A stretch of 64,000 nt of DNA from Astropecten irregularis (Eukaryota; Echinodermata; Asteroidea; Paxillosida; Astropectinidae): positions 1,798,001 through 1,862,000 of the forward strand of contig OZ020244.1 in NCBI GenBank assembly GCA_963971285.1, read 5' to 3'. Within the stretch, counting starts at the first letter, position 1, and each line of letters starts with the position of its first letter. A program made the translations under genes and the position numbers. This document shows, piece after piece, positions 1 through 64,000 of the stretch. The notes beneath the pieces were generated by a model, which worked only from the letters and a program-made list of their open reading frames with translations, searched no databases and was not told the origin of the DNA.

Positions 1-279
1 TCAGAAGACAGCGACGATGATTTCTTCATTAGGAATGCGTCCGGGGTCCCTGCACGACGACCAGGGGACCATGCGGCTGAGTGGGGCCAAATCATGATCG
101 AGAATGACAAGCTCCAGGACGCCATCGACCGAGGCCAGCTTTCTGATGACTCCACCATTTCGAATCAGAGTGTGGCATCCAAGAGGAGCCTCTCCACCTC
201 CCTGTCGGATGAACACTTTGTCGAAGTCAACAGAAAGAAGAAGAAGCAGCTGAAGAACCGAGCCATAAGCAAAGAGTGA
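1..279 (+). CDS. LINE ORF1 (gag-like), C-terminal end, cut by window edge
   Basis: The frame is open from base 1 to a stop at 277-279 (92 residues visible). It has an acidic serine-rich stretch (SEDSDDDFF), a middle part beginning MIENDKLQD, and a lysine-rich tail (NRKKKKQLKNR). The same C-terminus ends the antisense ORF1 copies at 8695, 11871 and 18858, where the upstream part with three CCHC knuckles can be read. It is therefore the RNA-binding ORF1 of the non-LTR retrotransposon whose ORF2 starts 52 bases downstream in another frame. The N-terminal part lies outside the window. Confidence 0.88.
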   Translation, partial: SEDSDDDFFIRNASGVPARRPGDHAAEWGQIMIENDKLQDAIDRGQLSDDSTISNQSVASKRSLSTSLSDEHFVEVNRKKKKQLKNRAISKE

Positions 280-331
280 CTTTTATTTCTCTCCGTTCAC
301 ATTTTGTAAATTTGTCTTTATTGCATTTTTC

Positions 332-3300
332 ATGGCTACCATTTGTGTTTCCACTTTAAATGTTAATGGTCTAAGGAATTCTGTTAAACGCAACCAAATC
401 TTTGATTCATGTAAAGGGGTTGACATTTTACTTTTACAGGAAACTCATGCCTGTAGCTATGCTGAAGCCCGAGCATGGGAAAGGGGAATTAAAAGTAAGG
501 GGTTCTGGTCCTTTGGCTCCTCCTCGAGCCGTGGGGTTGCAATCTTATTATCCAATAAGTATTCCTGGTCACCTACCGACTATTACCGTGACAATGAAGG
601 GCGTATTACTTCTGTTACCATCACCCTGCCTGGTACACAATCCAAAGTTCGTATTGTTAATTGTTATGCACCTAACGACCCTAGACATCGGCCTGATTTC
701 TTTCGTAAAAACCTAGTAGAACATTTCAGGGGCACGAGGCACATTATCCTGGGCGGTGATTTCAACTGTTATGCTAACTTGAATCTTGATCACAAACATG
801 GTAGTGTATCTAAGCATTATAACGGCACGGCAGGTTCCATTGAGTTGCATAAAAGCCTTAGTGATTTTGGCCTTACTGACTGCTGGCGCACGCAAAATCC
901 TCAAGAAAGGCGCTTTACTTGGCATAACAAAGCAAACACGCAAGCTTCTCGTCTCGACAGAATATACATAACTCCTGAGCTTTCAAATGGCTCTACGCAT
1001 TCCATTGAGTCTTTCCCCCTGTCTGACCATGACATGGTTTCTGCTCATATAACTGGTGGTATTAAATATTCTGGTAAAGGGGTCTGGCGGTGTAATGCGA
1101 ACCTTTTGGGCCAAGAGTCTTTTCGGGAGACTATCAGTTCTGAATGGTGTAATTGGAGGAAAAACAAACCCTTCTTCAATAATGTGCTGCACTGGTGGGA
1201 CAGGGGAAAAACTCAACTTAAGAAAACTATCATTAGTTTCTCTTCTCGGGCTGCCAAGGATAAGAATTTAGAACGGAAGAAGCTCCTGAAAGATTTAAAT
1301 GTTTTGCAGAAACGGTTAGACAGCGGGGACACGGCATGTACAGAGGAATTCAACCAAATCCGGTCCAAAATAACTGACATGTCCTCCACAGGACACAGCA
1401 ACGGCTCCCGCAATTTCTGCAGCTCAAAGATTAAGGGAGAAAACGTGGATCCTGGTTTTTTTGAGAAAAATCCTGACGACAAACGTATGCAAAGTCTTGT
1501 AGGCCCAGATGGCAGCGCTATCACTGACCCTTTGGAAATGTCTGCAGCCTGCCGTCAGTATTATAAAGATCTGTACACTGCCACCCCTGTTGAACAAACC
1601 GACATTAATTTTATTTTGAATAAAATTGACAAGTCTTTATCCGATGAAGATGGCCAGTCTTTAGAAGAACCTATCACCTTAAATGAAGTCAAAGATGCTA
1701 TTTTCAGTATGCAAGCAGACAAATCTCCCGGCTCCGACGGGCTGCCTGCAGAGTTTTACAAAGCTTTTTTCGATGTCCTAGGTCAAGACTTATGTGATGT
1801 GTTAAATTCTTGTTTTGATTATTGTACACTGTCTAATTCTCAGAAAAGTGGGCTTATTACGCTTTTGTTTAAAAACAAAGGCGACCGAGAAGATTTATCT
1901 AACTGGCGGCCGATTTCTCTGTTAAATGTTGATTATAAAATTTTGTCTAAAATCCTAGCTAACAGAACAAGGGGAATCCTGCACAAGATCATTCACACTG
2001 ATCAGACTTGTTCGGTCGCAGGCCGTTCCATTCAAGATAATGGTCATTTACTCCGTAACATTCAGGATTATGTTGAACAAAAAAACTTGGGTGCTGTTTT
2101 TGTATCTCTCGACCAACAAAAGGCTTTTGATAGAGTGAACTGGTGTTATCTGCAGCATGTCTTAAAGAAATTTGGTTTTGGCCCAAACTTTCGGAAATGG
2201 ATAGAAATCTTGTACTCTGACATAAATTCAGCCGTTATTTGCAATCGTAACATCTCTGATACTTTTCCTCTCTCCCGTGGGGTCAGACAGGGATGTCCGC
2301 TCTCCCCACTCCTGTACATTCTTGCCTTAGAACCACTTGGTTGTGCCATCAGATCGGAACCCAAAATTCATGGGGTCAAGCTGCCGGGCGGGGGAGAGGT
2401 CAAACTTTCCATGTATGCGGATGATGCCACACTAATTCTTTCAGATGAAAACTCTGTCATTGAAAGCCTGAAAATGGTCAGGAGATATGAAAATGCTTCT
2501 GGTGCTAAACTCAATCAGCAAAAATGTAACGGTATTTTTCTTGGGAAATGGAAAAACAAAACTTCTGGGCCAGGCGACATTCCCTGGTTATCCTCAACAA
2601 AAATTGTGGGTCACTTTTTTGGCAACGGGGACTTAGCAAACCAAACATGGAATGATAAGTTTAAGGCCCTGGAGAAATCGGTCACATTTTGGGAACAATG
2701 CAAATTGACCCAAAAAGGAAGGGTCGAAGTTGTGAATAAATTCATTTTGTCTCAGATCTGGTATGCGGCCGAGGTCACTCCTCCTCCACGTAAAATGATC
2801 AGTCAGATCAACACTTTGATTTTCAAATTTATCTGGGGTCAAAAAGTGGAGCACATCAACAGAGCAACAATGGTCCTTCCCCCCTCCTTGGGAGGGATGG
2901 GAGTCTTGGATATCAGTAGTAAAATTGCCACTCAACAGTGTGTTCACATCGGTAACATGATTTCTAATAAGTCGGCCAACTGGATTTCCTTAGCTGCATA
3001 TTGGTGCGGGTTCTCCCTCAGAGAAATTGCTCCGAACCTGGCCAGGAATGACCGACCTCATGCTCAAGATATGCCCAAATTTTACCAGTCGGTCATCTTT
3101 CACTACCGTCAGTACAAACATCATATTTCCGATTGGGCCAAAATTAAGAGTAAAAACTTGTACTGTAGCATTAATGAAGAAAAGGAAACGGTACCAAAAA
3201 TCCAAAAAGATCACCCTGGGACTGACTGGACCACTGTGTGGAAAAGAACCCTTTGTAGCAAAGCAACAAATAGAGAATTTTCTTTGAATTTCTTAACGGT

Positions 3301-3667
3301 CCACAATGTTCTTCCCACTGGCGACCGCCTACGGCGCTTTTCAAGTGATCAGGGCACTTGCCCCCATTGTTCTACACTGGAAACCAGGGAGCATTTGTTT
3401 GTTGATTGTAGGGTGGTTGTGCCGGTGGCCCGATGGCTTTGTAGCCGCTTGAGTGGTCTGGGCGGTGTAGGGATCTCCCCCAGTGCGGAGCTCCTGATTT
3501 TCTCTCAACTCAGGAACAATAAGGGGGCGCACACTGAAGCCAAGATGCTAAAGATGTTGAATACATACCGTTCTTCCATTTGGTTTGCTCGAAACAGAGC
3601 AAAATTCCAGCACCAACCCGCTTCTACGACCAACATAATTAATTACATTAAAATTTACGGGACCTAA
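332..3667 (+). CDS. Intact LINE ORF2: APE endonuclease and reverse transcriptase (Tx1/L1-like)
   Basis: This 1111-residue ORF has no stop or frameshift. Residues 1-240 are an APE-type endonuclease: N10/N12 in the first motif, E37 in LLLQETHA, GGDFN (D143, N145), SRLDRIYI (D209) and SDHD (D232, H233). The reverse transcriptase follows, with SLDQQKAFD (D594), RQGCPLSPLLY and catalytic YADD at 695-698. A C-terminal C-x2-C-x7-H-x4-C knuckle occupies residues 1010-1026. This order, together with a CCHC-type ORF1, fits the L1/Tx1 group. By family role it nicks target DNA and copies its own RNA there by target-primed reverse transcription. An intact frame suggests recent activity. The element's 3' end stops inside a U5 snRNA gene, so it may be site-specific. 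Confidence 0.95.
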   Translation: MATICVSTLNVNGLRNSVKRNQIFDSCKGVDILLLQETHACSYAEARAWERGIKSKGFWSFGSSSSRGVAILLSNKYSWSPTDYYRDNEGRITSVTITLPGTQSKVRIVNCYAPNDPRHRPDFFRKNLVEHFRGTRHIILGGDFNCYANLNLDHKHGSVSKHYNGTAGSIELHKSLSDFGLTDCWRTQNPQERRFTWHNKANTQASRLDRIYITPELSNGSTHSIESFPLSDHDMVSAHITGGIKYSGKGVWRCNANLLGQESFRETISSEWCNWRKNKPFFNNVLHWWDRGKTQLKKTIISFSSRAAKDKNLERKKLLKDLNVLQKRLDSGDTACTEEFNQIRSKITDMSSTGHSNGSRNFCSSKIKGENVDPGFFEKNPDDKRMQSLVGPDGSAITDPLEMSAACRQYYKDLYTATPVEQTDINFILNKIDKSLSDEDGQSLEEPITLNEVKDAIFSMQADKSPGSDGLPAEFYKAFFDVLGQDLCDVLNSCFDYCTLSNSQKSGLITLLFKNKGDREDLSNWRPISLLNVDYKILSKILANRTRGILHKIIHTDQTCSVAGRSIQDNGHLLRNIQDYVEQKNLGAVFVSLDQQKAFDRVNWCYLQHVLKKFGFGPNFRKWIEILYSDINSAVICNRNISDTFPLSRGVRQGCPLSPLLYILALEPLGCAIRSEPKIHGVKLPGGGEVKLSMYADDATLILSDENSVIESLKMVRRYENASGAKLNQQKCNGIFLGKWKNKTSGPGDIPWLSSTKIVGHFFGNGDLANQTWNDKFKALEKSVTFWEQCKLTQKGRVEVVNKFILSQIWYAAEVTPPPRKMISQINTLIFKFIWGQKVEHINRATMVLPPSLGGMGVLDISSKIATQQCVHIGNMISNKSANWISLAAYWCGFSLREIAPNLARNDRPHAQDMPKFYQSVIFHYRQYKHHISDWAKIKSKNLYCSINEEKETVPKIQKDHPGTDWTTVWKRTLCSKATNREFSLNFLTVHNVLPTGDRLRRFSSDQGTCPHCSTLETREHLFVDCRVVVPVARWLCSRLSGLGGVGISPSAELLIFSQLRNNKGAHTEAKMLKMLNTYRSSIWFARNRAKFQHQPASTTNIINYIKIYGT

Positions 3668-3903
3668 ACCTGCTGTTAGGTGAGCTTTGAACTACGGTCA
3701 GGGGCGACTAATTTTGAGGTTTTTGTAAAGGACCATTTACTGTTGACGTCAATATTTCAATGTACTGTTTGAACTTGATGCGTTTTTTTGCTCTTTATAA
3801 AAGGGGATACATTGTTGTGTTATTTCTTTGTATAAACAGATGACTTGTGTTTGTATTGAAAATGTCATGTTTTATTTATAAGAATAAAACATTTTTGAAA
3901 ACC
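3668..3903 (+). other. LINE 3' UTR and 3' end with terminal hairpin
   Basis: This 236-nt non-coding end carries AATAAA at 3883-3888. A perfect 8-bp hairpin (GTTTTATT, loop TATAAG, AATAAAAC; 3869-3890) lies just before the end. There is no poly(A) or microsatellite tail: the element runs through GAAAACC directly into U5 snRNA sequence. The same hairpin is kept in antisense copies near 9994-10015, 13358-13380 and 20149-20171. A conserved 3' hairpin could be what the reverse transcriptase recognises; that is inference. Confidence 0.8.
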
Positions 3904-3988
3904 CCTTTTACTAAAGATTTCCGTGCAGAGGAACGGCTTAATGAGTCTATAGACTAATTTTTTCCTGCCCAGTTGAAAAACTGGGCTA
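3904..3988 (+). pseudogene. U5 snRNA, 3' half only (copy 1, interrupted by LINE)
   Basis: This stretch begins in loop I (CCTTTTACTAAAG) and continues through the 3' side of stem I, the palindrome AGTCTATAGACT, the Sm site AATTTTTTCC and the terminal hairpin CCCAGTT-GAAA-AACTGGG. The 3'-box-like AAACTAAAGATAGA follows. The 5' half and promoter are missing and replaced by the LINE 3' end, so this copy cannot make normal U5 RNA. If the 5' half lies left of the LINE, this is an insertion and not a deletion. Confidence 0.93.
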
Positions 3989-4044
3989 ATAATCAAACTA
4001 AAGATAGAATCACACAAATTGACAATACATACACAGAATCATCA

Positions 4045-4125
4045 TCAAATAAGTTTGGATAATTTAATGCCATACCGGTGGTATGATATTCTCGGGGTTG
4101 CAGGTACAAATCTAGCTCCTGTCAA
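4045..4125 (+). repeat. tRNA-like SINE relic downstream of U5 copy 1
   Basis: This is a degraded version of the sequence that follows every U5 copy. The T-arm-like stem is damaged (GCAGG, then TCTAGC). The ending CTCCTGTCAA is retained. Confidence 0.45.
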
Positions 4126-4149
4126 GATTTCTATATTCAGTTTTGGTTT

Positions 4150-5044
4150 TTAAATTGGTTTATTGATACACAACAATGTCACTCAAAATCACAAATATTT
4201 ACAGAAAGTAGGTTGAACAAAAGGAGTAAACGAGCTTCATCCCTACAGCCAAATTGCCAATTGACCTCTACTTAATACTTCCCCTCAAAAGACACAGTAA
4301 GTTGTGGGTATTAAATCTCGCCCGTCAAATTTCGTCATTGCGGGTCAGCCAGACCGTCCGACGATAAAGGCTCAGTTTTTTTAAGCCATTTCAAACTCCA
4401 GGTTTTTTATCAAACCTTCTCGAACAGGGAGAACAATAGGAAATCAAAACTAGGCGGGTATGGATTTGTCTACCCAGGTTGGCACCCAACCACTGAGGCA
4501 CAGGACGCACCACGCCCCACTCAGCAAAGAGATGCTCAGTCGTCTCCAGCTGGGCGCAGTGTGGGCATAAACCAGGATCCTTACTCTGCTTTCGCAGTCT
4601 GTGACCGGTAGAAAGGACACGGTGTACCACCTTAAAATTCAGTGAAATCTGCTGATTGGATGATTGTATGCATAGAGATCGCTTCCACACAGTAGGCCAA
4701 TCTTTACCAGGCCACTTGTGCTCTACCCTGGGTTTTGTATCTTTTGACTCTATTAGAGCCGTCAAAAGCCCCCTTAACCCCACCACATGCCAATCTGCCA
4801 CCAGATCCCTGTTCTTGCGAAAGTTCCCCAGCACTGAACGGTAGAAAGCCTGTTGCGAATCGCAATGCTGCCGACTGTCCCGAATTTGGCAGAGCACGGT
4901 GTCTCTCGCGGCCGTACTCAGCGGTCTGGTCACAAGACATGAAGCACGACCGTGAAGACACTTGGCCACTCCCCACTTCACAGATTCAGGATGGTGCGAG
5001 TCGAAAGCCAGGTACTGGTCGGTGTGCGTAGGCTTGCGATGCAC
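4150..5044 (-). pseudogene. LINE ORF2 C-terminal part and 3' end, second subfamily (antisense)
   Basis: On the minus strand an open frame at 5044-4391 matches the ORF2 C-terminal third, including GKDWPTVWKRSL, LNFKVVHRVLSTGHRLR and CPHCAQLETTEHLFAEW. The last Cys of the C-x2-C-x7-H-x4-C knuckle is replaced by Trp. It differs enough from the intact element's PGTDWTTVWKRTL region to be a second subfamily. The 3' UTR reads down to an AATAAA near 4160. The endonuclease and catalytic RT are missing, so it is a dead 5'-truncated copy. Confidence 0.75.
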
Positions 5045-5385
5045 GGTGCTGGTCAGACTGCTGTTGTCTTCATGACATGGTTGGCAATGACCATGAACAG
5101 GTGGCGAAAAATCGTATAGTTTTTATTGTAAACCATCTTGACCATCAACATGGTGGAATTTGCGCAATATAAAAACTATTTCATTAATATTAAATATCCC
5201 ACTCCAATAAATTTTTCTTTGTTTACCTTTCAATGACTCAATAATTATTATTATTGATTACCGGTATTATCATTAATGGCGTTACTTTGAGAGACACCAT
5301 TTTCTACAGGAGAGACTAGAGTATGGCACTGAGTGTGCGTTAGTCCATGTACAGCACGCCCCCTTTCAAAACTAATGGATTATGT
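5045..5385. other. AT-rich spacer with no recognised feature
   Basis: No coding or repeat signal is recognised. Similarity to the other U5 upstream regions starts only just before the octamer at 5396. The promoter part is therefore conserved while this DNA is not. Confidence 0.5.
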
Positions 5386-5671
5386 AAATGGAGTTATGCA
5401 AATGAGGTTCAGTTGATGCATATTCATCGACCTGAACGTGCTGAAGTAGCTGAATGCAGCCACTTTTTCCTGTCTTCTTTGTTTTAAACTATGGTACTAT
5501 CCTAAGTGTGCCAACTTCTGTCATGTATGTTACAAAATGTATGCACAAAGAGATTTTATAAAAAAATTGTGCTATTTGAATTTACTTTTATGATAAAATT
5601 CCAACTATTCACTTGGTAACTGTTGGTACAATGTACATGTGATACACTGGGCTACATTTTGCATTTTACTC
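5386..5671 (+). promoter_or_regulatory. U5 copy 2 promoter (octamer DSE and PSE-like block)
   Basis: ATGCAAAT is at 5396-5403, about 276 bp upstream of U5, followed by a GATGCATATTCATC block. A PSE-like segment (TTCACTTGGTAACTGTTGG) lies about 50-65 bp upstream of the start. No TATA box is seen at -25, as expected for an RNA polymerase II snRNA gene. Confidence 0.72.
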
Positions 5672-5794
5672 ATCACTCTGGTTTCTCTGCATTCGTATAA
5701 ATCTTTCGCCTTTTACTAAAGATTTCCGTGTAGAGGAACAGCTTAATGAGTCTATAGACTAATTTTTTTGCTGCTCAGTTGAAAAACTGGGCTA
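5672..5794 (+). ncRNA. RNU5: U5 spliceosomal snRNA, copy 2
   Basis: U5 is the snRNA of the U5 and U4/U6.U5 snRNPs; loop I holds the exon ends during splicing. Seen here: 5' ACTCTGGTTTCTCTGCA, stem AAATCTTT/AAAGATTT around loop CGCCTTTTACT, the 3' strand TAGAGGAAC, a Sm site with seven T, and a GAAA-capped terminal hairpin. The 5' side of that hairpin reads CTCAGTT, giving one G-U pair. The length of about 122 nt fits metazoan U5. The 3'-box-like AAACCCAAAGATAGA follows at 5801. Promoter signals are present, so the gene is probably functional. Confidence 0.96.
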
Positions 5795-5867
5795 ATAATC
5801 AAACCCAAAGATAGAATCACACAAAACCCAATACTCTGTACAGATATATACATACACATCATCAAAT

Positions 5868-5942
5868 AAGTTTGGATAATTGAATGCCTTACCAGTGGTA
5901 TGGCATTCCAGGGGTTGCAGGTTCAAATCCTGCTCCTGTCAA
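5868..5942 (+). repeat. tRNA-like SINE relic downstream of U5 copy 2
   Basis: It shows a 5-bp T-arm GCAGG-TTCAAAT-CCTGC (box B-like GGTTCAAATCC) followed by TCCTGTCA. A short palindrome TACCAGTGGTA lies upstream. No matching 5' acceptor strand is seen, so this is not a functional tRNA. Confidence 0.55.
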
Positions 5943-5954
5943 GATTTCTATGTT

Positions 5955-6927
5955 CAGTTTTGGTTTTTAAATTGATTTTATTATTGATTCCAATAATCCA
6001 ACCGTACACAACAATGTCACTCAAAAACACAAATATTTACAGAAAGTAAAAAAAGGTTGAACAAAAGGAGTAAACGTGCTTCATCGATCCCTACAGCCAA
6101 AACCCCAATTGGCATCTACCTAATACTTCCCCTCAAAAGACACAGTAAGTTGTGGGTATTAAATCTTCGCCCGTCAAATTTGGCCTCATCATTGAGAGTC
6201 AGCCAGACCGTCCTACGAGAAAGGCTCAGTTTTTTAGCTGTTTCAAACTCCAGTTTTTGGGATCAAACCTTCTCAAACAGAGAGAACCATAGGAAGTCAA
6301 AACTAGGTGGGTATGGATTTGTCTACCCAGGTTGGCACCCAACCACTGAGCCACAGGGCACATCACGCAGCACTCAGCAAAGAGATGCTCAGTAGTCTCC
6401 AGCTGGGTGCAATGTGGGCATGAACCAGGATCCTTACTCTGCTTTTGCCGTCTGTGACCAGTAGACAGGACACCGTGAACCACCTTAAAATTAAGTGAAA
6501 TCTGCTGATTGGATGATTTTATGCATAGAGATCGCCTCCACACAGTAGGCCAATCTTTACCAGGCTCTACCCTGGGTTTTGTGTCTTTTGACTCTATTAT
6601 AGAGCTGTCAAAAGCCTCCTTAACCCCACCACGTCGGGCGTGCCAGGCAAATGGTCGGTGGCCAAGGACTTGGCCATACTGCGTAAGAGCGGTGAAAACG
6701 GGGCTGTCTGCCAATTCATGCGGGCCATTGAAAATGTTGACAAAAGCCACGGACATCGTCCTCCCAATGTCGAAACCTTTCTCTGATTTACCATCAGCTT
6801 TGAAACACAGTTTCTCCTTGGCAACCCTGCTTTTCAGGGTTACACACTTGGCATCATTGAGGTGCTGGACACACTGGACATCACTCTCCTTTACATGATT
6901 TACCCGAACAAATCCTGCCAAGGCCAC
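5955..6927 (-). pseudogene. Internally deleted LINE: ORF1 N-terminal region joined in frame to ORF2 C-terminus
   Basis: The minus-strand frame 6927-6226 (233 residues) starts as ORF1 (NHVKESDVQCVQHLNDAK, ADSPVFTALTQYGQVLGH). At about 6630-6640 it switches to ORF2 C-terminal sequence (SFDSSI..IESKDTKPRVE, GKDWPTVWRRSL, CPHCTQLETTEHLFAEC). The join removes the ORF1 knuckles, endonuclease and RT but keeps one open frame. The ORF2 part is of the same subfamily as the copy at 4391. It cannot be autonomous. The open fusion may be chance or a young deletion. Confidence 0.75.
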
Positions 6928-7075
6928 TCAAGCGGCTGCGAAGCATCGGGCCACCGGCGCAACGACTCCACAATCAAGGAACAGATTCTCCCAGGTTTCC
7001 AGTTAAGAACAACTTGAAAAATGCCGTAGGCGGTCGCCAGTTGGGAGAACATTGTGGATCCTTTTATTCTGGTTA
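6928..7075. repeat. LINE fragment patchwork
   Basis: At 7022-7056 a short antisense match to ORF2 HNVLPTGDRLRR (bases 3301-3335 of the intact element) is joined directly to the conserved U5 upstream block. This marks a rearrangement breakpoint. The remainder is not recognised. Confidence 0.45.
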
Positions 7076-7430
7076 ATGTGGTTGTTGATTTTGTAATTAA
7101 AGGTACTGCGTGATTTTGTCTCTGTTTCTACTTCTAGGGTTGCTGGGTCAGTTAGTTAGATGATTAATTACGTAGGTAGGGTTAGAGGCGTCTGTCTCCT
7201 GAAAAGGTCAAGACATTACCGATGTTGGCAGGGGTAGCTGAGCTTCCCCCTGTTGACGGGACAGACGTATCCCCATACTGCAGTTTGGGCACTGACCCGG
7301 CAACCTGTCTTTATCTTAAACTGTCTCTCACACATTGTGTCTTTTCTGTCTCTTTTCAAATAGAAGTTTTTTCTTACAGCCATTTGAATTGTAATACACT
7401 TTTGATCATTTTATTCAAATCAAGTAGGAT
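7076..7430. repeat. Conserved distal upstream block of U5 units
   Basis: This block recurs at about 10256-10610, 13618-13966, 17243-17600 and 20400-20778. It contains GGGTTAGAGGCGTCTGTCTCC and CCCCCTGTTGACGGGACAGA. No other snRNA, 5S rRNA or conserved protein was recognised in it. It is absent upstream of U5 copy 2, so it is probably not needed for transcription. Confidence 0.55.
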
Positions 7431-7693
7431 TATGCAAATGAGGTGAGGTCAGTTTGATGCATATTCATCAGCCCAAAATAGCTTAATGCAACCATTTTAA
7501 CCACAATTTCTTCTTTGTTTTAAACTATGGTACTGTATGCCTGACAACTAATGGTACAAAAATATTCACAAACAGACTTTTCAATAAATGTTGCTAAATT
7601 AGAATGTTTTTCAAATAAAATGTCAACTGTTCACCTGGTAACTGTGAGTACAATGTACATGTGATACACTGGGCTACATTTTGCATTTTACTC
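7431..7693 (+). promoter_or_regulatory. U5 copy 3 promoter (DSE octamer -262, PSE)
   Basis: The octamer ATGCAAAT is at 7432-7439. The PSE-like TTCACCTGGTAACTGTGAGT is at 7630-7649 and resembles the vertebrate PSE core TCACC..TAACT. The following TACAATGTACATGTGATACA is conserved in other copies. Confidence 0.75.
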
Positions 7694-7815
7694 ATCACTC
7701 TGGTTTCTTTGCATTCGTACAAATCTTTCGCCTTTTACTAAAGATTTCCGTGCAGAGGAGCAGCTTAATGAGTCTATAGACTAATTTTTTGCTGCCCAGT
7801 TGAAAAACTGGGCTA
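7694..7815 (+). ncRNA. RNU5: U5 spliceosomal snRNA, copy 3
   Basis: The copy is complete: 5' ACTCTGGTTTCTTTGCA, invariant loop I CGCCTTTTACT inside AAATCTTT/AAAGATTT, the 3' strand TGCAGAGGAGC, palindrome AGTCTATAGACT, Sm site AATTTTTTG, and an 8-bp GAAA hairpin GCCCAGTT/AACTGGGC. The C-to-T change in the 5' strand (TTTCTTTGCA) still pairs as a G-U wobble with TGCAGAGG. The 3'-box-like AAACCCAAAGATAGA lies about 10 nt after the hairpin. Confidence 0.97.
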
Positions 7816-7877
7816 ATAATCAAACCCAAAGATAGAATCACAAAATGACAATACATACATGCACATCATCAAATAAG

Positions 7878-7949
7878 TTTGGATAATTGAATGACATACC
7901 AGTGGTATGGTATTCCAGGGGTTGCAGGTTCATATCCTGCTCCTGTCAA
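7878..7949 (+). repeat. tRNA-like SINE relic downstream of U5 copy 3
   Basis: The T-arm-like stem is GCAGG-TTCATAT-CCTGC, with CATACCAGTGGTATG just upstream and CTCCTGTCAATTTTTC at the end. Confidence 0.55.
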
Positions 7950-8029
7950 TTTTTCTATGTTTCAGTTTCAATGACATTAAATTGATCAACATGTAGATGG
8001 AATGAAGAAGAAAGCACAGTAACTCAGTA

Positions 8030-9935
8030 CATATTCAATATTTGACAACATCAGCAAAAAACAGTAATCTTTACAAAGAACATTAACATAACAAATTTAA
8101 CATTTTATGTGATGGAGGAGTGACCTCAGCCACATACCAGATCTGAGACAATAAACTTGTTTACAACTTCCACCCTTTCTTTTTGAGTCAATTTGCATTG
8201 CTCTCACAACTTGACAGATTTCTCCAGGGAATTAATCTTATCATTCCATGTTTTATTCGCTAACTTTCGGTTGCAACAAAGTAACTCACAATTTTTCCTA
8301 ATGTCTCACCATATCAGTTCAGTGTGCAAACCTTTTTCCACAAATGTCACCTGTGTGGACTCTACAATACGCCCTTCATTGTCACTGTAATAGTCAGTAG
8401 GTAACCAGGAATACTTTAATTGGATAATAAGATTGCAACCCCACGGCTCGAGGAGGAGCCAAAGGACCAGAACCTCTTATTTTAATTCCCCTTTCCCATG
8501 CTCGGGCTTCAGCATAGCTACACGCATGAGTTTCCTGTAAAAGTAAAATATCAACCCCTTTACATGAATCAAAAATTTGGTTGCGTTTAACAGAATTCCT
8601 TAGACCATTAACATTTAAAGTGGAAACACAAATGGTAGCCATGAAAAATGCAATAAAGACAAGACTATAAAATGTGAACGGAGAGAAATAAAAGTCACTC
8701 TTTGCTTATGGCTCGGTTCTTCAGCTGCTTCTTCTTCTTTCTGTTGACTTCGACAAAGTGTTCATCCGACAAGGAGGTGGAGAGGCTCCTCTTGGATGCC
8801 ACACTCTTATTCGAGATGGTGGAGTTATCAGAAAGCTGGCCTCGGTCGATGGTGTCCTGGAGCTTGTCATTCTCGATCATGATTTGGCCCCACTCGGCCA
8901 CATGATCCCCTGGTCGTCGTGCAGGGACCCCGGACGCATTCCTGATGAAGAAATCATCGTCGCTGTCTTCTGATGGGGGGGGGGGGGTGGCGGCAGAGGG
9001 CTTCGGTGTCTTCTGCTTGGGCTGCTTTGGTTCCGCCGCCAAAGCTCCAGAGTAGGACTTGGGGGCGTCCGGTGGGGTAGGGTTGGCCTTGGCCTGTTTG
9101 GGGTCTGTCTTGGTGGTGCGCAGACGGGGGGATGGGCGCAGACCCACTGCCTCATCCCAGAAGCCTGGTGGATTTGGCTCATCTGGTCCGCTGTCGTCAC
9201 TGGTGTCCGAGAGGTTTCTCGGCTTTTTGGCCTTGGTACTCGGACGCTTCTCATCTGCTGGGTTTGGGCGTGCGGCTGTGGCAGAAGAACTGGGGCACTC
9301 ACTTGGGGGGTGGCCGGTACATTTACAAATGTCACACCTTTTGGGGTTGGGAGAGGTTGTGCTGCGGTGTCCACGTCCTACACAGTTGTAGCACACTATC
9401 GAGGTGCAGCTGGCTGCCAGGTGACCAGGCCCGCCGCATCGACGGCACGTCTTCTGTTGGCCCTCATATTGAACATACAACTGGAACAGGCCGACCTTGA
9501 TGTATGATGGGATGGGGGACTTCAGGATCATCCGAAAATGTCTGATACCGTTCTCCCAGTCGGGCGTGCCAGGCCAATGGCCGCGTCGGTGGCCGAGGAC
9601 TTGGCCATATACTGTGTGAGAGCAGTGAACACGGGGCTGTCTGCCAATTTTTGCGGGGCATTGAAAATGTTGACAAACCCACGGACATGTCAGCCTCCGA
9701 TGTTGAAACCTTTCTCTGATTAACCATCAGTTTTGAAACACACATTTCTCCTTGCTAGCTCTGCTCTTCAGCGTTACACACCATTTGGCATCATTGAGGT
9801 GCTGGACGCACTGAACCTCACTCTCCTTTACATGATTTCTTAGTAACCAGAACAAATCATTAGGGTGGGTTATTTCCTCCAGGTGAAGATTCACACTTAG
9901 CTCACGGTTGAGCCTTGAAATGGCCATCTTACAGC
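8030..9935 (-). pseudogene. Antisense LINE copy with ORF1 and fragments of ORF2 (unit 3)
   Basis: Read on the minus strand, ORF1 begins near 9918 (MAISRLNRELSVNLHLEE). It is frameshifted near 9727 and 9530 and then continues at 9531-8695. That part has three knuckles: CRRCGGPGHLAASC, CYNCVGRGHRSTTS (last Cys lost) and CDICKCTGHPPSEC. A Ser/Pro-rich linker and the lysine-rich end follow. ORF2 starts at 8642 (MATICVSTLNVNGL, LLLQETHACSY) but is cut after about 80 residues. A zinc-finger fragment and a piece of the RT thumb (about 8290-8100) follow. Most of the endonuclease and all of the catalytic RT are missing, so this is a non-autonomous relic. Confidence 0.82.
8298..8360 (-). pseudogene. 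C2H2 zinc-finger fragment between ORF2 pieces (unit 3)
   Basis: The minus strand reads VHTGDICGKRFAH, stop, TDMVRH. This matches a C2H2 linker plus finger with the first Cys lost. The related copies at 11475, 18466 and 22213 read RFAYRTDMVRHQ or similar. Confidence 0.5.
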
Positions 9936-9969
9936 CGAAATCCTTAATGACAAAACTTGATGCTAATAT

Positions 9970-10016
9970 TTTAGTAGAAGGGTTTTCAAAAATGTTTTAT
10001 TCTTATAAATAAAACG
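9970..10016 (-). repeat. LINE 3' tail followed by U5 loop I-like 12-mer (unit 3)
   Basis: On the minus strand the LINE terminal hairpin (10015-9994) and TTTTTGAAAACC run into CCTTCTACTAAA (9981-9970), which is 11/12 identical to U5 loop I CCTTTTACTAAA. An ORF1 leader and ORF1 follow at once. It looks like the join of two head-to-tail insertions. Confidence 0.6.
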
Positions 10017-10024
10017 TCACAAAT

Positions 10025-10252
10025 GACAGTGTGAACCCTGTGGTGAATCACCAAGTGACAAAAGCTTCATCACAAATACCACACCTGATGACTGGAGTAA
10101 ATGTGGACCAACCGATGTGTTTTCAATTTACCTCTTCTTGAAAAAGCTTTAGCATAAACATTACAGGTTTCTGGCCAGTGTAGACCATCTGATGATGTCG
10201 TACCATGTCAGTTTTGTAAGCATATCTTTTTCCACAAATGTTATGTTTGATA
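10025..10252 (-). pseudogene. C2H2 zinc-finger gene fragment, about three fingers (unit 3)
   Basis: The minus strand reads ICGKRYAYKTDMVRHHQMV, a TGQKP linker, then a finger that is frameshifted here but intact in unit 4 (CNVCAKAFSRRGKLKTH). A third, damaged finger follows (CGICDEAFVTW .. HHRVHT). Fingers and linker are typical of C2H2 transcription factors. Shifts and stops show it is dead. Confidence 0.65.
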
Positions 10253-10255
10253 TCC

Positions 10256-10610
10256 TTTTATTCTGGTAATGTGGTTGTTGATTTTGTAAGCTACTGTGTG
10301 ATTTTTACTGTCTCTGCTTCTACTTCTAGGGTTGTCGGGTACGTACAATAGGTAGGGTTAGAGGCGTCTGTCTCCCGAAAAGGTCAAGACATTACCGATG
10401 TTGGCAGGGGTAGCTAAGCTTCCCCCTGTTGACTGGACAGACGTATCCCCATACTATGGTTTGGGCATTGACCCGGCAACCTGTCTTTATCTTAAACTGT
10501 CTCTCACACATGGTGTCTTTTCTCTCTCTTTTCAAATAGGAGTTCTTTCTTAACGTTTTGCCATTTGAATTGTAATACACTTTTGATCATTTTATTCAAA
10601 TCCGGTAGGA
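10256..10610. repeat. Conserved distal upstream block of U5 unit 4
   Basis: Same block as 7076-7430, including GGCGTCTGTCTCCCGAAAAG. Confidence 0.5.
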
Positions 10611-10874
10611 TTATGCAAATGAGGTGAGGTCAGTTTGATGCATATTCATCAGCAAGAAATAGCTGAATGCAACCATTTTAACCACAATTTCTTCTTTGTT
10701 TTAAACTATGGTACTGTATGCCTGACAACTAATGGTACAAAAATATTCACAAACAGACTTTTCAATAAATGTTGCTAAATTAGAATGTTTTTAAAATAAA
10801 ATGTCAACTGTTCACCTGGTAACTGTGAGTACAATGTACATGTGATACACTGGGCTACATTTTGCATTTTACTC
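10611..10874 (+). promoter_or_regulatory. U5 copy 4 promoter (DSE octamer -262, PSE)
   Basis: The octamer is at 10613-10620. TTCACCTGGTAACTGTGAGT is at 10811-10830, and spacing to U5 equals that of copy 3. Confidence 0.75.
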
Positions 10875-10996
10875 ATCACTCTGGTTTCTTTGCATTCGTA
10901 TAAATCTTTCGCCTTTTACTAAAGATTTCCGTGCAGAGGAGCAGCTTAATGAGTCTATAGACTAATTTTTTGCTGCCCAGTTGAAAAACTGGGCTA
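10875..10996 (+). ncRNA. RNU5: U5 spliceosomal snRNA, copy 4
   Basis: The copy is complete. It shows ACTCTGGTTTCTTTGCA, loop I CGCCTTTTACT with its flanking 8-bp stem, TGCAGAGGAGCAG, AGTCTATAGACT, Sm site AATTTTTTG and hairpin GCCCAGTT-GAAA-AACTGGGC. It is nearly identical to copy 3, including the G-U variant in stem I. The 3'-box-like AAACCCAAAGATAGA follows. Confidence 0.97.
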
Positions 10997-11057
10997 ATCA
11001 ATCAAACCCAAAGATAGAATCACAAAATGACAATACATACATGCACATCATCAAATA

Positions 11058-11130
11058 AGTTTGGATAATTGAATGCCATACCAGTGGTATGGTATTCCAG
11101 GGGTTGCAGGTTCATATCCTGCTCCTGTCA
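11058..11130 (+). repeat. tRNA-like SINE relic downstream of U5 copy 4
   Basis: It has the same T-arm-like stem (GCAGG-TTCATAT-CCTGC) and upstream palindrome as unit 3. Confidence 0.55.
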
Positions 11131-11474
11131 ATTTTTCTATGTTTCAGTTTCAATGACATAAAATTGATCTACATGTAGATGGAATGAAAAAGAAAGCACA
11201 GTAGTTCAGTACATATTCAATGTTTGACAACATCAGCAGAAAACAGTCATCTTTACAAAGAACATTGACATAACAAATTTAACATTTTATGTGGTGGGGT
11301 GACCTTAGCCACATACCAGATCTGAGACAATGAACTCGTTTACAACTTCCACCCTTCCTTATTAGTCGATTTGCATTGCTCTCACAACTTGACAGATTTC
11401 TCCAGGGAATTAATCTTATCATTCCATGTTTTATTCGCTAACTTTCGGTTGCAACAAAGTAACCCACAATTTTT

Positions 11475-11538
11475 CCTGATGTCTCACCATATCAGTTTGG
11501 TATGCAAACCTTTTTCCACAAATGTCACCTGTGTGGAC
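11475..11538 (-). pseudogene. C2H2 zinc-finger fragment between ORF2 pieces (unit 4)
   Basis: The minus strand reads VHTGDICGKRFAYQTDMVRH without a stop. The first Cys of the finger is missing. Confidence 0.5.
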
Positions 11539-12148
11539 TCTACAATACGCCCTTCATTGTCACTGTAATAGTCAGTAGGTAACCAGGAATACTTATTGGA
11601 TAATAAGATTGCAACCCCACGGCTCGAGGAGGAGCCAAAGGACCAGAACCTCTTATTTTAATTCCCCTTTCCCATGCTCGGGCTTCACCATAGCTACACG
11701 CATGAGTTTCCTGTAAAAGTAAAATATCAACCCCTTTACATGAATCAAAAACTTGGTTGCGTTTAACAGAATTCCTTAGACCATTAACATTTCAAGTGGA
11801 AACACAAATGGTAGCCATGAAAACTGCAATAAAGACAAACTTATAAAATGTGAACGGAGATAAATAAAAGTCACTCTTTGCTTATGGCTCGGTTCTTCAG
11901 CTGCTTCTTCTTCTTTCTGTTGACTTCGACAAAGTGTTCTTCCGACAGGGAGGTGGAGAGGCTCCTCTTGGATGCCACACTCTGATTCGAGATGGTGGAG
12001 TCATCAGAAAGCTGGCCTCTGTCGATGGTTTCCTGGAGCTTGTCATTCTCGATCATTATTTGGCCCCACTCGGCCGCATGATCCCCTGGTCGTCGTGCAG
12101 GGACCCCCGACACATTCCTGATGAAGAAATCATCGTCGCTGTCTTCTG

Positions 12149-12358
12149 ATGGGGGGCAGTGGCGTCACCAAGGGGGGGCCAGGGGGGGCACGTGCCCCCC
12201 CTGGAAAACCTCGTGCCCCCCCGCGTGCCCCCCCATTTGAGATTTGGGTTGGTGAAAAAAATATAATATATATTGTAGCGGTGCCCCCCCCAACAATTGC
12301 TAGTGCCCCCCTTGTGCCCCCCCAGACTCAAAAGTCTGGTGACGCCACTGATGGGGGG
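12149..12358. mobile_element. Non-autonomous hAT MITE with 8-bp target duplication
   Basis: The element spans 12157-12350 (194 bp). Its perfect 14-bp terminal inverted repeats (CAGTGGCGTCACCA) are flanked by ATGGGGGG on both sides (12149-12156 and 12351-12358). An 8-bp duplication and CAGTGGCG ends are hallmarks of hAT transposons. The interior is G/C-tract rich and non-coding. Units 3 and 6 have an uninterrupted site. Confidence 0.92.
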
Positions 12359-13333
12359 GTGGCGGCAGAGGGCTTCGGTGTCTTCTGCTTGGGCTGCTTT
12401 GGTTCCGCCGCCAAAGCTCCAGAGTAGGACTTGGGGGCGTCCGGTGGGGTAGGGTTGGCCTTGGCCTGTTTGGGGTCTGTCTTGGTGGTGCGCGGACGGG
12501 GGGATGGGTGCAGACCCACCGTCTCATCCCAGAAGCCTGGTGGATTTGGCTCATCTGGTCCGCTGTCGTCACTGGTGTCCGAGAGGTTTCTCGGCTTTTT
12601 GGCCTTGGTACTCGGACGCTTCTCATCTGCTGGGTTTGGGCGTGCGGCTGTGGCAGAAGAACTGGGGCACTCACTTGGGGGGTGGCCGGTACATTTACAA
12701 ATGTCACACCTTTTGGGGCTGGGAGAGGTTGTGCTGCGGTGTCCACGTCCTACACAGTTGTAGCACACTATCGAGGTGCAGCTGGCTGCCAGGTGACCAG
12801 GCCTGCCGCATCGACGGCACGTCTTCTGTTGGCCCTCATATTGAACATACAACTGGAACGGGCCGACCTTGATGTATGATGGGATGGGGGATCATCCGAA
12901 AATGTCTGATACCGTTCTCCCAGTCGGGCGTGCCAGGCCAATGGCCGCGTCGGTGGCCGAGGACTTGGCCATATACTGTGTGAGAGCAGTGAACACGGGG
13001 CTGTCTGCCAATTTTTGCGGGGCATTGAAAATGTTGACAAACCCACGGACATGTCAGCCTCCAATGTTGAAACCTTTCTCTGATTAACCATCAGTTTTGA
13101 AACACACATTTCTCCTTGCTAGCTCTGCTCTTCAGCGTTACACACCATTTGGCATCATTGAGGTGCTGGACGCACTGAACCTCACTCTTCTTTACATGAT
13201 TTCTTAGTAACCAGAACAAATCATTAGGGTGGGTTTTTTCCTCCAGGTGAAGATTCACACTTGGCTCACGGTTCAGCCTTGAAAAGGTCATCTCACAGCC
13301 GAAATCCTTCATGACAAAACTTGATTCTAATAT

Positions 13334-13380
13334 TTTAGTAGAAGGGGTTTTCAAAAATGTTTTATTCTTATAAATAAAAC
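13334..13380 (-). repeat. LINE 3' tail followed by U5 loop I-like 12-mer (unit 4)
   Basis: The hairpin and GAAAACC are followed by CCTTCTACTAAA (13345-13334 on the minus strand), then the ORF1 leader, as in units 3 and 6. Confidence 0.6.
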
Positions 13381-13384
13381 GTCA

Positions 13385-13613
13385 CAAATGACAGTGTTAA
13401 CCCTGTGGTGAATCACCAAGTGACAAAAGCTTCATCACAAATACCACACCTGATGACTGGAGTAGATGTGGACCAATCGATGTGTTTTCAATTTACCTCT
13501 TCTTGAAAAAGCTTTAGCACAAACATTACAGGTTTCTGGCCAGTGAAGACCATCTGATGATGTCGTACCATGTCAGTTCTGTAAGCATATCTTTTTCCAC
13601 AAATGTTATGTTT
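13385..13613 (-). pseudogene. C2H2 zinc-finger gene fragment (unit 4)
   Basis: This is the best-kept copy. A damaged finger ends in TGQKP. Then comes a perfect C2H2 finger, CNVCAKAFSRRGKLKTH-RLVH (C-x2-C-x12-H-x3-H), then a frameshifted third finger (CGICDEAFVTW). Confidence 0.7.
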
Positions 13614-13617
13614 GATA

Positions 13618-13966
13618 TCCTTTTATTCTGGTAATGTGGTTGTTGATTTTGTAAGCTACTGTGTGATTTTTACTGTCTCTGCTTCTACTTCTAGGGTTGT
13701 CGGGTACGTAGGTAGGGTTAGAGGTGTCTGTCTCCCGAAAAGGTCAAGACATTACCGATGTTGGCAGGGGTAGCTGAGCTTCCCCCTGTTGACGGGACAG
13801 ACGTATCCCCATACTGCAGTTTGGGCACTGACCTGGCAACCTGTCTTTATCTTAAACTGTCTCTCACATATTGTGTCTTTTCTCTCTCTTTTCAAATAGA
13901 ATTTTGTCCTTATAGCCATTTGAATTGTAATATACTTTTGATCATTTTATTCAAATCCAGTAGGAT
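13618..13966. repeat. Conserved distal upstream block of U5 unit 5
   Basis: Same block as 7076-7430. Confidence 0.5.
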
Positions 13967-14230
13967 TATGCAAATGAGGTGAGGTCAGTTTGATGCATAT
14001 TCATCAGCACGAAATAGCTGAATGCAACCATTTTAACCACAATTTCTTCTTTGTTTTAAACCATGGTACTGAATTTGTGAAAACTGATGTTAGCAAAGTG
14101 TACACAAAAACCCTGTTCAATAAATGTTGCTAATTTAGAATGTTTTTAAGATAAAATGTGAAACTGCAAACCCAGCAACTGTGGGTACAATGTACATCTG
14201 ATACACTGGGCTACATTTTGCATTTCACTC
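13967..14230 (+). promoter_or_regulatory. U5 copy 5 promoter (DSE octamer -263, diverged PSE)
   Basis: The octamer is at 13968-13975. The PSE-like block is changed here to CCCAGCAACTGTGGGTACAA, losing TCACC. This may weaken the promoter. Confidence 0.65.
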
Positions 14231-14352
14231 ATCACTCTGGTTTCTCTGCATTCGCATAAATCTTTCGCCTTTTACTAAAGATTTCCGTGCAAAGGAACAG
14301 CTTAATGAGTCTATTGACTAATTTTTTCCTGCTCAGTTGAAAAACTGGGCTA
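14231..14352 (+). ncRNA. RNU5: U5 spliceosomal snRNA, copy 5 (variant, possibly decaying)
   Basis: Loop I and its stem are intact, but there are changes elsewhere. The 3' strand reads TGCAAAGGAAC, which puts a C-A mismatch opposite TTTCTCTGCA. The palindrome is broken (CTATTGACT), the Sm site is followed by CC instead of G (AATTTTTTCC), and the terminal hairpin has CTCAGTT on its 5' side. The 3'-box-like element is AAATCAAAAGATAGA. With the altered PSE this is the most likely copy to be weak or silent, though it may be a true variant U5. Confidence 0.92.
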
Positions 14353-14419
14353 ATAATCAAATCAAAAGATAGAATCACTCAAAATCCCATATTGATACAT
14401 ACATGCACATCTTCAAACA

Positions 14420-14493
14420 ATTTTGGAAAACTCAATGCCCTACCCAGTGGTATGTTATTCCAGGGGTTGTAGGTTCAAATCCTGCTCCTGTCA
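14420..14493 (+). repeat. tRNA-like SINE relic downstream of U5 copy 5
   Basis: It contains GTAGG-TTCAAAT-CCTGC and CTCCTGTCAATTTTTC. The upstream palindrome is degraded. Confidence 0.5.
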
Positions 14494-14559
14494 ATTTTTC
14501 CATGTTCAGTTTCAATGACATAAAATTAATCTACATGTAGATGGAATGGAAATTAAAAC

Positions 14560-16185
14560 ACAGAAACTCAGTACATATTCAATGTTTGACAACATCAGCA
14601 GAAAACAGTTATCTTTACAAAGAATATTTACATAACAAATTTACATTTTACTTGGTGGAGGAGTGACCTCAGCCACATACCACATCTGAGACAATAAACT
14701 CGTTTACAACTTCCACCCTTCCTTTTTCAGTCAATTTGCATTGCTCCCACAACTTGACATATTTCTCCAGGGCATTAATCTTATCATTCCATGTTTTGTT
14801 CGCTAACTTTCGGTTGCAACAAAGTGACCCACAATTTTTGCAATCTTAGCAGTCTTGGAAGAGAAGCTAATGATATTTTTCTTACATTGAGTTTTCCTCT
14901 GTCCCACTAGTGCAACACATTATTTAAAAAGGTCTTGTTTCTTCCAGTTACCGGTACACCATTCAGAAGTGTCAATCTTCCGCAAAAAGTCTTGACTTTA
15001 TAGGATGTCCACATTACAACGCCAAACCTCTTGGCCGGAATTTTTGATACCACTAGTTATGTGAGCAGAAACCACATCATGGTTGGACAGGGGAAAAGAC
15101 TCAGCGGAATTCTTGGAGCTGCTTGAAAGCTCGGGAGTTATGTAAATTCTGTCGAGGTTAGTGGCTTGTGTCTTGGCTTTTTATGCCAAGTAAAGCGTCT
15201 TTCTTGGGGGGTTGTATGTGTGCCAGCAGTTGATTAGACCAAAATCACTAAGGCTTTTATGCAATTAAGACCCACTGTCTCATCCCAGAAGCCTGGTGGT
15301 TTGAGCTTGTCTGGTCCACTGTCATCACTGGTGTCCAAGAGGTTCTGTGGTCTGGGCTTTTTGGCCTTGGTGCTCGGATGCTTGTCTTCTGATGGGTTTG
15401 GTTGTGCAGCTGTTTTGGCGGAGGAACTGGGGCACTCACCCAGGGGGTGGCTGATGCATTTACAGATGTCACACCTTTTGGGGTTGGGACAGGATATGCT
15501 GCTGTGTCCACGTCCTCCACAGTTGTAGCAAACCACCGAGGTGCAGCTGGCTGCCAGGTGGTCAAGCCCGCCACCGCGGTGGCACATCTTCTGTTAATAG
15601 TGTTTGCCCTCATACTGGACATATACGGTAACTGGAACGGGCCGAACCTTGATGTACGATGGGATGGGGGACTTCACGATCATCTGAAAATGTCTGATGC
15701 CATTCTCCCAGCCTTGCCAGCCTGGCCAATGGCCGCGTCGGTGGCCAAGGACTTGGCCATACTGCGTAAGAGCGGTGAACATGGGGCTGTCTGCCAATCC
15801 ATACTAGGCGTTGAAGGTGTTGACAAAAGCCACGGACGTGTCAGCCTCAATGTCGAAACCTTTCTCTGATTAACCATCAGCTTTGAAACACACAGTTTCT
15901 CCTTGGCAGCTGTGCTCTTCAAGATTATACACCATTTGGCATCATTGAGGTGCTGGACACACTGGACATCACTCTCCTTTACATGATTTCTTAGTAACCC
16001 GAACAAATCCTTAGGGTGGGTTTTTCCTCCAGGTGAAGATTCACACTAAGCTCACGATTGAGCCTCGAAAAGGCCATTCTTATAAATAAAATTGACATTT
16101 TCAATACGAGCACAAGTCATCTGTTTATACAATGAAATAACACAACAATGTATTCTTTTTATACAGAGCAAAAATGAATCAAAGA
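14560..16185 (-). pseudogene. Antisense LINE fragments: 3' UTR, ORF1, endonuclease piece, RT thumb piece (unit 5)
   Basis: On the minus strand, 16185-16078 matches the LINE 3' UTR (bases 3798-3885 of the intact element). It joins directly to the ORF1 start (about 16075, AFSRLNRELSVNLHLEE). ORF1 reaches the knuckles (CYNCGGRGHSSISC, CDICKCISHPLGEC) and stops near 15270. There it joins the middle of the ORF2 endonuclease (15250-14990), followed by unassigned sequence and the RT-thumb piece (about 14830-14650). Its deletion points differ from those of units 3, 4 and 6. Confidence 0.75.
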
Positions 16186-16189
16186 AAAG

Positions 16190-16620
16190 AAAGCACAGTA
16201 ACTCAGTAGATATTCAATGTTTGACAACATCAGCAGAAAACAGTCATCTTTACAAAGAACATTTACATAACAAATTTACATTTTACTTGGTGGAGGAGTG
16301 ACCTCAGCCACATACCAGATCTGAGACAATAAACTCGTTTACAACTTCCACCCTTCCTTTTTGAGTAAATTTGCATTGCTCCCACAACTTGACAGATTTC
16401 TTCCGGGGCATTAAACTTATCATTCCATGTTATGTTCACTAACCCTCCTTTGTCAAAGAAGTGACCCATATGGCAAATAGCATCTTCTATCTCATTTATG
16501 GTGACGACTGGTTATCTTCATGGGATAATGACTTATCAATTTTGTTCAAGAGAAACTTGGTTTGTTTAACCAGGACGGCAGTGTACAGATCCTTATGTAC
16601 TGACGGCAGGCCAAAGACAT
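16190..16620 (-). pseudogene. Further antisense ORF2 fragments
   Basis: 16262-16450 matches the RT-thumb region (TWNDKFNAPEEICQ). 16500-16610 matches the segment around bases 1545-1660 of the intact ORF2 (KDLYTAVLVKQTKFLLNKID on the minus strand). These are separate deletion products. Confidence 0.6.
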
Positions 16621-16985
16621 TTCTTAAGGGTCTATGACAGCCACCTTGTCGGAACTAGCCAGCCCAGTGTCCGCCTTGAGCCTCTCCACATAGGTCAGTT
16701 TTGACCTACCCCTACTGGTCTTTCCATCCCTCATGTTGGAATTCAATATCTTCCTCAGCTTGTGCCAAGCCACCCAAGCCTTGGATTTCTGCACTTGGAT
16801 GTCTCTCTTTGAGTCATGAATCCACGACCCAATATATTAGAATATTTGGAGAGTGTTTCACACCAGCGTGGGGGTGTATGGTGCTCTTTGAAGCTGCTTT
16901 TGTCTGAGAATTCTTTGGTACAAATACTACGGGCTAATGTTGTGGATTGGTTGTGAAGTCTCTGGCGACGTTATGAAAATGATCC
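16621..16985. other. Unassigned insertion in unit 5 spacer
   Basis: This stretch is absent from the other units. No clear coding frame, inverted termini or RNA gene was recognised. Confidence 0.35.
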
Positions 16986-17240
16986 GTCACAAATAACAGT
17001 ATGAACCCTGTGGTGAATCACCAAGTGACAAAAGCTTCATCACAAATACCACACCTGATGACTGGAGTAAATGTGGACCAACCGATGTGTTTTCAATTTA
17101 CCTCTTCTTGAAAAGGCTTTAGCACAAACATTAGGCCTACAGGTTTCTGGCCAGTTTAGACCATCTGATGATGTCGTACCATGTCAGTTCTGTGCGCATA
17201 TCTTTTTCCACAAATGTCACCTATGTTGACTCGACAATGT
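16986..17240 (-). pseudogene. C2H2 zinc-finger gene fragment (unit 5)
   Basis: The minus strand reads GDICGKRYAHRTDMVRHHQMV, stop, TGQKP, with a small insertion (AGGCCT) before the second finger. The same three-finger remnant as in units 3, 4 and 6. Confidence 0.6.
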
Positions 17241-17242
17241 TA

Positions 17243-17600
17243 TGTTTGATATCCTTTTATTCTGGTAATTTGGTTGTTAATTTTGTAAGCTACTGTGTGA
17301 TTTTTACTGTCTCTGCTTCTACTTCTATGGTTGCCGGGTACGTAGGTAGGGTTAGAGGCGTCTGTCTCCTGTAAAGGTCAAGACATTACCGATGTTGTCA
17401 GGGGTAGCTGAGCTTCCACCTGTTGACGGGACAGACATATCCCCATACTGCACTTTGGGCACTGACCCGGCAACCTGTCTTTAAACTGTCTCTCACACAT
17501 TGTGTATTTTCTCTCTCTTTTCAAATAGAAGTTGTTTCTAATAGCCATTTGAATTGTAAATCTAATACACTTTTGACCATTTTATTCAAATCCGGTAGGA
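17243..17600. repeat. Conserved distal upstream block of U5 unit 6
   Basis: Same block as 7076-7430. Confidence 0.5.
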
Positions 17601-17864
17601 TTATGCAAATGAGGTGAGGTCAGTTTGATGCATATTCATCAACAAGAAGTAGCTGACAGCAACTTTTTTAACTACAATTTCTTCTTTGTTTTAAGCTATG
17701 GTACTGCATGTGTGAAAACTGTTGTTAGAAAATAATGCATAAACAGATTTGTCAATAAATGTTGCTAATTTAGAATGTTTTTAAGATAAAATGTCAAACT
17801 GCAAACTGGTAACTATGGGTACAATGTACATCTGATACACTAGGCTACATTTTGCATTTTATTC
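17601..17864 (+). promoter_or_regulatory. U5 copy 6 promoter (DSE octamer -262, PSE-like)
   Basis: The octamer is at 17603-17610. The PSE-like ACTGGTAACTATGGGTACAA is at 17805-17824. Confidence 0.7.
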
Positions 17865-17986
17865 ATTACTCTGGTTTCTCTACATTCGTATAAATCTTTC
17901 GCCTTTTACTAAAGATTTCCGTGTAGAGGAACAGCTTAATGAGTCTATAGACTAATTTTTTGCTGCCCAGTTGAAAAACTGGGCTA
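17865..17986 (+). ncRNA. RNU5: U5 spliceosomal snRNA, copy 6
   Basis: The copy is complete. It has ACTCTGGTTTCTCTACA pairing with TGTAGAGGAAC: the A is matched by a T on the opposite strand, a compensatory change relative to GCA/TGC in other copies. Loop I, palindrome, Sm site AATTTTTTG and hairpin GCCCAGTT-GAAA-AACTGGGC are intact. The 3'-box-like AAATTCAAAGATAGA follows. Confidence 0.97.
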
Positions 17987-18047
17987 ATAATCAAATTCAA
18001 AGATAGAATCACACAAAATCCCAATACATACATGCACATCATCAAAT

Positions 18048-18122
18048 AAGTTTGGATAATTGAATGCCAAATCAGGGGCATCGTATTCTAGGGGTTGCAG
18101 GTTCAAATCCTGCTCCTGTCAA
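18048..18122 (+). repeat. tRNA-like SINE relic downstream of U5 copy 6
   Basis: The T-arm-like GCAGG-TTCAAAT-CCTGC and CTCCTGTCAATTTTTC are kept. The upstream palindrome is lost. Confidence 0.5.
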
Positions 18123-18169
18123 TTTTTCTATGTTTAGTTTCAATGACATGAAATTAATCTACATGTAGA

Positions 18170-20110
18170 TGGAATGAAGAAGAAAGCACAGTAACTCAGT
18201 ACATATTCAATGTTTGACAACATCAGCAGAAAACAATTATCTTTACAAAGAACATTTACATAACAAATTCACATTTTACGTGGTGGAGAAGTAACCTCAA
18301 CCACATACCAGATCGGAGACAATAAACTTACAACCTTGACCCTTCTTTTTGAGTCAATTTGCATTGCTTCCACTTTACTGATTTCTCCAGGGCATTAATC
18401 TTTTTATCATTCCATGTTTTGTTCACTTACTTTCCGCGGTTGCAACAAAGTGACCCACAATTTTTCCTGATGTCGTACCATATCAGTTCGGTATGCAAAC
18501 CTTTTTCCACAAATGTCACCTGTGTGGACTCAACAATATGCCCTTGTCACGGTAATAGTCCGTAGGTGACCAGCAATACTTATTGGTTAATAAGATTGCA
18601 ACCCCACGGCTCGAGGAGGAACCAAAGGACCAGAACCTCTTATTTTAATTTATCTTTCCCATGCTCGGGCTTCAGCATAGCTACACGCATAAGTTTCCTG
18701 TAAAAGTAAAATATCAACCCCTTTACATGAATCAAAAATTTGGTTGCGTTTAACATAATTCCTTAAACCAATAACATTTAAAGTGGAAACACAAATGGTA
18801 GCCATGAAAAATGCAATAAAGACAAACTTATAAAATGTGAACGGAGAGAAATAAAAGTCAATTTTTGCTTATGGCTCGGTTCTTCAGCTGCTTCTTCTTC
18901 TTTCTGTTGACTTCGACAAAGTGTTCATCCGACAGGGAGGTGGAGAGGCTCCTCTTGGATGCCACACTCTTATTTGAGATGGTGGAGTCATCAGAAAGCT
19001 GGCCTCGGTCGATGGTGTCTTGGAGCTTGTCATTCTCGATCATGATTTGGCCCCACTCGGCCGCATGATCCCCTGGTCGTCGTGCAGGGACCCCCGACGC
19101 ATTCCTGATGAAGAAATCATCGTCACTGTCTTCTGATAGGGGGTGGCGGCAGCGGGCTTCGGCGTCTTCTGCTTGGGCTGCTTTGGTTCCGCCGCCAAAG
19201 CTCCAGAGTAGGACTTGGGGGCGTCCGGTGGGATAGGGTTGGCCTTGGCCTGTTTGGGGTTTGTCTTGGCGGTGCGTGGACTGGGGGATGGGCGCAGACC
19301 CACCGCCTCATCCCAGAAGCCTAGTGGCTTTGGCTCATCTGGTCCGCTGTCGTCACTGGTGTCCGAGAGGTTTCTCAGCTTTTTGGCCTTGGTACTCGGA
19401 CGCTTCTCATCTGCTGGGTTTGGGCGTGCGGCTGTGGCAGAAGAACTGGGGCACTCACTTGGGGGGTGGCCGGTACATTTACAAATGTCACACCTTTTGG
19501 GGTTGGGACAGGTTGTGCTGCGGTGTCCACGTCCTCCACAGTTGTAGCACAATATCGAGGTGCAGCTGGCTGCCAGGTGACCAGGCCGGCCTCATCGACA
19601 GCACATCTTCTGTTGGCCCTCATACTGGACATACAACTGGAACGGGCCGACCTTGATGTATGATGGGATGGGGGACTTCAGAATCATCCGAAAATGTCTG
19701 ATACCGTTCTCCCAGTCGGGCGTGCCAGGCCAATGGCCGCGTCGGTGGCCGAGGACTTGGCCATATACTGTGTCAGAGCAGTGAACACGGGGCTGTCTGC
19801 CAATTTTTGCGGGGCATTGAAAATGTTGACAAACCCACGGACATGTCAGCCTCCGATGTTGAAACCTTTCTCTGATTAACCATCAGTTTTGAAACACACA
19901 TTTCTCCTTGCTAGCTCTGCTCTTCAGCGTTACACACCATTTGGCATCATTGAGGTGCTGGACGCACTGAACCTCACTCTCCTTTACATGATTTCTTAGT
20001 AACCAGAACAAATCATTAGGGTTGGTTTTTTCCTCCAGGTGAAGATTCGCACTTGGCTCACGGTTCAGCCTTGAAAAGGTCATTTCACAGCCGAAATCCT
20101 TAATGACAAA
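18170..20110 (-). pseudogene. Antisense LINE copy with ORF1 and ORF2 fragments (unit 6)
   Basis: It has the same breakpoints as units 3 and 4. ORF1 runs from 20083 (MTFSRLNREPSANLHLEE) with frameshifts near 19883 and 19660. Knuckles include CYNCGGRGHRSTTC, complete here, and CDICKCTGHPPSEC. The ORF1 C-terminus is at 19043-18858. The endonuclease start lies at 18806-18570, then the zinc-finger fragment and the RT thumb. No hAT insertion is present at the unit 4 site. Confidence 0.82.
18466..18529 (-). pseudogene. C2H2 zinc-finger fragment between ORF2 pieces (unit 6)
   Basis: The minus strand reads VHTGDICGKRFAYRTDMVRH, then Q, with no stop. This is the cleanest copy of this fragment. Confidence 0.55.
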
Positions 20111-20125
20111 ACTTGATGCTAATAT

Positions 20126-20171
20126 TTTAGTAGAAGGGTTTTCAAAAATGTTTTATTCTTATAAATAAAAC
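20126..20171 (-). repeat. LINE 3' tail followed by U5 loop I-like 12-mer (unit 6)
   Basis: The hairpin, TTTTTGAAAACC, then CCTTCTACTAAA (20137-20126 on the minus strand), as in units 3 and 4. Confidence 0.6.
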
Positions 20172-20179
20172 GTCACAAA

Positions 20180-20412
20180 TGACAGTGTGAACCCTGTGGT
20201 GAATCACCAAGTGACTTATTGTAGCTTCATCACAAATACCACACCTGATGACTGGAGTAAATGTGGACCAACCGATGTGTTTTCAAATTACCTCTTCTTG
20301 AAAAAGCTTTAGCACAAACATTAAAGTTTTCTGGCCAGTGTAGACTTTCTGATGATGTCGTATCATGTCAGTTCTGTGCGCATTTCTTTTTCCACAAATG
20401 TTATGTTTGATA
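20180..20412 (-). pseudogene. C2H2 zinc-finger gene fragment (unit 6)
   Basis: It carries the remnant ICGKRNAHRTDMIRHHQ and degraded following fingers ending in HHRVHT-like sequence. Confidence 0.55.
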
Positions 20413-20778
20413 TCCTTTTATAATTATTCTGGTAATTTGGTTGTTGATTTTGTAAGCTACTGTGTGAATTTTACTGTCTTGTCTCTGCTTCTACTTCTAG
20501 GGTTGTCGGGTGCGTAGGTAGGGTTGGAGGCGTCTGTCTCCTGAAAAGGTCAAGACATTACCGATGTTGGCAGGGGTAGTTGAGCTTCCCCCTGTTGACG
20601 GGACAGACGTATCCCCATTATGCAGTTTGGGCACTGACCCGGCAACCTGTCTTTATCTTAAACTGTCTCTCACACATTGTGTATTTTCTCTCTCTTTTCA
20701 AATAGAAGTTGTTTCTAGTTGCCATTTGAATTGTAAATGTAATACACTTTTGATCATTTTATTCAAATCCAGTAAGAT
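20413..20778. repeat. Conserved distal upstream block of U5 unit 7
   Basis: Same block as 7076-7430. Confidence 0.5.
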
Positions 20779-21040
20779 TATGCAAATGAGGTGAGGTCAG
20801 TTTGATGCATATTCATCAACATGAAGTAGCTGACCGCAACTATTTTAACTACAATTTCTTCTTTGTTTTAAGCTATGGTATTGCATGTGTGGAAACTGTT
20901 GTTAGAAAATAATGCATAAACAGATTTGTCAATAAATGTTTCTAATTTAGAATGTTTTAAGATAAAATGTCAACTATTCACCTGGCAACTGTGGGTACAA
21001 TGTACATCTGATACACTGGGCTACATTTTGCATTTTACTC
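20779..21040 (+). promoter_or_regulatory. U5 copy 7 promoter (DSE octamer -261, PSE)
   Basis: The octamer is at 20780-20787. The PSE-like TTCACCTGGCAACTGTGGGT lies about 60 bp upstream of U5. Confidence 0.72.
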
Positions 21041-21161
21041 ATCACTCTGGTTTCTTTGCATTCGTATAAATCTTTCGCCTTTTACTAAAGATTTCCGTGC
21101 AGAGGAACAATTAATGAGTCTATAGACTAATTTTTTGCTGCCCAGTTGAAAAACTGGGCTA
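21041..21161 (+). ncRNA. RNU5: U5 spliceosomal snRNA, copy 7
   Basis: Complete except for a 2-nt deletion after the 3' strand of stem I (GAGGAACAATTAATGAG against GAGGAACAGCTTAATGAG in most copies). Loop I, Sm site AATTTTTTG and hairpin are intact. The 3'-box-like AAATCCAAAGATAGA follows. The deletion is in the single-stranded linker before the AGTC palindrome, so it may be tolerated. Confidence 0.95.
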
Positions 21162-21228
21162 ATAATCAAATCCAAAGATAGAATCACACAAAAAATCCCA
21201 ATATACATACATGCCCAACATCAAATAA

Positions 21229-21300
21229 GTTTGGATAATTGAATGCCATACTAGTGGTATAGTATTCCAGGGGTTGCAGGTTCAAATCCTGCTCCTGTCA
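21229..21300 (+). repeat. tRNA-like SINE relic downstream of U5 copy 7
   Basis: It contains GCAGG-TTCAAAT-CCTGC and CTCCTGTCAATTTTTC, with the upstream palindrome CATACTAGTGGTATAG degraded. Confidence 0.55.
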
Positions 21301-21404
21301 ATTTTTCAATGTTCAGTTTCAATGATGTAAAATTAATCTACATTTAGTATCATATCGCCTTTGGCTGTTTCATTTCGTTTGAGGAAATATTTCCGGGGTC
21401 GTTT

Positions 21405-21842
21405 AGGGCTTAAGCCCTTTTCACACGACGACAAAAAAACTCTCAACCATTGAGAAATTCTCTCATGGTTGCGAAATCTTACAAAAGTGTAATCGTGTGA
21501 AAGGACACCAATGCTTGAGAGTGACCGACGTCCCCAGTGAATCCTTGAGAGATTTTGACCGAGGTCCAGACCTACGACAAAATTTCTCAAGGGTCCCTTG
21601 AGAAGTGCTTTGCAGTACGCATGCGTGTGTTTTCTATGTGTTTCATTACCTCTGCAGACCGTGCGCTTCACGCGCAACCTCAGCGTCGTGATGGTACTAG
21701 CAGTGTTTTACATTCATAAAATACATAGTCTATCGATTACCCGCGTTCCGTCTCAAGGGAGGCTTGCGAAATGTTACACTGTGCCGTGTGAAAGGACGCA
21801 AAAACGGCCAGCGTAAACCGTTTTTGCAACCATGAGAAAATG
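21405..21842. mobile_element. MITE-like insertion with inverted ends (unit 7)
   Basis: The left end has CCCTTTTCACACGACGAC and CTCTCATGGTTGC. The right end has GTCGTCC-like GTGTGAAAGGACGCAAAAAC and GCAACCATGAGAAAATGTCTC, forming imperfect inverted repeats. It lies only in the last unit. Confidence 0.5.
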
Positions 21843-21844
21843 TC

Positions 21845-23470
21845 TCAGGAATACTTATTGGATAATAAGATTGCAACCCCACGGCTCGAGGAGGAGCCGA
21901 GCCAAAGGAACAATAAGGGGGTGCACACTGAAGCCAAGATGCTGAAGATTTTGACAACATCAGCAAAAAAAGTTTTTTACAAAGAACATAATTTACATTT
22001 ACATAACAAAATTTACATATACGTTGCGGAGGAGTGACCTCAGCCACATACCACATCTGAGACAATAAACTCGTTTACAACTTCCACCCTTCCTTTTTCA
22101 GTCAATTTGCATTGCTCCCACAACTAGACATATTTCTCCAGGGCATTTATCTTATCATTCCATGATTTGTTCGCTATTTTTGGGTTGCAACAAAGTGACC
22201 CACAATTTTTCCTGATGTCGTACAATATCAGTTCGGTATGCAAACCTTTTTCCACAAATGTCACCTGTATGGACTCTACAATACATCCTTCATTGTCACT
22301 GTAATAGTCAGTAGTGACCAGGAATACTTATTGGATAATAAGATTGCAACCCCATGGCTCGAGGAGGAGCTAAAGGACCAGAACCCTTTACTTTTAATTT
22401 CTCTTTCCCATGTTTGGGCTTCAGCATAACTACACGCATGGGTTTCCTGTAAAAGTAAAATATCAACCCCTTTACATGAATCAAAAATTTGATTACGTTT
22501 AACAGAATTCCTTAAACCAATAACATTTATGAAGTAGAAACACAAATGGTAGCCATGAAAAATGCAATAAAGACAAGACTATAAAATGTGAACAGGATTA
22601 AATGGTATTAAATGGCTCGGTTCCTTAGTATGCTTCTTCTTCATTCTGATGACCTCAACAAAGTGTTCATCTGACAGGGAGGTAGAGAGGCTCGATGCAC
22701 TTTGGTTCGAGATGGTGGAGTCATCTGAAGTCTGGTCCCGGTCAAAGACTTTTTGTAGCTTGTCATTTTTCATCATAATTTGGCCCCACTTAATAGTCAG
22801 GTGGTCCCCTGGTTGTCGTGCAGGGACCCTGGATGCGTTCCTGATGAAGAACTCATCGTCGCTGTCTGCTGATGAGAGGACGGCGGCGACAGGCTTCAGT
22901 GTCTTCTGCTTGGGCTGCTTTGGTTCGGCCGCCAATGCTCCAGAGTAGGACTTGGGGGTGTCCGTTAGGGTAGGGTTGGCTTTGCTATGTTTGGGGTTTG
23001 TTGTAGCGGTGCGTGGACAGGGGGGTTGTAGCATGCAAACCACCGAGGTACAGCTGGCTGTCAGGTGGCCAGGCCTGCCACAGCGGCGGCACATCTTCTG
23101 TTGGCCCTCATACTGGACGTATAACTGGAACGGGCCGACCTTGATGTATGATGGGATGGGGACTTCAGGATCATCCGGAAATGTCTGATGCCGTTCTCTC
23201 AGTCGGGCGTGCCAGGCCAATGGCCGCATCGGTGGCCAAGGACTTGGCCATACTGCGTAAGAGCGGTGAAAACGGGGCTGTCTGCCAATTCATGCGGGGC
23301 ATAGAAAACGTTGACAGAAGCCACGGAGATGTCAGCCTCGATGTCGAAACCTTTCTCTGGTTTACCATCAGCTTTGAAACACACAGTTTCTCCTTGGCAG
23401 CTCTGCTCTACAGTGTAACACACCACTTGGCATCATTGAGGTGCTGGACACACTGGACCTCACTGTCCTT
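21845..23470 (-). pseudogene. Diverged antisense LINE fragments (unit 7)
   Basis: A piece of the endonuclease start (21845-21900) is joined head-to-head to an ORF2 3' fragment in + orientation (21903-21955). RT-thumb, zinc-finger and endonuclease pieces follow on the minus strand (22020-22550). Then comes an ORF1 copy from about 23450 to 22590 with large deletions: only CRRCGRPGHLTASC remains of the knuckles. This copy is more diverged than those in units 3, 4 and 6. Confidence 0.7.
22213..22275 (-). pseudogene. C2H2 zinc-finger fragment (unit 7)
   Basis: The minus strand reads HTGDICGKRFAYRTDIVRH, with the leading Val replaced. Confidence 0.45.
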
Positions 23471-23475
23471 TACAT

Positions 23476-23531
23476 GTGATACACTGAGCTACATTTTGCA
23501 TTTTACTCTTCACTCTGGTTTCTCTGCATTC
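23476..23531 (+). pseudogene. U5 snRNA 5' fragment and proximal promoter (copy 8), right end of array
   Basis: GTGATACACTGAGCTACATT and the start of U5 (CACTCTGGTTTCTCTGCATTC) are present. The sequence then switches to unrelated DNA before loop I. To the left, ORF1 sequence joins at a short ACATG microhomology, so the PSE and DSE are deleted. Confidence 0.85.
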
Positions 23532-23692
23532 CTTGAAAGTTGCCAGTGTGAAGCTGGTGCTTTAATACAAAGAAGATGTTTAATATCGCATTACTGTTGT
23601 TGTAGGATAATAAATACCTTGTAGAAATTCCTACTATAGTGTGGAATTGTTGCATTGCTGTACTTTGAACACAACCTACTACTAGTACTACG

Positions 23693-24171
23693 TACTATAC
23701 TACTGTGTTGCCATAGTCCTCAAAAACCATTTGCATTCTCTTGAACATGTATGCATTTTCTTTTGCCATGACCATTCCACCCACTGTCCAATTCTTGATA
23801 TTATCTATCCATCCTGTCTTCCTCCGACCTGGCCTGGCCTTCCCTTCCACTTCACCTTCCACCGTCATTTGGACTAAGCCATCTGGATGTCTTTTCCAAT
23901 GGCTGTATTTGGAGAGTTTCCTCTTCTTCAGCTGCATTAGCAGACCTTCATCTTCAGAGAATCTGACTTTCTCCCGAATCCATGCATTTGTTTTCCTGTC
24001 TCTCCAACTGACCTGGAGCATTCTGCGCCAGACCCACAGCTCAAATGACTGTATCTTTTTCATATCTCTCTGTTTTAGTGTCCAGCTTTCTGCACTATAG
24101 AGGGGTATACTCCATACCAAGGACTTCACCAACTTTTTCTTCAGTTTCAGGCTGATCTCTTTTGCCTTCAA
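23693..24171 (-). pseudogene. C-terminal part of another non-LTR retrotransposon reverse transcriptase
   Basis: The 158-residue minus-strand frame reads KLVKSLVWSIPLYSAESWTL, RRMLQVSWRDRKTNAWI and GRRKTGWIDNIKNW. This is the typical region after the RT domain in many metazoan LINE ORFs (IPLYGAETWTL..RRML.ISW.D). The catalytic motifs are absent, so it is a 5'-truncated copy. The clade (RTE- or CR1-like) cannot be fixed here. It is not the same family as the LINE at 332. Confidence 0.7.
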
Positions 24172-24199
24172 CAGTCCAAGTGGCAGTCCAACACAACCT

Positions 24200-24394
24200 A
24201 TGATCTTCCTTCATATCAGTATCTTAAATTCTATCAGCTACTTGTCATCGTCATATATTAATTGTTGTGTTTGGTCAGCAGTATTGGAAACGGATCCCTA
24301 GGGTCATAGTTATTAGGTTAACTTTTCCTTTTCCCGGCATTTGCTGCTGGCCTGGTGTCGTATTTGTATTTAATAAATAAATAATAATAATAAT
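24200..24394 (+). repeat. Probable LINE 3' end with AATAAA/AAT tail
   Basis: The sequence ends in TTTAATAAATAAATAATAAT, resembling the microsatellite tails of some LINE families. No coding part is attached. Confidence 0.35.
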
Positions 24395-24830
24395 CAGGCC
24401 TTGATTTTTAAGGAGAGTGAGAGTGATCACTCTCCTCCGCTCTCCTTAATGTTTTCCAAGGAGAGTGAAAAAAGATTTAAGGAGAGCTGCCTTTTTTCAA
24501 AACATCACATACATTTTTCCTGCTGAGATTCATCCTTTATGGAAACTACAAAAATAGTGTTATCTTTTTGTAATCTTTTTCAACAGGACAAGCAAAATCA
24601 TGCATGTTCTCTTTTTCTGACACCGGACACATGCCAAAACTTGGTTTAGCAAGAGCAAACTGCTCTCTTTATTCACTAGTATGAGTAGGCCCTATGTTGA
24701 TCAAAGGAGTTGGATTTGCAGCTCAAACTTGATTTTTGTTAGTGAGAGCAAATCACTCTCCTAAATTCTCTACATTGATTTGAGGAGAGCGATTTGCAGC
24801 TCTCCTCATTTTTATTAAAAAGAAGGCCTG
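24395..24830. mobile_element. hAT-like non-autonomous element in an AAT microsatellite
   Basis: The ends CAGGCCTT and AAGGCCTG are inverted, with GGAGAGTGAGAGTGATCACTCTCC-type repeats inside. The flanks are both AAT repeats, so an 8-bp duplication cannot be proved. GGAGAG/CTCTCC motifs recur through the interior. Confidence 0.6.
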
Positions 24831-24839
24831 AATAATAAT

Positions 24840-25405
24840 AATAATCATGGAGCATTCACAACAAGATCTCACAACATCTCTTCTCGGACCCATATTAGTT
24901 ATACTGCCAGCTCAATTACTTGAACCATGCTCTCAGTTAAATTTTTCAAGTGCGAACAGCAGTAAGATTTACTAATTTACTCAAATGACCCATGATGATA
25001 GAAAGCCTATCTTTCCAATAGTCTGACAAAGTGGAAGTGTTGCATTAGTGTCAGTGCTGGTACATTCTTGCTCTGAGGCAAGGGAAGATCTGCCAAATGC
25101 TGGCAGCTCTGTTGCAGCTATGGAGCAGAATGTTTATGAGTTCAGACAGCCTTACTATGGGAGATGAGAACACACCAAACAGTCTCACCTTTATGTATTG
25201 TGCTGCCATAACCTAGGTTTGTTGTCTCACAGCACAAACTGCCACCTTAAAGTGCATCTTCATAAAAAGCTAAATGACACATGTAATCAAATATTAAAAC
25301 AAGAATGATTTGAATTATCATCTCAAAACTCAGCAATAATATACATGTAATATGATATTGTTGCTGAGTTTGTTGGCATGATAATTCAAATCATTTGATT
25401 TGAAT
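24840..25405. other. No recognised feature
   Basis: AT-rich sequence. A short inverted pair around AATGATTTGAATTATCA (25303 and 25379) suggests a small fold-back. Otherwise nothing was recognised. Confidence 0.3.
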
Positions 25406-25600
25406 TTGATTGCAGGAGACGTGCGGTACGTGTATCATCACCACCAACACTCCAGAAGTCGTCCACTCAACGCTGATTGAGGACAAATGGCCTGTATCCT
25501 AGCAACCCAGTCCGGCTCAATCCATCCTCAGCCAACATTGCAAGATTGGCACAAGGTAATACAATGTATCGATTGCATCCTTATGACTTGTGTTACTGTC

Positions 25601-25760
25601 AATAGTGCTCCGCACTTGTGCTAAAAATAGCACCGGACCTCAGACAAACAATGCAACCATGCACACGTGCTGGGTGTGCGCGTGCATGTACATACGTGTG
25701 TGAGTCAATGTTTGTCTGACATCCGGGGATTTTGTGACATCATTAGTGCGGAGCGCTATT
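25601..25760. mobile_element. Small MITE with inverted ends
   Basis: AATAGTGCTCCGCAC at the left and GTGCGGAGCGCTATT at the right are inverted with one mismatch. A second inner pair (GACAAACA/TGTTTGTC) extends the stem. Confidence 0.55.
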
Positions 25761-26159
25761 CTGCCAAATTGGGGCAGGATTTGTGATGGTGTCCACGTGC
25801 ACATACTTGTACATGTTTGCATTATTCATTAATTAATGAGTGCACATTCCCAATTAAGTGTTCTTCAAATTAGACTGAAATCAATGTACACATCAGTGCT
25901 ACTTAACAGTTTTAGACAAGGATAATAGATGTACATGTACAAGTTTACAGATATGTAACATGGACACCTTCACTAATACTGCCCCAGCTTGGTGGATTGT
26001 CCCATTTATTGTCAATGAAACAATACTAGAAGCCAATGTGACAGAGATATAAAGCATCAGTATGAAGCAGCAGCCGATTTCACGAAACTTTACGCAGTTG
26101 CGTAAATGCACTTACGCCACAAATTTTGTGTTTAAAAAAAAATGATCCCTACACACATG

Positions 26160-26665
26160 TATGTTGGTGGTGTCCGTAATACATGTAGTCAAGTATCTTT
26201 GTTCCTTTTACAGTCAGAAGCCATGAAACCACTCACAATCGCTATAGCCCAAGCAGGCACGGTTCTACGGGGGGCTAGGAGGGGGGCCCAAAAAAACAAT
26301 GCAATTGAAAAAACAAAATCTTGAAAATACTGGATTTTTTCAGGTATTATGCGGCAATTACATAAAAAACATGTTGTGTAGGCTATATGTGCATGTTCTT
26401 CGACCCCTAATAAGACATAGCAGAAGCGAGTGTTAAAAGAACCCAAAATATTGGGTCTTCTATTCCCCCCCAAAAAAATATTGGCTCTTCTAGCCCCCAA
26501 AAATGTTGACTCGCGAACCGCGCCTGAGCCCAAGGATAATTTTACATGCATGCGGCATCAGCAATGCTGCAAACATGAGAAATAGTATATGAAGAATAAT
26601 TCAAAAAGGATGCAGCTTTTAAATTTTACTGAAATTATGAGAAGCAAACCACAAGGGAAACTGAC
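26160..26665 (-). repeat. SINE-like repeat, interrupted by a hAT MITE
   Basis: It shares GTCAGAAGCCATGAAACCAC, CGCTATA.CCCAAG, GCAATGCTGCAA and GATGCAGCTTTTTAA with the copies at 61597 and 63081. The tRNA-like head is missing here. The 273-bp hAT element splits it. Confidence 0.55.
26246..26534. mobile_element. hAT MITE with perfect 8-bp target duplication
   Basis: The element spans 26254-26526 (273 bp). Its ends are CAGGCACGGTTC and GAACCGCGCCTG (one mismatch), flanked by AGCCCAAG on both sides (26246-26253 and 26527-26534). There is no coding capacity. Confidence 0.9.
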
Positions 26666-26669
26666 AAGA

Positions 26670-27160
26670 TAAATCTGACAGTGTGTCTGAAGTCTTTGAC
26701 TAATAAAGGAAACTATTATTACAACAAAGTTTTGGTTTACACGAGTGCTTCCTTGGTCAGTTGAGTTTAGTTATTTGTAGTATTTAAGAGAGAATAAACT
26801 AATACATAGTCAAGAAATGTTTGTGTTGATTCACGATTTCGTATAACCTACACAATAGAACAAACCAAATATGTTTTCTTATAAGGTTTCAGGCCATTCA
26901 CCAATGTTTATAACAAGCATGCAACTCAGTTTTTTCTATTTTCAATGGCATGAATGTGGAAATCAGCTGATCCGAGGAAGAGTTGCATGCCTGGGGCCGA
27001 TTTCACTATTGCTTTGCTATGATCGCTAAAGCCCAAATAATTGCTACCCAAAGTAGCGATAGCTTTCCCTGTGTAGTGATGGATTTGGGGCTGGACTAAT
27101 AGTGATGATCGCAAAGCATTAGCCAAATCAACCTTTTGTTTTTTATTTAAGCACTGCATG
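26670..27160. other. No recognised gene
   Basis: It contains a possible fold-back (GGGGCCGATTTCACTATTGC, with GCGATC/GATCGC repeats at 26995-27115) of the kind found elsewhere in this window. Nothing else was seen. Confidence 0.3.
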
Positions 27161-27164
27161 GGTA

Positions 27165-27350
27165 AGCCTTGTAACTTGTAAGGCAAGCCTAATTTGAACA
27201 ATTCTACAAAATAAATGGAAAATCTGAGAACAAAATATTTCTTTACCAAAGCGTTTTATTCTTTCACTCTGTAAATAACAAATTTTGATGCCAAGAATTA
27301 GCCCCCATTGTACAGTTGTACCATCTTCAAATCTGTGTTATCATGAGAAT
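27165..27350. repeat. Half copy of the fold-back element at 32187
   Basis: It shares GGAAAATCTGA, CCAAAGC.TTTTATTCTTTC, CCAAGAATTAG and TTGTACCATCTTCA with the left arm of 32187-32475. The right arm is absent. Confidence 0.5.
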
Positions 27351-27479
27351 TTCCACCAGACAAACGTCTTTGATATGACATGGCGCTTAATGGGACCACC
27401 ATAGTCATTGACCTTTCACATGGGATAAACTCTGATAGCCTGCTCTAGTCATCATCAGGGTCTACTGACGACGACAAGA

Positions 27480-27767
27480 GCAGGCTAGTCAAAACGTTGA
27501 GACCTTACGAGAAGTGTGAACGATATAGGAGTGCGAAAGTACGAACGATTCTTACATGGTTTTTTCCGCAAACCGATCCACATACCAATTGTCACCAAAC
27601 AAAGCCTCAAACAGTCCTATCTTTAAGAAAGATTTGAGGCTTTGCATGGTGACAATTGGTATGTGGATCGATTTGCGGAAACACCATGTAATAATCATTC
27701 GTACTTTCGCACTTCTTTATCGTTTGCACTTCTCGCAATTAGGTCTCAACGTTTCGACTAGTCTGCT
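27480..27767. mobile_element. Long fold-back (hairpin) element
   Basis: Two arms of about 132 bp (27480-27611 and 27633-27767) are nearly perfect inverted copies around a 21-base loop. They carry CGCAAA.CGATCCACATACCA and CGAAAGTACGAA. The flanks share CTGCTCTAGTC. No coding content was seen. Confidence 0.85.
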
Positions 27768-27779
27768 CTAGTCCTAGGG

Positions 27780-28313
27780 CAGACTAGGCTTATCTTTCTA
27801 AAAAAAAAATTAAGAAAGGTACTTCTTGTATCAAAATATCAGGCCTTCATACATGTACATCTAAAGCACCGTATATTTCAGCCTTTTCAGGTCACTATTT
27901 TGGTTTATGAGCAGTTTGCAGCAGTTCATTACCAAGGCAACAGTGTCTTGTTCCTCGAAGGATTAAATTACTACGTCAAAGCTGCATTAATCATCCAAAG
28001 ACGAAACTATCAAGGTGAAACATGTAAAGCCGTTTGTAGTATTGTAAATGATCAGCTGATAGAGATAAGTGGATCCACTGTGCTAGGACATACGTAGTGG
28101 GCTAGTACCAGATGTACGGTTCAGGTCTTTCAGATAGTCCTTATAAAGCTGGGATGGAAGAATCAGGTCAATGCACATTGAAGAAGCCATGGAACTTATC
28201 ATAACAGGACTATTCCTTGGTGTCCTTATATCCCACATGATGTAAGTGCACTATTTGTTCCTCATTTGTTCCTGCTATGAGTGCCCTCAAAGACAGATAG
28301 TAGATGTCCAATT
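27780..28313. other. Sequence downstream of PPIL1; nothing firm
   Basis: This is the 3' flank of PPIL1. No convincing gene or repeat was seen. Confidence 0.3.
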
Positions 28314-29478
28314 TCATACATCTAGTGGATAAGCACGCATAATCTTCACATCTTCAGTCGGTCTATCTTCGGCATTTGTGTTCACCATTCCCATGCGTTT
28401 GACGACTGCCAGTCCATCTGAGACACGGCCAAAGATAGCATGCTTGCCGTCCAGGTTCTGGCACGGTGCCAAGGTGATGAAGAACTGGCTGCCGTTGGTG
28501 TTTGGTCCAGCGTTGGCCATGGAGAGTATCCCTGCTCCTGTGTGGCGGAGGTCTCGGTGAATCTCATCCTGGAAGGTGGCACCATAGATCGACGCTCCTC
28601 CTCTACCTGAGTACAAGACAAACAAAGCAGCTGCTTCAAAGATTCTGACATTCAAGGAGCTTAAAAGAGCAGAGAGTTACCCTTTCACTCAAACTATAAA
28701 TTAAGACTTCCAGATGATCTCGGATGAAGACATGTTTTTCTCTGCTTGATTTAGATTTATTGAGAATGCATCTTTGCCAATATGGCAATTCAGGTTAAAC
28801 AAGTAATGGCAATTGAAATTGAACAATTGAAATAGTGCTGGATAGTGCTGGAAGTACACAATGCATGGTTGGTATGTAGGGCCAATGGGAGACTTTAGAG
28901 AACCGGTCTTCAAGTCAACAGCACACGTGTACGAAATTGTCAGCATGTGCGGGTTGTTTTGCGCTGTGAGTGCGTGCGCTGTTGACTAGAAGACCGGTTC
29001 TCCAGAGTCTCCCATTATGTCTGCCAACAATTCAGAAACTGCGAAGAATTTAAGAACTCTAGACGTTTTGGAACAACATTCATGTCTTAAAGCAAACCCT
29101 TGTAACCGAGTACGATACACAAGTAAGATAGTTAGTCTAAGGCATGGTGTTAATGCAGACTCAGTCTTTCCAATTCTAAATGCATCAATGAATTGTTACG
29201 CCATTTCAAGCCAAACTCGTACCTGTGCCCGTGGGGTCACCACCTTGAACCACAAAGTTTGGGATGATTCGATGGAATATGACTCCATTGTAGTAGCCTC
29301 TCTTAGCCAGCTCCAAAAAATTCTTGCAGGTTCTTGGTGCGTGCATCCAGTACATTTCCACTGTTACTTTTCCCATACTGCAAAAAAAAGAATACAGAAC
29401 AAAGACATTTTTATTTAAGGCCCATTTAAGTTCAATCCCAGGTTGTGGAATTGATATGCCGATAGTGGATGTCCCCAT
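28314..29478 (-). CDS. PPIL1: Peptidyl-prolyl cis-trans isomerase-like 1 (spliceosomal cyclophilin)
   Basis: Two firm exons on the minus strand: 29377-29223 and 28606-28314 (stop at 28314). Their junction in TGT-G-RGGAS is phase-consistent, with TTTTTTTTGCAG and ACTCAG acceptors and a GTACGA donor. They encode [74 protein letters not shown] and the end DVKIMRAYP. This matches PPIL1, a cyclophilin of the activated spliceosome that binds SKIP/SNW1. The active-site Arg and Gln are present. The Trp that normally precedes LDGKH is Asn here. The first exon is uncertain: an in-frame ATG at 29478 reads through the would-be intron (IPQPGIELK), with no donor visible. Confidence 0.88.
28883..29013. mobile_element. 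MITE in PPIL1 intron
   Basis: The ends, about 39 bp, are inverted: AATGGGAGACTTTAGAGAAC and its counterpart GTTCTCCAGAGTCTCCCATT, including ACCGGTCTTC and GTCAACAGC. The element is 131 bp long and non-coding. Confidence 0.8.
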
Positions 29479-30010
29479 ATTGAAAAATTATGAGTATATC
29501 AGGGGTGTGTTCCGCTTACATGAACATACGTGAACATGTTCGTGCCGTTTGCGTTACGCTTGGATTTTGTAGTGGAACGCACACGCAACAAACTGCGAAC
29601 ATGTGTTGCATATTGCGTCCATCTTTCATTCAATGTAGTTAGCCAACTTCAGCAAACACCTCCTCTACACCGTTTGCTATGTTAGGCGAACATTGTGTGC
29701 GTGTTTGGCGAACAGCGCGTTCCGGTTTGAAAACGGTGGCGCACATTGTGCGCGTAGTTAGCTGGAGTGGAACGCACCCCTGGGCAACGCTTCGTGTGTC
29801 AGAAGTCTAGGCACCCGACAGGTGATCACTTCATTGGTTTCCTGCTCATCCCTTATGAAAGAACAGTCTAAATGGGGACCAGTTTTGTATGTGACAAAAT
29901 TAACATGTGCATGTTGTGTCGGGTGCCCTGAAATGAGACGCACGAAGCGTTGCTTCGCTGGTACTCATTATTTTTCAATATGGCGACATCCACTGTAAGC
30001 ATATCAATTC
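29441..30010. repeat. Inverted duplicate of the PPIL1 5' region around nested MITEs
   Basis: Bases 29441-29495 reappear inverted at about 29955-30010 (TTTTTCAATATGG.GACATCC, GCATATCAATTC.ACAACC). Between them lies an element with ends CAGGGGTGTGTTCC and GGAACGCACCCCTG (29500-29782) and a fold-back with GCAACGCTTCGTG/CACGAAGCGTTGC (29785-29955). No clean 8-bp duplication was found. Confidence 0.65.
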
Positions 30011-30183
30011 AACAACCAGAGATTTTTACGGCAAAATATACAGGCTGGTGTGAAAAATCAAAGTCTGAGGAATACGAAAGTGTAAGTGAAATTATCCAGT
30101 CTTCTTTATTTGAGAAGATATTCAAATCGAAAGTTTGTTTGTGACAATTCTGCTGTTTGGATCTCACGCATTTAAATAATTTA

Positions 30184-31020
30184 TTAGCTGTTTCGCATGC
30201 GGCGGAACAGCTATTGTTTTTGTTATTTTTTTTTTCTTTCTTTTTTTTTTTTTATTCCACTTTTTTCCCATAGACATAACACAGGGTTTTTATACAAGTC
30301 ACTTCTACCCTTATGCCAGTTCCGATCAACTTCATACTTGGCACATAGTTAGACCACCACCCCGGGTGCCATGCCGAAACATTTCGTCATCATGACGTCA
30401 TCACGTGCACCATGACGTCATCATAAAAGTGCAAATTTCAAGGCCCCTTTATCTCCGGAACTGCAAGTCCGATGCAACTCAAACTTGGTATGGAAGTATA
30501 TGGGGACGTGATATAGACAAAAATTACAGTCACGTGTTGATGACGTCATCGTGCGATTTTATACGAATTATTCAATTTTTTGACCTTTTCTTTATAACCC
30601 ATGAACCACAAATCGTATTTTCGAAATTCTTTCGTCAAAATGTTTGTTAGGCTATAGGCACATGCCACAAAATACCAAAAAGTGGTGACGTCATGATGAC
30701 GTCATCAAAAAGCTGATTTTCTGATTCACATATAAGGGAATATCCAATGGTGATGAAACTTGGTGGATAGGTAGGGAATGGTACAAGTATCCTAAATTTG
30801 AAGTGACGTCACGATGACGTCATCGGCTGATTTTTTATTGATTTTTTAATATTTAATTTTGCCATTTTTTCCCAGAAACACATATAAGCGTATATCCGAT
30901 CGTAATGAAACTTGGTGGGTAGGTACGAAATGGTATTAGTATCCCTAATGTGAAGTGACGTCACAATGACGTCATCGCCTGATTTTTTATTGATTTTTTT
31001 TAATGATTAATTTTGCCATT
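30184..31020. repeat. Interspersed repeat with nine TGACGTCA palindromes
   Basis: TGACGTCA occurs at 30393, 30413, 30541, 30686, 30697, 30804, 30815, 30956 and 30967. Subunits repeat ATAAG.GTATATCC and GATGAAACTTGGTGG. A T-rich run lies at 30222-30253. No reading frame was recognised. Confidence 0.75.
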
Positions 31021-31029
31021 TAGAGTCAA

Positions 31030-31940
31030 ACCATAAGACACAACACGGGCTTCGGAACTTTTTGGACCGCTGATATGGCTATCCATAGTAGTGGGCCAAT
31101 TGTGTACAGGCAAACGTAGCACGACGAGCTAGAAAATCAGTCATTTTGCTGTTTCCACCGTCCATAAGCACAACCATACATTCTACGCGTGTTGGCATAT
31201 AGTAGACTCGGCCATTTCTGTGTTTCTCATGGCCGTGTTTATGAATCTATATACGTGTATTGATGGACGACTGACGACGTTCCTGATACATGTAGTTGTT
31301 TAAAACAATAAAGACACCGCTGATAAACTATTTCTCCATCCTGGGCCAATTGTGTACATGTTTGTTTGTACATTTTATAAAACATCCGCGAAACAGCTCA
31401 GTGTTTGTTGCTACAAACACAGGTCTAGTTTATTTATTTTATTTATTTATTAACCAAGAGTCAGACGTAGACCAACACTCAACAGCAATACAAATCACCA
31501 ATTACACGCATTGAAGAAGGACTGTGAATGGCGACCAGAGAGAGACAGATTTTAAAAGAGAGCCATCTACTAGTACTAGTACTACTACTAGGCCTACAGC
31601 CCTATACTGCTATGTAGTTACTGTGGCTAAATTAATGGCATAGCCCAAGGATGTAAACCAATGACATGTCAACGCAATACGTACACATCATGATCATGCA
31701 ACGTTCTTGTTAACAATAACAATAAGTTAGGAGTTGTTCTATACTCATTAACGAATTTACCTTGTGTCTAAAACAACGTATGTGGGTTCTCTGTTTGAGG
31801 AAGACATGTTACGTCTGTTCAAATTATCCCTGGAATGTCAGCGAATGGAGATAAACACGATATTCGTGATGTGTTAAGTGTCCGTGGTCCGTCGTTTACA
31901 TGCGAACCACATGGAGAATTAAACGCAGTCTGGCTGCGTA
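31030..31940. other. No recognised gene
   Basis: Single-copy-looking AT-rich DNA. No convincing frame, RNA or repeat. Confidence 0.3.
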
Positions 31941-31959
31941 CAGGCAGAGTGCTATAGTC

Positions 31960-32075
31960 AGTGTGACGTACGTGATGAATATTCATCATGCAGCGCCTTG
32001 TACATGTACAAAGACTAGCAGTACTGGCACACGCATGAATAATCATGACGTACGTCATTCTGTATTATTCATGAC
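31960..32075. repeat. Short fold-back element
   Basis: GTGACGTACGTGATGAATATTCATCATG and its inverted partner around CATGACGTACGTCAT flank the inner palindrome TGATGAATATTCATCA. It is small and non-coding. Confidence 0.5.
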
Positions 32076-32186
32076 CATACAGTGACTGGTTCCCAAATAG
32101 TATTTACAACCCGCAGTCAGTACAAAGGGACCAAAGGGACTCTATCCATTAAACAGTGATAGCGCCCTCTAGTCTATTATTTTCTA

Positions 32187-32475
32187 CAAAATAAAATAAT
32201 GGAAAATCTGAACAACAAAGCATTTCTGTACCAAAGCATTTTATTCTCTTTTACTCAGTATATAATGTTACCCTCTTTTATCCCAAGAATTAGCTCCATT
32301 GTACCATCTTCAGATGTCATCCAAACAATAAAAACTACATTTTGTTTGAAAAAGATGGTACAATGAGGCCTAATTCTTGGGATAACAAAGTTGGTTAAAT
32401 TGTTTACAGACTAATGACTGAGAATAAAATGCTTTGGTAAAAAGGGCTTTGTTGTTTAGATTTGTCATTTTATTC
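32187..32475. mobile_element. Fold-back MITE, about 290 bp
   Basis: The arms contain CCAAAGCATTTTATTCTC/GAGAATAAAATGCTTTGG, ATCCCAAGAATTAG/CTAATTCTTGGGAT and TTGTACCATCTT/AAGATGGTACAA around a loop at about 32314-32353. A left-arm relative is at 27165. Confidence 0.8.
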
Positions 32476-32727
32476 TGTGTTGTTGTTCGTGTAATAAAAT
32501 GTACCCAATACCCACACCTTTATTCTTTAAGAAGTGAGTCATCTGTATCGGAGGAAACCAGAATCATTTTTAAAAACGCGAATTTCACATGAAGCTTCTA
32601 GTTTTGACTTCAAAGGGGGTAAATAAAACTAAATATAATTTTGTGTCCCTAATAATATTGTTCCTGGAAATTTCCGTCACTCATGTCATATCCTGTACAT
32701 AAAATTACATACTTACTAGAACATGAC

Positions 32728-32930
32728 CTGGGGCCAATTTCACAGCGCTGTAAGCGTAGCACAAAAATTTGCATGAAAATTGTTTTTAATAAAAACAGGG
32801 TTAACAGGGTTCTTTGCTGACCTTGAATATCAAATGGATATTTTTAATGGTGGCTTGTTTTATTGACCAAGACATTTTGTGCTAAGCAATTTTAAGAAAT
32901 GTTTTGTTCTTTACTGAAATTGGGCCCTGG
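32728..32930. mobile_element. MITE with GGGCCAATTTCA-type ends
   Basis: CTGGGGCCAATTTCACAG and TGAAATTGGGCCCTGG are inverted. The same end type recurs at 48611, 50707, 53117 and 53819. Confidence 0.65.
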
Positions 32931-33341
32931 ATTCATAGAGTGTTTAATTCTTTTTTATCGCTGGTTGGTTCGACGGATGTCTGGGTGTTTCATTGGGAGT
33001 AAGTTTATTTGTTTATGCCTATTTGTTTGTCCGTCATCAGTCCCAGAGAATAATACAAAGTGCAGTAATTTTGTAATGAAAGATCAAAGGGTTGCATGTG
33101 ACAAAAACCCATGCAATCCCCAAAGACTGTGAAAACCATAGACCGCTAAGCACCGGCCTGGGAAAAGGCCAAAACGGACGGTTTTCTAACAATTTATTCC
33201 CTATACATGTACATGGGTGCAAAGCCATGTACAAAATCAGCCATAATCTGCGGTTCATTATATGGGATTGTGTGTAGCTTGCCTGGCCATGCATTTGACA
33301 GGTGACGGCGGTGCATGTCGTTTGAACTCAGTCATTCATAA

Positions 33342-33452
33342 ATCCGGACCTGTTTGTTTCACGCAAAGGATCCGATATTTTGGGATCCTTCTCCTATGCA
33401 GGGTACGCTAAAATGGGATCCGGATCCGAAGGATTCGTCCGAAACAAACGGG
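33342..33452. mobile_element. Small MITE with inverted ends
   Basis: ACCTGTTTGTTTC and GAAACAAACGGGCC are inverted, and GGATCC motifs repeat inside. Confidence 0.5.
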
Positions 33453-33459
33453 CCCTCGG

Positions 33460-34150
33460 TGATTTTACCTCAAGTTAATTAACCAATGACAAAGCAGCAT
33501 CATGGTCAGGCCACAATTCTTTCACTATCGTCTGCAGTTTTGTGCACTTATAGAAAAAAATAGGACCTCAGAATCCGGGGACTATTTTGCGAAATTTATT
33601 TGTAGAAAATAGAAAACAATAATTTATTGGGAAATTATTGTAAAAGAACAACTGTAAAAGAACAGCAAATTAAAACCAAGAGGGAAAATGCCACACAAAA
33701 AAGAGCGTATGAATTTCAAATGAGTGGAGAGGCTTTTAAGTGTGCCGCTGAACTTGTTTTAGCGGCATTCGTCTTTGAAGTCACATCACCGCTTTTTCAT
33801 TACGCCGCCGTGATTCAGTCGAGAAGTGTGAAGTTGCAACTTTTCTCTCCGCTTCAGCAGTCAAATTCCTCTCTTGGAAAACGTTTTATACGGGTGGAAA
33901 TTGCTCTACTCACCACAACTTTGTGCGAAGACTGTTTCTGAAACTTTCTGGGCGAGGACGCTCAGTTTTACCGGTAACTTGGCATAGTTTTACTCCTTGC
34001 CCGACGGCCAGTGTCATGGACAAATGTTTGTCATGTCCCGGTCCGATGTGCAGCTCCATTCAGCCATTGCACCTGCGTGACTGACTGAAAAACTTTCTCT
34101 GGAGCCCCAACTGAACTGCCAGGAACACCGTAGACAAACTGTCAATGAAA
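33460..34150. other. No recognised gene
   Basis: A frame at 33627-33941 (FKCAAELVLAAFVFEVTSPL) has no recognised family. The region could be an untranslated leader, since it passes into the GC-richer repeat at 34154. Confidence 0.25.
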
Positions 34151-34153
34151 CTC

Positions 34154-34416
34154 GCAAATTGGAACGCCGAGCTTCACCGCAAATTCCACCAGCGACACCG
34201 CTACCACCGATCGACCAGCGACTGCCGAGGAACTTACTGCGGAGAATAACCGTCAGCGGAACTCACTGCAAATTGGAACGCCAAGCTTCACCGCAAATTC
34301 CACCAGCGACACCCGCCGCTACCGACCAGCGACTGCCGTGGAACAAGAATAACTGTCGGCGAAACTGGAGTTCCGCCAAGAGCTCACAACTTCAACACCG
34401 TTACTGGCGGTAGGGT
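34154..34416 (+). repeat. 114-bp tandem duplication in a possible first exon
   Basis: CAAATTGGAACGCC.AGCTTC recurs at 34155 and 34269, giving two copies of a GC-rich unit. An open frame (IPPATPLPPIDQRLP repeated) runs through, and GGTAAGTC at 34415 could be a splice donor. No homologue was recognised. Confidence 0.45.
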
Positions 34417-34429
34417 AAGTCTAAAATTT

Positions 34430-35545
34430 GCTGAGGAATAAGGTAAGCGAACTACACATTTTTTTCGACCGGTAGTAGTTCACAAAAACACCTCGTATCC
34501 ATGATACCCGAGAGTTTTCTTTTTTACTTTTCCAAAATTAATTTTATACAACTGAGCAAAACTATCATGACCATGAAAACTTCTTCTTTTCGAAACACCA
34601 AAAGTGTATAACGATAAAGTTTAGCACATCTGAACAAGTTTTCCCACATCTTTTTAGTGGCTCTGTGCCGCTGGTCAACTTTCCATGTAGCATGCCGTCA
34701 CTGTCATCATTCAGAATTTCTCACAAAAACCTTGCCAATTTCACATTAAATTTAGTTTCATGACATCAGAAGAAATGACAGTACGGTGTAATTATTTCTC
34801 TTCCAGAAACCGGTTGCTTTGTGAACAATTACCAAAGATTTATCGACAAACCATTAAAAACCCAAAATGTGTATTTTAACTATTATCTTGTGTTTCTTGT
34901 TTCCTTTCTTGAAGTCTGTGAAAGATTTCGGTTGAATTTCATGTGTCTCAGTCAATACTGTATAGTATTCTGCAGTGTATTAGTTGTATAATTGCCAGTG
35001 ACTTAGTGTACGTTTAAATTATTCTCCGCTCTGTTGTATGAAAAACAACTTTGCCAGTGTGCTCCGGCTCCGACTTCAATATCCAATCAGATTCCTTATT
35101 TGAGAAGCTGTGTGGCAATTAGCATAAACCTGTACCAGGTCAGCGTAAACAAACACTGAAAGTGGGCGGGTCATACTACGGGTCACGCGTGGCAGGCCAT
35201 TCATGAAGTGTGCGATAACAATAAAGATGGGCAAGTGCACACGCGTTCATTTAAATTGGTGTGACTATAATGTTAAGAATTATTTATGAATTGTGTGCTA
35301 TTATGAATGCAGTCGGCACCTTGTTATTGGGTCACGGGGTCATGTCATGATAAGGTCAAGCTTTTGGGATGGTTGAACAATAAGTCTGGGATATGAACTG
35401 GCATTCAATTAATAAAAAGGGGGTTAAAACTTGACATCAGCTAGGCTAGTTAGCATTACAAGTGCTTTAGGTTTTCACTTAAAAATTAACCATATAAACC
35501 ACATTTACACAAGCACAAAACTATTAAACACTGCAAAAATACATA
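34430..35545. other. No recognised gene
   Basis: AT-rich sequence with no supported feature. Confidence 0.3.
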
Positions 35546-35550
35546 CCTAG

Positions 35551-35787
35551 GGCTTTCTCTCTTTGGACCTAAATCAACTACGGCTATGGAGAGACTTGGC
35601 TGAAGATAATAACTTTGAACAGTGGACTTTAAGGCCTACTCTCAGTGAACTTCTCACAACTTGTCCCCAGTTCTCCAAACTACCATCATTACTTCTGAGG
35701 AGGGAAAATCCACAATTTGTGCAAGGACTTATCTCTGTCACCAGTGAGGATGCAAAGTCTACATTTTTATACATGCGAGTGAGTCTA
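35551..35787 (+). other. Possible coding exon of unknown gene
   Basis: After an AG at 35549-35550 a frame is open (LDLNQLRLWRDLAEDNNFEQ .. LRRENPQFVQGLISVTSEDA) to GTGAGT at about 35780. Composition looks protein-like but no family is recognised and no neighbouring exon was found. Confidence 0.25.
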
Positions 35788-35999
35788 CATGAAGTTCGAG
35801 CTATTTTAAGAATAGAAGCTCTACAGTCCGCAGTAAATTCAAAGACATTACCTCTGTTCACTTAAAAATATTTTCTTCAACGGAATTCTAAAAGGCGCAG
35901 GCAAAAGGGGGCATTGATAAAGCGCGTATTTAAAGCAATGCAGCGCTGTATCAAGCAGTGTGATTTGGAATGAGTGTATGTGCAATGAGATGAATACAA

Positions 36000-37900
36000 G
36001 CAGTCTATATTAAGTAAGTAGTTAATTGTGTAAGTATTTTATATAATATGGGGTGTGAACTTCATTTAATATAAGGCAAGGGAGCTCAAGTTCCCTCTTA
36101 AAGGGGCCCTTCTGAAAAAGAAACCGAAAAGTCAAAATGGAAATTTCAAGGGGTAATAGGACAATGACTAGGGGTGTGGGGCAGCTAATGGGGTACTGAG
36201 ACAGTACCCCTGTTGCCATGGTGAAGTTCACATCCTGTATTTAACTAAGTAAGAGTAAGTTAAGTAGAGTAGTATTTGCAAATTAATTAACTACTTACTT
36301 AATATAGTATGGAGTGTGAAGTTACAACTGTTAAGTATTATTATTATGTTATAAATACTCAAATGATAGGCGGTCGAGATATCAAGGGGGTCCATTAATT
36401 GGATGGTCAATTTGATGGTCAGTTTACCTCTGGAGTCAACAATTGGTGGTCAGTTAATTTAGGTGGTCAATACAGGAAAGGTTGATGATAAAAACTATTT
36501 ATCAGGTGGTCAAGCAAGTTTGTTGTCAAAAAGTAGGTGGTCAGTTAAGTGGGTAAGGACTAAGGAGTGTATTGGTGTTGTGTGATGTGTATGAGACGGA
36601 AACTGTTGATACTGTAAAATGCAAGCACAAAAAAATAAGGAACATGGGGGGCAGTTAGGGTGTGTGATCATCAATGAGGATGCAGTAGCCCCAGTGAGGA
36701 AACATGATTGTCTGAGAAAGAGGACATCATTTCTAGCATGATGATGGTGGATCGCAGACTGACTGCAGGAAAAAAAGTTTTCACAGCAGTGGATGTACTC
36801 TCCTTCATTGTGAAATTGCCACAAATCCTTTCTCCGTCTCTTCAAATCATACTCCATGAGGATAGGATATCTGCAATTCCTGCAAGAACATCCTCCATCG
36901 CACGATGTAGGCTACATTATGCAAGATGTCTGCATACTCCAAAGTTTCTGGTACTTTGTACCATTGACGGATTTCTTCTTCAGTTCTATCTAGATTAAGA
37001 TTGGAATCTGCTTAATATCCAGGAAATCAGTATTTGCGCGACAATTCAGATAAATTAAAAAATATAAATGACAATTGAAATCGGGGTATGGCATTTTTAA
37101 TGAAAATTCAAAATATATGAAACATATTGCAGCAGCAATGAGAGTGTCAGTGATTAAGTGAATACAAACATGTTCTGTTTGTATTTTGCAAGTAGTTAAA
37201 CTGAACTTATGTAGAAGAAGCAGAAAAAGTAAGCTGGTCAGTTTACTGGTGGGTTAACTGGTCAAACAAGTGGTGGTTAAGTAATTGTTAGTGAAATGGT
37301 CATTTAGGCAGGTTGCAGTAAAAGTGGTCACTGGTCAGTTATGTGGTCTGTCATGTTGGAGGTAAGGTAACATAGGAAAGTGATATGCTAATGTATGATA
37401 TTTGTGAGATTGTGACCTCCGCTGCCTGCGAGATGCGAGCAATTAAAACTAAAAAACAAACTACATAAAGTTGGGTGTGGGGGACTAGGGGTGTACATGC
37501 ACCGTCTCTAATGAGGAAGCAATTGCACCAGTGATGAAGCAGACTACAAAGTCCACCTGTGCCTACATTAACACCTGCAGATCATGGACCATGAACCAAC
37601 AATAAACCAGTGAGGAGCTCTGCAGTTATTCGTCGTCAAGGAACAATCAAGATCACTGCATCATCTTTATCAGGAATGTGAACTTCATTTACTGAACGTG
37701 AGGACTATGAACTTTGAACCTCTACTAGATCAAATGGCAACAAACAAAATACTGCATCATTTCCATAATATACCACTTGAACTTACATGTAAATTTGTAC
37801 TAAAAACCTAAAGGATTAAGGTTAAGGTCAGGGATGAGGCTTAAGTGTAGGGTTAGGAGAAAGGTTTAGGGGTGCCGACTGCTTTATCATAGAGGAGGCA
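36000..37900. repeat. Cryptic simple repeats and diverged module
   Basis: It contains many GGTGGTCA/TGGTCAG words at 36360-36545 and 37230-37350, GTAAGT runs at 36012-36300, and a module end at 37738-37830 that resembles 39886 and 43389. No gene was recognised. Confidence 0.4.
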
Positions 37901-37947
37901 ATGTCTCAGAATTGCTGTAATGCCATGCATTAAGATGATGCTATGTA

Positions 37948-38618
37948 CAACCATGCACCCTCATTTGGGCCGGTTGAAAGAAGAACACTTATAATTCTTG
38001 TTAGAAACACAATTATTTCAAATACCACATGATCTCTTAGGCGGACCTGTACAACCATGTGTCCTCTTTAGGGCAGGTTGAGAAAATGCACAATTTTAGA
38101 TGTTTTAAAGGCCTAGAAAATTATCATGACTTAATTGTCTCCATGATTATAAAGTAAGAAGATTTTTCCAGGTAGAGTGGTGTTATTTGTGTGCTTTTTT
38201 ATTTCAAAACATTTTTTAAAACCATCAGAAAATCTCATGTGGAATTAACACTTTTAGAACTGTATAAAAAGAATGTTGACTGATAAACGTTTATAGACTT
38301 TGAAAACAGAGTCAACCACGTTTGCACAACCATGTACCCTCTTTTGGGCAGGTTGGAAAAAAATCAATTCCAGGCCAATTAAATGATTGAACTTAAGCAT
38401 TGACATAAATTTTCGTTCTTCCAAACTTTATGAAAGAGCACCATGATCTGTCCCTTCTTGACCAACCACTCGCCCTGTTTTGGGTCGGTTCAAAACAAAT
38501 TAAATTAGACCTTGTATGTAATAAAGAATTTCACTCAAAAACTGTGTTCATTTGACATTTTTTATTTTGTCAAAAGGGGCATGATCTGTCAACCACGCGC
38601 CCTCTTTTGGGCAGGTTA
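37948..38618 (+). repeat. Five copies of a 29-nt imperfect palindrome
   Basis: Copies start at 37948, 38052, 38327, 38463 and 38590. The consensus begins CAACCAYGCACCCTC and ends TTTTGGGCAGGTTG. CAACC pairs with GGTTG and CCC with GGG. All copies lie in one orientation, about 100-275 bp apart, with diverged linkers. Confidence 0.75.
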
Positions 38619-38639
38619 AGGTGTAATTGATTGATAAAT

Positions 38640-39240
38640 AAAATTTTAAAATGTTAATGTTGACACTCTAAGGTCAAAGGTGAAGGCCACGGTTTTGGGG
38701 GAAGTTTTCAGTGTTTAGTTTTGCCAAATTCAAATTTTTCTTTGATAAATTTGTCTAATCATTAACGCACACATTATATTTGAAACAGAGCAAAAATTCC
38801 ACAATTAGGGCCCAGTTTGAATGCCGTGACCCTGAAATTGACCAGGACTGAACTTTAAGCAAGTGACTCTTCTTCAATGAGAAAGAATCTTCAAGACATG
38901 TCCGATGATATCAAGAAACAAGATGCCTCCTTGGAATGAACCTCCTTGATGCTCTTGGATTTGCCAGGAAAATAGCAATTGATGATTAAGGATGAAATCC
39001 TGAAAATTTACAATTTAGGGAGGATGCTCATTTCTTCAAAATTAACAAACATTCAACGGAAAAGAAGATCAAATGAAAGAAATTAAGCAATAAAAATAAA
39101 AATGGATGACATAATGCACATGCTTTTAATAGTAGCGAGCGATAGGCAGGGCAGTTGGCAGTGCAAGTTTGTGCTTGTGAGCATAGATGAGTGAAATTAA
39201 TTGAGTGATTGAGTATAATCACAAGTAGATACTGTAGTTA
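38640..39240. other. No recognised gene
   Basis: AT-rich linker within the repeat field. ACAATTAGGGCCCAGTTT at about 38800 recurs at 41017. Confidence 0.3.
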
Positions 39241-39252
39241 AGTGGTTAAACC

Positions 39253-39423
39253 AGTGGTGTAACTAGGTTAAAATAATGCGAGGCTCATGGGGATGCCCCA
39301 TTTTTTAAAGGGTTCACAGAAGACAATACAATGAGAATCAAAAAGACAATAACAGGGGCACAGGTATATGCACTGACTTCCACTGACCCCCATGGACACC
39401 CCTTCCCACAGTTAAGCCACTGA
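39253..39423. mobile_element. hAT-like MITE, degraded
   Basis: Ends CAGTGGTGTAACTAGG and AGTTAAGCCACTG are inverted. The flanks GGTTAAAC and AGTTTACC agree only partly. Confidence 0.5.
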
Positions 39424-39429
39424 GTTTAC

Positions 39430-40150
39430 CAGTAAGTATTTAAGAAATTGGGTAAAAGTAGGGTTTTTTTGCAGTGTGATTGGTATACTAATGTGAGAAT
39501 AAGTGATGTGAAGCACAAGCAAGCACAGACTGCCATGCAGCGGCGTGCAAATTAATATACCGGTAGTGAGCTGGTTGCGCGTGAAACAGTTTATGCAACA
39601 GTTTATTTCAAGCTCTGCAGGAATTTATCATCGCTTAAGTGGATACTGCAGATGGAGTTTCCACGTTTGTGTCAGCAAGTCCATCTGATGATTCAAGTCA
39701 ACAAGATATTAAAAGCTCCATGCCCAGTCTTTACTTTTTTGCTTCCGAGCAAAGGATTTCTAGCTCCATGAACATCTGTGTGACATCCAGGATTTCAAGG
39801 AACAGTTCTACGATATATCTTCAAGGATTTTGTACATCAGCTTCAAAGGAGAGAACGAATGAACTTTGAAAATCACAATTACAAACACCCAAATATTGAC
39901 ACTCATTTCATATCATTCAACTTACTTACAGATAAACTTTAGCTAAAAACTAAGGCATCATCAATTAGGATTAGGGTTCTTATTTATTTTGTTTTTTTTG
40001 TGGGGGGGGGGGGGGGGTTACGATGGCAAAGAACCCTATTGTTACCATTTTATTATTTGCACTTTTGTATAAAAAGTTTGTGTTGTGAATATATGAATAA
40101 AAAGCTTAATTGATCCTTTAGTGTCAAAGCTAAGTGCAGCAAGATGAGTC
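39430..40150. other. No recognised gene; G-run at 40003
   Basis: It includes a module (39640-39960) with weak similarity to 43060-43460. A run of about 16 G lies near 40002-40018. Confidence 0.3.
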
Positions 40151-40169
40151 GATATACAATGCATGTGTA

Positions 40170-40891
40170 CAACCATGAACCCTCTTTTGGGTGGGTTGAA
40201 GTGAGATACAGAACCTGTGGTCCTTTGATATGTGTTTTTTTCTTACTTCTTAATAAGTTTTTAAATAAGATTTTATACATTTACCACAGACGTTTGTTCA
40301 CAGAGTTTATAAGATGAAACTTGATTTTTTTTTATCATGCTTTTTCCGGCAGCCATGCATTCTCATTTGACCAGGTTAAAAAGGGAGTAATTAAAATCAT
40401 TTTTTTAAACAATGATTGGTTGATCAATGGACTATTATCATCTATGAATGAATATTTATGTAAAATGCAACGAGATTACATGTCAAGTTACACTTGAACA
40501 ACCACACACCCTCATTTGGGCAGGTTGGAATAAGAACACTTTGATTCTTGTTAAAAAACAAACAATTGCAGATGAAAGTCTATCCACAGAAGGTTTTTTC
40601 ATTAAGAGTTTGTCAAATGCACCATGATCCCTCTGGTACACCTGAACAACCATGCACCCTCTTTTGGGCAGGTTGAGATAGGAATTGTGATCCTTTTCCA
40701 TAACAGATGATTTTTGTTAAAATTTTGCATGTTTATTAAGTGTTTGTCAAATGCTTGTACAACCACGCACCCTCTTTTGGGCCGGTTGGAATAAGATGTC
40801 AATGCCTTGAAGATTTGTTAAGAGTTTGTCAAATGCACCATGATCCTTCAGCAACACCTGAACAACCACGCACCCTCTTTTGGGCAGGTTG
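40170..40891 (+). repeat. Six copies of the 29-nt imperfect palindrome
   Basis: Copies start at 40170, 40349 (degraded), 40499, 40647, 40760 and 40863. Linkers share GTTAAGAGTTTGTCAAATGC and CACCATGATCC. The palindromic core is better conserved than most of the linker. Confidence 0.75.
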
Positions 40892-40894
40892 AGA

Positions 40895-41500
40895 AAGATT
40901 GTTTAGAAAACTTAGCAAGGGGTACGATAGTTATTGGGGAATAATTACAGGAACTTTTAAATAATTGCCTAATCGTCATTAATGCAAACATTATATATGA
41001 ATCACCTCAAATATTACGCAATTAGGGCCCAGTTTTGATACCATCATGAGACCACCGAGGATGACACTTGAAGATGATAACTCTGAGCAATGACTCCTTC
41101 CTTATTTCGTCACAAATGGCAGTCTCCATCTCTTCATCTGCCCGAGTCTTCTCCTGAAAAGTGGCAACACATCATCACATCTTCTTTCCCCGATATCAAG
41201 AATACATAAGAAGATGCACAAGTTTTCTCCAATAGCGACATGATCAGTGCACTTATAGATCCAAGAAATCCAATAGAAATTCAAGGACTGTTTGTTTACG
41301 ATCTATAGAAATTTGAAAAAAAAGGATACATGATGTTTTCCTTAACTCTTAGCTTTTGCAGGCGCGTAAAAGTAACTTAAAAATAAAAATGAAAATGTGA
41401 TTTGTGTCACTGACAGAGCATGACATGTGACAGCAAGAAAACGAAAATGAGAATGTGATGGTGAGAGTGTTGTATGACTGTGTAATTAAGTAAGATAAGC
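40895..41500. other. No recognised gene
   Basis: Unassigned sequence between repeat arrays. Confidence 0.3.
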
Positions 41501-41502
41501 AG

Positions 41503-41680
41503 TGGCATAACTAGGGTCCAATTTTTGAGGGGGCACAATAAATTTTCAAGGGGATCAACAGAAACAATAATGTGAGCATCAAAAAGCTATGGGGGTGGGG
41601 GTCGTCACCAAAGTGGTGGTAATATAAATACATCTATTGGAGGGAACAATCCCCTAGCTCCCCCTTAGTTATGCCACTTA
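41503..41680. mobile_element. hAT-like MITE
   Basis: CAGTGGCATAACTAGGG and CCCTTAGTTATGCCACTT are inverted. Target duplication is not clear, and the right terminal base is changed. Confidence 0.55.
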
Positions 41681-41699
41681 ACTACATAAAGCAAAAGAA

Positions 41700-42420
41700 G
41701 TAAGTTACTTCACTACATTACTTACTCAACTACACCACCTTACTTAACTTACATTACTTACTTTCAAGTAAGTAATGTAAGTTAAAACTTAAACTACTTA
41801 CTTAACTACGCCACCTTACTTAACTTACATTACTTACTTTCAAGTAAGTAATGTAAGTTAAAACTTAAGCTACTTACTTAACTACGACACCTTACTTAAC
41901 TTACATTACTTACGTTTAAGTAAGTAATGTAAGTTAAAACTTACGTTACTTACTTAACTACACCACCTTACTTAACTTACTTACGTTTAAGTAAGTAATG
42001 TAAGTTCAAACTTAAGCTACTTACTTAACTACACCACCTTACTTAACTTACATTACTTACTTTCAAGTAAGTAATGTAAGTTAAAACTTAAGCTACTTAC
42101 TTAACTACACCACCTTACTTTACTTACATTACTTACGTTTAAGTAAGTAATGTAAGTTAAAACTTAAGCTACTTACTTAACTACACCACCTTACTTAACT
42201 TACATTACTTACTTTCAAGTAAGTAATGTAAGTTAAAACTTAATCTACTTACTTAACTACACCACCTTACTTAACTTACATTACTTACGTTTAAGTAAGT
42301 AATGTAAGTTAAAACTTAAGCTACTTACTTAACTGCACCACCTTACTTAACTTACATTACTTACTTTTGAGTAAGTTATGTAAGTAAAAGTAAGTTTTCA
42401 CTGACTTTTACTTACTCCCC
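41700..42420. repeat. 76-bp hairpin satellite, about nine units
   Basis: CTACACCACCTTACTT words start at about 41731, 41807, 41883, 41959, 42030, 42106, 42182, 42258 and 42334. The spacing is 76 bp (71 once). Most units hold an inverted repeat TTAACTTACATTACTTAC with its complement around a 6-nt loop. The loop is TTTCAA or GTTTAA. Confidence 0.9.
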
Positions 42421-42665
42421 TTACGTACAAGTAAGGGGAGTGAGTAATGTAATGTAAGTAAGTATGTTAAGTAAGTTAAGTAGGTAATGTACTTAACTTT
42501 ACTTAAGTTAACTTAAGTAAAGTAAGTTAAGTAGTTAAAGTAAGTTAAGTAGGTAAAGTAAGGTAATGTAAGGTAATTAAGGTATTAATTTAAGTAAAGT
42601 AAGTAATGTAAAGTAATTAAGGTAATGTAAGTTAAGTATTATTAAGTTAAGTAAGTGAAAGGTAT
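42421..42665. repeat. Irregular GTAAGT-rich simple repeat
   Basis: It contains GTAAGTTAAGTAGGTAATGT-type words without a fixed period. It continues from the satellite. Confidence 0.6.
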
Positions 42666-42669
42666 GGTA

Positions 42670-43630
42670 CAAGATTAAAACAAACACCAAAATATTTCAA
42701 GTTGCTGAATGAAAGATTACTGTTTTAATCTTGACATTAATCTTTCTTGTTGTATCTTGATCTGAATGTTGTCAAGATCATCAGTATTTGCAAAACAAAA
42801 TGACTGACTATAATTGTGAATGTTCTTTATAAAAAAACAAAGAAGGAAAAAAGTAATCTACATTATTTCCAATTTTGTACAGTACCATACCTTTAAAGTA
42901 AGTGTGATTGATATTTTGATGAGAGTGAAAGTGAGTGATGCAAGGGGAAGACAACAAGTGAGTGGTTCAATACTAGGAAAAGCGCAGCCTGTTAGCGCAG
43001 TGCAAAAATAGAAGCAAAGAGTCTCATAAAAATTATAAAACATTGTATGAAATTATCCCCGTGAAGACAGTGGATGCTGCTTTTGATGCCACTGAGCTGT
43101 GACCACAAATGGATGCCCTGGAGGTGTACCAGTCAGTCCACCTTGTGATAACACATGGATTACCAACTTCAGATGGACCATGGAGCAAGGACTACAGAAT
43201 ACAATACAGGACAACACCAATCAAGCACTCGAAAGCTCTTCATTTCTGCTTTGGAATACAACATAACTAGCTCCAGTAGAACCATGGAATCCCCATATTG
43301 AAGGAACAGCCCTGCATCTTCAACTTGAGAGTTTTTCTACTTCGACTTAAGATGAGAGAAAGACTAATCTCAAAAACCTCAAAATTTCTCACAAGCAAAT
43401 ACTGACACCCATTTTCACAATATTCCACATACAGATAAACTGAAACTAAACTTGATTAAGGATTAGGATTGGTATAGGGCCTAGATTGGGCTAGAGTTGG
43501 GATAAGGATTAGGGCAAGATTAGGATGCAGATTATTATAAGGACGGATCAGGTTTGGCGTTATATTGTATGTTTTCAAAGGTCAAAGATTTTGTTGAGTT
43601 GTAATGGAATACAATGGATGAATAAAAAAT
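42670..43630. other. Diverged module; no recognised gene
   Basis: 43060-43460 resembles 39640-39960 and part of 37740. Degenerate GGATTAGG words lie at 43450-43520. Confidence 0.3.
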
Positions 43631-43645
43631 GAAAGGTCAGTGGAT

Positions 43646-43989
43646 TGTAGATTCAAGATTCAAGATTCAAGATTCAAGATTCGAGACTCAAGACTCAAGA
43701 CTCAAGATTCCAGACTCAAGACTCAAGACTCAAGATTCAAGATTCAAGATTCAAGATTCAAGACTCAAGACTCAAGACTCAAGACTCAAGACTCAAGACT
43801 CAAGATTCAAGATTCAAGATTCAAGATTCAAGGTTCAAGATTCAAGATTCAAGATTCAAGATTCAAGATTCAAGATTCAAGATTCAAGATTCAAGATTCA
43901 AGATTCAAGATTCAAGGTTCAAGATTCAAGATTCAAGATTCAAGATTCAAGATTCAAGATTCAAGGTTCAAGATTCAAGATTCAAGATT
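43646..43989 (+). repeat. Heptanucleotide minisatellite (TTCAAGA)n
   Basis: About 48 copies of AAGATTC with AAGACTC and AAGGTTC variants. Seven bases repeat every seven codons, so long open frames (QDSRFKI) arise without being genes. Confidence 0.95.
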
Positions 43990-44162
43990 GTCACCTCCAC
44001 AATGAGTGATATCAGTCACCTATTTTCAACAGGTTTTTAAATGGAAGTAGTTGTTGATTTTTTAGGCTAGGCCAGGCAGATTTCTTTTACCCAGTATTCT
44101 GCAGGTAAGCTGCAGTCACTCCACAAATTCTCATCTAGGAGAAGGATATCACCACATCACAG

Positions 44163-44245
44163 ATGTTCCTTAGGATCCGGAAGTAGGGAGGAGGCAAATG
44201 GACTGATGGTCCTGCTTGCTGGGCATGTCATCAATATTTCATCAG
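44163..44245 (+). other. Exon-like 83-bp repeat, copy 1
   Basis: Flanked by ATCACAG and CAG/GTAGGA. The second frame reads SLGSGSREEANGLMVLLAGH without a stop. See copies at 45201 and 45382. Confidence 0.35.
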
Positions 44246-44277
44246 GTAGGATGAGCACAATTGCTGTGCCACACAAT

Positions 44278-44592
44278 GCGGTTCTGTGCTGTCTTGTGTC
44301 TTGCCATGCTGTGCTACGCAATGCTGTTCTGTGCTGTCTTGTGCCTTGCCATGCTGTGCCACGCAATGCTGTGCCACACAATGCCGTCCTGTGCCGTCTT
44401 GTGCCTTGCCATGCTGTGCCATATAATGCCATCCTGTACCGTCTTTTGTCTTGCCATGCTGTGCCATACAATGCCGTCCTGTGCCATCTTGTGCCTTGCC
44501 ATGCTGTGCCATACAATGCCATCCTGTGCCGTCTTGTGCCTTGCCATGCTGTGCCACACAATGCTGTCCTGTGCAGTCTTGTGCCTTGCAAT
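44278..44592. repeat. 45-bp minisatellite, block 1
   Basis: The unit contains GTGCCTTGCCATGCTGTGCC and ACACAATGC. Its period is a multiple of 3 and it has few stop words, so all frames stay open on both strands. Confidence 0.9.
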
Positions 44593-44649
44593 GCTGGCAT
44601 TTCTCCCTTTGCAAGTGACACATTATCCTTTATTCAACTGTATCAGTTC

Positions 44650-44976
44650 TGTGCCACACAATGCTGTTCTGTGCCGTCTTGTGCCTTGCCTTGCTGTGCC
44701 ACACAATGCTGTTCTGTGCTGTCTTGTGCCTTGCCATGCTGTGCCACACAATGCTGTCCTGTGCAGTCTTGTGCCTTGCCATGCTGTGCCACACAATGCT
44801 GTTCTGTGCCGTCTTGTGCCTTGCCATGCTGTGCCACACAATGCTGTTCTGTGCCGTATTGTGCCTTGCCATGCTGTGCCACACAATGCCGTCCTGTGCT
44901 GTCTTGTGCCTTGCAATGCTGGCATTTCTCCCTTTGCAAGTGACACATTATCCTTTATTCAACTGTATCAGTTCAA
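44650..44976. repeat. 45-bp minisatellite, block 2, with duplicated flank
   Basis: Same unit as block 1. The flank CTGGCATTTCTCCCTTTGCA to ACTGTATCAGTTC occurs after both blocks (44595-44650 and 44922-44975), so a whole block plus flank was duplicated. Confidence 0.9.
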
Positions 44977-45200
44977 ATTCTAAGCTTTAAAAAACGCTGT
45001 TTGTCCATCAAGTGGTGAGTCAGACCAGCAAAATGTGGGTCAATTGGGAGGTCTGATAGCCCCATGTATCTCAAGCCCTTCATTCCATTTAGGACTCAAA
45101 ATGGTGGTACCACTACCAAAATCAATCCCAAGCCTACCCTCAAGCCTCATTTCGTAAACACCCTCTGCTTATCTTTCCTGTTTGACTTCTCTTTTCGCAG

Positions 45201-45283
45201 ACGTTGCCTAGGAACCGGAAGTGGGGAGGAGACAGATGGACTGATGACCCTGCTTGCTGGGCATGTCATCACCATTTCATCAG
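45201..45283 (+). other. Exon-like 83-bp repeat, copy 2
   Basis: Preceded by CTTCTCTTTTCGCAG and followed by GTAGGATG. The second frame reads CLGTGSGEETDGLMTLLAGH. Confidence 0.35.
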
Positions 45284-45381
45284 GTAGGATGACCAAAATC
45301 AAGTCATCATTTATTTGAAAATATACTGATATGTTCTAAAATTGAAAGTAAATTCGTTATTTCCCCCTTCTCTTATCGCAG

Positions 45382-45464
45382 ACATTCCCTGGGATCCGGA
45401 AGTAGGGAGGAGACAGATGGACTAATGACCCTGCTTGCTGGGCATGTCATCATTATTTCATCAG
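45382..45464 (+). other. Exon-like 83-bp repeat, copy 3
   Basis: Preceded by CTTCTCTTATCGCAG and followed by GTAGGATG. The second frame reads SLGSGSREETDGLMTLLAGH. Confidence 0.35.
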
Positions 45465-45479
45465 GTAGGATGAGCAAAA

Positions 45480-48300
45480 TCAAATCATCATTATTGCATT
45501 GGGCCTACAATCCGATAGTTTTGTAAAAAAAAAAAAAATCTTTTATCCATGTGGACAACAGCCCACAGACATAACAATAATTTATGGTTGGAAACCAGTA
45601 AATAGGTCCAAATCAGTCCTCAGAGCTCATTAGCTGTTTGCGTACCCTATATTTTGATTTATAAAAGTATTAACTTAGCCATTTATGGGATTTCTTGTAA
45701 ACCAAAAATGAATGGAACTACATGTAGTTCCTAGATTTTGTACTTTCACCTTTGAGATGTTTTGATGAAATCAGGCCCTAGTTGCTTAAAATTTGCCATG
45801 TGTACTTTTTAAGTCCGGCACTTTTTTCAGTTTAAGTGTTATTTTTCTTAGGATGGACACAACAGTTATTAGTTATCCTTTATAAAATTGAAAAGAAAAT
45901 GAATATCCCAGCTTTAATTAATTGTGCTAAATGACTTTATGGCCTCAGAAAGTTACGAGTACATGTATTTTTAGTAAATTTTAGTCATACGGTTTTTTTT
46001 TAATTGGCCGTTTTACATGAGTGCCCCTGGAAAATTATTTTACTGTCTGCACCATTTCGTCTGTGCAACAACCACAGACTTAAATAACCAGATTAAATCA
46101 ACTGTCTACTTCTCCCTGATTTGTTTCTTATTCCACCTGTGGAATTAATAATAATAACCAAGGTAAACCCGTGCACATTGCACCACTGGGTTAAAAATAA
46201 TTATTAATTTGGACAACAGTCCAAGTCCATTAATTTGTAATAGCGCCCTCTAGTGTCCACATAAACAATAACGCGCCCAATCATAAAGGAAAGCGCCCAT
46301 TTCCTGCTGCAAGAATCGTTAGAGGAGTGGGAACCATTGTGGGTGTAAAGCACGGAATTGGGCTCCAAAAACGCCCAAATATGTCAGCTCCCTTGTCAAA
46401 ATTTTGTTAATGAAAACAACGGCACGGAAGTAGGTGGATAATTCCTTGGGTGAAAACACTCTTTTTTCTCAACATTTTCGTGAATTCAGCCGGGGAGAAG
46501 GATTGATTTTATTTGCGTAAGTCTATAAAAAGTGTGATGTGGACCCGGAAGCGTATGTTTATTGTTGGTTACGTTGTTATTGTTACGTAGCGTATAATGG
46601 CTATGTTGCAACGAATCTTGGAATCGTCGGATTTGCAAATCCGGTGCGACGAAACTAGGAATCCCAGTTTCGTTGACAGATTTTCAAATCCGTTGTTGTG
46701 TTAAGAGATTTCCGTGGTCAGGTTAAAAAGGCATTATTTCCAGTAAATTGGTTTATTTAGTTGTTGTTTAGGGGGCCTATCAGATTTGTGGCAAAAAACA
46801 ACAACTTGGGTTTAATAATTTTTCGGTGGACAGCGAGGCTAAAATTTTAAAAACACGTCGCCCACGGCCTACGTTCACGTCCGTTCACGTTCATTCTGCT
46901 ACTGCTAGCAGTCCTAGCACCATCTTTTAATAGACCTAGTCCCAGTCAAACTGTGAGGTTTGGGCACCGGTCATGGAGTTAATATTTTTTAAAAATCTAT
47001 GGGCGCCGGTCACGGTGCACGTCCTGCAGCATGCATTGCACGCTGCACTAAGTTGGTCTAAACCGTTCTCGCTTCCGCCGATCCGAGACCGAATGGTCTT
47101 ATATAGTTTTTGTTTACTTAACATCAACAATGTGATGGGGACTGGCAACGAGTCCACTTAACAGATTTGCAAATTCGGTACCGAAATTAGGAATCGGATG
47201 ATAGAGGGCGTTTATGATCTAGTTTCGTCGAATCCGCACTGGCTGTACAATAGGCCTACCGTGAATACGATACATCATCATGTTTGTTTGTTAGGAAAGC
47301 ATATAGGGCCTATGCACCAGTTGTATTAATATTCTATCATTATTATTTTTTACCAATGTTCCACAATGACTTTCTATAGTTAAGAACCCCCTTTTTTATC
47401 AGTATTTCTTAGTTTCCCACTTTTTTAACTTGTCAGTGGCGTTCTGGCATGTGTGGTAAGCGTTACTTGGTAGGGGGGGGGGGCTGAGGAAATAAAAACA
47501 GCATATAATACTAGCTTCTCTACTGTTCCAAAATGATATTTAAGCCTTTCAGCAAATGTTCCTGAATTCCTAAAACCGTATATTTAAGAAATCTGTGCAA
47601 CATTTCAGTATAAAAATACAATTTTCTTTTGCACTTGTTACGCATTTCCTATTTTGTATGGTCTGGTTACTCTGGTACCTAGACCCAGTGACTGGGGCGC
47701 TGAATTCCCCTTTTTAATCTTGGGGATTGATGTTCGGTCTTAGTGCCCCAGAGAATCCCATAGAGTTGGACATTTTGTACACGGAAAAAAATGTACTTCA
47801 CGGTACTTGCGTCGAAAATGTCTCCAAATGACAACAAAGACAGACAGAATGGTTTCTAAAATTCACTTCATCTCTTCTCCGAATGTCAATGCAGCTTATT
47901 TGTTTGTGCTCACGATCTTTCCATGTGATATAAATTTATCGATGTTTTCCTATGGAAATCCAGATGATCGTTTTCGGATTGTCCGCCATCTTTTGTGGTT
48001 CTCCGCCACACAAACGTGACTTCATGCTTGTTTCTAATTGGAGGATATCAAATTGCTATGCAAACAAAATTCCATTTTTTTTTTTTGCCATTGGAACACC
48101 TCTTAATTTGCATGAAAAATAAACTCGGGCTTTACAGTTTCTGAAACTTGAGATCTGTGTTAGTTCCCGCTTGTGTACCATAATTTAAATGCAGGTAACA
48201 GTTAATAACAATTACAGCTTATGTCTCAAACTTGTGGGGCCATATTTTTATTAATGTTACTGTATATAGTTGACTGAATTTGTTTACAATGTGTGAATTT
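45480..48300. other. Upstream region of PDCL; no other gene recognised
   Basis: AT-rich and single-copy-looking, with a GC-richer part at about 46290-47160. No snRNA, tRNA or conserved protein frame was recognised. Part of it probably holds the PDCL 5' UTR and promoter. Confidence 0.35.
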
Positions 48301-48305
48301 ACAGC

Positions 48306-51300
48306 ATGGCTGATAGATTTGACGACCGAATACTCGGTGAGAAGGACCAGTATTACTACAGCAGCGATGAAGAAGATGCAGATGATAATGAAGGTAGTAA
48401 CGATGAAGGACGAAAGAGCATCCGTTCTGCGGTCGTTGAACCTCCAAACCCTGAGGAATTCAAAGGAGGCGCTGCAACACATGTAAGTAACTAGAATCCT
48501 CACATTGGCAAAATACTGAGATTCACCTAAAACCTTCACCTGTGCACTCTACAAAGAGGTTTTGACCAGAGTCACCAAGGCACTACCCAGGGGAACCAAG
48601 GCAATGACCAGAGGCCGATTTCATAAAACTTATGACGCTTCGCAGAGTTAAGACGCATCCTTACTCTATGGACTCACCGCATAGATGCGACGCGTCGCAG
48701 CTATGATGGGTCGCAAATCGAGTTACGACGTGTCGCAGAGCTTTATAAAATCGGCCCCTGGGCCACCATGACCAAGGCACTGGCCAGGGCTACCAAGGCA
48801 AATGCCTTCTTTAACTTGGTGAAGCCCAAAGCCATCACATCTGCTGCCCTATAACAGGGATGTAAGAGTTCCGGAAATTTCCGGATTTCCGGAAATGGCG
48901 TAATTAAAAATCATTTTCCGGAAAAGAAAAAATGTTTTCCACGGCACTGCTGAATAATTCCTGCTGCGCCGGCGCGCCGCACTTGTTCATTTTGAGAGTA
49001 AAAAACAATAATAAAGCATATCGTCTGGCTCCGTGTTTTGTGTATAGGAGTTTATATGGGGCTAAATAGGGCAGGAAACAGACCTTACCGATAACGCCCT
49101 CTGTTGACTATCAAACTGAATAGTCTGATTTCATATCATTTTTGTCACGTTAATAAATACATTGGTATGTGGGTACTTAGCTACTCTCTGACTGGCACGG
49201 ACGCGTGTCATATAAATCGGCCTATATCGATCGAAATAGCAACTGCACATGTCTAAATGACTTTTGAACGTTAGAAATAAAAAAGAAGGAAGGATATATC
49301 ATTAATCGAGACATTCACAAGGGACAAGATACCAAAACCATTGATACAAATAAATGGATAGAAGTTTGAACCCTGAACACTGAAGGATGCCTGCACCCCT
49401 GCCGTGAGTCTCTCGTCTCAGTCGTGCAATTTATTGGCCTTCAGTGATTTTCCGGAAATGACTTCGTTGGTCACTTACATCCCTGCTTTCAAAGTCAAGT
49501 TTAGGTCAGGGGTAAGGCTAAATGAAGGACAGAAAGGAGTTGTTTTTACTCGTCTTGCTGATGACTAATAATAACTGAAGATACTTGTTTTCCCCCTGGC
49601 AGACGGGTCCTAAGGGAGTCATAGCAGACTGGAGGAGATATAAACAGATGGAGACAGAGATGAGAAAGGAGCAGGAGGATGAGAGACTGGCCTTGGCTAA
49701 ACATCTGGCTCTCACCTGCAGATCTTATGTAAGTACCTTACTGCACTTCATTGATGGTTAAACAAACTCTATCACCTGTGAACATACACACTGGTCCCAT
49801 AATGTGGACTTACGGGATGTATGTTCTGTCACATACATGTAAATACCTTAAAGTCTGGGTGTAGAAACATCATCTTGTAAAGAGGTTTATAAACTGACAA
49901 TTGATCCTAGCAGGATACTTCACAAATTATAAATTATTGTCAGACTGTCAGTTCTTAATTTCAGCTCCACTGATGTTGATTATGGTCTTCTGTTTTGTCT
50001 TGTAGCCTCTAAATTGAACCTACAGTGACCTTTAACCATGTTTGGGATGAATGTATTGACCTTAACAAGAATTGTTTCCCACAGTATCCACAGGTGGAAT
50101 GAATCATAAACCATACATTACCATGAAAACCACACTGTGGTGTATTTATTCAGAATACTACACTTACCAACGAAAAACATGTGGTCAACTGTGGTATGCA
50201 GGTGGGTTAGGGTGATACTACTAGTACTATGTCGGTTAGATATTTGACATGATTTATCCAATGCCTGCTCGGTCACCATGAGCATGTCCCCTCCAGGCCA
50301 TTCTATCCAACACGACAGTCCTTAGATCCTCGATATTGTGTAAGCCAGTGTCCCTCTTCAGCATGGTTATAGTTTGTTTGCTTTCTACAACGCTTTCATG
50401 AACCTTGGCGTGGTTGCCAGAGAATTACTTTACTTGCTAGTATGACGAATGCTGTGTCCTGCTAATGTCAACCCTCTGGAACGTAGTTTGTCTGACATGG
50501 TTATGAAAGTTATTTATGAATATTCATTATGTTTCAGCTGGATGATGAAAAAGCGAAGGAGGATGACAAAACTGAGGAAGAAGAGATGATGATGCTGGGG
50601 ATCGACCAAGAATTCCTCAAGCAATACCGAGAGCAAAGGATGCGAGAAATGAGACAAGTACTACAACAAAACAGGTGAGTTACAGCCAGGCTTTCGCAAG
50701 ATTGACCTGGGCCCAATTTCATGGCTCTGCTTACCGCACAATTCAGCACTGATAATCCTCATTCTTCGCATACAGAGCTAGGGCTGAATTTCCACGCTAG
50801 TTGTGTAAGCGAGAAATCCTTATTTGTGCTAACTAAGCATGTGCACAACAGAAAAATCTTTCTAATCCATAAAAGAGGATCCCGTAAGTGCATAATTTTC
50901 TGCTTACATGAGCGCTGATTCTACGCTTAACAGTAAACAAAGCCATGAAATTTGGCCCTGTTCAGTGTTCAATGAGGTCTGTAATAGTTCTTTTTCATTA
51001 AAGACATTTCCTGTTTTCATTATAGCAGACAATTCTTCAAAGTAGCATACGTGTAAAAGGTCGTTTAAATAATCATACGGAAGACAAGAAGAGGGATCCA
51101 CGAATCTAAAAATCCCAGTCTTGTGTCAAGCTATCCTATTGAAGAAATCACATCACAATACATCCAAGAGACTATGTAAAGTAAAATGTGGCTATAACTG
51201 GGTACCTTTGCAATAACAACTTTGTTGTTAAGAATGTTAACCGATTCTATGTTCACCTGAACACAAGCAGAAAAATCCTTGACTTAGCCATGACTAGTTT

Positions 51301-51473
51301 AACTGCATCTGAGTTTTATAGATCTTAAATGTTCCTTGGGATTTACTGCTTCGTTTCCCTCTGAATGTAGGCCGGTGTTTGGTAAAGTAATCCTGTTGAA
51401 CAAGGAGAACTTTGTGGAAGCCATTGACAAGGAGAACAGCAATGTATCAGTCATCATCCACATCAGGTCACCG
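48306..51473 (+). CDS. PDCL: Phosducin-like protein, first four coding exons (C-terminus not found)
   Basis: Exons: 48306-48482, 49603-49728, 50538-50674 and 51371-51473, all with AG acceptors and GTAAGT or GTGAGT donors and compatible phases. The protein starts MADRFDDRILGEKDQYYYSS, with an acidic stretch. TGPKGVIADWRRYKQ (the Gbeta-gamma-binding helix signature), CRSYLDDEK, EFLKQYREQRMREMRQVLQQ and the start of the thioredoxin-like domain (VFGKVILLNKENFVEAIDKE, SVIIHI) follow. The order and spacing match PDCL, the CCT co-chaperone that helps assemble G-protein beta-gamma. The C-terminal half of the thioredoxin fold was not recognised up to base 64000. The next exon lies beyond the window or is diverged. 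Confidence 0.9.
48611..48762. mobile_element. MITE in PDCL intron 1
   Basis: GGCCGATTTCATAAAAC and TTTATAAAATCGGCCCC are inverted. GACGCGTCGC and similar words lie inside. Confidence 0.6.
48855..49485. mobile_element. hAT-like element in PDCL intron 1
   Basis: Perfect 12-bp inverted ends CAGGGATGTAAG and CTTACATCCCTG, with TTTCCGGAAA inside both ends. No clear 8-bp duplication or ORF was seen. Length is 631 bp. Confidence 0.65.
50707..50960. mobile_element. MITE in PDCL intron 3
   Basis: GGGCCCAATTTCATGGCTCT and AGCCATGAAATTTGGCCC are inverted ends of a 254-bp element. Confidence 0.7.
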
Positions 51474-51850
51474 GTAAGTCACATTACATTATGGCTAAAC
51501 TCAGACCAAGGTTGTGTTTTCAGGATTAAGCCTGAGCTATAAGTGTACAGAACATTAATGCTGCCAGTTTAATTTGTCACAAGTTGTCATGGTACATGAA
51601 AGGTCAATTGTCACATGTTATGTGGAGTGCCTTGGCTTATTGGTCACAGGACATGTCAGACCACTAGGGCACAGCACCATGTACTGTGTTGTTGAGAAGT
51701 GTCTTACTCAAGGTCCTGTGGTCAATCTACTGATTGTGGGTTTGATTCCAGCCATTGGCTAGTGCCTAGTGGTGCACCTACCACACAAGACAAGAGCTGT
51801 TTACCACACATTACCACAGTCTACATAGGGGTAACTGGATCATAAACACA

Positions 51851-52075
51851 ACAAGACCATTAACGTTAGATAGTTAGGCACAATAAAACATTGCTCTTCT
51901 TATGGAATAGGCAGTACCACACAAACCATACGGTGGTGTGTGGTATGCAGGATACCACACACCACAGGAAAAAGCATGTGGTAAACTGTGGTATCATGTG
52001 GGTTAGGGTAAAGACACTGCCTGTTCCACAAGAAGAGTTTTAATGTGCCTAACTGTCTAATGTTAATGGTCTTGT
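51851..52075. mobile_element. Fold-back MITE downstream of PDCL exon 4
   Basis: ACAAGACCATTAACGTTAGA and its inverted partner ending in TTAATGGTCTTGT bound the element. CTCTTCTT/AAGAAGAG and GGCAGT/ACTGCC extend the arms. Related interior sequence lies at 50120-50215. Confidence 0.75.
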
Positions 52076-52079
52076 CATG

Positions 52080-53115
52080 TGCAAGACCTAATGCGATGGA
52101 TTTAGTTGTGAAATTAAATGCTGGGGCTTAACTGAACAATTAATGAATCGAATAACCAATTACTTATTTGAATAAACATCAGTTGTAGAAAATAAACAGA
52201 TAAAGGGAAGCATTCAGCTAACACAAATTTCACACTCAGTGACTCTCTGAGCAGTGCGAATTATGTTGTTCAAAGTAGCAATGGTTTAATAAGACTAAGA
52301 GTGGAAGTAAAGTTTTATGTGGAAATAATACTCATTTAACAAAGAATACATGTTAACACCAGGGATGTCAATCTTCAGATTTAGATATGAATTCTGATTT
52401 TTGGGTGTAGATTTTAACTCAGAATTTCAGTTTTGTTGTACACCTGCTGTGTACAAAAGTATAGGAACTTGTTTAAAGATTGTTTTTGGTGTGGCCACTC
52501 ACACCGAAAGAACAGTCTGTGCTTTCAGAAATAATGCTTTTAAAAGCATACAGTCAAAACTAAAAGGCCATGTTCATACAATAATAACAAATCCGTTGTA
52601 AATGTTGTTGACAAATGGAAAGTTCAATATTTAGATCTTGGTTTCAGATTAATAGTCAATTTTTAGATGCACTGTACATTCAGTCGATTAAACGTTTTAA
52701 ACTTAAAATGTGTAATCATCCAGTGTTAGCAAAATTTCAGTCTTCAAAAGCTAGCAAGTGTCGAAGAAAAGCTCACAAAGACATTTGTTCACCCAATTTG
52801 ATAAAAGGTTTCACTTTTAAGAATCTGGGGGAATCTTTGCAATTTTGACAGTTTGATAAATTGTCAAGGTTGCAATATACGTATGTAGCAGTGAATAGAA
52901 TCATTTGTTATGAAATACAAGGGAAAAATTCAACCCAAGTATCAGGGATGATAGCTGACTGACACACAAACACAGGTCAATTTTGACAGGATTACCATCC
53001 CCTGCATTTTGCAAAACATGGCTTAAACCCATAAGACTCACTACAGACAGAATGTTGGAATGATTTGCAGCTAGGTGGATTGGAATATATTGAAACACAT
53101 TAATCCCCAGAATGC
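52080..53115. other. No recognised gene
   Basis: Frames at 52401 and 52615 do not resemble PDCL or another known protein. No clear repeat. Confidence 0.3.
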
Positions 53116-53116
53116 T

Positions 53117-53368
53117 AGGGGCTAATTTCATAAAGCTGCTTAAGCACCAAAGTTTGCTTTTAAGCACCATAAACCTTTGTAAATTAAATCAGTATGCCAG
53201 CCAAAACTCCTTGTGAATGTTATGCTCTACAAACAATGGCCGAATACAAGTCAAAATCAGTAAACATCACATGAAAATGGTTGGTAACCCTGTTTGATCA
53301 AGGAAGACTTTTCATGCTTAAGCAATTTTTTATGCTTTTGAAGTGCAGCTCTATGAAATAAGCCTGTG
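53117..53368. mobile_element. MITE with GGGGCTAATTTCATAAA-type ends
   Basis: GGGGCTAATTTCATAAAGCTG and CAGCTCTATGAAATAAGCC are inverted. CTTAAGCA/TGCTTAAG words repeat inside. Confidence 0.6.
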
Positions 53369-53818
53369 GTCCATGGTGCGTGTTCATCATCACAGGATGG
53401 CAATACTGAAGAGTCGCTTGAAATTAAATTCTGTCGGTTCATGTGCAGAGCCAGCGCCTTTGGCTGTTTACTGACTTTGTGTCAGTGCCACATTTCTAAG
53501 GTGGCTGATAATGTACCCATTCAGCGAGCATAGATGCCTCACTCCTTCCACTCTCGCACCTTTCAGAATCTTTTTTAACCTAATTGATGAGCGTGAGAAT
53601 GTAAGATGACAGTTAATCCACTGCGTGTAATATCAGGCAGATCATTGGCTCTGAATGTCTGCTGTGTCTCTGCTAGGAGGTCATTATGGTATTTGATGGA
53701 CCCCAGAATGAAAGATGGATTCTTTCATGGGAATTGGCAGGAAAGTGTGATGTAGGATACATGGGATATGTAGCAGTGACAGGTATTATCTTGTCATGCT
53801 CATGTTTTGTGCCTGTAA

Positions 53819-53981
53819 CCCGGGTTCGATTTCATCAAACTCATCGTAACTTACTATCAATCGTAGGACTTACATGTATGATGCATTGCAGCCCCATGGA
53901 GGATAGGCCCAGGCTATGATAAGTTATATCCTTTGTAACTCAAGCAATGATCGATCGTAGGGCTTCGTGAAATCAACCCCA
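53819..53981. mobile_element. MITE with GATTTCATCAAA-type ends
   Basis: GGGTTCGATTTCATCAAACTC and TTCGTGAAATCAACCCC are inverted. Confidence 0.5.
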
Positions 53982-53989
53982 AGTCACAC

Positions 53990-54895
53990 AAGGATTATGC
54001 TGGAAGAAAAATGTTAAATATCCTAATTAAGAAACTGGTTCAAGATTTATTACATAACGACGATAGACTTCATCTGTTAGAATCAATCAATTCTACTCAA
54101 ATTCTGTTTAATCATGATCATTCTATAAACCTTTTATGATAGGAATTGGATAATTATAGGGCTATGGAAAAGTTAGTTGGAGAATGATTTTAAAATGGAG
54201 AAAAATGGGAGTTTGTTTTTCAAAAATTATATTAAATTTTGAAAAACAAACCGTGCACAGGTCTTTGGTAATCCTTCCTTAATACCCCTTCTCAGTTATT
54301 GTTGATTTTTATCATAATCCTCATTGTCTCCACTCATAAAAAAATAAATACTGTCAGTTAAAAGCCACCTGTCTAAGTTGTGCACTCTCAGTGATCACAG
54401 CTGTAATTCTTTACACATTATGGGGCCTACATCTCCTTTGGATTTTTGTTATCATAATTTGCAATAATGTGTGTAAGAAATCATATATGTTTAATATTGG
54501 ATTGTGTTTGGTTGATAACATAGCTAGCCCTTTTACACATTTATACATCCAGGGATTATTGATCCTCTTGGTCCATTTCCTGTTGGTTTGCCACTTGCTA
54601 CTCCACTCTCAAATACCTCCATTGATTTCTACTTCTAATTGAGGCAAAAGCTCCCTTCCTCCACAGCGTGCAGCCTTTTATCTGCTCCACGGCCAATATG
54701 AAAACCCTGAAAAGTGCATCAATATATTCCTGTGTAAATGTCGATAGAGTGGGTAATTGACAACATAAGTGACGGTGGAAGGCACAGTTTTACCAGCTTT
54801 GATAAGGTCAATTGGGAGATGAGAAACTGTTTATAATGCACCATAAGTGAAAAGCCAGTGTGTACTAGGGTCCTGGTCCTGGGTCCTCTGTATAC
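53990..54895. other. No recognised gene
   Basis: AT-rich sequence. No supported feature. Confidence 0.3.
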
Positions 54896-54898
54896 AAA

Positions 54899-55400
54899 AG
54901 AAGACTAGTGACAATCACTTCCAGTGTTTGGCAACATGTCTGTTCAGTGTGTGTGCTGTAATACCATGCAGTATTGCCAGCTAGTTCTGACTGTGCACTT
55001 GTGCAATGATGGAGTTGTTTGATCATGATCCTGAGTTTAAAGGCTTGGTTGGCCCTGACTGTCAGGAAGAAGACTAGTGACAATCTCAGTGTTTGACAAC
55101 TTGTCTGTTCAGTTTATGTGCTGTAATAGCATGCAGTATTGTCAGCTACTGTAGTTCTAACTGTGCAGCACTAGATGGAGTTGTTTGATGACAATCCTAA
55201 GTAGTCTAAATGCTTGGCCTGGCCCATACTGTCAGAAAGAAGACAAGTGACAATCTTTGTGTTTGGCATCTTGTCTGTTCAGTGTGTGCTGTATTAGCAT
55301 GCAGCATTGTCAGTTAGTTCTGAGTAATGTACATGGAATAGACCTACATGTAGTTGTTTGATGATGATCCTTAGTCAAAAGGCTTGCCTGGCCCTGACTT
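54899..55400. repeat. Three tandem copies of a 168-171 bp unit
   Basis: AGAAGAC.AGTGACAATC starts the units at 54899, 55070 and 55238. Each also holds TGTCTGTTCAGT and GGAGTTGTTTGATGA-type words. Confidence 0.85.
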
Positions 55401-55404
55401 TCAA

Positions 55405-55495
55405 AGACATGGCCTTGCTCTTGAGGATCAACGATTTGGCCTTGGCCTCGGGAGATCAACGCTGTGGCCTTGGCTGTGAAGATCAAAGCCTTTGC
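55405..55495. repeat. Short tandem repeat, about 30-bp unit
   Basis: GGCCTTG followed by a GATCAA word repeats three times. Confidence 0.6.
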
Positions 55496-55776
55496 TCATT
55501 ATAACACTGGTGTACTGATGAGTGATGTAGATGATACCAGTATGTGGATTTGGAATGTCACTATAACAAACACTGCTATACTGAACATTTGGCTATACTG
55601 AACATCATCCTTGGCTCCCAATTCTCATGTGCAATATATCTGCTGAACATTATTCACTACAACGATCAACCACTCTAACAAACAATTTCTGTGCATCCCG
55701 GCATATTCATTATAGCGGTGTTCCACTGTAGTGGATTCTGTTGAGACATATTATTGAAAAATGAATAAAGGAAAAA

Positions 55777-55945
55777 TTGACTGGAGCAGGATTCGAACCA
55801 GCAACCTCCAGAATCGCCCTCTACCAACTGAGCTATCCAGCCATGATGATCAGTGGTGTCCGTAATAGTCAATTATCTTTGTTCGTTTGGCAGTCAGAAG
55901 CCATGAAACCACTCACTATGTACCACTCACATACCGCTATATTAT
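55777..55945 (-). repeat. tRNA-derived SINE-like copy
   Basis: The minus strand shows a tRNA-like head: GGCTGGATAGCTCAGTTGGT (box A), GGTTCGAATCC (box B), and an acceptor stem GGCTGGA/TCCAGTC. About 15 nt replace the anticodon arm, too few for a working tRNA. It ends in TCAATTTTTC like the U5-linked tRNA relics. Confidence 0.65.
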
Positions 55946-55999
55946 TAGTCAAGCATAGTCACATCCTGTGGTAGATAACCTATGAACATGTCACCCTTA

Positions 56000-58075
56000 A
56001 TGTAGGCCACTGTTCACATGTGCTGCATCTTCCATTACCCGGTTCACTGGGTTTGACATAGACATAATGTGTTTACATGGGTATTTTGTGTGTCATTGCA
56101 CTTTACATACATGCATGTTCTCAGTCACGAGGGAACAGTTAAAGTATGCCACTGCAATTGCTCAATGTGCTCCAAATGTTTTAAAGGGACGTGATAAAAA
56201 CCAAAATTAGGTTGAAGTAATTCTGTCAGAAATAGACCTGCATCCAATTTGTCATTTAGGTTACAAAAACACCTTCTGTCTCTGCAATGAATTCAAGGAC
56301 ACACAGAAGGCGGAGTGTACATGCACACCCCCCCTTAAAATGCACACCCCCCCTTATAGGGCGGCTGCAGTGCTTGTCAGGTTATTTTATTGCCTTCAGA
56401 CAGAATATACTGACAGATAATGAATGGCAAGTCTTATTTTGGTTTCAAACCAGCATTTGGTTTTCCTTTGAATGGCTTTGTAAAATGGGGGATTTTCACG
56501 CATAGGGAACCAATCAGCAAAAATATAATGAAAAAACATAAAAAACGAACAGGCAAACTTGACCTACAGAAATGGTTTGGTTAAAAAATTACACCACCAG
56601 TTGAGTGAAAGGAACATCAGGGTTTCCCCATAACTTTTTTTACTACTGGCCAACCGGACCAGTTGACTCATATCTTGACTGGTCCGCCAAGGTTTTGACT
56701 GGTCCTCTTTTTTTTGCATTTGTTGCACAGTGTAAAAATAAATCGCAAACAAAACAAAACATTTTGAACAGAACAAAATACCATCGTTTTCGCTGTATAA
56801 ATCGGGCTGTAATTTAAATTTCACTTGCCATTCCTTGAATTAAATACATGTAGGCCCTACTCGCTTTCATTTTGGACAGTCGTACTTCTTATAGGCCCCC
56901 CCCCCAAAAAAAAAAAACATTTCTGTTTCCGATTACATGGCATTTAAAAATAGGGTCAGTAGGTCGGAGTTTTTGTTTTGTTTTTTTGCCATTTTTTTAT
57001 ACACAAACATTTGGAGACATCTGCCAAATAAAGCTTGGGTGGTTTTGAGTAAAATAAAAACCGAAAAACGTCCCCAAAAGTCCCAAAACGATTTAAAATA
57101 ATAAAAAGGGAAACCGATCAAACAAATATATAAATAAAAATTAACAAAACTTTTTGTTAAAAGTCCACAATTGCAAAACGTTTACTGATTGTGATCGTGA
57201 ATTAAATTTTAAATAATAAATAATAAATTGAAACACCTCGTCGACCTCGATCATAATTCGAACTTCGGGAGAAAATAGTAGCAAACAAATCGCTGACGTT
57301 ACGTTAGTCACTATAGTCGCTGACGTTACGTTAGTCTCCGACACGTCTGTAAAAACGTGTTACGTTCCTGTCGTTGCGATTAAATCCACCATCATAATAA
57401 TCCTGCCATTTGCATCGATCTGCACAGGCAAAATGAGCATTCACAGAGGGTCCGGTTATGGAAGATCTTGTTTTACCCAACGAAACCAAAATTTGATGAC
57501 GAAAAGTTACTGTCAAAACACTCTTGTTGACATCGCGTTCGCCAGAATATTTGGCAAAATAAACCCCATTGAGAGGAAAAGGTCTGTCAGAAAACCTATA
57601 AAATAACCGCATTTTTTTGTGCACAAATCAATTGGGTTACTGCTCTCAGTTCCCCAGATGACATCACAGTTTTGCTCATGAATATGGAAATGCTAATTAG
57701 CATACAAACCAAAAAACCTGTTTTTAACCCTGAATCAGTTTGAGGAAGTGGGTAAAATCACTTTTCCCATGTACAGTTTTTTTATTGGCACATGTTCAAG
57801 CCATAATATTCGCATTGCAGAGACCCTTTAAAATTGACCTGTGCGGGATATACGTGCCCATGTGATTAGCTACAGCATTTTGAGCAACGTCCCCATATTT
57901 CTAGCCTTGAAAGATCTTCACGGTTTTATAAGACTACCGTCACAAATTTATGCGGACCCCATAGGCCTAGTTATTGAATTTTAATTTTCATACTTATCAA
58001 CAAAATTTTTACATTTAAATGACAACTTTAATTTTTGGGGATTAGGAGATAAGTGAATGACATTCAATAGCGTAT
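56000..58075. other. No recognised gene
   Basis: AT-rich with ACACCCCCCCTTA tracts at about 56321-56355. A hAT-like end CAGGGTTTCCCC lies at about 56628. No supported gene. Confidence 0.3.
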
Positions 58076-58084
58076 ATTCAGCTA

Positions 58085-58262
58085 TTTTCATCTTTCAAAA
58101 TATAAATTATCCTGAGGTACACATGTACATGTAGAATACATGTGTATATGTACATGTGTACATGTTCATATGGATGGATACATTGTACATGTGTACATGT
58201 ACATATGGATGGATACATTGTACATGTGTACATGTACATATTATGTACATTGTACGTACTTC
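58085..58262. repeat. TGTACATG-rich repeat
   Basis: ATATGGATGGATACATTGTA followed by CATGTGTACATG occurs two to three times at 40-bp spacing. It is self-complementary. Confidence 0.75.
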
Positions 58263-58740
58263 CTCTCCCTAAATACATGTTAATTACCTGAAGCTGTACC
58301 CTTGAGATTCTATGAACATATTAGTGCAGTTAGGCAGAGACCACAGTTTCAATTTGAAGGATCATTCCTCATTTGGTCCAAGCATACTACAGGTGCAAGG
58401 CTTAATTAACACACCCATGCCATGCACTCACACGAACCATGCATGTCCCTTGTCAATTATTCACCTGTCTAAGTGTCGGCGGTCAGTTTGTGGCCGTAGA
58501 CTGCGGACTACCATTCCACTGACCATCCCAGTTCCCTGTGTGCTGTCACAAATTGATTTGGCCGATGGCGTGTTTCAGCATTTCTCCTTCGCGTATTGAT
58601 TATGTGACATGTCCTAATATGTTACAGTCGTGTTATTATTCCCCCAGTGAGCACTGTGCATGCATATGCGCAGTATGAACCCTTGGCAAGAAGGATTACA
58701 ACTGAACAGGACTTACATGTATTGTAAACGCATTATTGTA

Positions 58741-59010
58741 AGGGCTCAAGTTTTGTTTTAAAAGCACTGGACAGCAGGTCTAGTAATTGAAGTTTTTTTA
58801 CAAGACCTGAACTTTTTTCACTAGACCTGTGGCATTCATGGAAAACCCTAACTGTATGCAATATTGTGTCAAAAATCATCAATTTAGGCACCATTTCAAT
58901 TGTGCAAGGAAAACAAAATCACTAGACAGCCGGACTAGTGCAGTACACACTTTACTAGACTGCCACTGAAATCAATAGACTCGGTGTACGGTCTTGTGGA
59001 TATTTCAAGC
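58741..59010. mobile_element. Possible hAT-like element
   Basis: AGGGCTCAAG and CAAGCCCTGA are inverted, with ACTAGAC.G words repeated inside. No proven duplication. Confidence 0.35.
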
Positions 59011-59546
59011 CCTGATTGTACCAATGTCCAATATCGTTCTGACATTTATTCATGGCTTAACAAAGAACATATCCGCTCAAAATCAAGGTTCTTTGAATGT
59101 AATACTTTTCAAAACCATGTATGCAAAAACAACAATCATTTTCTGAAAACTGGGAAAAGGAAGGATTTTAGGGAATTTCTCTTAAATTGGAATGGACTTA
59201 AGGTTTGAAAGCACAAATTTACTGATTCTAATGTTTTGGATAGTTTTATTTCAATTGGCAAAATTCAAGAGCATGTTAGGTCTAAATTGTACACTGTACA
59301 CGTACATCAATTTATACATGATGTGAGCTTCATGATGCATGTTATGAAACTAACAGGTTTTTCAGTGCTTGTCTGATGGTTAGGCCCTAAGTTAAGAATT
59401 TTGTACATTTTCACAGAAAAGCTTGTACTACAGTGTAATTCATGTAACTGATACACATTTGGCAGGACCCTGTATGTGAAGATAGAGGGTCATAAGCACA
59501 GACACCTGCATTAAACAGAGCCATGAAATTTGGCCTTGATATGATG

Positions 59547-59770
59547 GTGCTCTCTAAATGCAATTCAAAGAGTGAAAAATACCACTCATTTAGAATCATG
59601 TTTTGGTTATTTCACTCTTTTGGAGTGGTTTTCACTCTGGGCTAGAGTGAAAAATCACTACAAACGATGCAAACTTCACTCTAAAAGAGTGGAAAACAAC
59701 TCGAAAAGGAGTTGTCCCGCAGATGGCTCTTCAGAGAGTGCCTTTTCACTCTTTTGCATTTAGAGAGTGC
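59547..59770. mobile_element. MITE with CTCTCTAAATGCAA ends
   Basis: GTGCTCTCTAAATGCAA and TTGCATTTAGAGAGTGC are inverted. AGAGTGAAAA/TTTTCACTCT extends the arms. Confidence 0.75.
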
Positions 59771-59774
59771 TGGT

Positions 59775-61270
59775 TAATGAGACTTGAAAAACTCAATGTG
59801 GTCCCAACGGAACATGTTGCTTCACTGAAGCACGCAGTTAGGCCTATAACTTTCATAATATGGCAGAATCTTAGGGTAGCCCCGGTGGTGTAAAGGTTTG
59901 ACACTTAAGTGCAGCTGAAGACCACTTCAGGGTGTTAAACACTCAGAACCAGGTAGCAAAATTGGCAATCAGGACAGCTCCCCTTCCCTTCAGAATATAA
60001 TTAGAATCGACTGCCTACGTACATACCTAATCACAAGCCATCAATTAATGGGGAGGACCTTTTTAATTTATCGACTCAAACCCTGATTGATTGCAATGCA
60101 GTGTAGGCCCATACCATGGCTTGTACTTAACACATTGAGTTGTTGATGGGAAGTAATTAATCAATTTTACTCAAAACCTTTTTAGCAAGGTTTTAAGAAA
60201 AGGACGTTGACTAATATCGGATCGATGTCAACATGATAAATCACCAGGGACCCCCCTTTTTAAACATAAACTCTTGCGCTCATGTCGCATGTGCAGAATG
60301 CGTCAAGGTTTGCTCACCATGTACACGTGTATACTATACGTGTGTGGTGAATGGTCGAGATATAGGCCTACTTTAAGATTTTCTTATTGATGTTGCATTA
60401 TTGATTCCAAGGTGAAGAACTTTAAATTCTTAAGTTTTTACAAAATTGAAGGTTTTAAATTATTGGTATCCAGGGTTACCACTGATCTATACAAGCTGGA
60501 TAGGTCTTGCTGCTCATCAGGTGAAGCATCCGTGCAGCCATTTTGGGATATTCAATACATTGGCAGACGCGGCAACCGGCGTATACAGAGAATTGCTGCA
60601 CTGCTTGCTGTGCAGTCATGCAGTGCAATGAGTATTGTGCTGAATATCCTAACATGGCTGCCTGGTGACTTCACGACTCGCCGTCTAATCACTGCACCCG
60701 CGACCTATCCAGTTTGTATAGATCAGTGAGGGTTACGCAGATCAATAACTTCATTTCAAGGTTGTAGAATGAATAAAAGGCTAGCTTTTTCTTTTGCCGA
60801 AGGTCTTTTTTACCCCAGCAGTCATGGATTGTCTTTGTTCTGTTCCCTTCCCTTACTTCTTTCCGACAGCTGAATAAACCTCCTTTGTCAGGGGCTCAGG
60901 GAGCCAGGTCAGTCTAAAGCAAAATTCAAAGCCAGGGACATCTGAAAGTTTGCGGCTCGAGATTAAAGTAATTGCTTTCTGATTGCTTTGCAGTTTTTTA
61001 TAATCTGGCGGTTCTTTTTTTCTTGAATTTTTGTTACGTATGTGGCAGTGTCCTTGTCCTTGGCCTTTATTGAATTTGATTCTCAGTGAAGCTCCGTTTG
61101 TCCTGGTTGATGAAATCTTTAATACTTTTATCCACTGCAGATTCCACAACAAAAGATATCCGAGATTGAAATTTTGACATTCAAGGGAGATTCACCCAAA
61201 TTTCTGTCATATGAAATGGCTGTAATTCAAATGCAAATGATTACAAAAATTGAAAAGTAAACAAAGTAAT
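59775..61270. other. No recognised gene
   Basis: Contains a small inverted pair around CACTGATCTATACAAGCTGG (60479) and GTATAGATCAGTG (60716), suggesting a fold-back of about 250 bp. Otherwise nothing. Confidence 0.35.
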
Positions 61271-61272
61271 AT

Positions 61273-61415
61273 TGATTGGAGTGGGATTTGAACAAGCGAC
61301 CACTGGAATACTGTACTGGCACACTTGCCAACTGAGTTATAGCCCTATGATGGTGGTGTCCCTAATACTGGTAGTCAATAATCTTTGAGTCATGAAACCG
61401 CCCGCATTGAGCACT
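61273..61415 (-). repeat. tRNA-derived SINE-like copy
   Basis: The minus strand has a box A-like TAACTCAGTTGGCAAG and a damaged box B. TGGTGGTGTCCCTAATA lies on the + strand side. Confidence 0.55.
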
Positions 61416-61596
61416 ATACTTGTATTTATAACACAGTGGGGAAGCCTGCAGAATGTTCACATGTACATGTTTGCATGTAAAGACAAACCTGTGTATGTTT
61501 GTGAATTTTAGTGGAAATATTTCCTCGAATAACCACAAGGGAAGCTGACTGGAGAATGTTTTTAAGTCATTCATTGGTGTGAACATAGATGAATAT

Positions 61597-61870
61597 ACTG
61601 GAGTGGGATTCGAACCTGCAACCCACTGAATACTGTACTGGTGCTCCACCACCTGAGTTATCCAGCTTTTTGTTGGTGATGTGCCAAATACCAGTAGTCT
61701 TTGCTCTTTTGATAATCAAAAGTCAATCACGCACAAACTGCTATATCCCAAGGATCAATAAAGATGCGTGCAACTTTAGCAATGCTGCAAGCCTAAAAAA
61801 ATGAGGGATCACTCAAAGAAGATGCGGCTCTGCTTTTTAATTGACATAATCATCAAATAAACACAAATAC
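61597..61870 (-). repeat. tRNA-derived SINE-like copy
   Basis: The minus strand reads CTGGATAACTCAGGTGGTGG then GGGTTGCAGGTTCGAATCCC (box B). The body shares CTATATCCCAAGGATCA and GATGCGGCT.TGCTTTTTAA with 63081. Confidence 0.65.
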
Positions 61871-61874
61871 ATTT

Positions 61875-63075
61875 GAGATTAGACATCTATGGAGACAAAT
61901 GTTACATCAAGCTGTAGAAGAAATTAAACCTTAGATGTTCTAGAACATTCTGAAATTCAATTCAATTGGCGCGGTCTTCATGGTTATTTGTGCTGAAACT
62001 TTGCCGCACCTGTGCATTAGAGCCGTAGGATATTATTGCAAAAAACAGAGATCTGACAGTAATTAAAACAGTTCCCTAATCAAATTAGAATCAAATTTAG
62101 GCGTTCAAGGGTCAACAGCTTCTGAATACAGTATCTGATGTTGATAATGATTATTGATGAACAGAAACGTCAAATCAACTGTGAATGAAAAAGAGAAAAT
62201 TTCATTTTCTACCAATTTGGGCCCATCGGGTTGTTTTGTTTCTGCCAATAACCTTCCCTCTTGATGAGCCGGTAATCTTCCCCAGGCCTTCCCAAACACA
62301 GCCCTGTTTGCAGAGCACCAGGCAAACTGACACACTTTTTATTAAAAGATTTAAAGTACCATGAACTTTGTTCTTATCGTCTTCTTGCATTGCCTGCCAA
62401 GTGACCGTGCTACAAATCAAAACAAGTCCAGAACCTCCTTCCCCTCCAACTTAATTGATAGGTTGTTGTCTTACTCATCCCCAAAACAGAAATTAATTTC
62501 ATCCAAAGTGGGATTTATTGTTTTAGAGAAGGAAAGTGATCTGCTCATAAGGATTAGACTTAGTTGCAATTTTTGGTGGCCACTCAAAAAGCACTGAGTA
62601 TGCAGTGCAGATACACGCCTCTGAAAGGGTTTAGCCTCATTTAGATCATTCCAACACCCCAAAGTAAGATCTTAATGTTTTAACTATGATTAACCATGGC
62701 GCCTGATGCCATATCAGATTCCAATTAATCCACTGGACCCGGCAGGCTTGGTGGTCTACTGGTATGATATCTGCACTAGTTAGGAAACTGTACATGTAGG
62801 TCATGGATTCAAAACTTTGAATCCCACCTGAGCCACCGCATGATTTTTTGGGGGCCATGGGCATTCTAAAGCACTGACCAAGTAGTGCGGATACACGCCA
62901 GTGAATGGGTAAACCTGATTTGAAACAAATAAGATAAATGGATGAACACATCATTTGCTGACAGTATTTATACTTTTGTTCATTCCTTTGCAACCCCTGT
63001 TCATATTATTGTTTGCATTTCTTTTCAGCTAAAGTCATAAGATTTCAATGTTTCAGTCATTGAAAAGTGCACATA
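61875..63075. other. No recognised gene
   Basis: No supported feature. AAAGCACTGA.. and CAGATACACGCC words occur twice (62587-62615 and 62870-62900), suggesting an old repeat. Confidence 0.3.
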
Positions 63076-63080
63076 GAAAA

Positions 63081-63375
63081 ATTGACTGCGAGTGGAATTC
63101 AAACCAGCGGCCTCCTGAATACCATATTGGCACTCTTATCCAGCTCTATGTTGGTGATGTCCCTAATAGTCAATTACATTGTGTCTTTGTTCATTTGCCA
63201 GTCAGAAGCCATGAAACCACTCACATACCGCTATATATCCCAAGGATCATTTAAGAAAATAAGATAAGCGCAGCAACCTGAGAAACAGTACATGGGGATC
63301 ACTCAAAGAGGATGCAGCTTTTTAATCAATTTAATCATCAAATGGCCACAAGGAAAACTGACTGCAAGTTCAGTT
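63081..63375 (-). repeat. tRNA-derived SINE-like copy, damaged head
   Basis: The box B region is altered (GAATTCAAACCAGCGG on +). The body carries GTCAGAAGCCATGAAACCAC, CCCAAGGATCA, GATCACTCAAAGAGGATGCA and CCACAAGGAAAACTGACTGC. Confidence 0.6.
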
Positions 63376-63379
63376 TCCC

Positions 63380-64000
63380 CTGTGGTTATTTTATGATAAG
63401 ATTAAAATTTTGTTAATTAAGACGTTATCATTGTTTGGCACTATAGGCATGATAGAAGTAGAGAACATGTAGGACAGACTTACATAGTATGAATCCTTTT
63501 ATGAATGGTTGACTAAATAGCCTATAATGATAATTGACAGTATTCAATCTATGTGGATAGGCAGTGCAATGGTTGACCAGTTACTTTTTTTTGCACAATT
63601 TATCCCAATTGAAAGCTTAATGCAGACATATGAATATAATCATTGAAACTGAAAATAACATCACCATCTTGGTCTTTCCAGCAAGATGGGGTGTGGTTTG
63701 TGACGATATCTCTGTTACATCAGTGAACTCACAACATTCATTATCCCTAATACTTTATAGTGCACATTCACTGTTCATCAAATGAGAATGAAGTCAATCT
63801 GCTCACTTGAATAGGGAAATACACACATGTGCTAATTCAGAAGTCATAGTAACGGAAAATAGGTGCGAGTTCATTGATGTAACAGGGATACCGTCAAAAA
63901 TATTAGCAAAATATTATGTTTGTTTTCAATGCTGTCCTTTTCCATCAGAATCAACATTACGTGTACATTTGAACAAATTACAATGAATGGCACGGGACAC
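63380..64000. other. No recognised feature to window end
   Basis: AT-rich DNA. Nothing supported. Confidence 0.3.

Follow-up and report, generated by a model that had tools for sequence, protein, structure and literature searches.

A candidate LINE specific for U5 snRNA genes in Astropecten irregularis, with a close relative in U2

A U5 snRNA gene of Astropecten irregularis is interrupted by a LINE which, on the evidence of its sequence and of the distribution of its copies, is very probably a full-length, apparently intact and target-specific element of the Tx1/Keno type, whose target is the highly conserved loop I in U5 snRNA genes. The preliminary description of this DNA had put forward a U5-targeted retrotransposon as a candidate, and that proposal is now supported by the two halves of a U5 gene at the ends of the element, by a target-site duplication (TSD) and by copies that lie almost only at U5 loci. 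The stretch of DNA analysed is 64,000 nucleotides long and is referred to as the window; all the evidence comes from one assembly, without reads.

Results

Structure of the element

The LINE is 4,892 bp long and apparently intact (window -988..3903; G000:C1:1797012-1801903), and it starts left of the window. Its ends are exact to about 2 bases only, because C's are common to the element and its flank at the 3' junction. Features are listed in Table 1. The ORF1 product matches zf-CCHC in Pfam (2.9e-08) in two stretches, both in the portion left of the window, and no zf-CCHC was found by domain search in the part inside the window. ORF2, previously described as a complete endonuclease and reverse transcriptase (RT) frame, is indeed open throughout and carries both domains in Pfam: Exo_endo_phos (aa 8-233, 3.1e-15) and RVT_1 (aa 518-735, 3.4e-37), together with zf-RVT (3.2e-07). 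It retains the motifs NVNG (10), QETH (36), GDFN (142), SDHD (231), YADD (695) and CCHC (1010), among whose residues are those that we take to be catalytic.

The best PDB matches of ORF2 are LINE-1 ORF2p, R2 being far weaker (3.5e-23). The alignment with human LINE-1 ORF2p (PDB 8sxt) covers aa 4-860 with an E of 6e-93, and the NVNG, QETH, GDFN, SDH and ADD motifs are common to the two proteins. With an AP-like endonuclease and an RT in one ORF, the element is classified from its sequence as an APE-type (L1/Tx1-group) non-LTR retrotransposon, and the Tx1/L1-like features noticed earlier are borne out by these domains and by the LINE-1 match, while the link to Tx1 itself comes through the U2-inserted, Keno-like relative described below. 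L1 insertions are dispersed and poly(A)-tailed, whereas the U5 LINE has no tail and is located in U5.

Table 1. Features of the LINE, of the U5 array and of the decayed copies, in window coordinates
Feature	Position	Strand	Basis or remark
LINE leader, 41 bp	-988..-948	+	left of window
ORF1, 408 aa, CCHC zinc-knuckle protein	-947..279 (3' part in window: 1..279)	+	
ORF2, 1,111 aa, AP-type endonuclease, reverse transcriptase (YADD), C-terminal CCHC motif	332..3667	+	open frame, Pfam, L1 alignment
3' UTR, without poly(A) tail	3668..3903	+	
Terminal stretch TGTTTTATTTATAAGAATAAAACATTTT, can fold as hairpin	3868..3895	+	also in C29 element at U2; in C25 element with 3 mismatches
TSD CCTTTTACTAAA = U5 37-48, perfect 12 bp	left copy -1000..-989, right copy 3904..3915	+	
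Interrupted U5 gene, 3' part (37-120)	3904..3987	+	
U5 snRNA gene, full-length	5673..5793	+	Rfam
U5 snRNA gene, full-length	7695..7814	+	Rfam
Decayed copies of LINE family, head to tail	8101..10021	-	junction 12-mer CCTTCTACTAAA at 9970-9981
U5 snRNA gene, full-length	10876..10995	+	Rfam
Decayed copies of LINE family	11283..13386	-	junction 12-mer at 13334-13345
U5 snRNA gene, full-length	14232..14351	+	Rfam
Decayed LINE-family fragments	14644..16641	-	incl. 3' UTR (16076-16174) without terminus
U5 snRNA gene, full-length	17866..17985	+	Rfam
Decayed copies of LINE family	18272..20177	-	junction 12-mer at 20126-20137
U5 snRNA gene, full-length	21042..21160	+	Rfam; one base missing near alignment position 69
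Decayed LINE-family fragments, right edge of array	22020..23476	-	adjoining 55-bp piece 21906-21960 on +

Insertion in U5

The preliminary description had seen the 3' UTR pass without poly(A) into loop I of U5 in the same orientation, and this is confirmed. The UTR extends to about 3903 and runs straight into CCTTTTACTAAAGATTTCCGTG, the start of a flank that corresponds to U5 37-120 and is 96% identical to a U5 of the array. The 5' half that was then to be expected on the other side is present: U5 1-48 lies at -1036..-989, directly left of the first base of the LINE and just outside the window, so that the LINE is in sense orientation relative to the interrupted gene and is bounded by the 12-bp TSD. 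When the flanks are joined without the LINE, they give a single alignment to the unit of the U5 gene at 5673 (query bases 56-1047, about 1 kb, 88%). The 22-mer CCTTTTACTAAAGATTTCCGTG occurs 7 times in the window, each time exactly with up to 3 mismatches allowed, and 0 times in 100 shuffles.

That U5 genes form a tandem array here had also been suggested; right of the LINE there are in fact six full-length genes in tandem, all on the plus strand (Rfam, 86.8-97.1 bits, gathering score 40). Seven U5 genes outside the array show no interruption and no ORF2 match nearby (surroundings of 10 kb for five and of 3.1 kb for two), and the C10 locus is the only U5 locus outside the array with an ORF1-like piece.

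Copies in the genome

The DNA copy counts are lower bounds, and each includes the intact copy. The 3' UTR has at least 5 genomic matches, all 5 in the U5 array; the first 689 bp of the LINE have at least 8, 7 of them in the array and the other 2.1 kb away from the U5 gene in C10; ORF2 DNA has at least 14, with 11 in the array, two in C29 and one in C25. The exact 5' junction pattern is present at 4 places, all in the array, and the pattern of the 3' hairpin, with 3 mismatches at most, at 6, against 1 for the reversed control. Among these six, one place precedes U5, three precede a U5-like 12-mer, one precedes U2 and one, in C25, precedes other DNA.

The 3' flanks of the UTR copies, whose inspection had been proposed in the preliminary description, agree with U5 targeting: the intact copy leads into U5, and three reverse copies lead from the LINE 3' end into CCTTCTACTAAA, which is 11/12 of the U5 TSD, and then into a LINE 5' end. 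The flank of the fifth is unreadable because the last 18 bases of its UTR are missing. We read the CCTTCTACTAAA junction as a second, older trace of the same U5 target, and the three copies that carry it probably go back to a single old event that was multiplied along with the unit of the array. Against U5 specificity stand the low number of independent insertions, which are those of the intact copy and of the old tandem junction, the uninterrupted U5 genes outside the array, and the orientation of the reverse copies, opposite to that of the U5 genes. No convincing longer U5 remnants were found beside the reverse copies by local alignment, in which the two U5 halves were compared with the C10 locus and with three stretches of the array (8 comparisons); one weak score, 15 vs 13, was above its 30 shuffles and was rejected. 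Comparisons of array copies with the intact copy gave dN/dS values of 0.07-0.34 in 11 out of 11 cases.

Relatives in the same genome

The protein search gave 42 matches (1,291 candidates, 41 scored), and surroundings were examined for eight elements. The closest relative found outside the array is an element in C29, whose RT is 68% identical and whose 3' hairpin is the same; its end lies inside one of the genes of a U2 array, and the endonuclease domains of the two elements are 55% identical. In an RT tree that sampled only relatives from the same genome, the U5 LINE and the U2-ending element form one clade (99.7/100 SH-aLRT/UFBoot), and the other C29 element is placed next outside (98.3/100). 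The U5 LINE thus groups with an APE element inserted in U2, its own intact copy being in U5, not in U2. At the DNA level the C29 matches reach 67-68% identity over stretches of about 800-950 bp; there are short pieces as well, of which the closest has 92-95% over 37 bp. From their U2 target, the C29 elements are putatively assigned to Keno; Keno itself we take to belong to the Tx1 clade.

Neither U2 nor U5 adjoins the C25 relative, which has a similar 3' end, or the C1:78-kb relative, and no RNA genes were found at the 3' side of the more distant relatives L042-L044 at the Rfam gathering score. At L041 some weak Rfam miRNA matches, below gathering scores and within an inverted repeat, were taken as chance. 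In IMG/VR, 4 pattern matches were obtained and none was confirmed.

Discussion

Comparison with known systems

In its passages on transposons of snRNA genes, a 2015 paper names only U2 (Keno, Utopia) and U1 and U6 (Dada) as targets, and Keno is there a LINE specific for U2 snRNA genes of frogs, fish, lancelet and hydra (PMC4640811). The U5 LINE resembles Keno, as portrayed in that source, in its AP-type endonuclease and in its insertion in an snRNA gene (PMC4640811), but Keno has U2 as target and here it is loop I of U5, with the TSD CCTTTTACTAAA. Utopia also has an snRNA target, and tandem insertions are reported for it; however, it is described as U2-specific with a restriction-like endonuclease (PMC4640811), and the APE domain places the U5 LINE in the AP-type class, outside the Utopia/R2 type. 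Dada-U1 and Dada-U6, as they are presented in the relevant sections, likewise lie inside snRNA genes with short TSDs but are DNA transposons with a DDE transposase and without reverse transcriptase (PMC3706591, PMC8869645). No U5-specific retrotransposon was found in the open literature, searched partly with narrow term combinations and with Repbase and most subscription journals outside its scope, which agrees with the preliminary description, to which no described one was known. One paper among those searched mentions the U5 snRNA gene solely in a cited reference about genes of sea urchins.

Alternative explanations

A loosely specific LINE could have landed in U5 once by chance, its other copies being there through duplication of array units only. 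The common breakpoints of the array copies, which make one or two old events likely, the presence of both U5 halves in one copy only, and the C25 and C1:78-kb relatives without an snRNA flank are in line with such a history. We nevertheless consider it unlikely: with 14 x 120 bp in a total of 475.7 Mb, a random landing would fall in U5 with a probability of about 3.5e-6; at the older second junction, the 3' and 5' ends of the LINE enclose 11/12 of the same TSD; the nearest relative ends in U2; and among the matches listed the C29 and C25 relatives are the only DNA-level copies away from U5 loci.

Slightly less probable still is a rare off-target hit in U5 by an ordinary U2-specific Keno, which the close kinship to the U2-ending C29 element and the common 3' end would fit. 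The target sequences differ (GTATCTGTTC in U2 vs CCTTTTACTA in U5), the U5 12-mer is also in older copies, and the U2 array holds, among the matches listed, no close DNA copy of the U5 LINE family, the C29 similarity being as low as given above. As to an artefact of assembly or recombination that joined LINE and U5, the use of a single assembly without reads and the repetition of both sequences in the region speak for it, but a perfect TSD with element ends on both sides and two flanks that together rebuild one U5 unit make it very improbable.

Model of insertion and origin

For a LINE specific for U5, the AP-type endonuclease would nick the bottom strand of U5 between bases 36 and 37, and the freed 3' end would prime reverse transcription from the 3' hairpin and AAAACC terminus of the RNA (target-primed reverse transcription). 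A cut of the top strand after U5 base 48 would then account for the 12-bp TSD. Synthesis of the LINE RNA is probably under the control of the U5 promoter that remains next to U5 1-48, and the tandem array may be a source of spare U5 genes, by which single insertions would be tolerated.

The nearest relative ends inside a U2 gene, and this suggests a target change in the lineage, whose ancestor was probably of the Keno type and specific for U2. We lean towards a history in which U5-specific elements descend from a Keno lineage with U2 specificity, the genome having kept the two, each within the array of its own snRNA, as a natural pair with different targets and the same 3' RNA hairpin.

Conclusions

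If the proposed specificity is true, the LINE would be the first known case of a retrotransposon with U5 specificity, and its target would fill a gap among the few known transposons of snRNA genes. It also suggests that as few as some 14 copies of a gene are enough to maintain an element. Since the U2 relative is in the same genome, with a related endonuclease domain and the RNA end in common, a change of target by a LINE endonuclease would be directly testable by in vitro domain swaps, and this may matter for the use of LINEs to insert genes at defined sites.

Structure of the element and its insertion site

In assembly G000 (475.7 Mb; the window is C1:1798001-1862000) one gene of a tandem U5 array is split by a LINE of 4,892 bp, in which a 41-bp leader precedes ORF1. 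Against solved structures, ORF2 matches human LINE-1 ORF2 proteins best (E 6e-93) and R2 much more weakly (3.5e-23), while ORF1 residues 1-315 contain zinc knuckles in two stretches (2.9e-08).

The preliminary description had this LINE ending in loop I, the most conserved part of U5, and predicted the 5' half of the gene on its left. That half is present (98% identity over U5 3-48, and bases 1 and 2 as in the other array genes), and the right flank is U5 37-120 (96% identity). CCTTTTACTAAA, at the junction in both flanks, forms a perfect 12-bp repeat corresponding to U5 37-48; at the 3' junction the assignment of one or two C's is ambiguous. If the LINE is excised in silico along with one of the two 12-mers, its flanks join into a U5 gene, promoter and 3' flank included, which aligns as a single block with the next unit, U5_5673 (query bases 56-1047, 88%), and whose join is gap-free in the multiple alignment of U5 units. 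The same alignment contains in all seven units a ATGCAAAT box about 270 bp upstream of the gene, which we take to be the octamer of snRNA promoters.

Features of the element, of the U5 array and of related loci
Feature	Position	Strand	Remarks
U5 element	-988 to 3903		intact copy
ORF1	-947 to 279		408 aa; start seen in the 10 kb upstream of the window (L011)
ORF2	332-3667		1,111 aa; endonuclease, RT and zf-RVT matches (Pfam)
ORF2 C-terminal remnants	4143-4900; ~5960-6630	-	from a different family, related and older (39-54% aa identity); in reverse orientation, on the downstream side of two U5 positions
tRNA-like 3' half	e.g. 7920-7955		GGTTGCAGGTTCAAATCCTGCTCCTGTCA with small changes, in every U5 unit about 110-150 bp downstream of U5
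Truncated U5 promoter piece	23471-23531	+	with first ~20 U5 bases; right edge of array, adjoining reversed LINE fragment
Repeats close together	44156-45492; 41714-42389
tRNA match (Rfam)	55778-55842	-	40.3 bits; not called by ARAGORN
U5 matches outside the array	C8; C16 (three); C9; C12; C10 (81%)		genome search
ORF1-like piece on C10	L014:1629-2800	-	frameshifted, 81% DNA identity; diverged U5 lies 2.1 kb upstream; starts directly after splice-acceptor-like TTTTTTCTTAG, ends near ORF1 stop
U2 gene on C29 (L048)	G000:C29:11252800-11253150	-	breaks off after ~base 67 into other DNA

Decayed copies in the U5 array

The genome search lists 15 U5 matches: the two halves, seven elsewhere, and six array genes downstream of the LINE, all on the + strand and spaced 2.0 to 3.6 kb apart. 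Degraded pieces of this LINE family lie in the spacers, on the reverse strand except for one 55-bp piece, with 73-96% DNA identity to the intact copy (100% in one 53-bp piece). Three units have the LINE 3' terminus followed by CCTTCTACTAAA and then directly by a LINE 5' end, joined at the same base as in the intact copy. This arrangement is what a second insertion into U5 sequence beside the first would leave; being common to three units, the junction is most simply counted as copies of one event. These reversed copies are oriented opposite to the U5 genes, and a search for a further U5 remnant beside them found no convincing one.

The 3' end of the older-family remnants (..TTTAAAAACC) resembles that of a relative at 78 kb on C1 (L046) and continues into AAAACTGAA, which is not snRNA sequence. 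ARAGORN called no tRNA gene in the window, and the long open frames found on both strands in the repeats at 44156-45492 are probably not genes.

Between array copies and the intact copy dN/dS is 0.07-0.34 in all 11 comparisons (seven of ORF1, four of ORF2), computed without gapped or stop codons on copies that are mutually non-independent and some of which carry stops or frameshifts. Selection appears to have acted on ORF1 between the insertions, and these ratios, together with the open reading frames, point to fairly recent activity of the lineage.

Distribution of the family in the genome

Genome DNA-match counts are lower bounds. The 3' UTR has at least five matches, all five listed lying in the U5 array; the first 689 bp match at least eight places, seven in the array, counting the intact copy, and one on C10, where a diverged U5 lies 2.1 kb upstream of it; and ORF2 positions 1000-3667 match at least 14 (11 in the array, two on C29, one on C25). 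The exact 5' junction pattern occurs at four genomic places, all in the array. Nine further places with one mismatch, against 18 matches of a reversed control, were dismissed as chance.

Relatives in a U2 array and a probable change of target

At protein level the listing has 42 matches, mostly distant, and the surroundings of eight elements were examined. The next relative among the matches listed is on C29 and ends in AATAAAGCATTTTAAAAACC, with nearly the same hairpin as the U5 element, followed directly by GTATCTGTTCTT of a U2 gene (Rfam U2, 111.7 bits); on its rearranged 5' side no 5' half of U2 could be recognised. In the numbering of the Rfam model the U2 sequence at this junction begins at base 36; for Utopia in Phytophthora U2 the text of PMC4640811 gives base 39, with the same 3' flank for Keno.

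A 29-base U2 segment has ten exact copies within 37 kb (G000:C29:11252977-11289798), and eight of the nine pieces cut around the remaining copies reach the Rfam U2 score. Six of them have 160-170 bits, a seventh, whose 5' part is altered, has 133.7, and the eighth, broken off after about base 67, has 75.8. On these copies and scores, the stretch is a U2 array. The ninth piece is the junction of a second element, L040, which ends at the same U2 base as the first and is followed by only about 29 U2 bases and then LINE-like sequence. L048 may represent the left flank of an insertion into U2; taken together with the 29-base remnant at L040, it would suit U2 elements whose target-site duplication spans about 30 bases.

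The first C29 element shares 68% RT identity with the U5 element, and L040 shares 50%. Two RT trees, with 9 and 7 taxa and a distant relative (L044) at the root, place the U5 element and the first C29 element in one clade (99.7/100 and 99.6/100, respectively), with L040 next outside it (98.3/100 and 98.2/99). Within this clade the U5 element branches off first; the branch that unites the other members has 93.1/86 with 9 taxa and 65.9/72 with 7. If L040 owes its U2 specificity to descent, we infer that targeting of U2 would be older and that of U5 derived. Specificity across the family is not uniform, since the C25 and C1:78-kb members have flanks other than U2 or U5 and no 3' end was found for the C17 member (L045).

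Dada DNA transposons in snRNA genes are described in the texts of PMC3706591 and PMC8869645. The term "U5 snRNA" does not occur in the main texts of these two or of PMC4640811, nor "U5 gene" in PMC8869645 and PMC4640811, nor "Dada-U5" in PMC8869645; no U5-specific retrotransposon was found in the open literature searched. The direct support for specificity consists of one complete insertion and one older junction; the confinement of the family to U5 loci adds to it. The LINE is very probably Keno-related and specific for U5, an element of a known kind with a new target.
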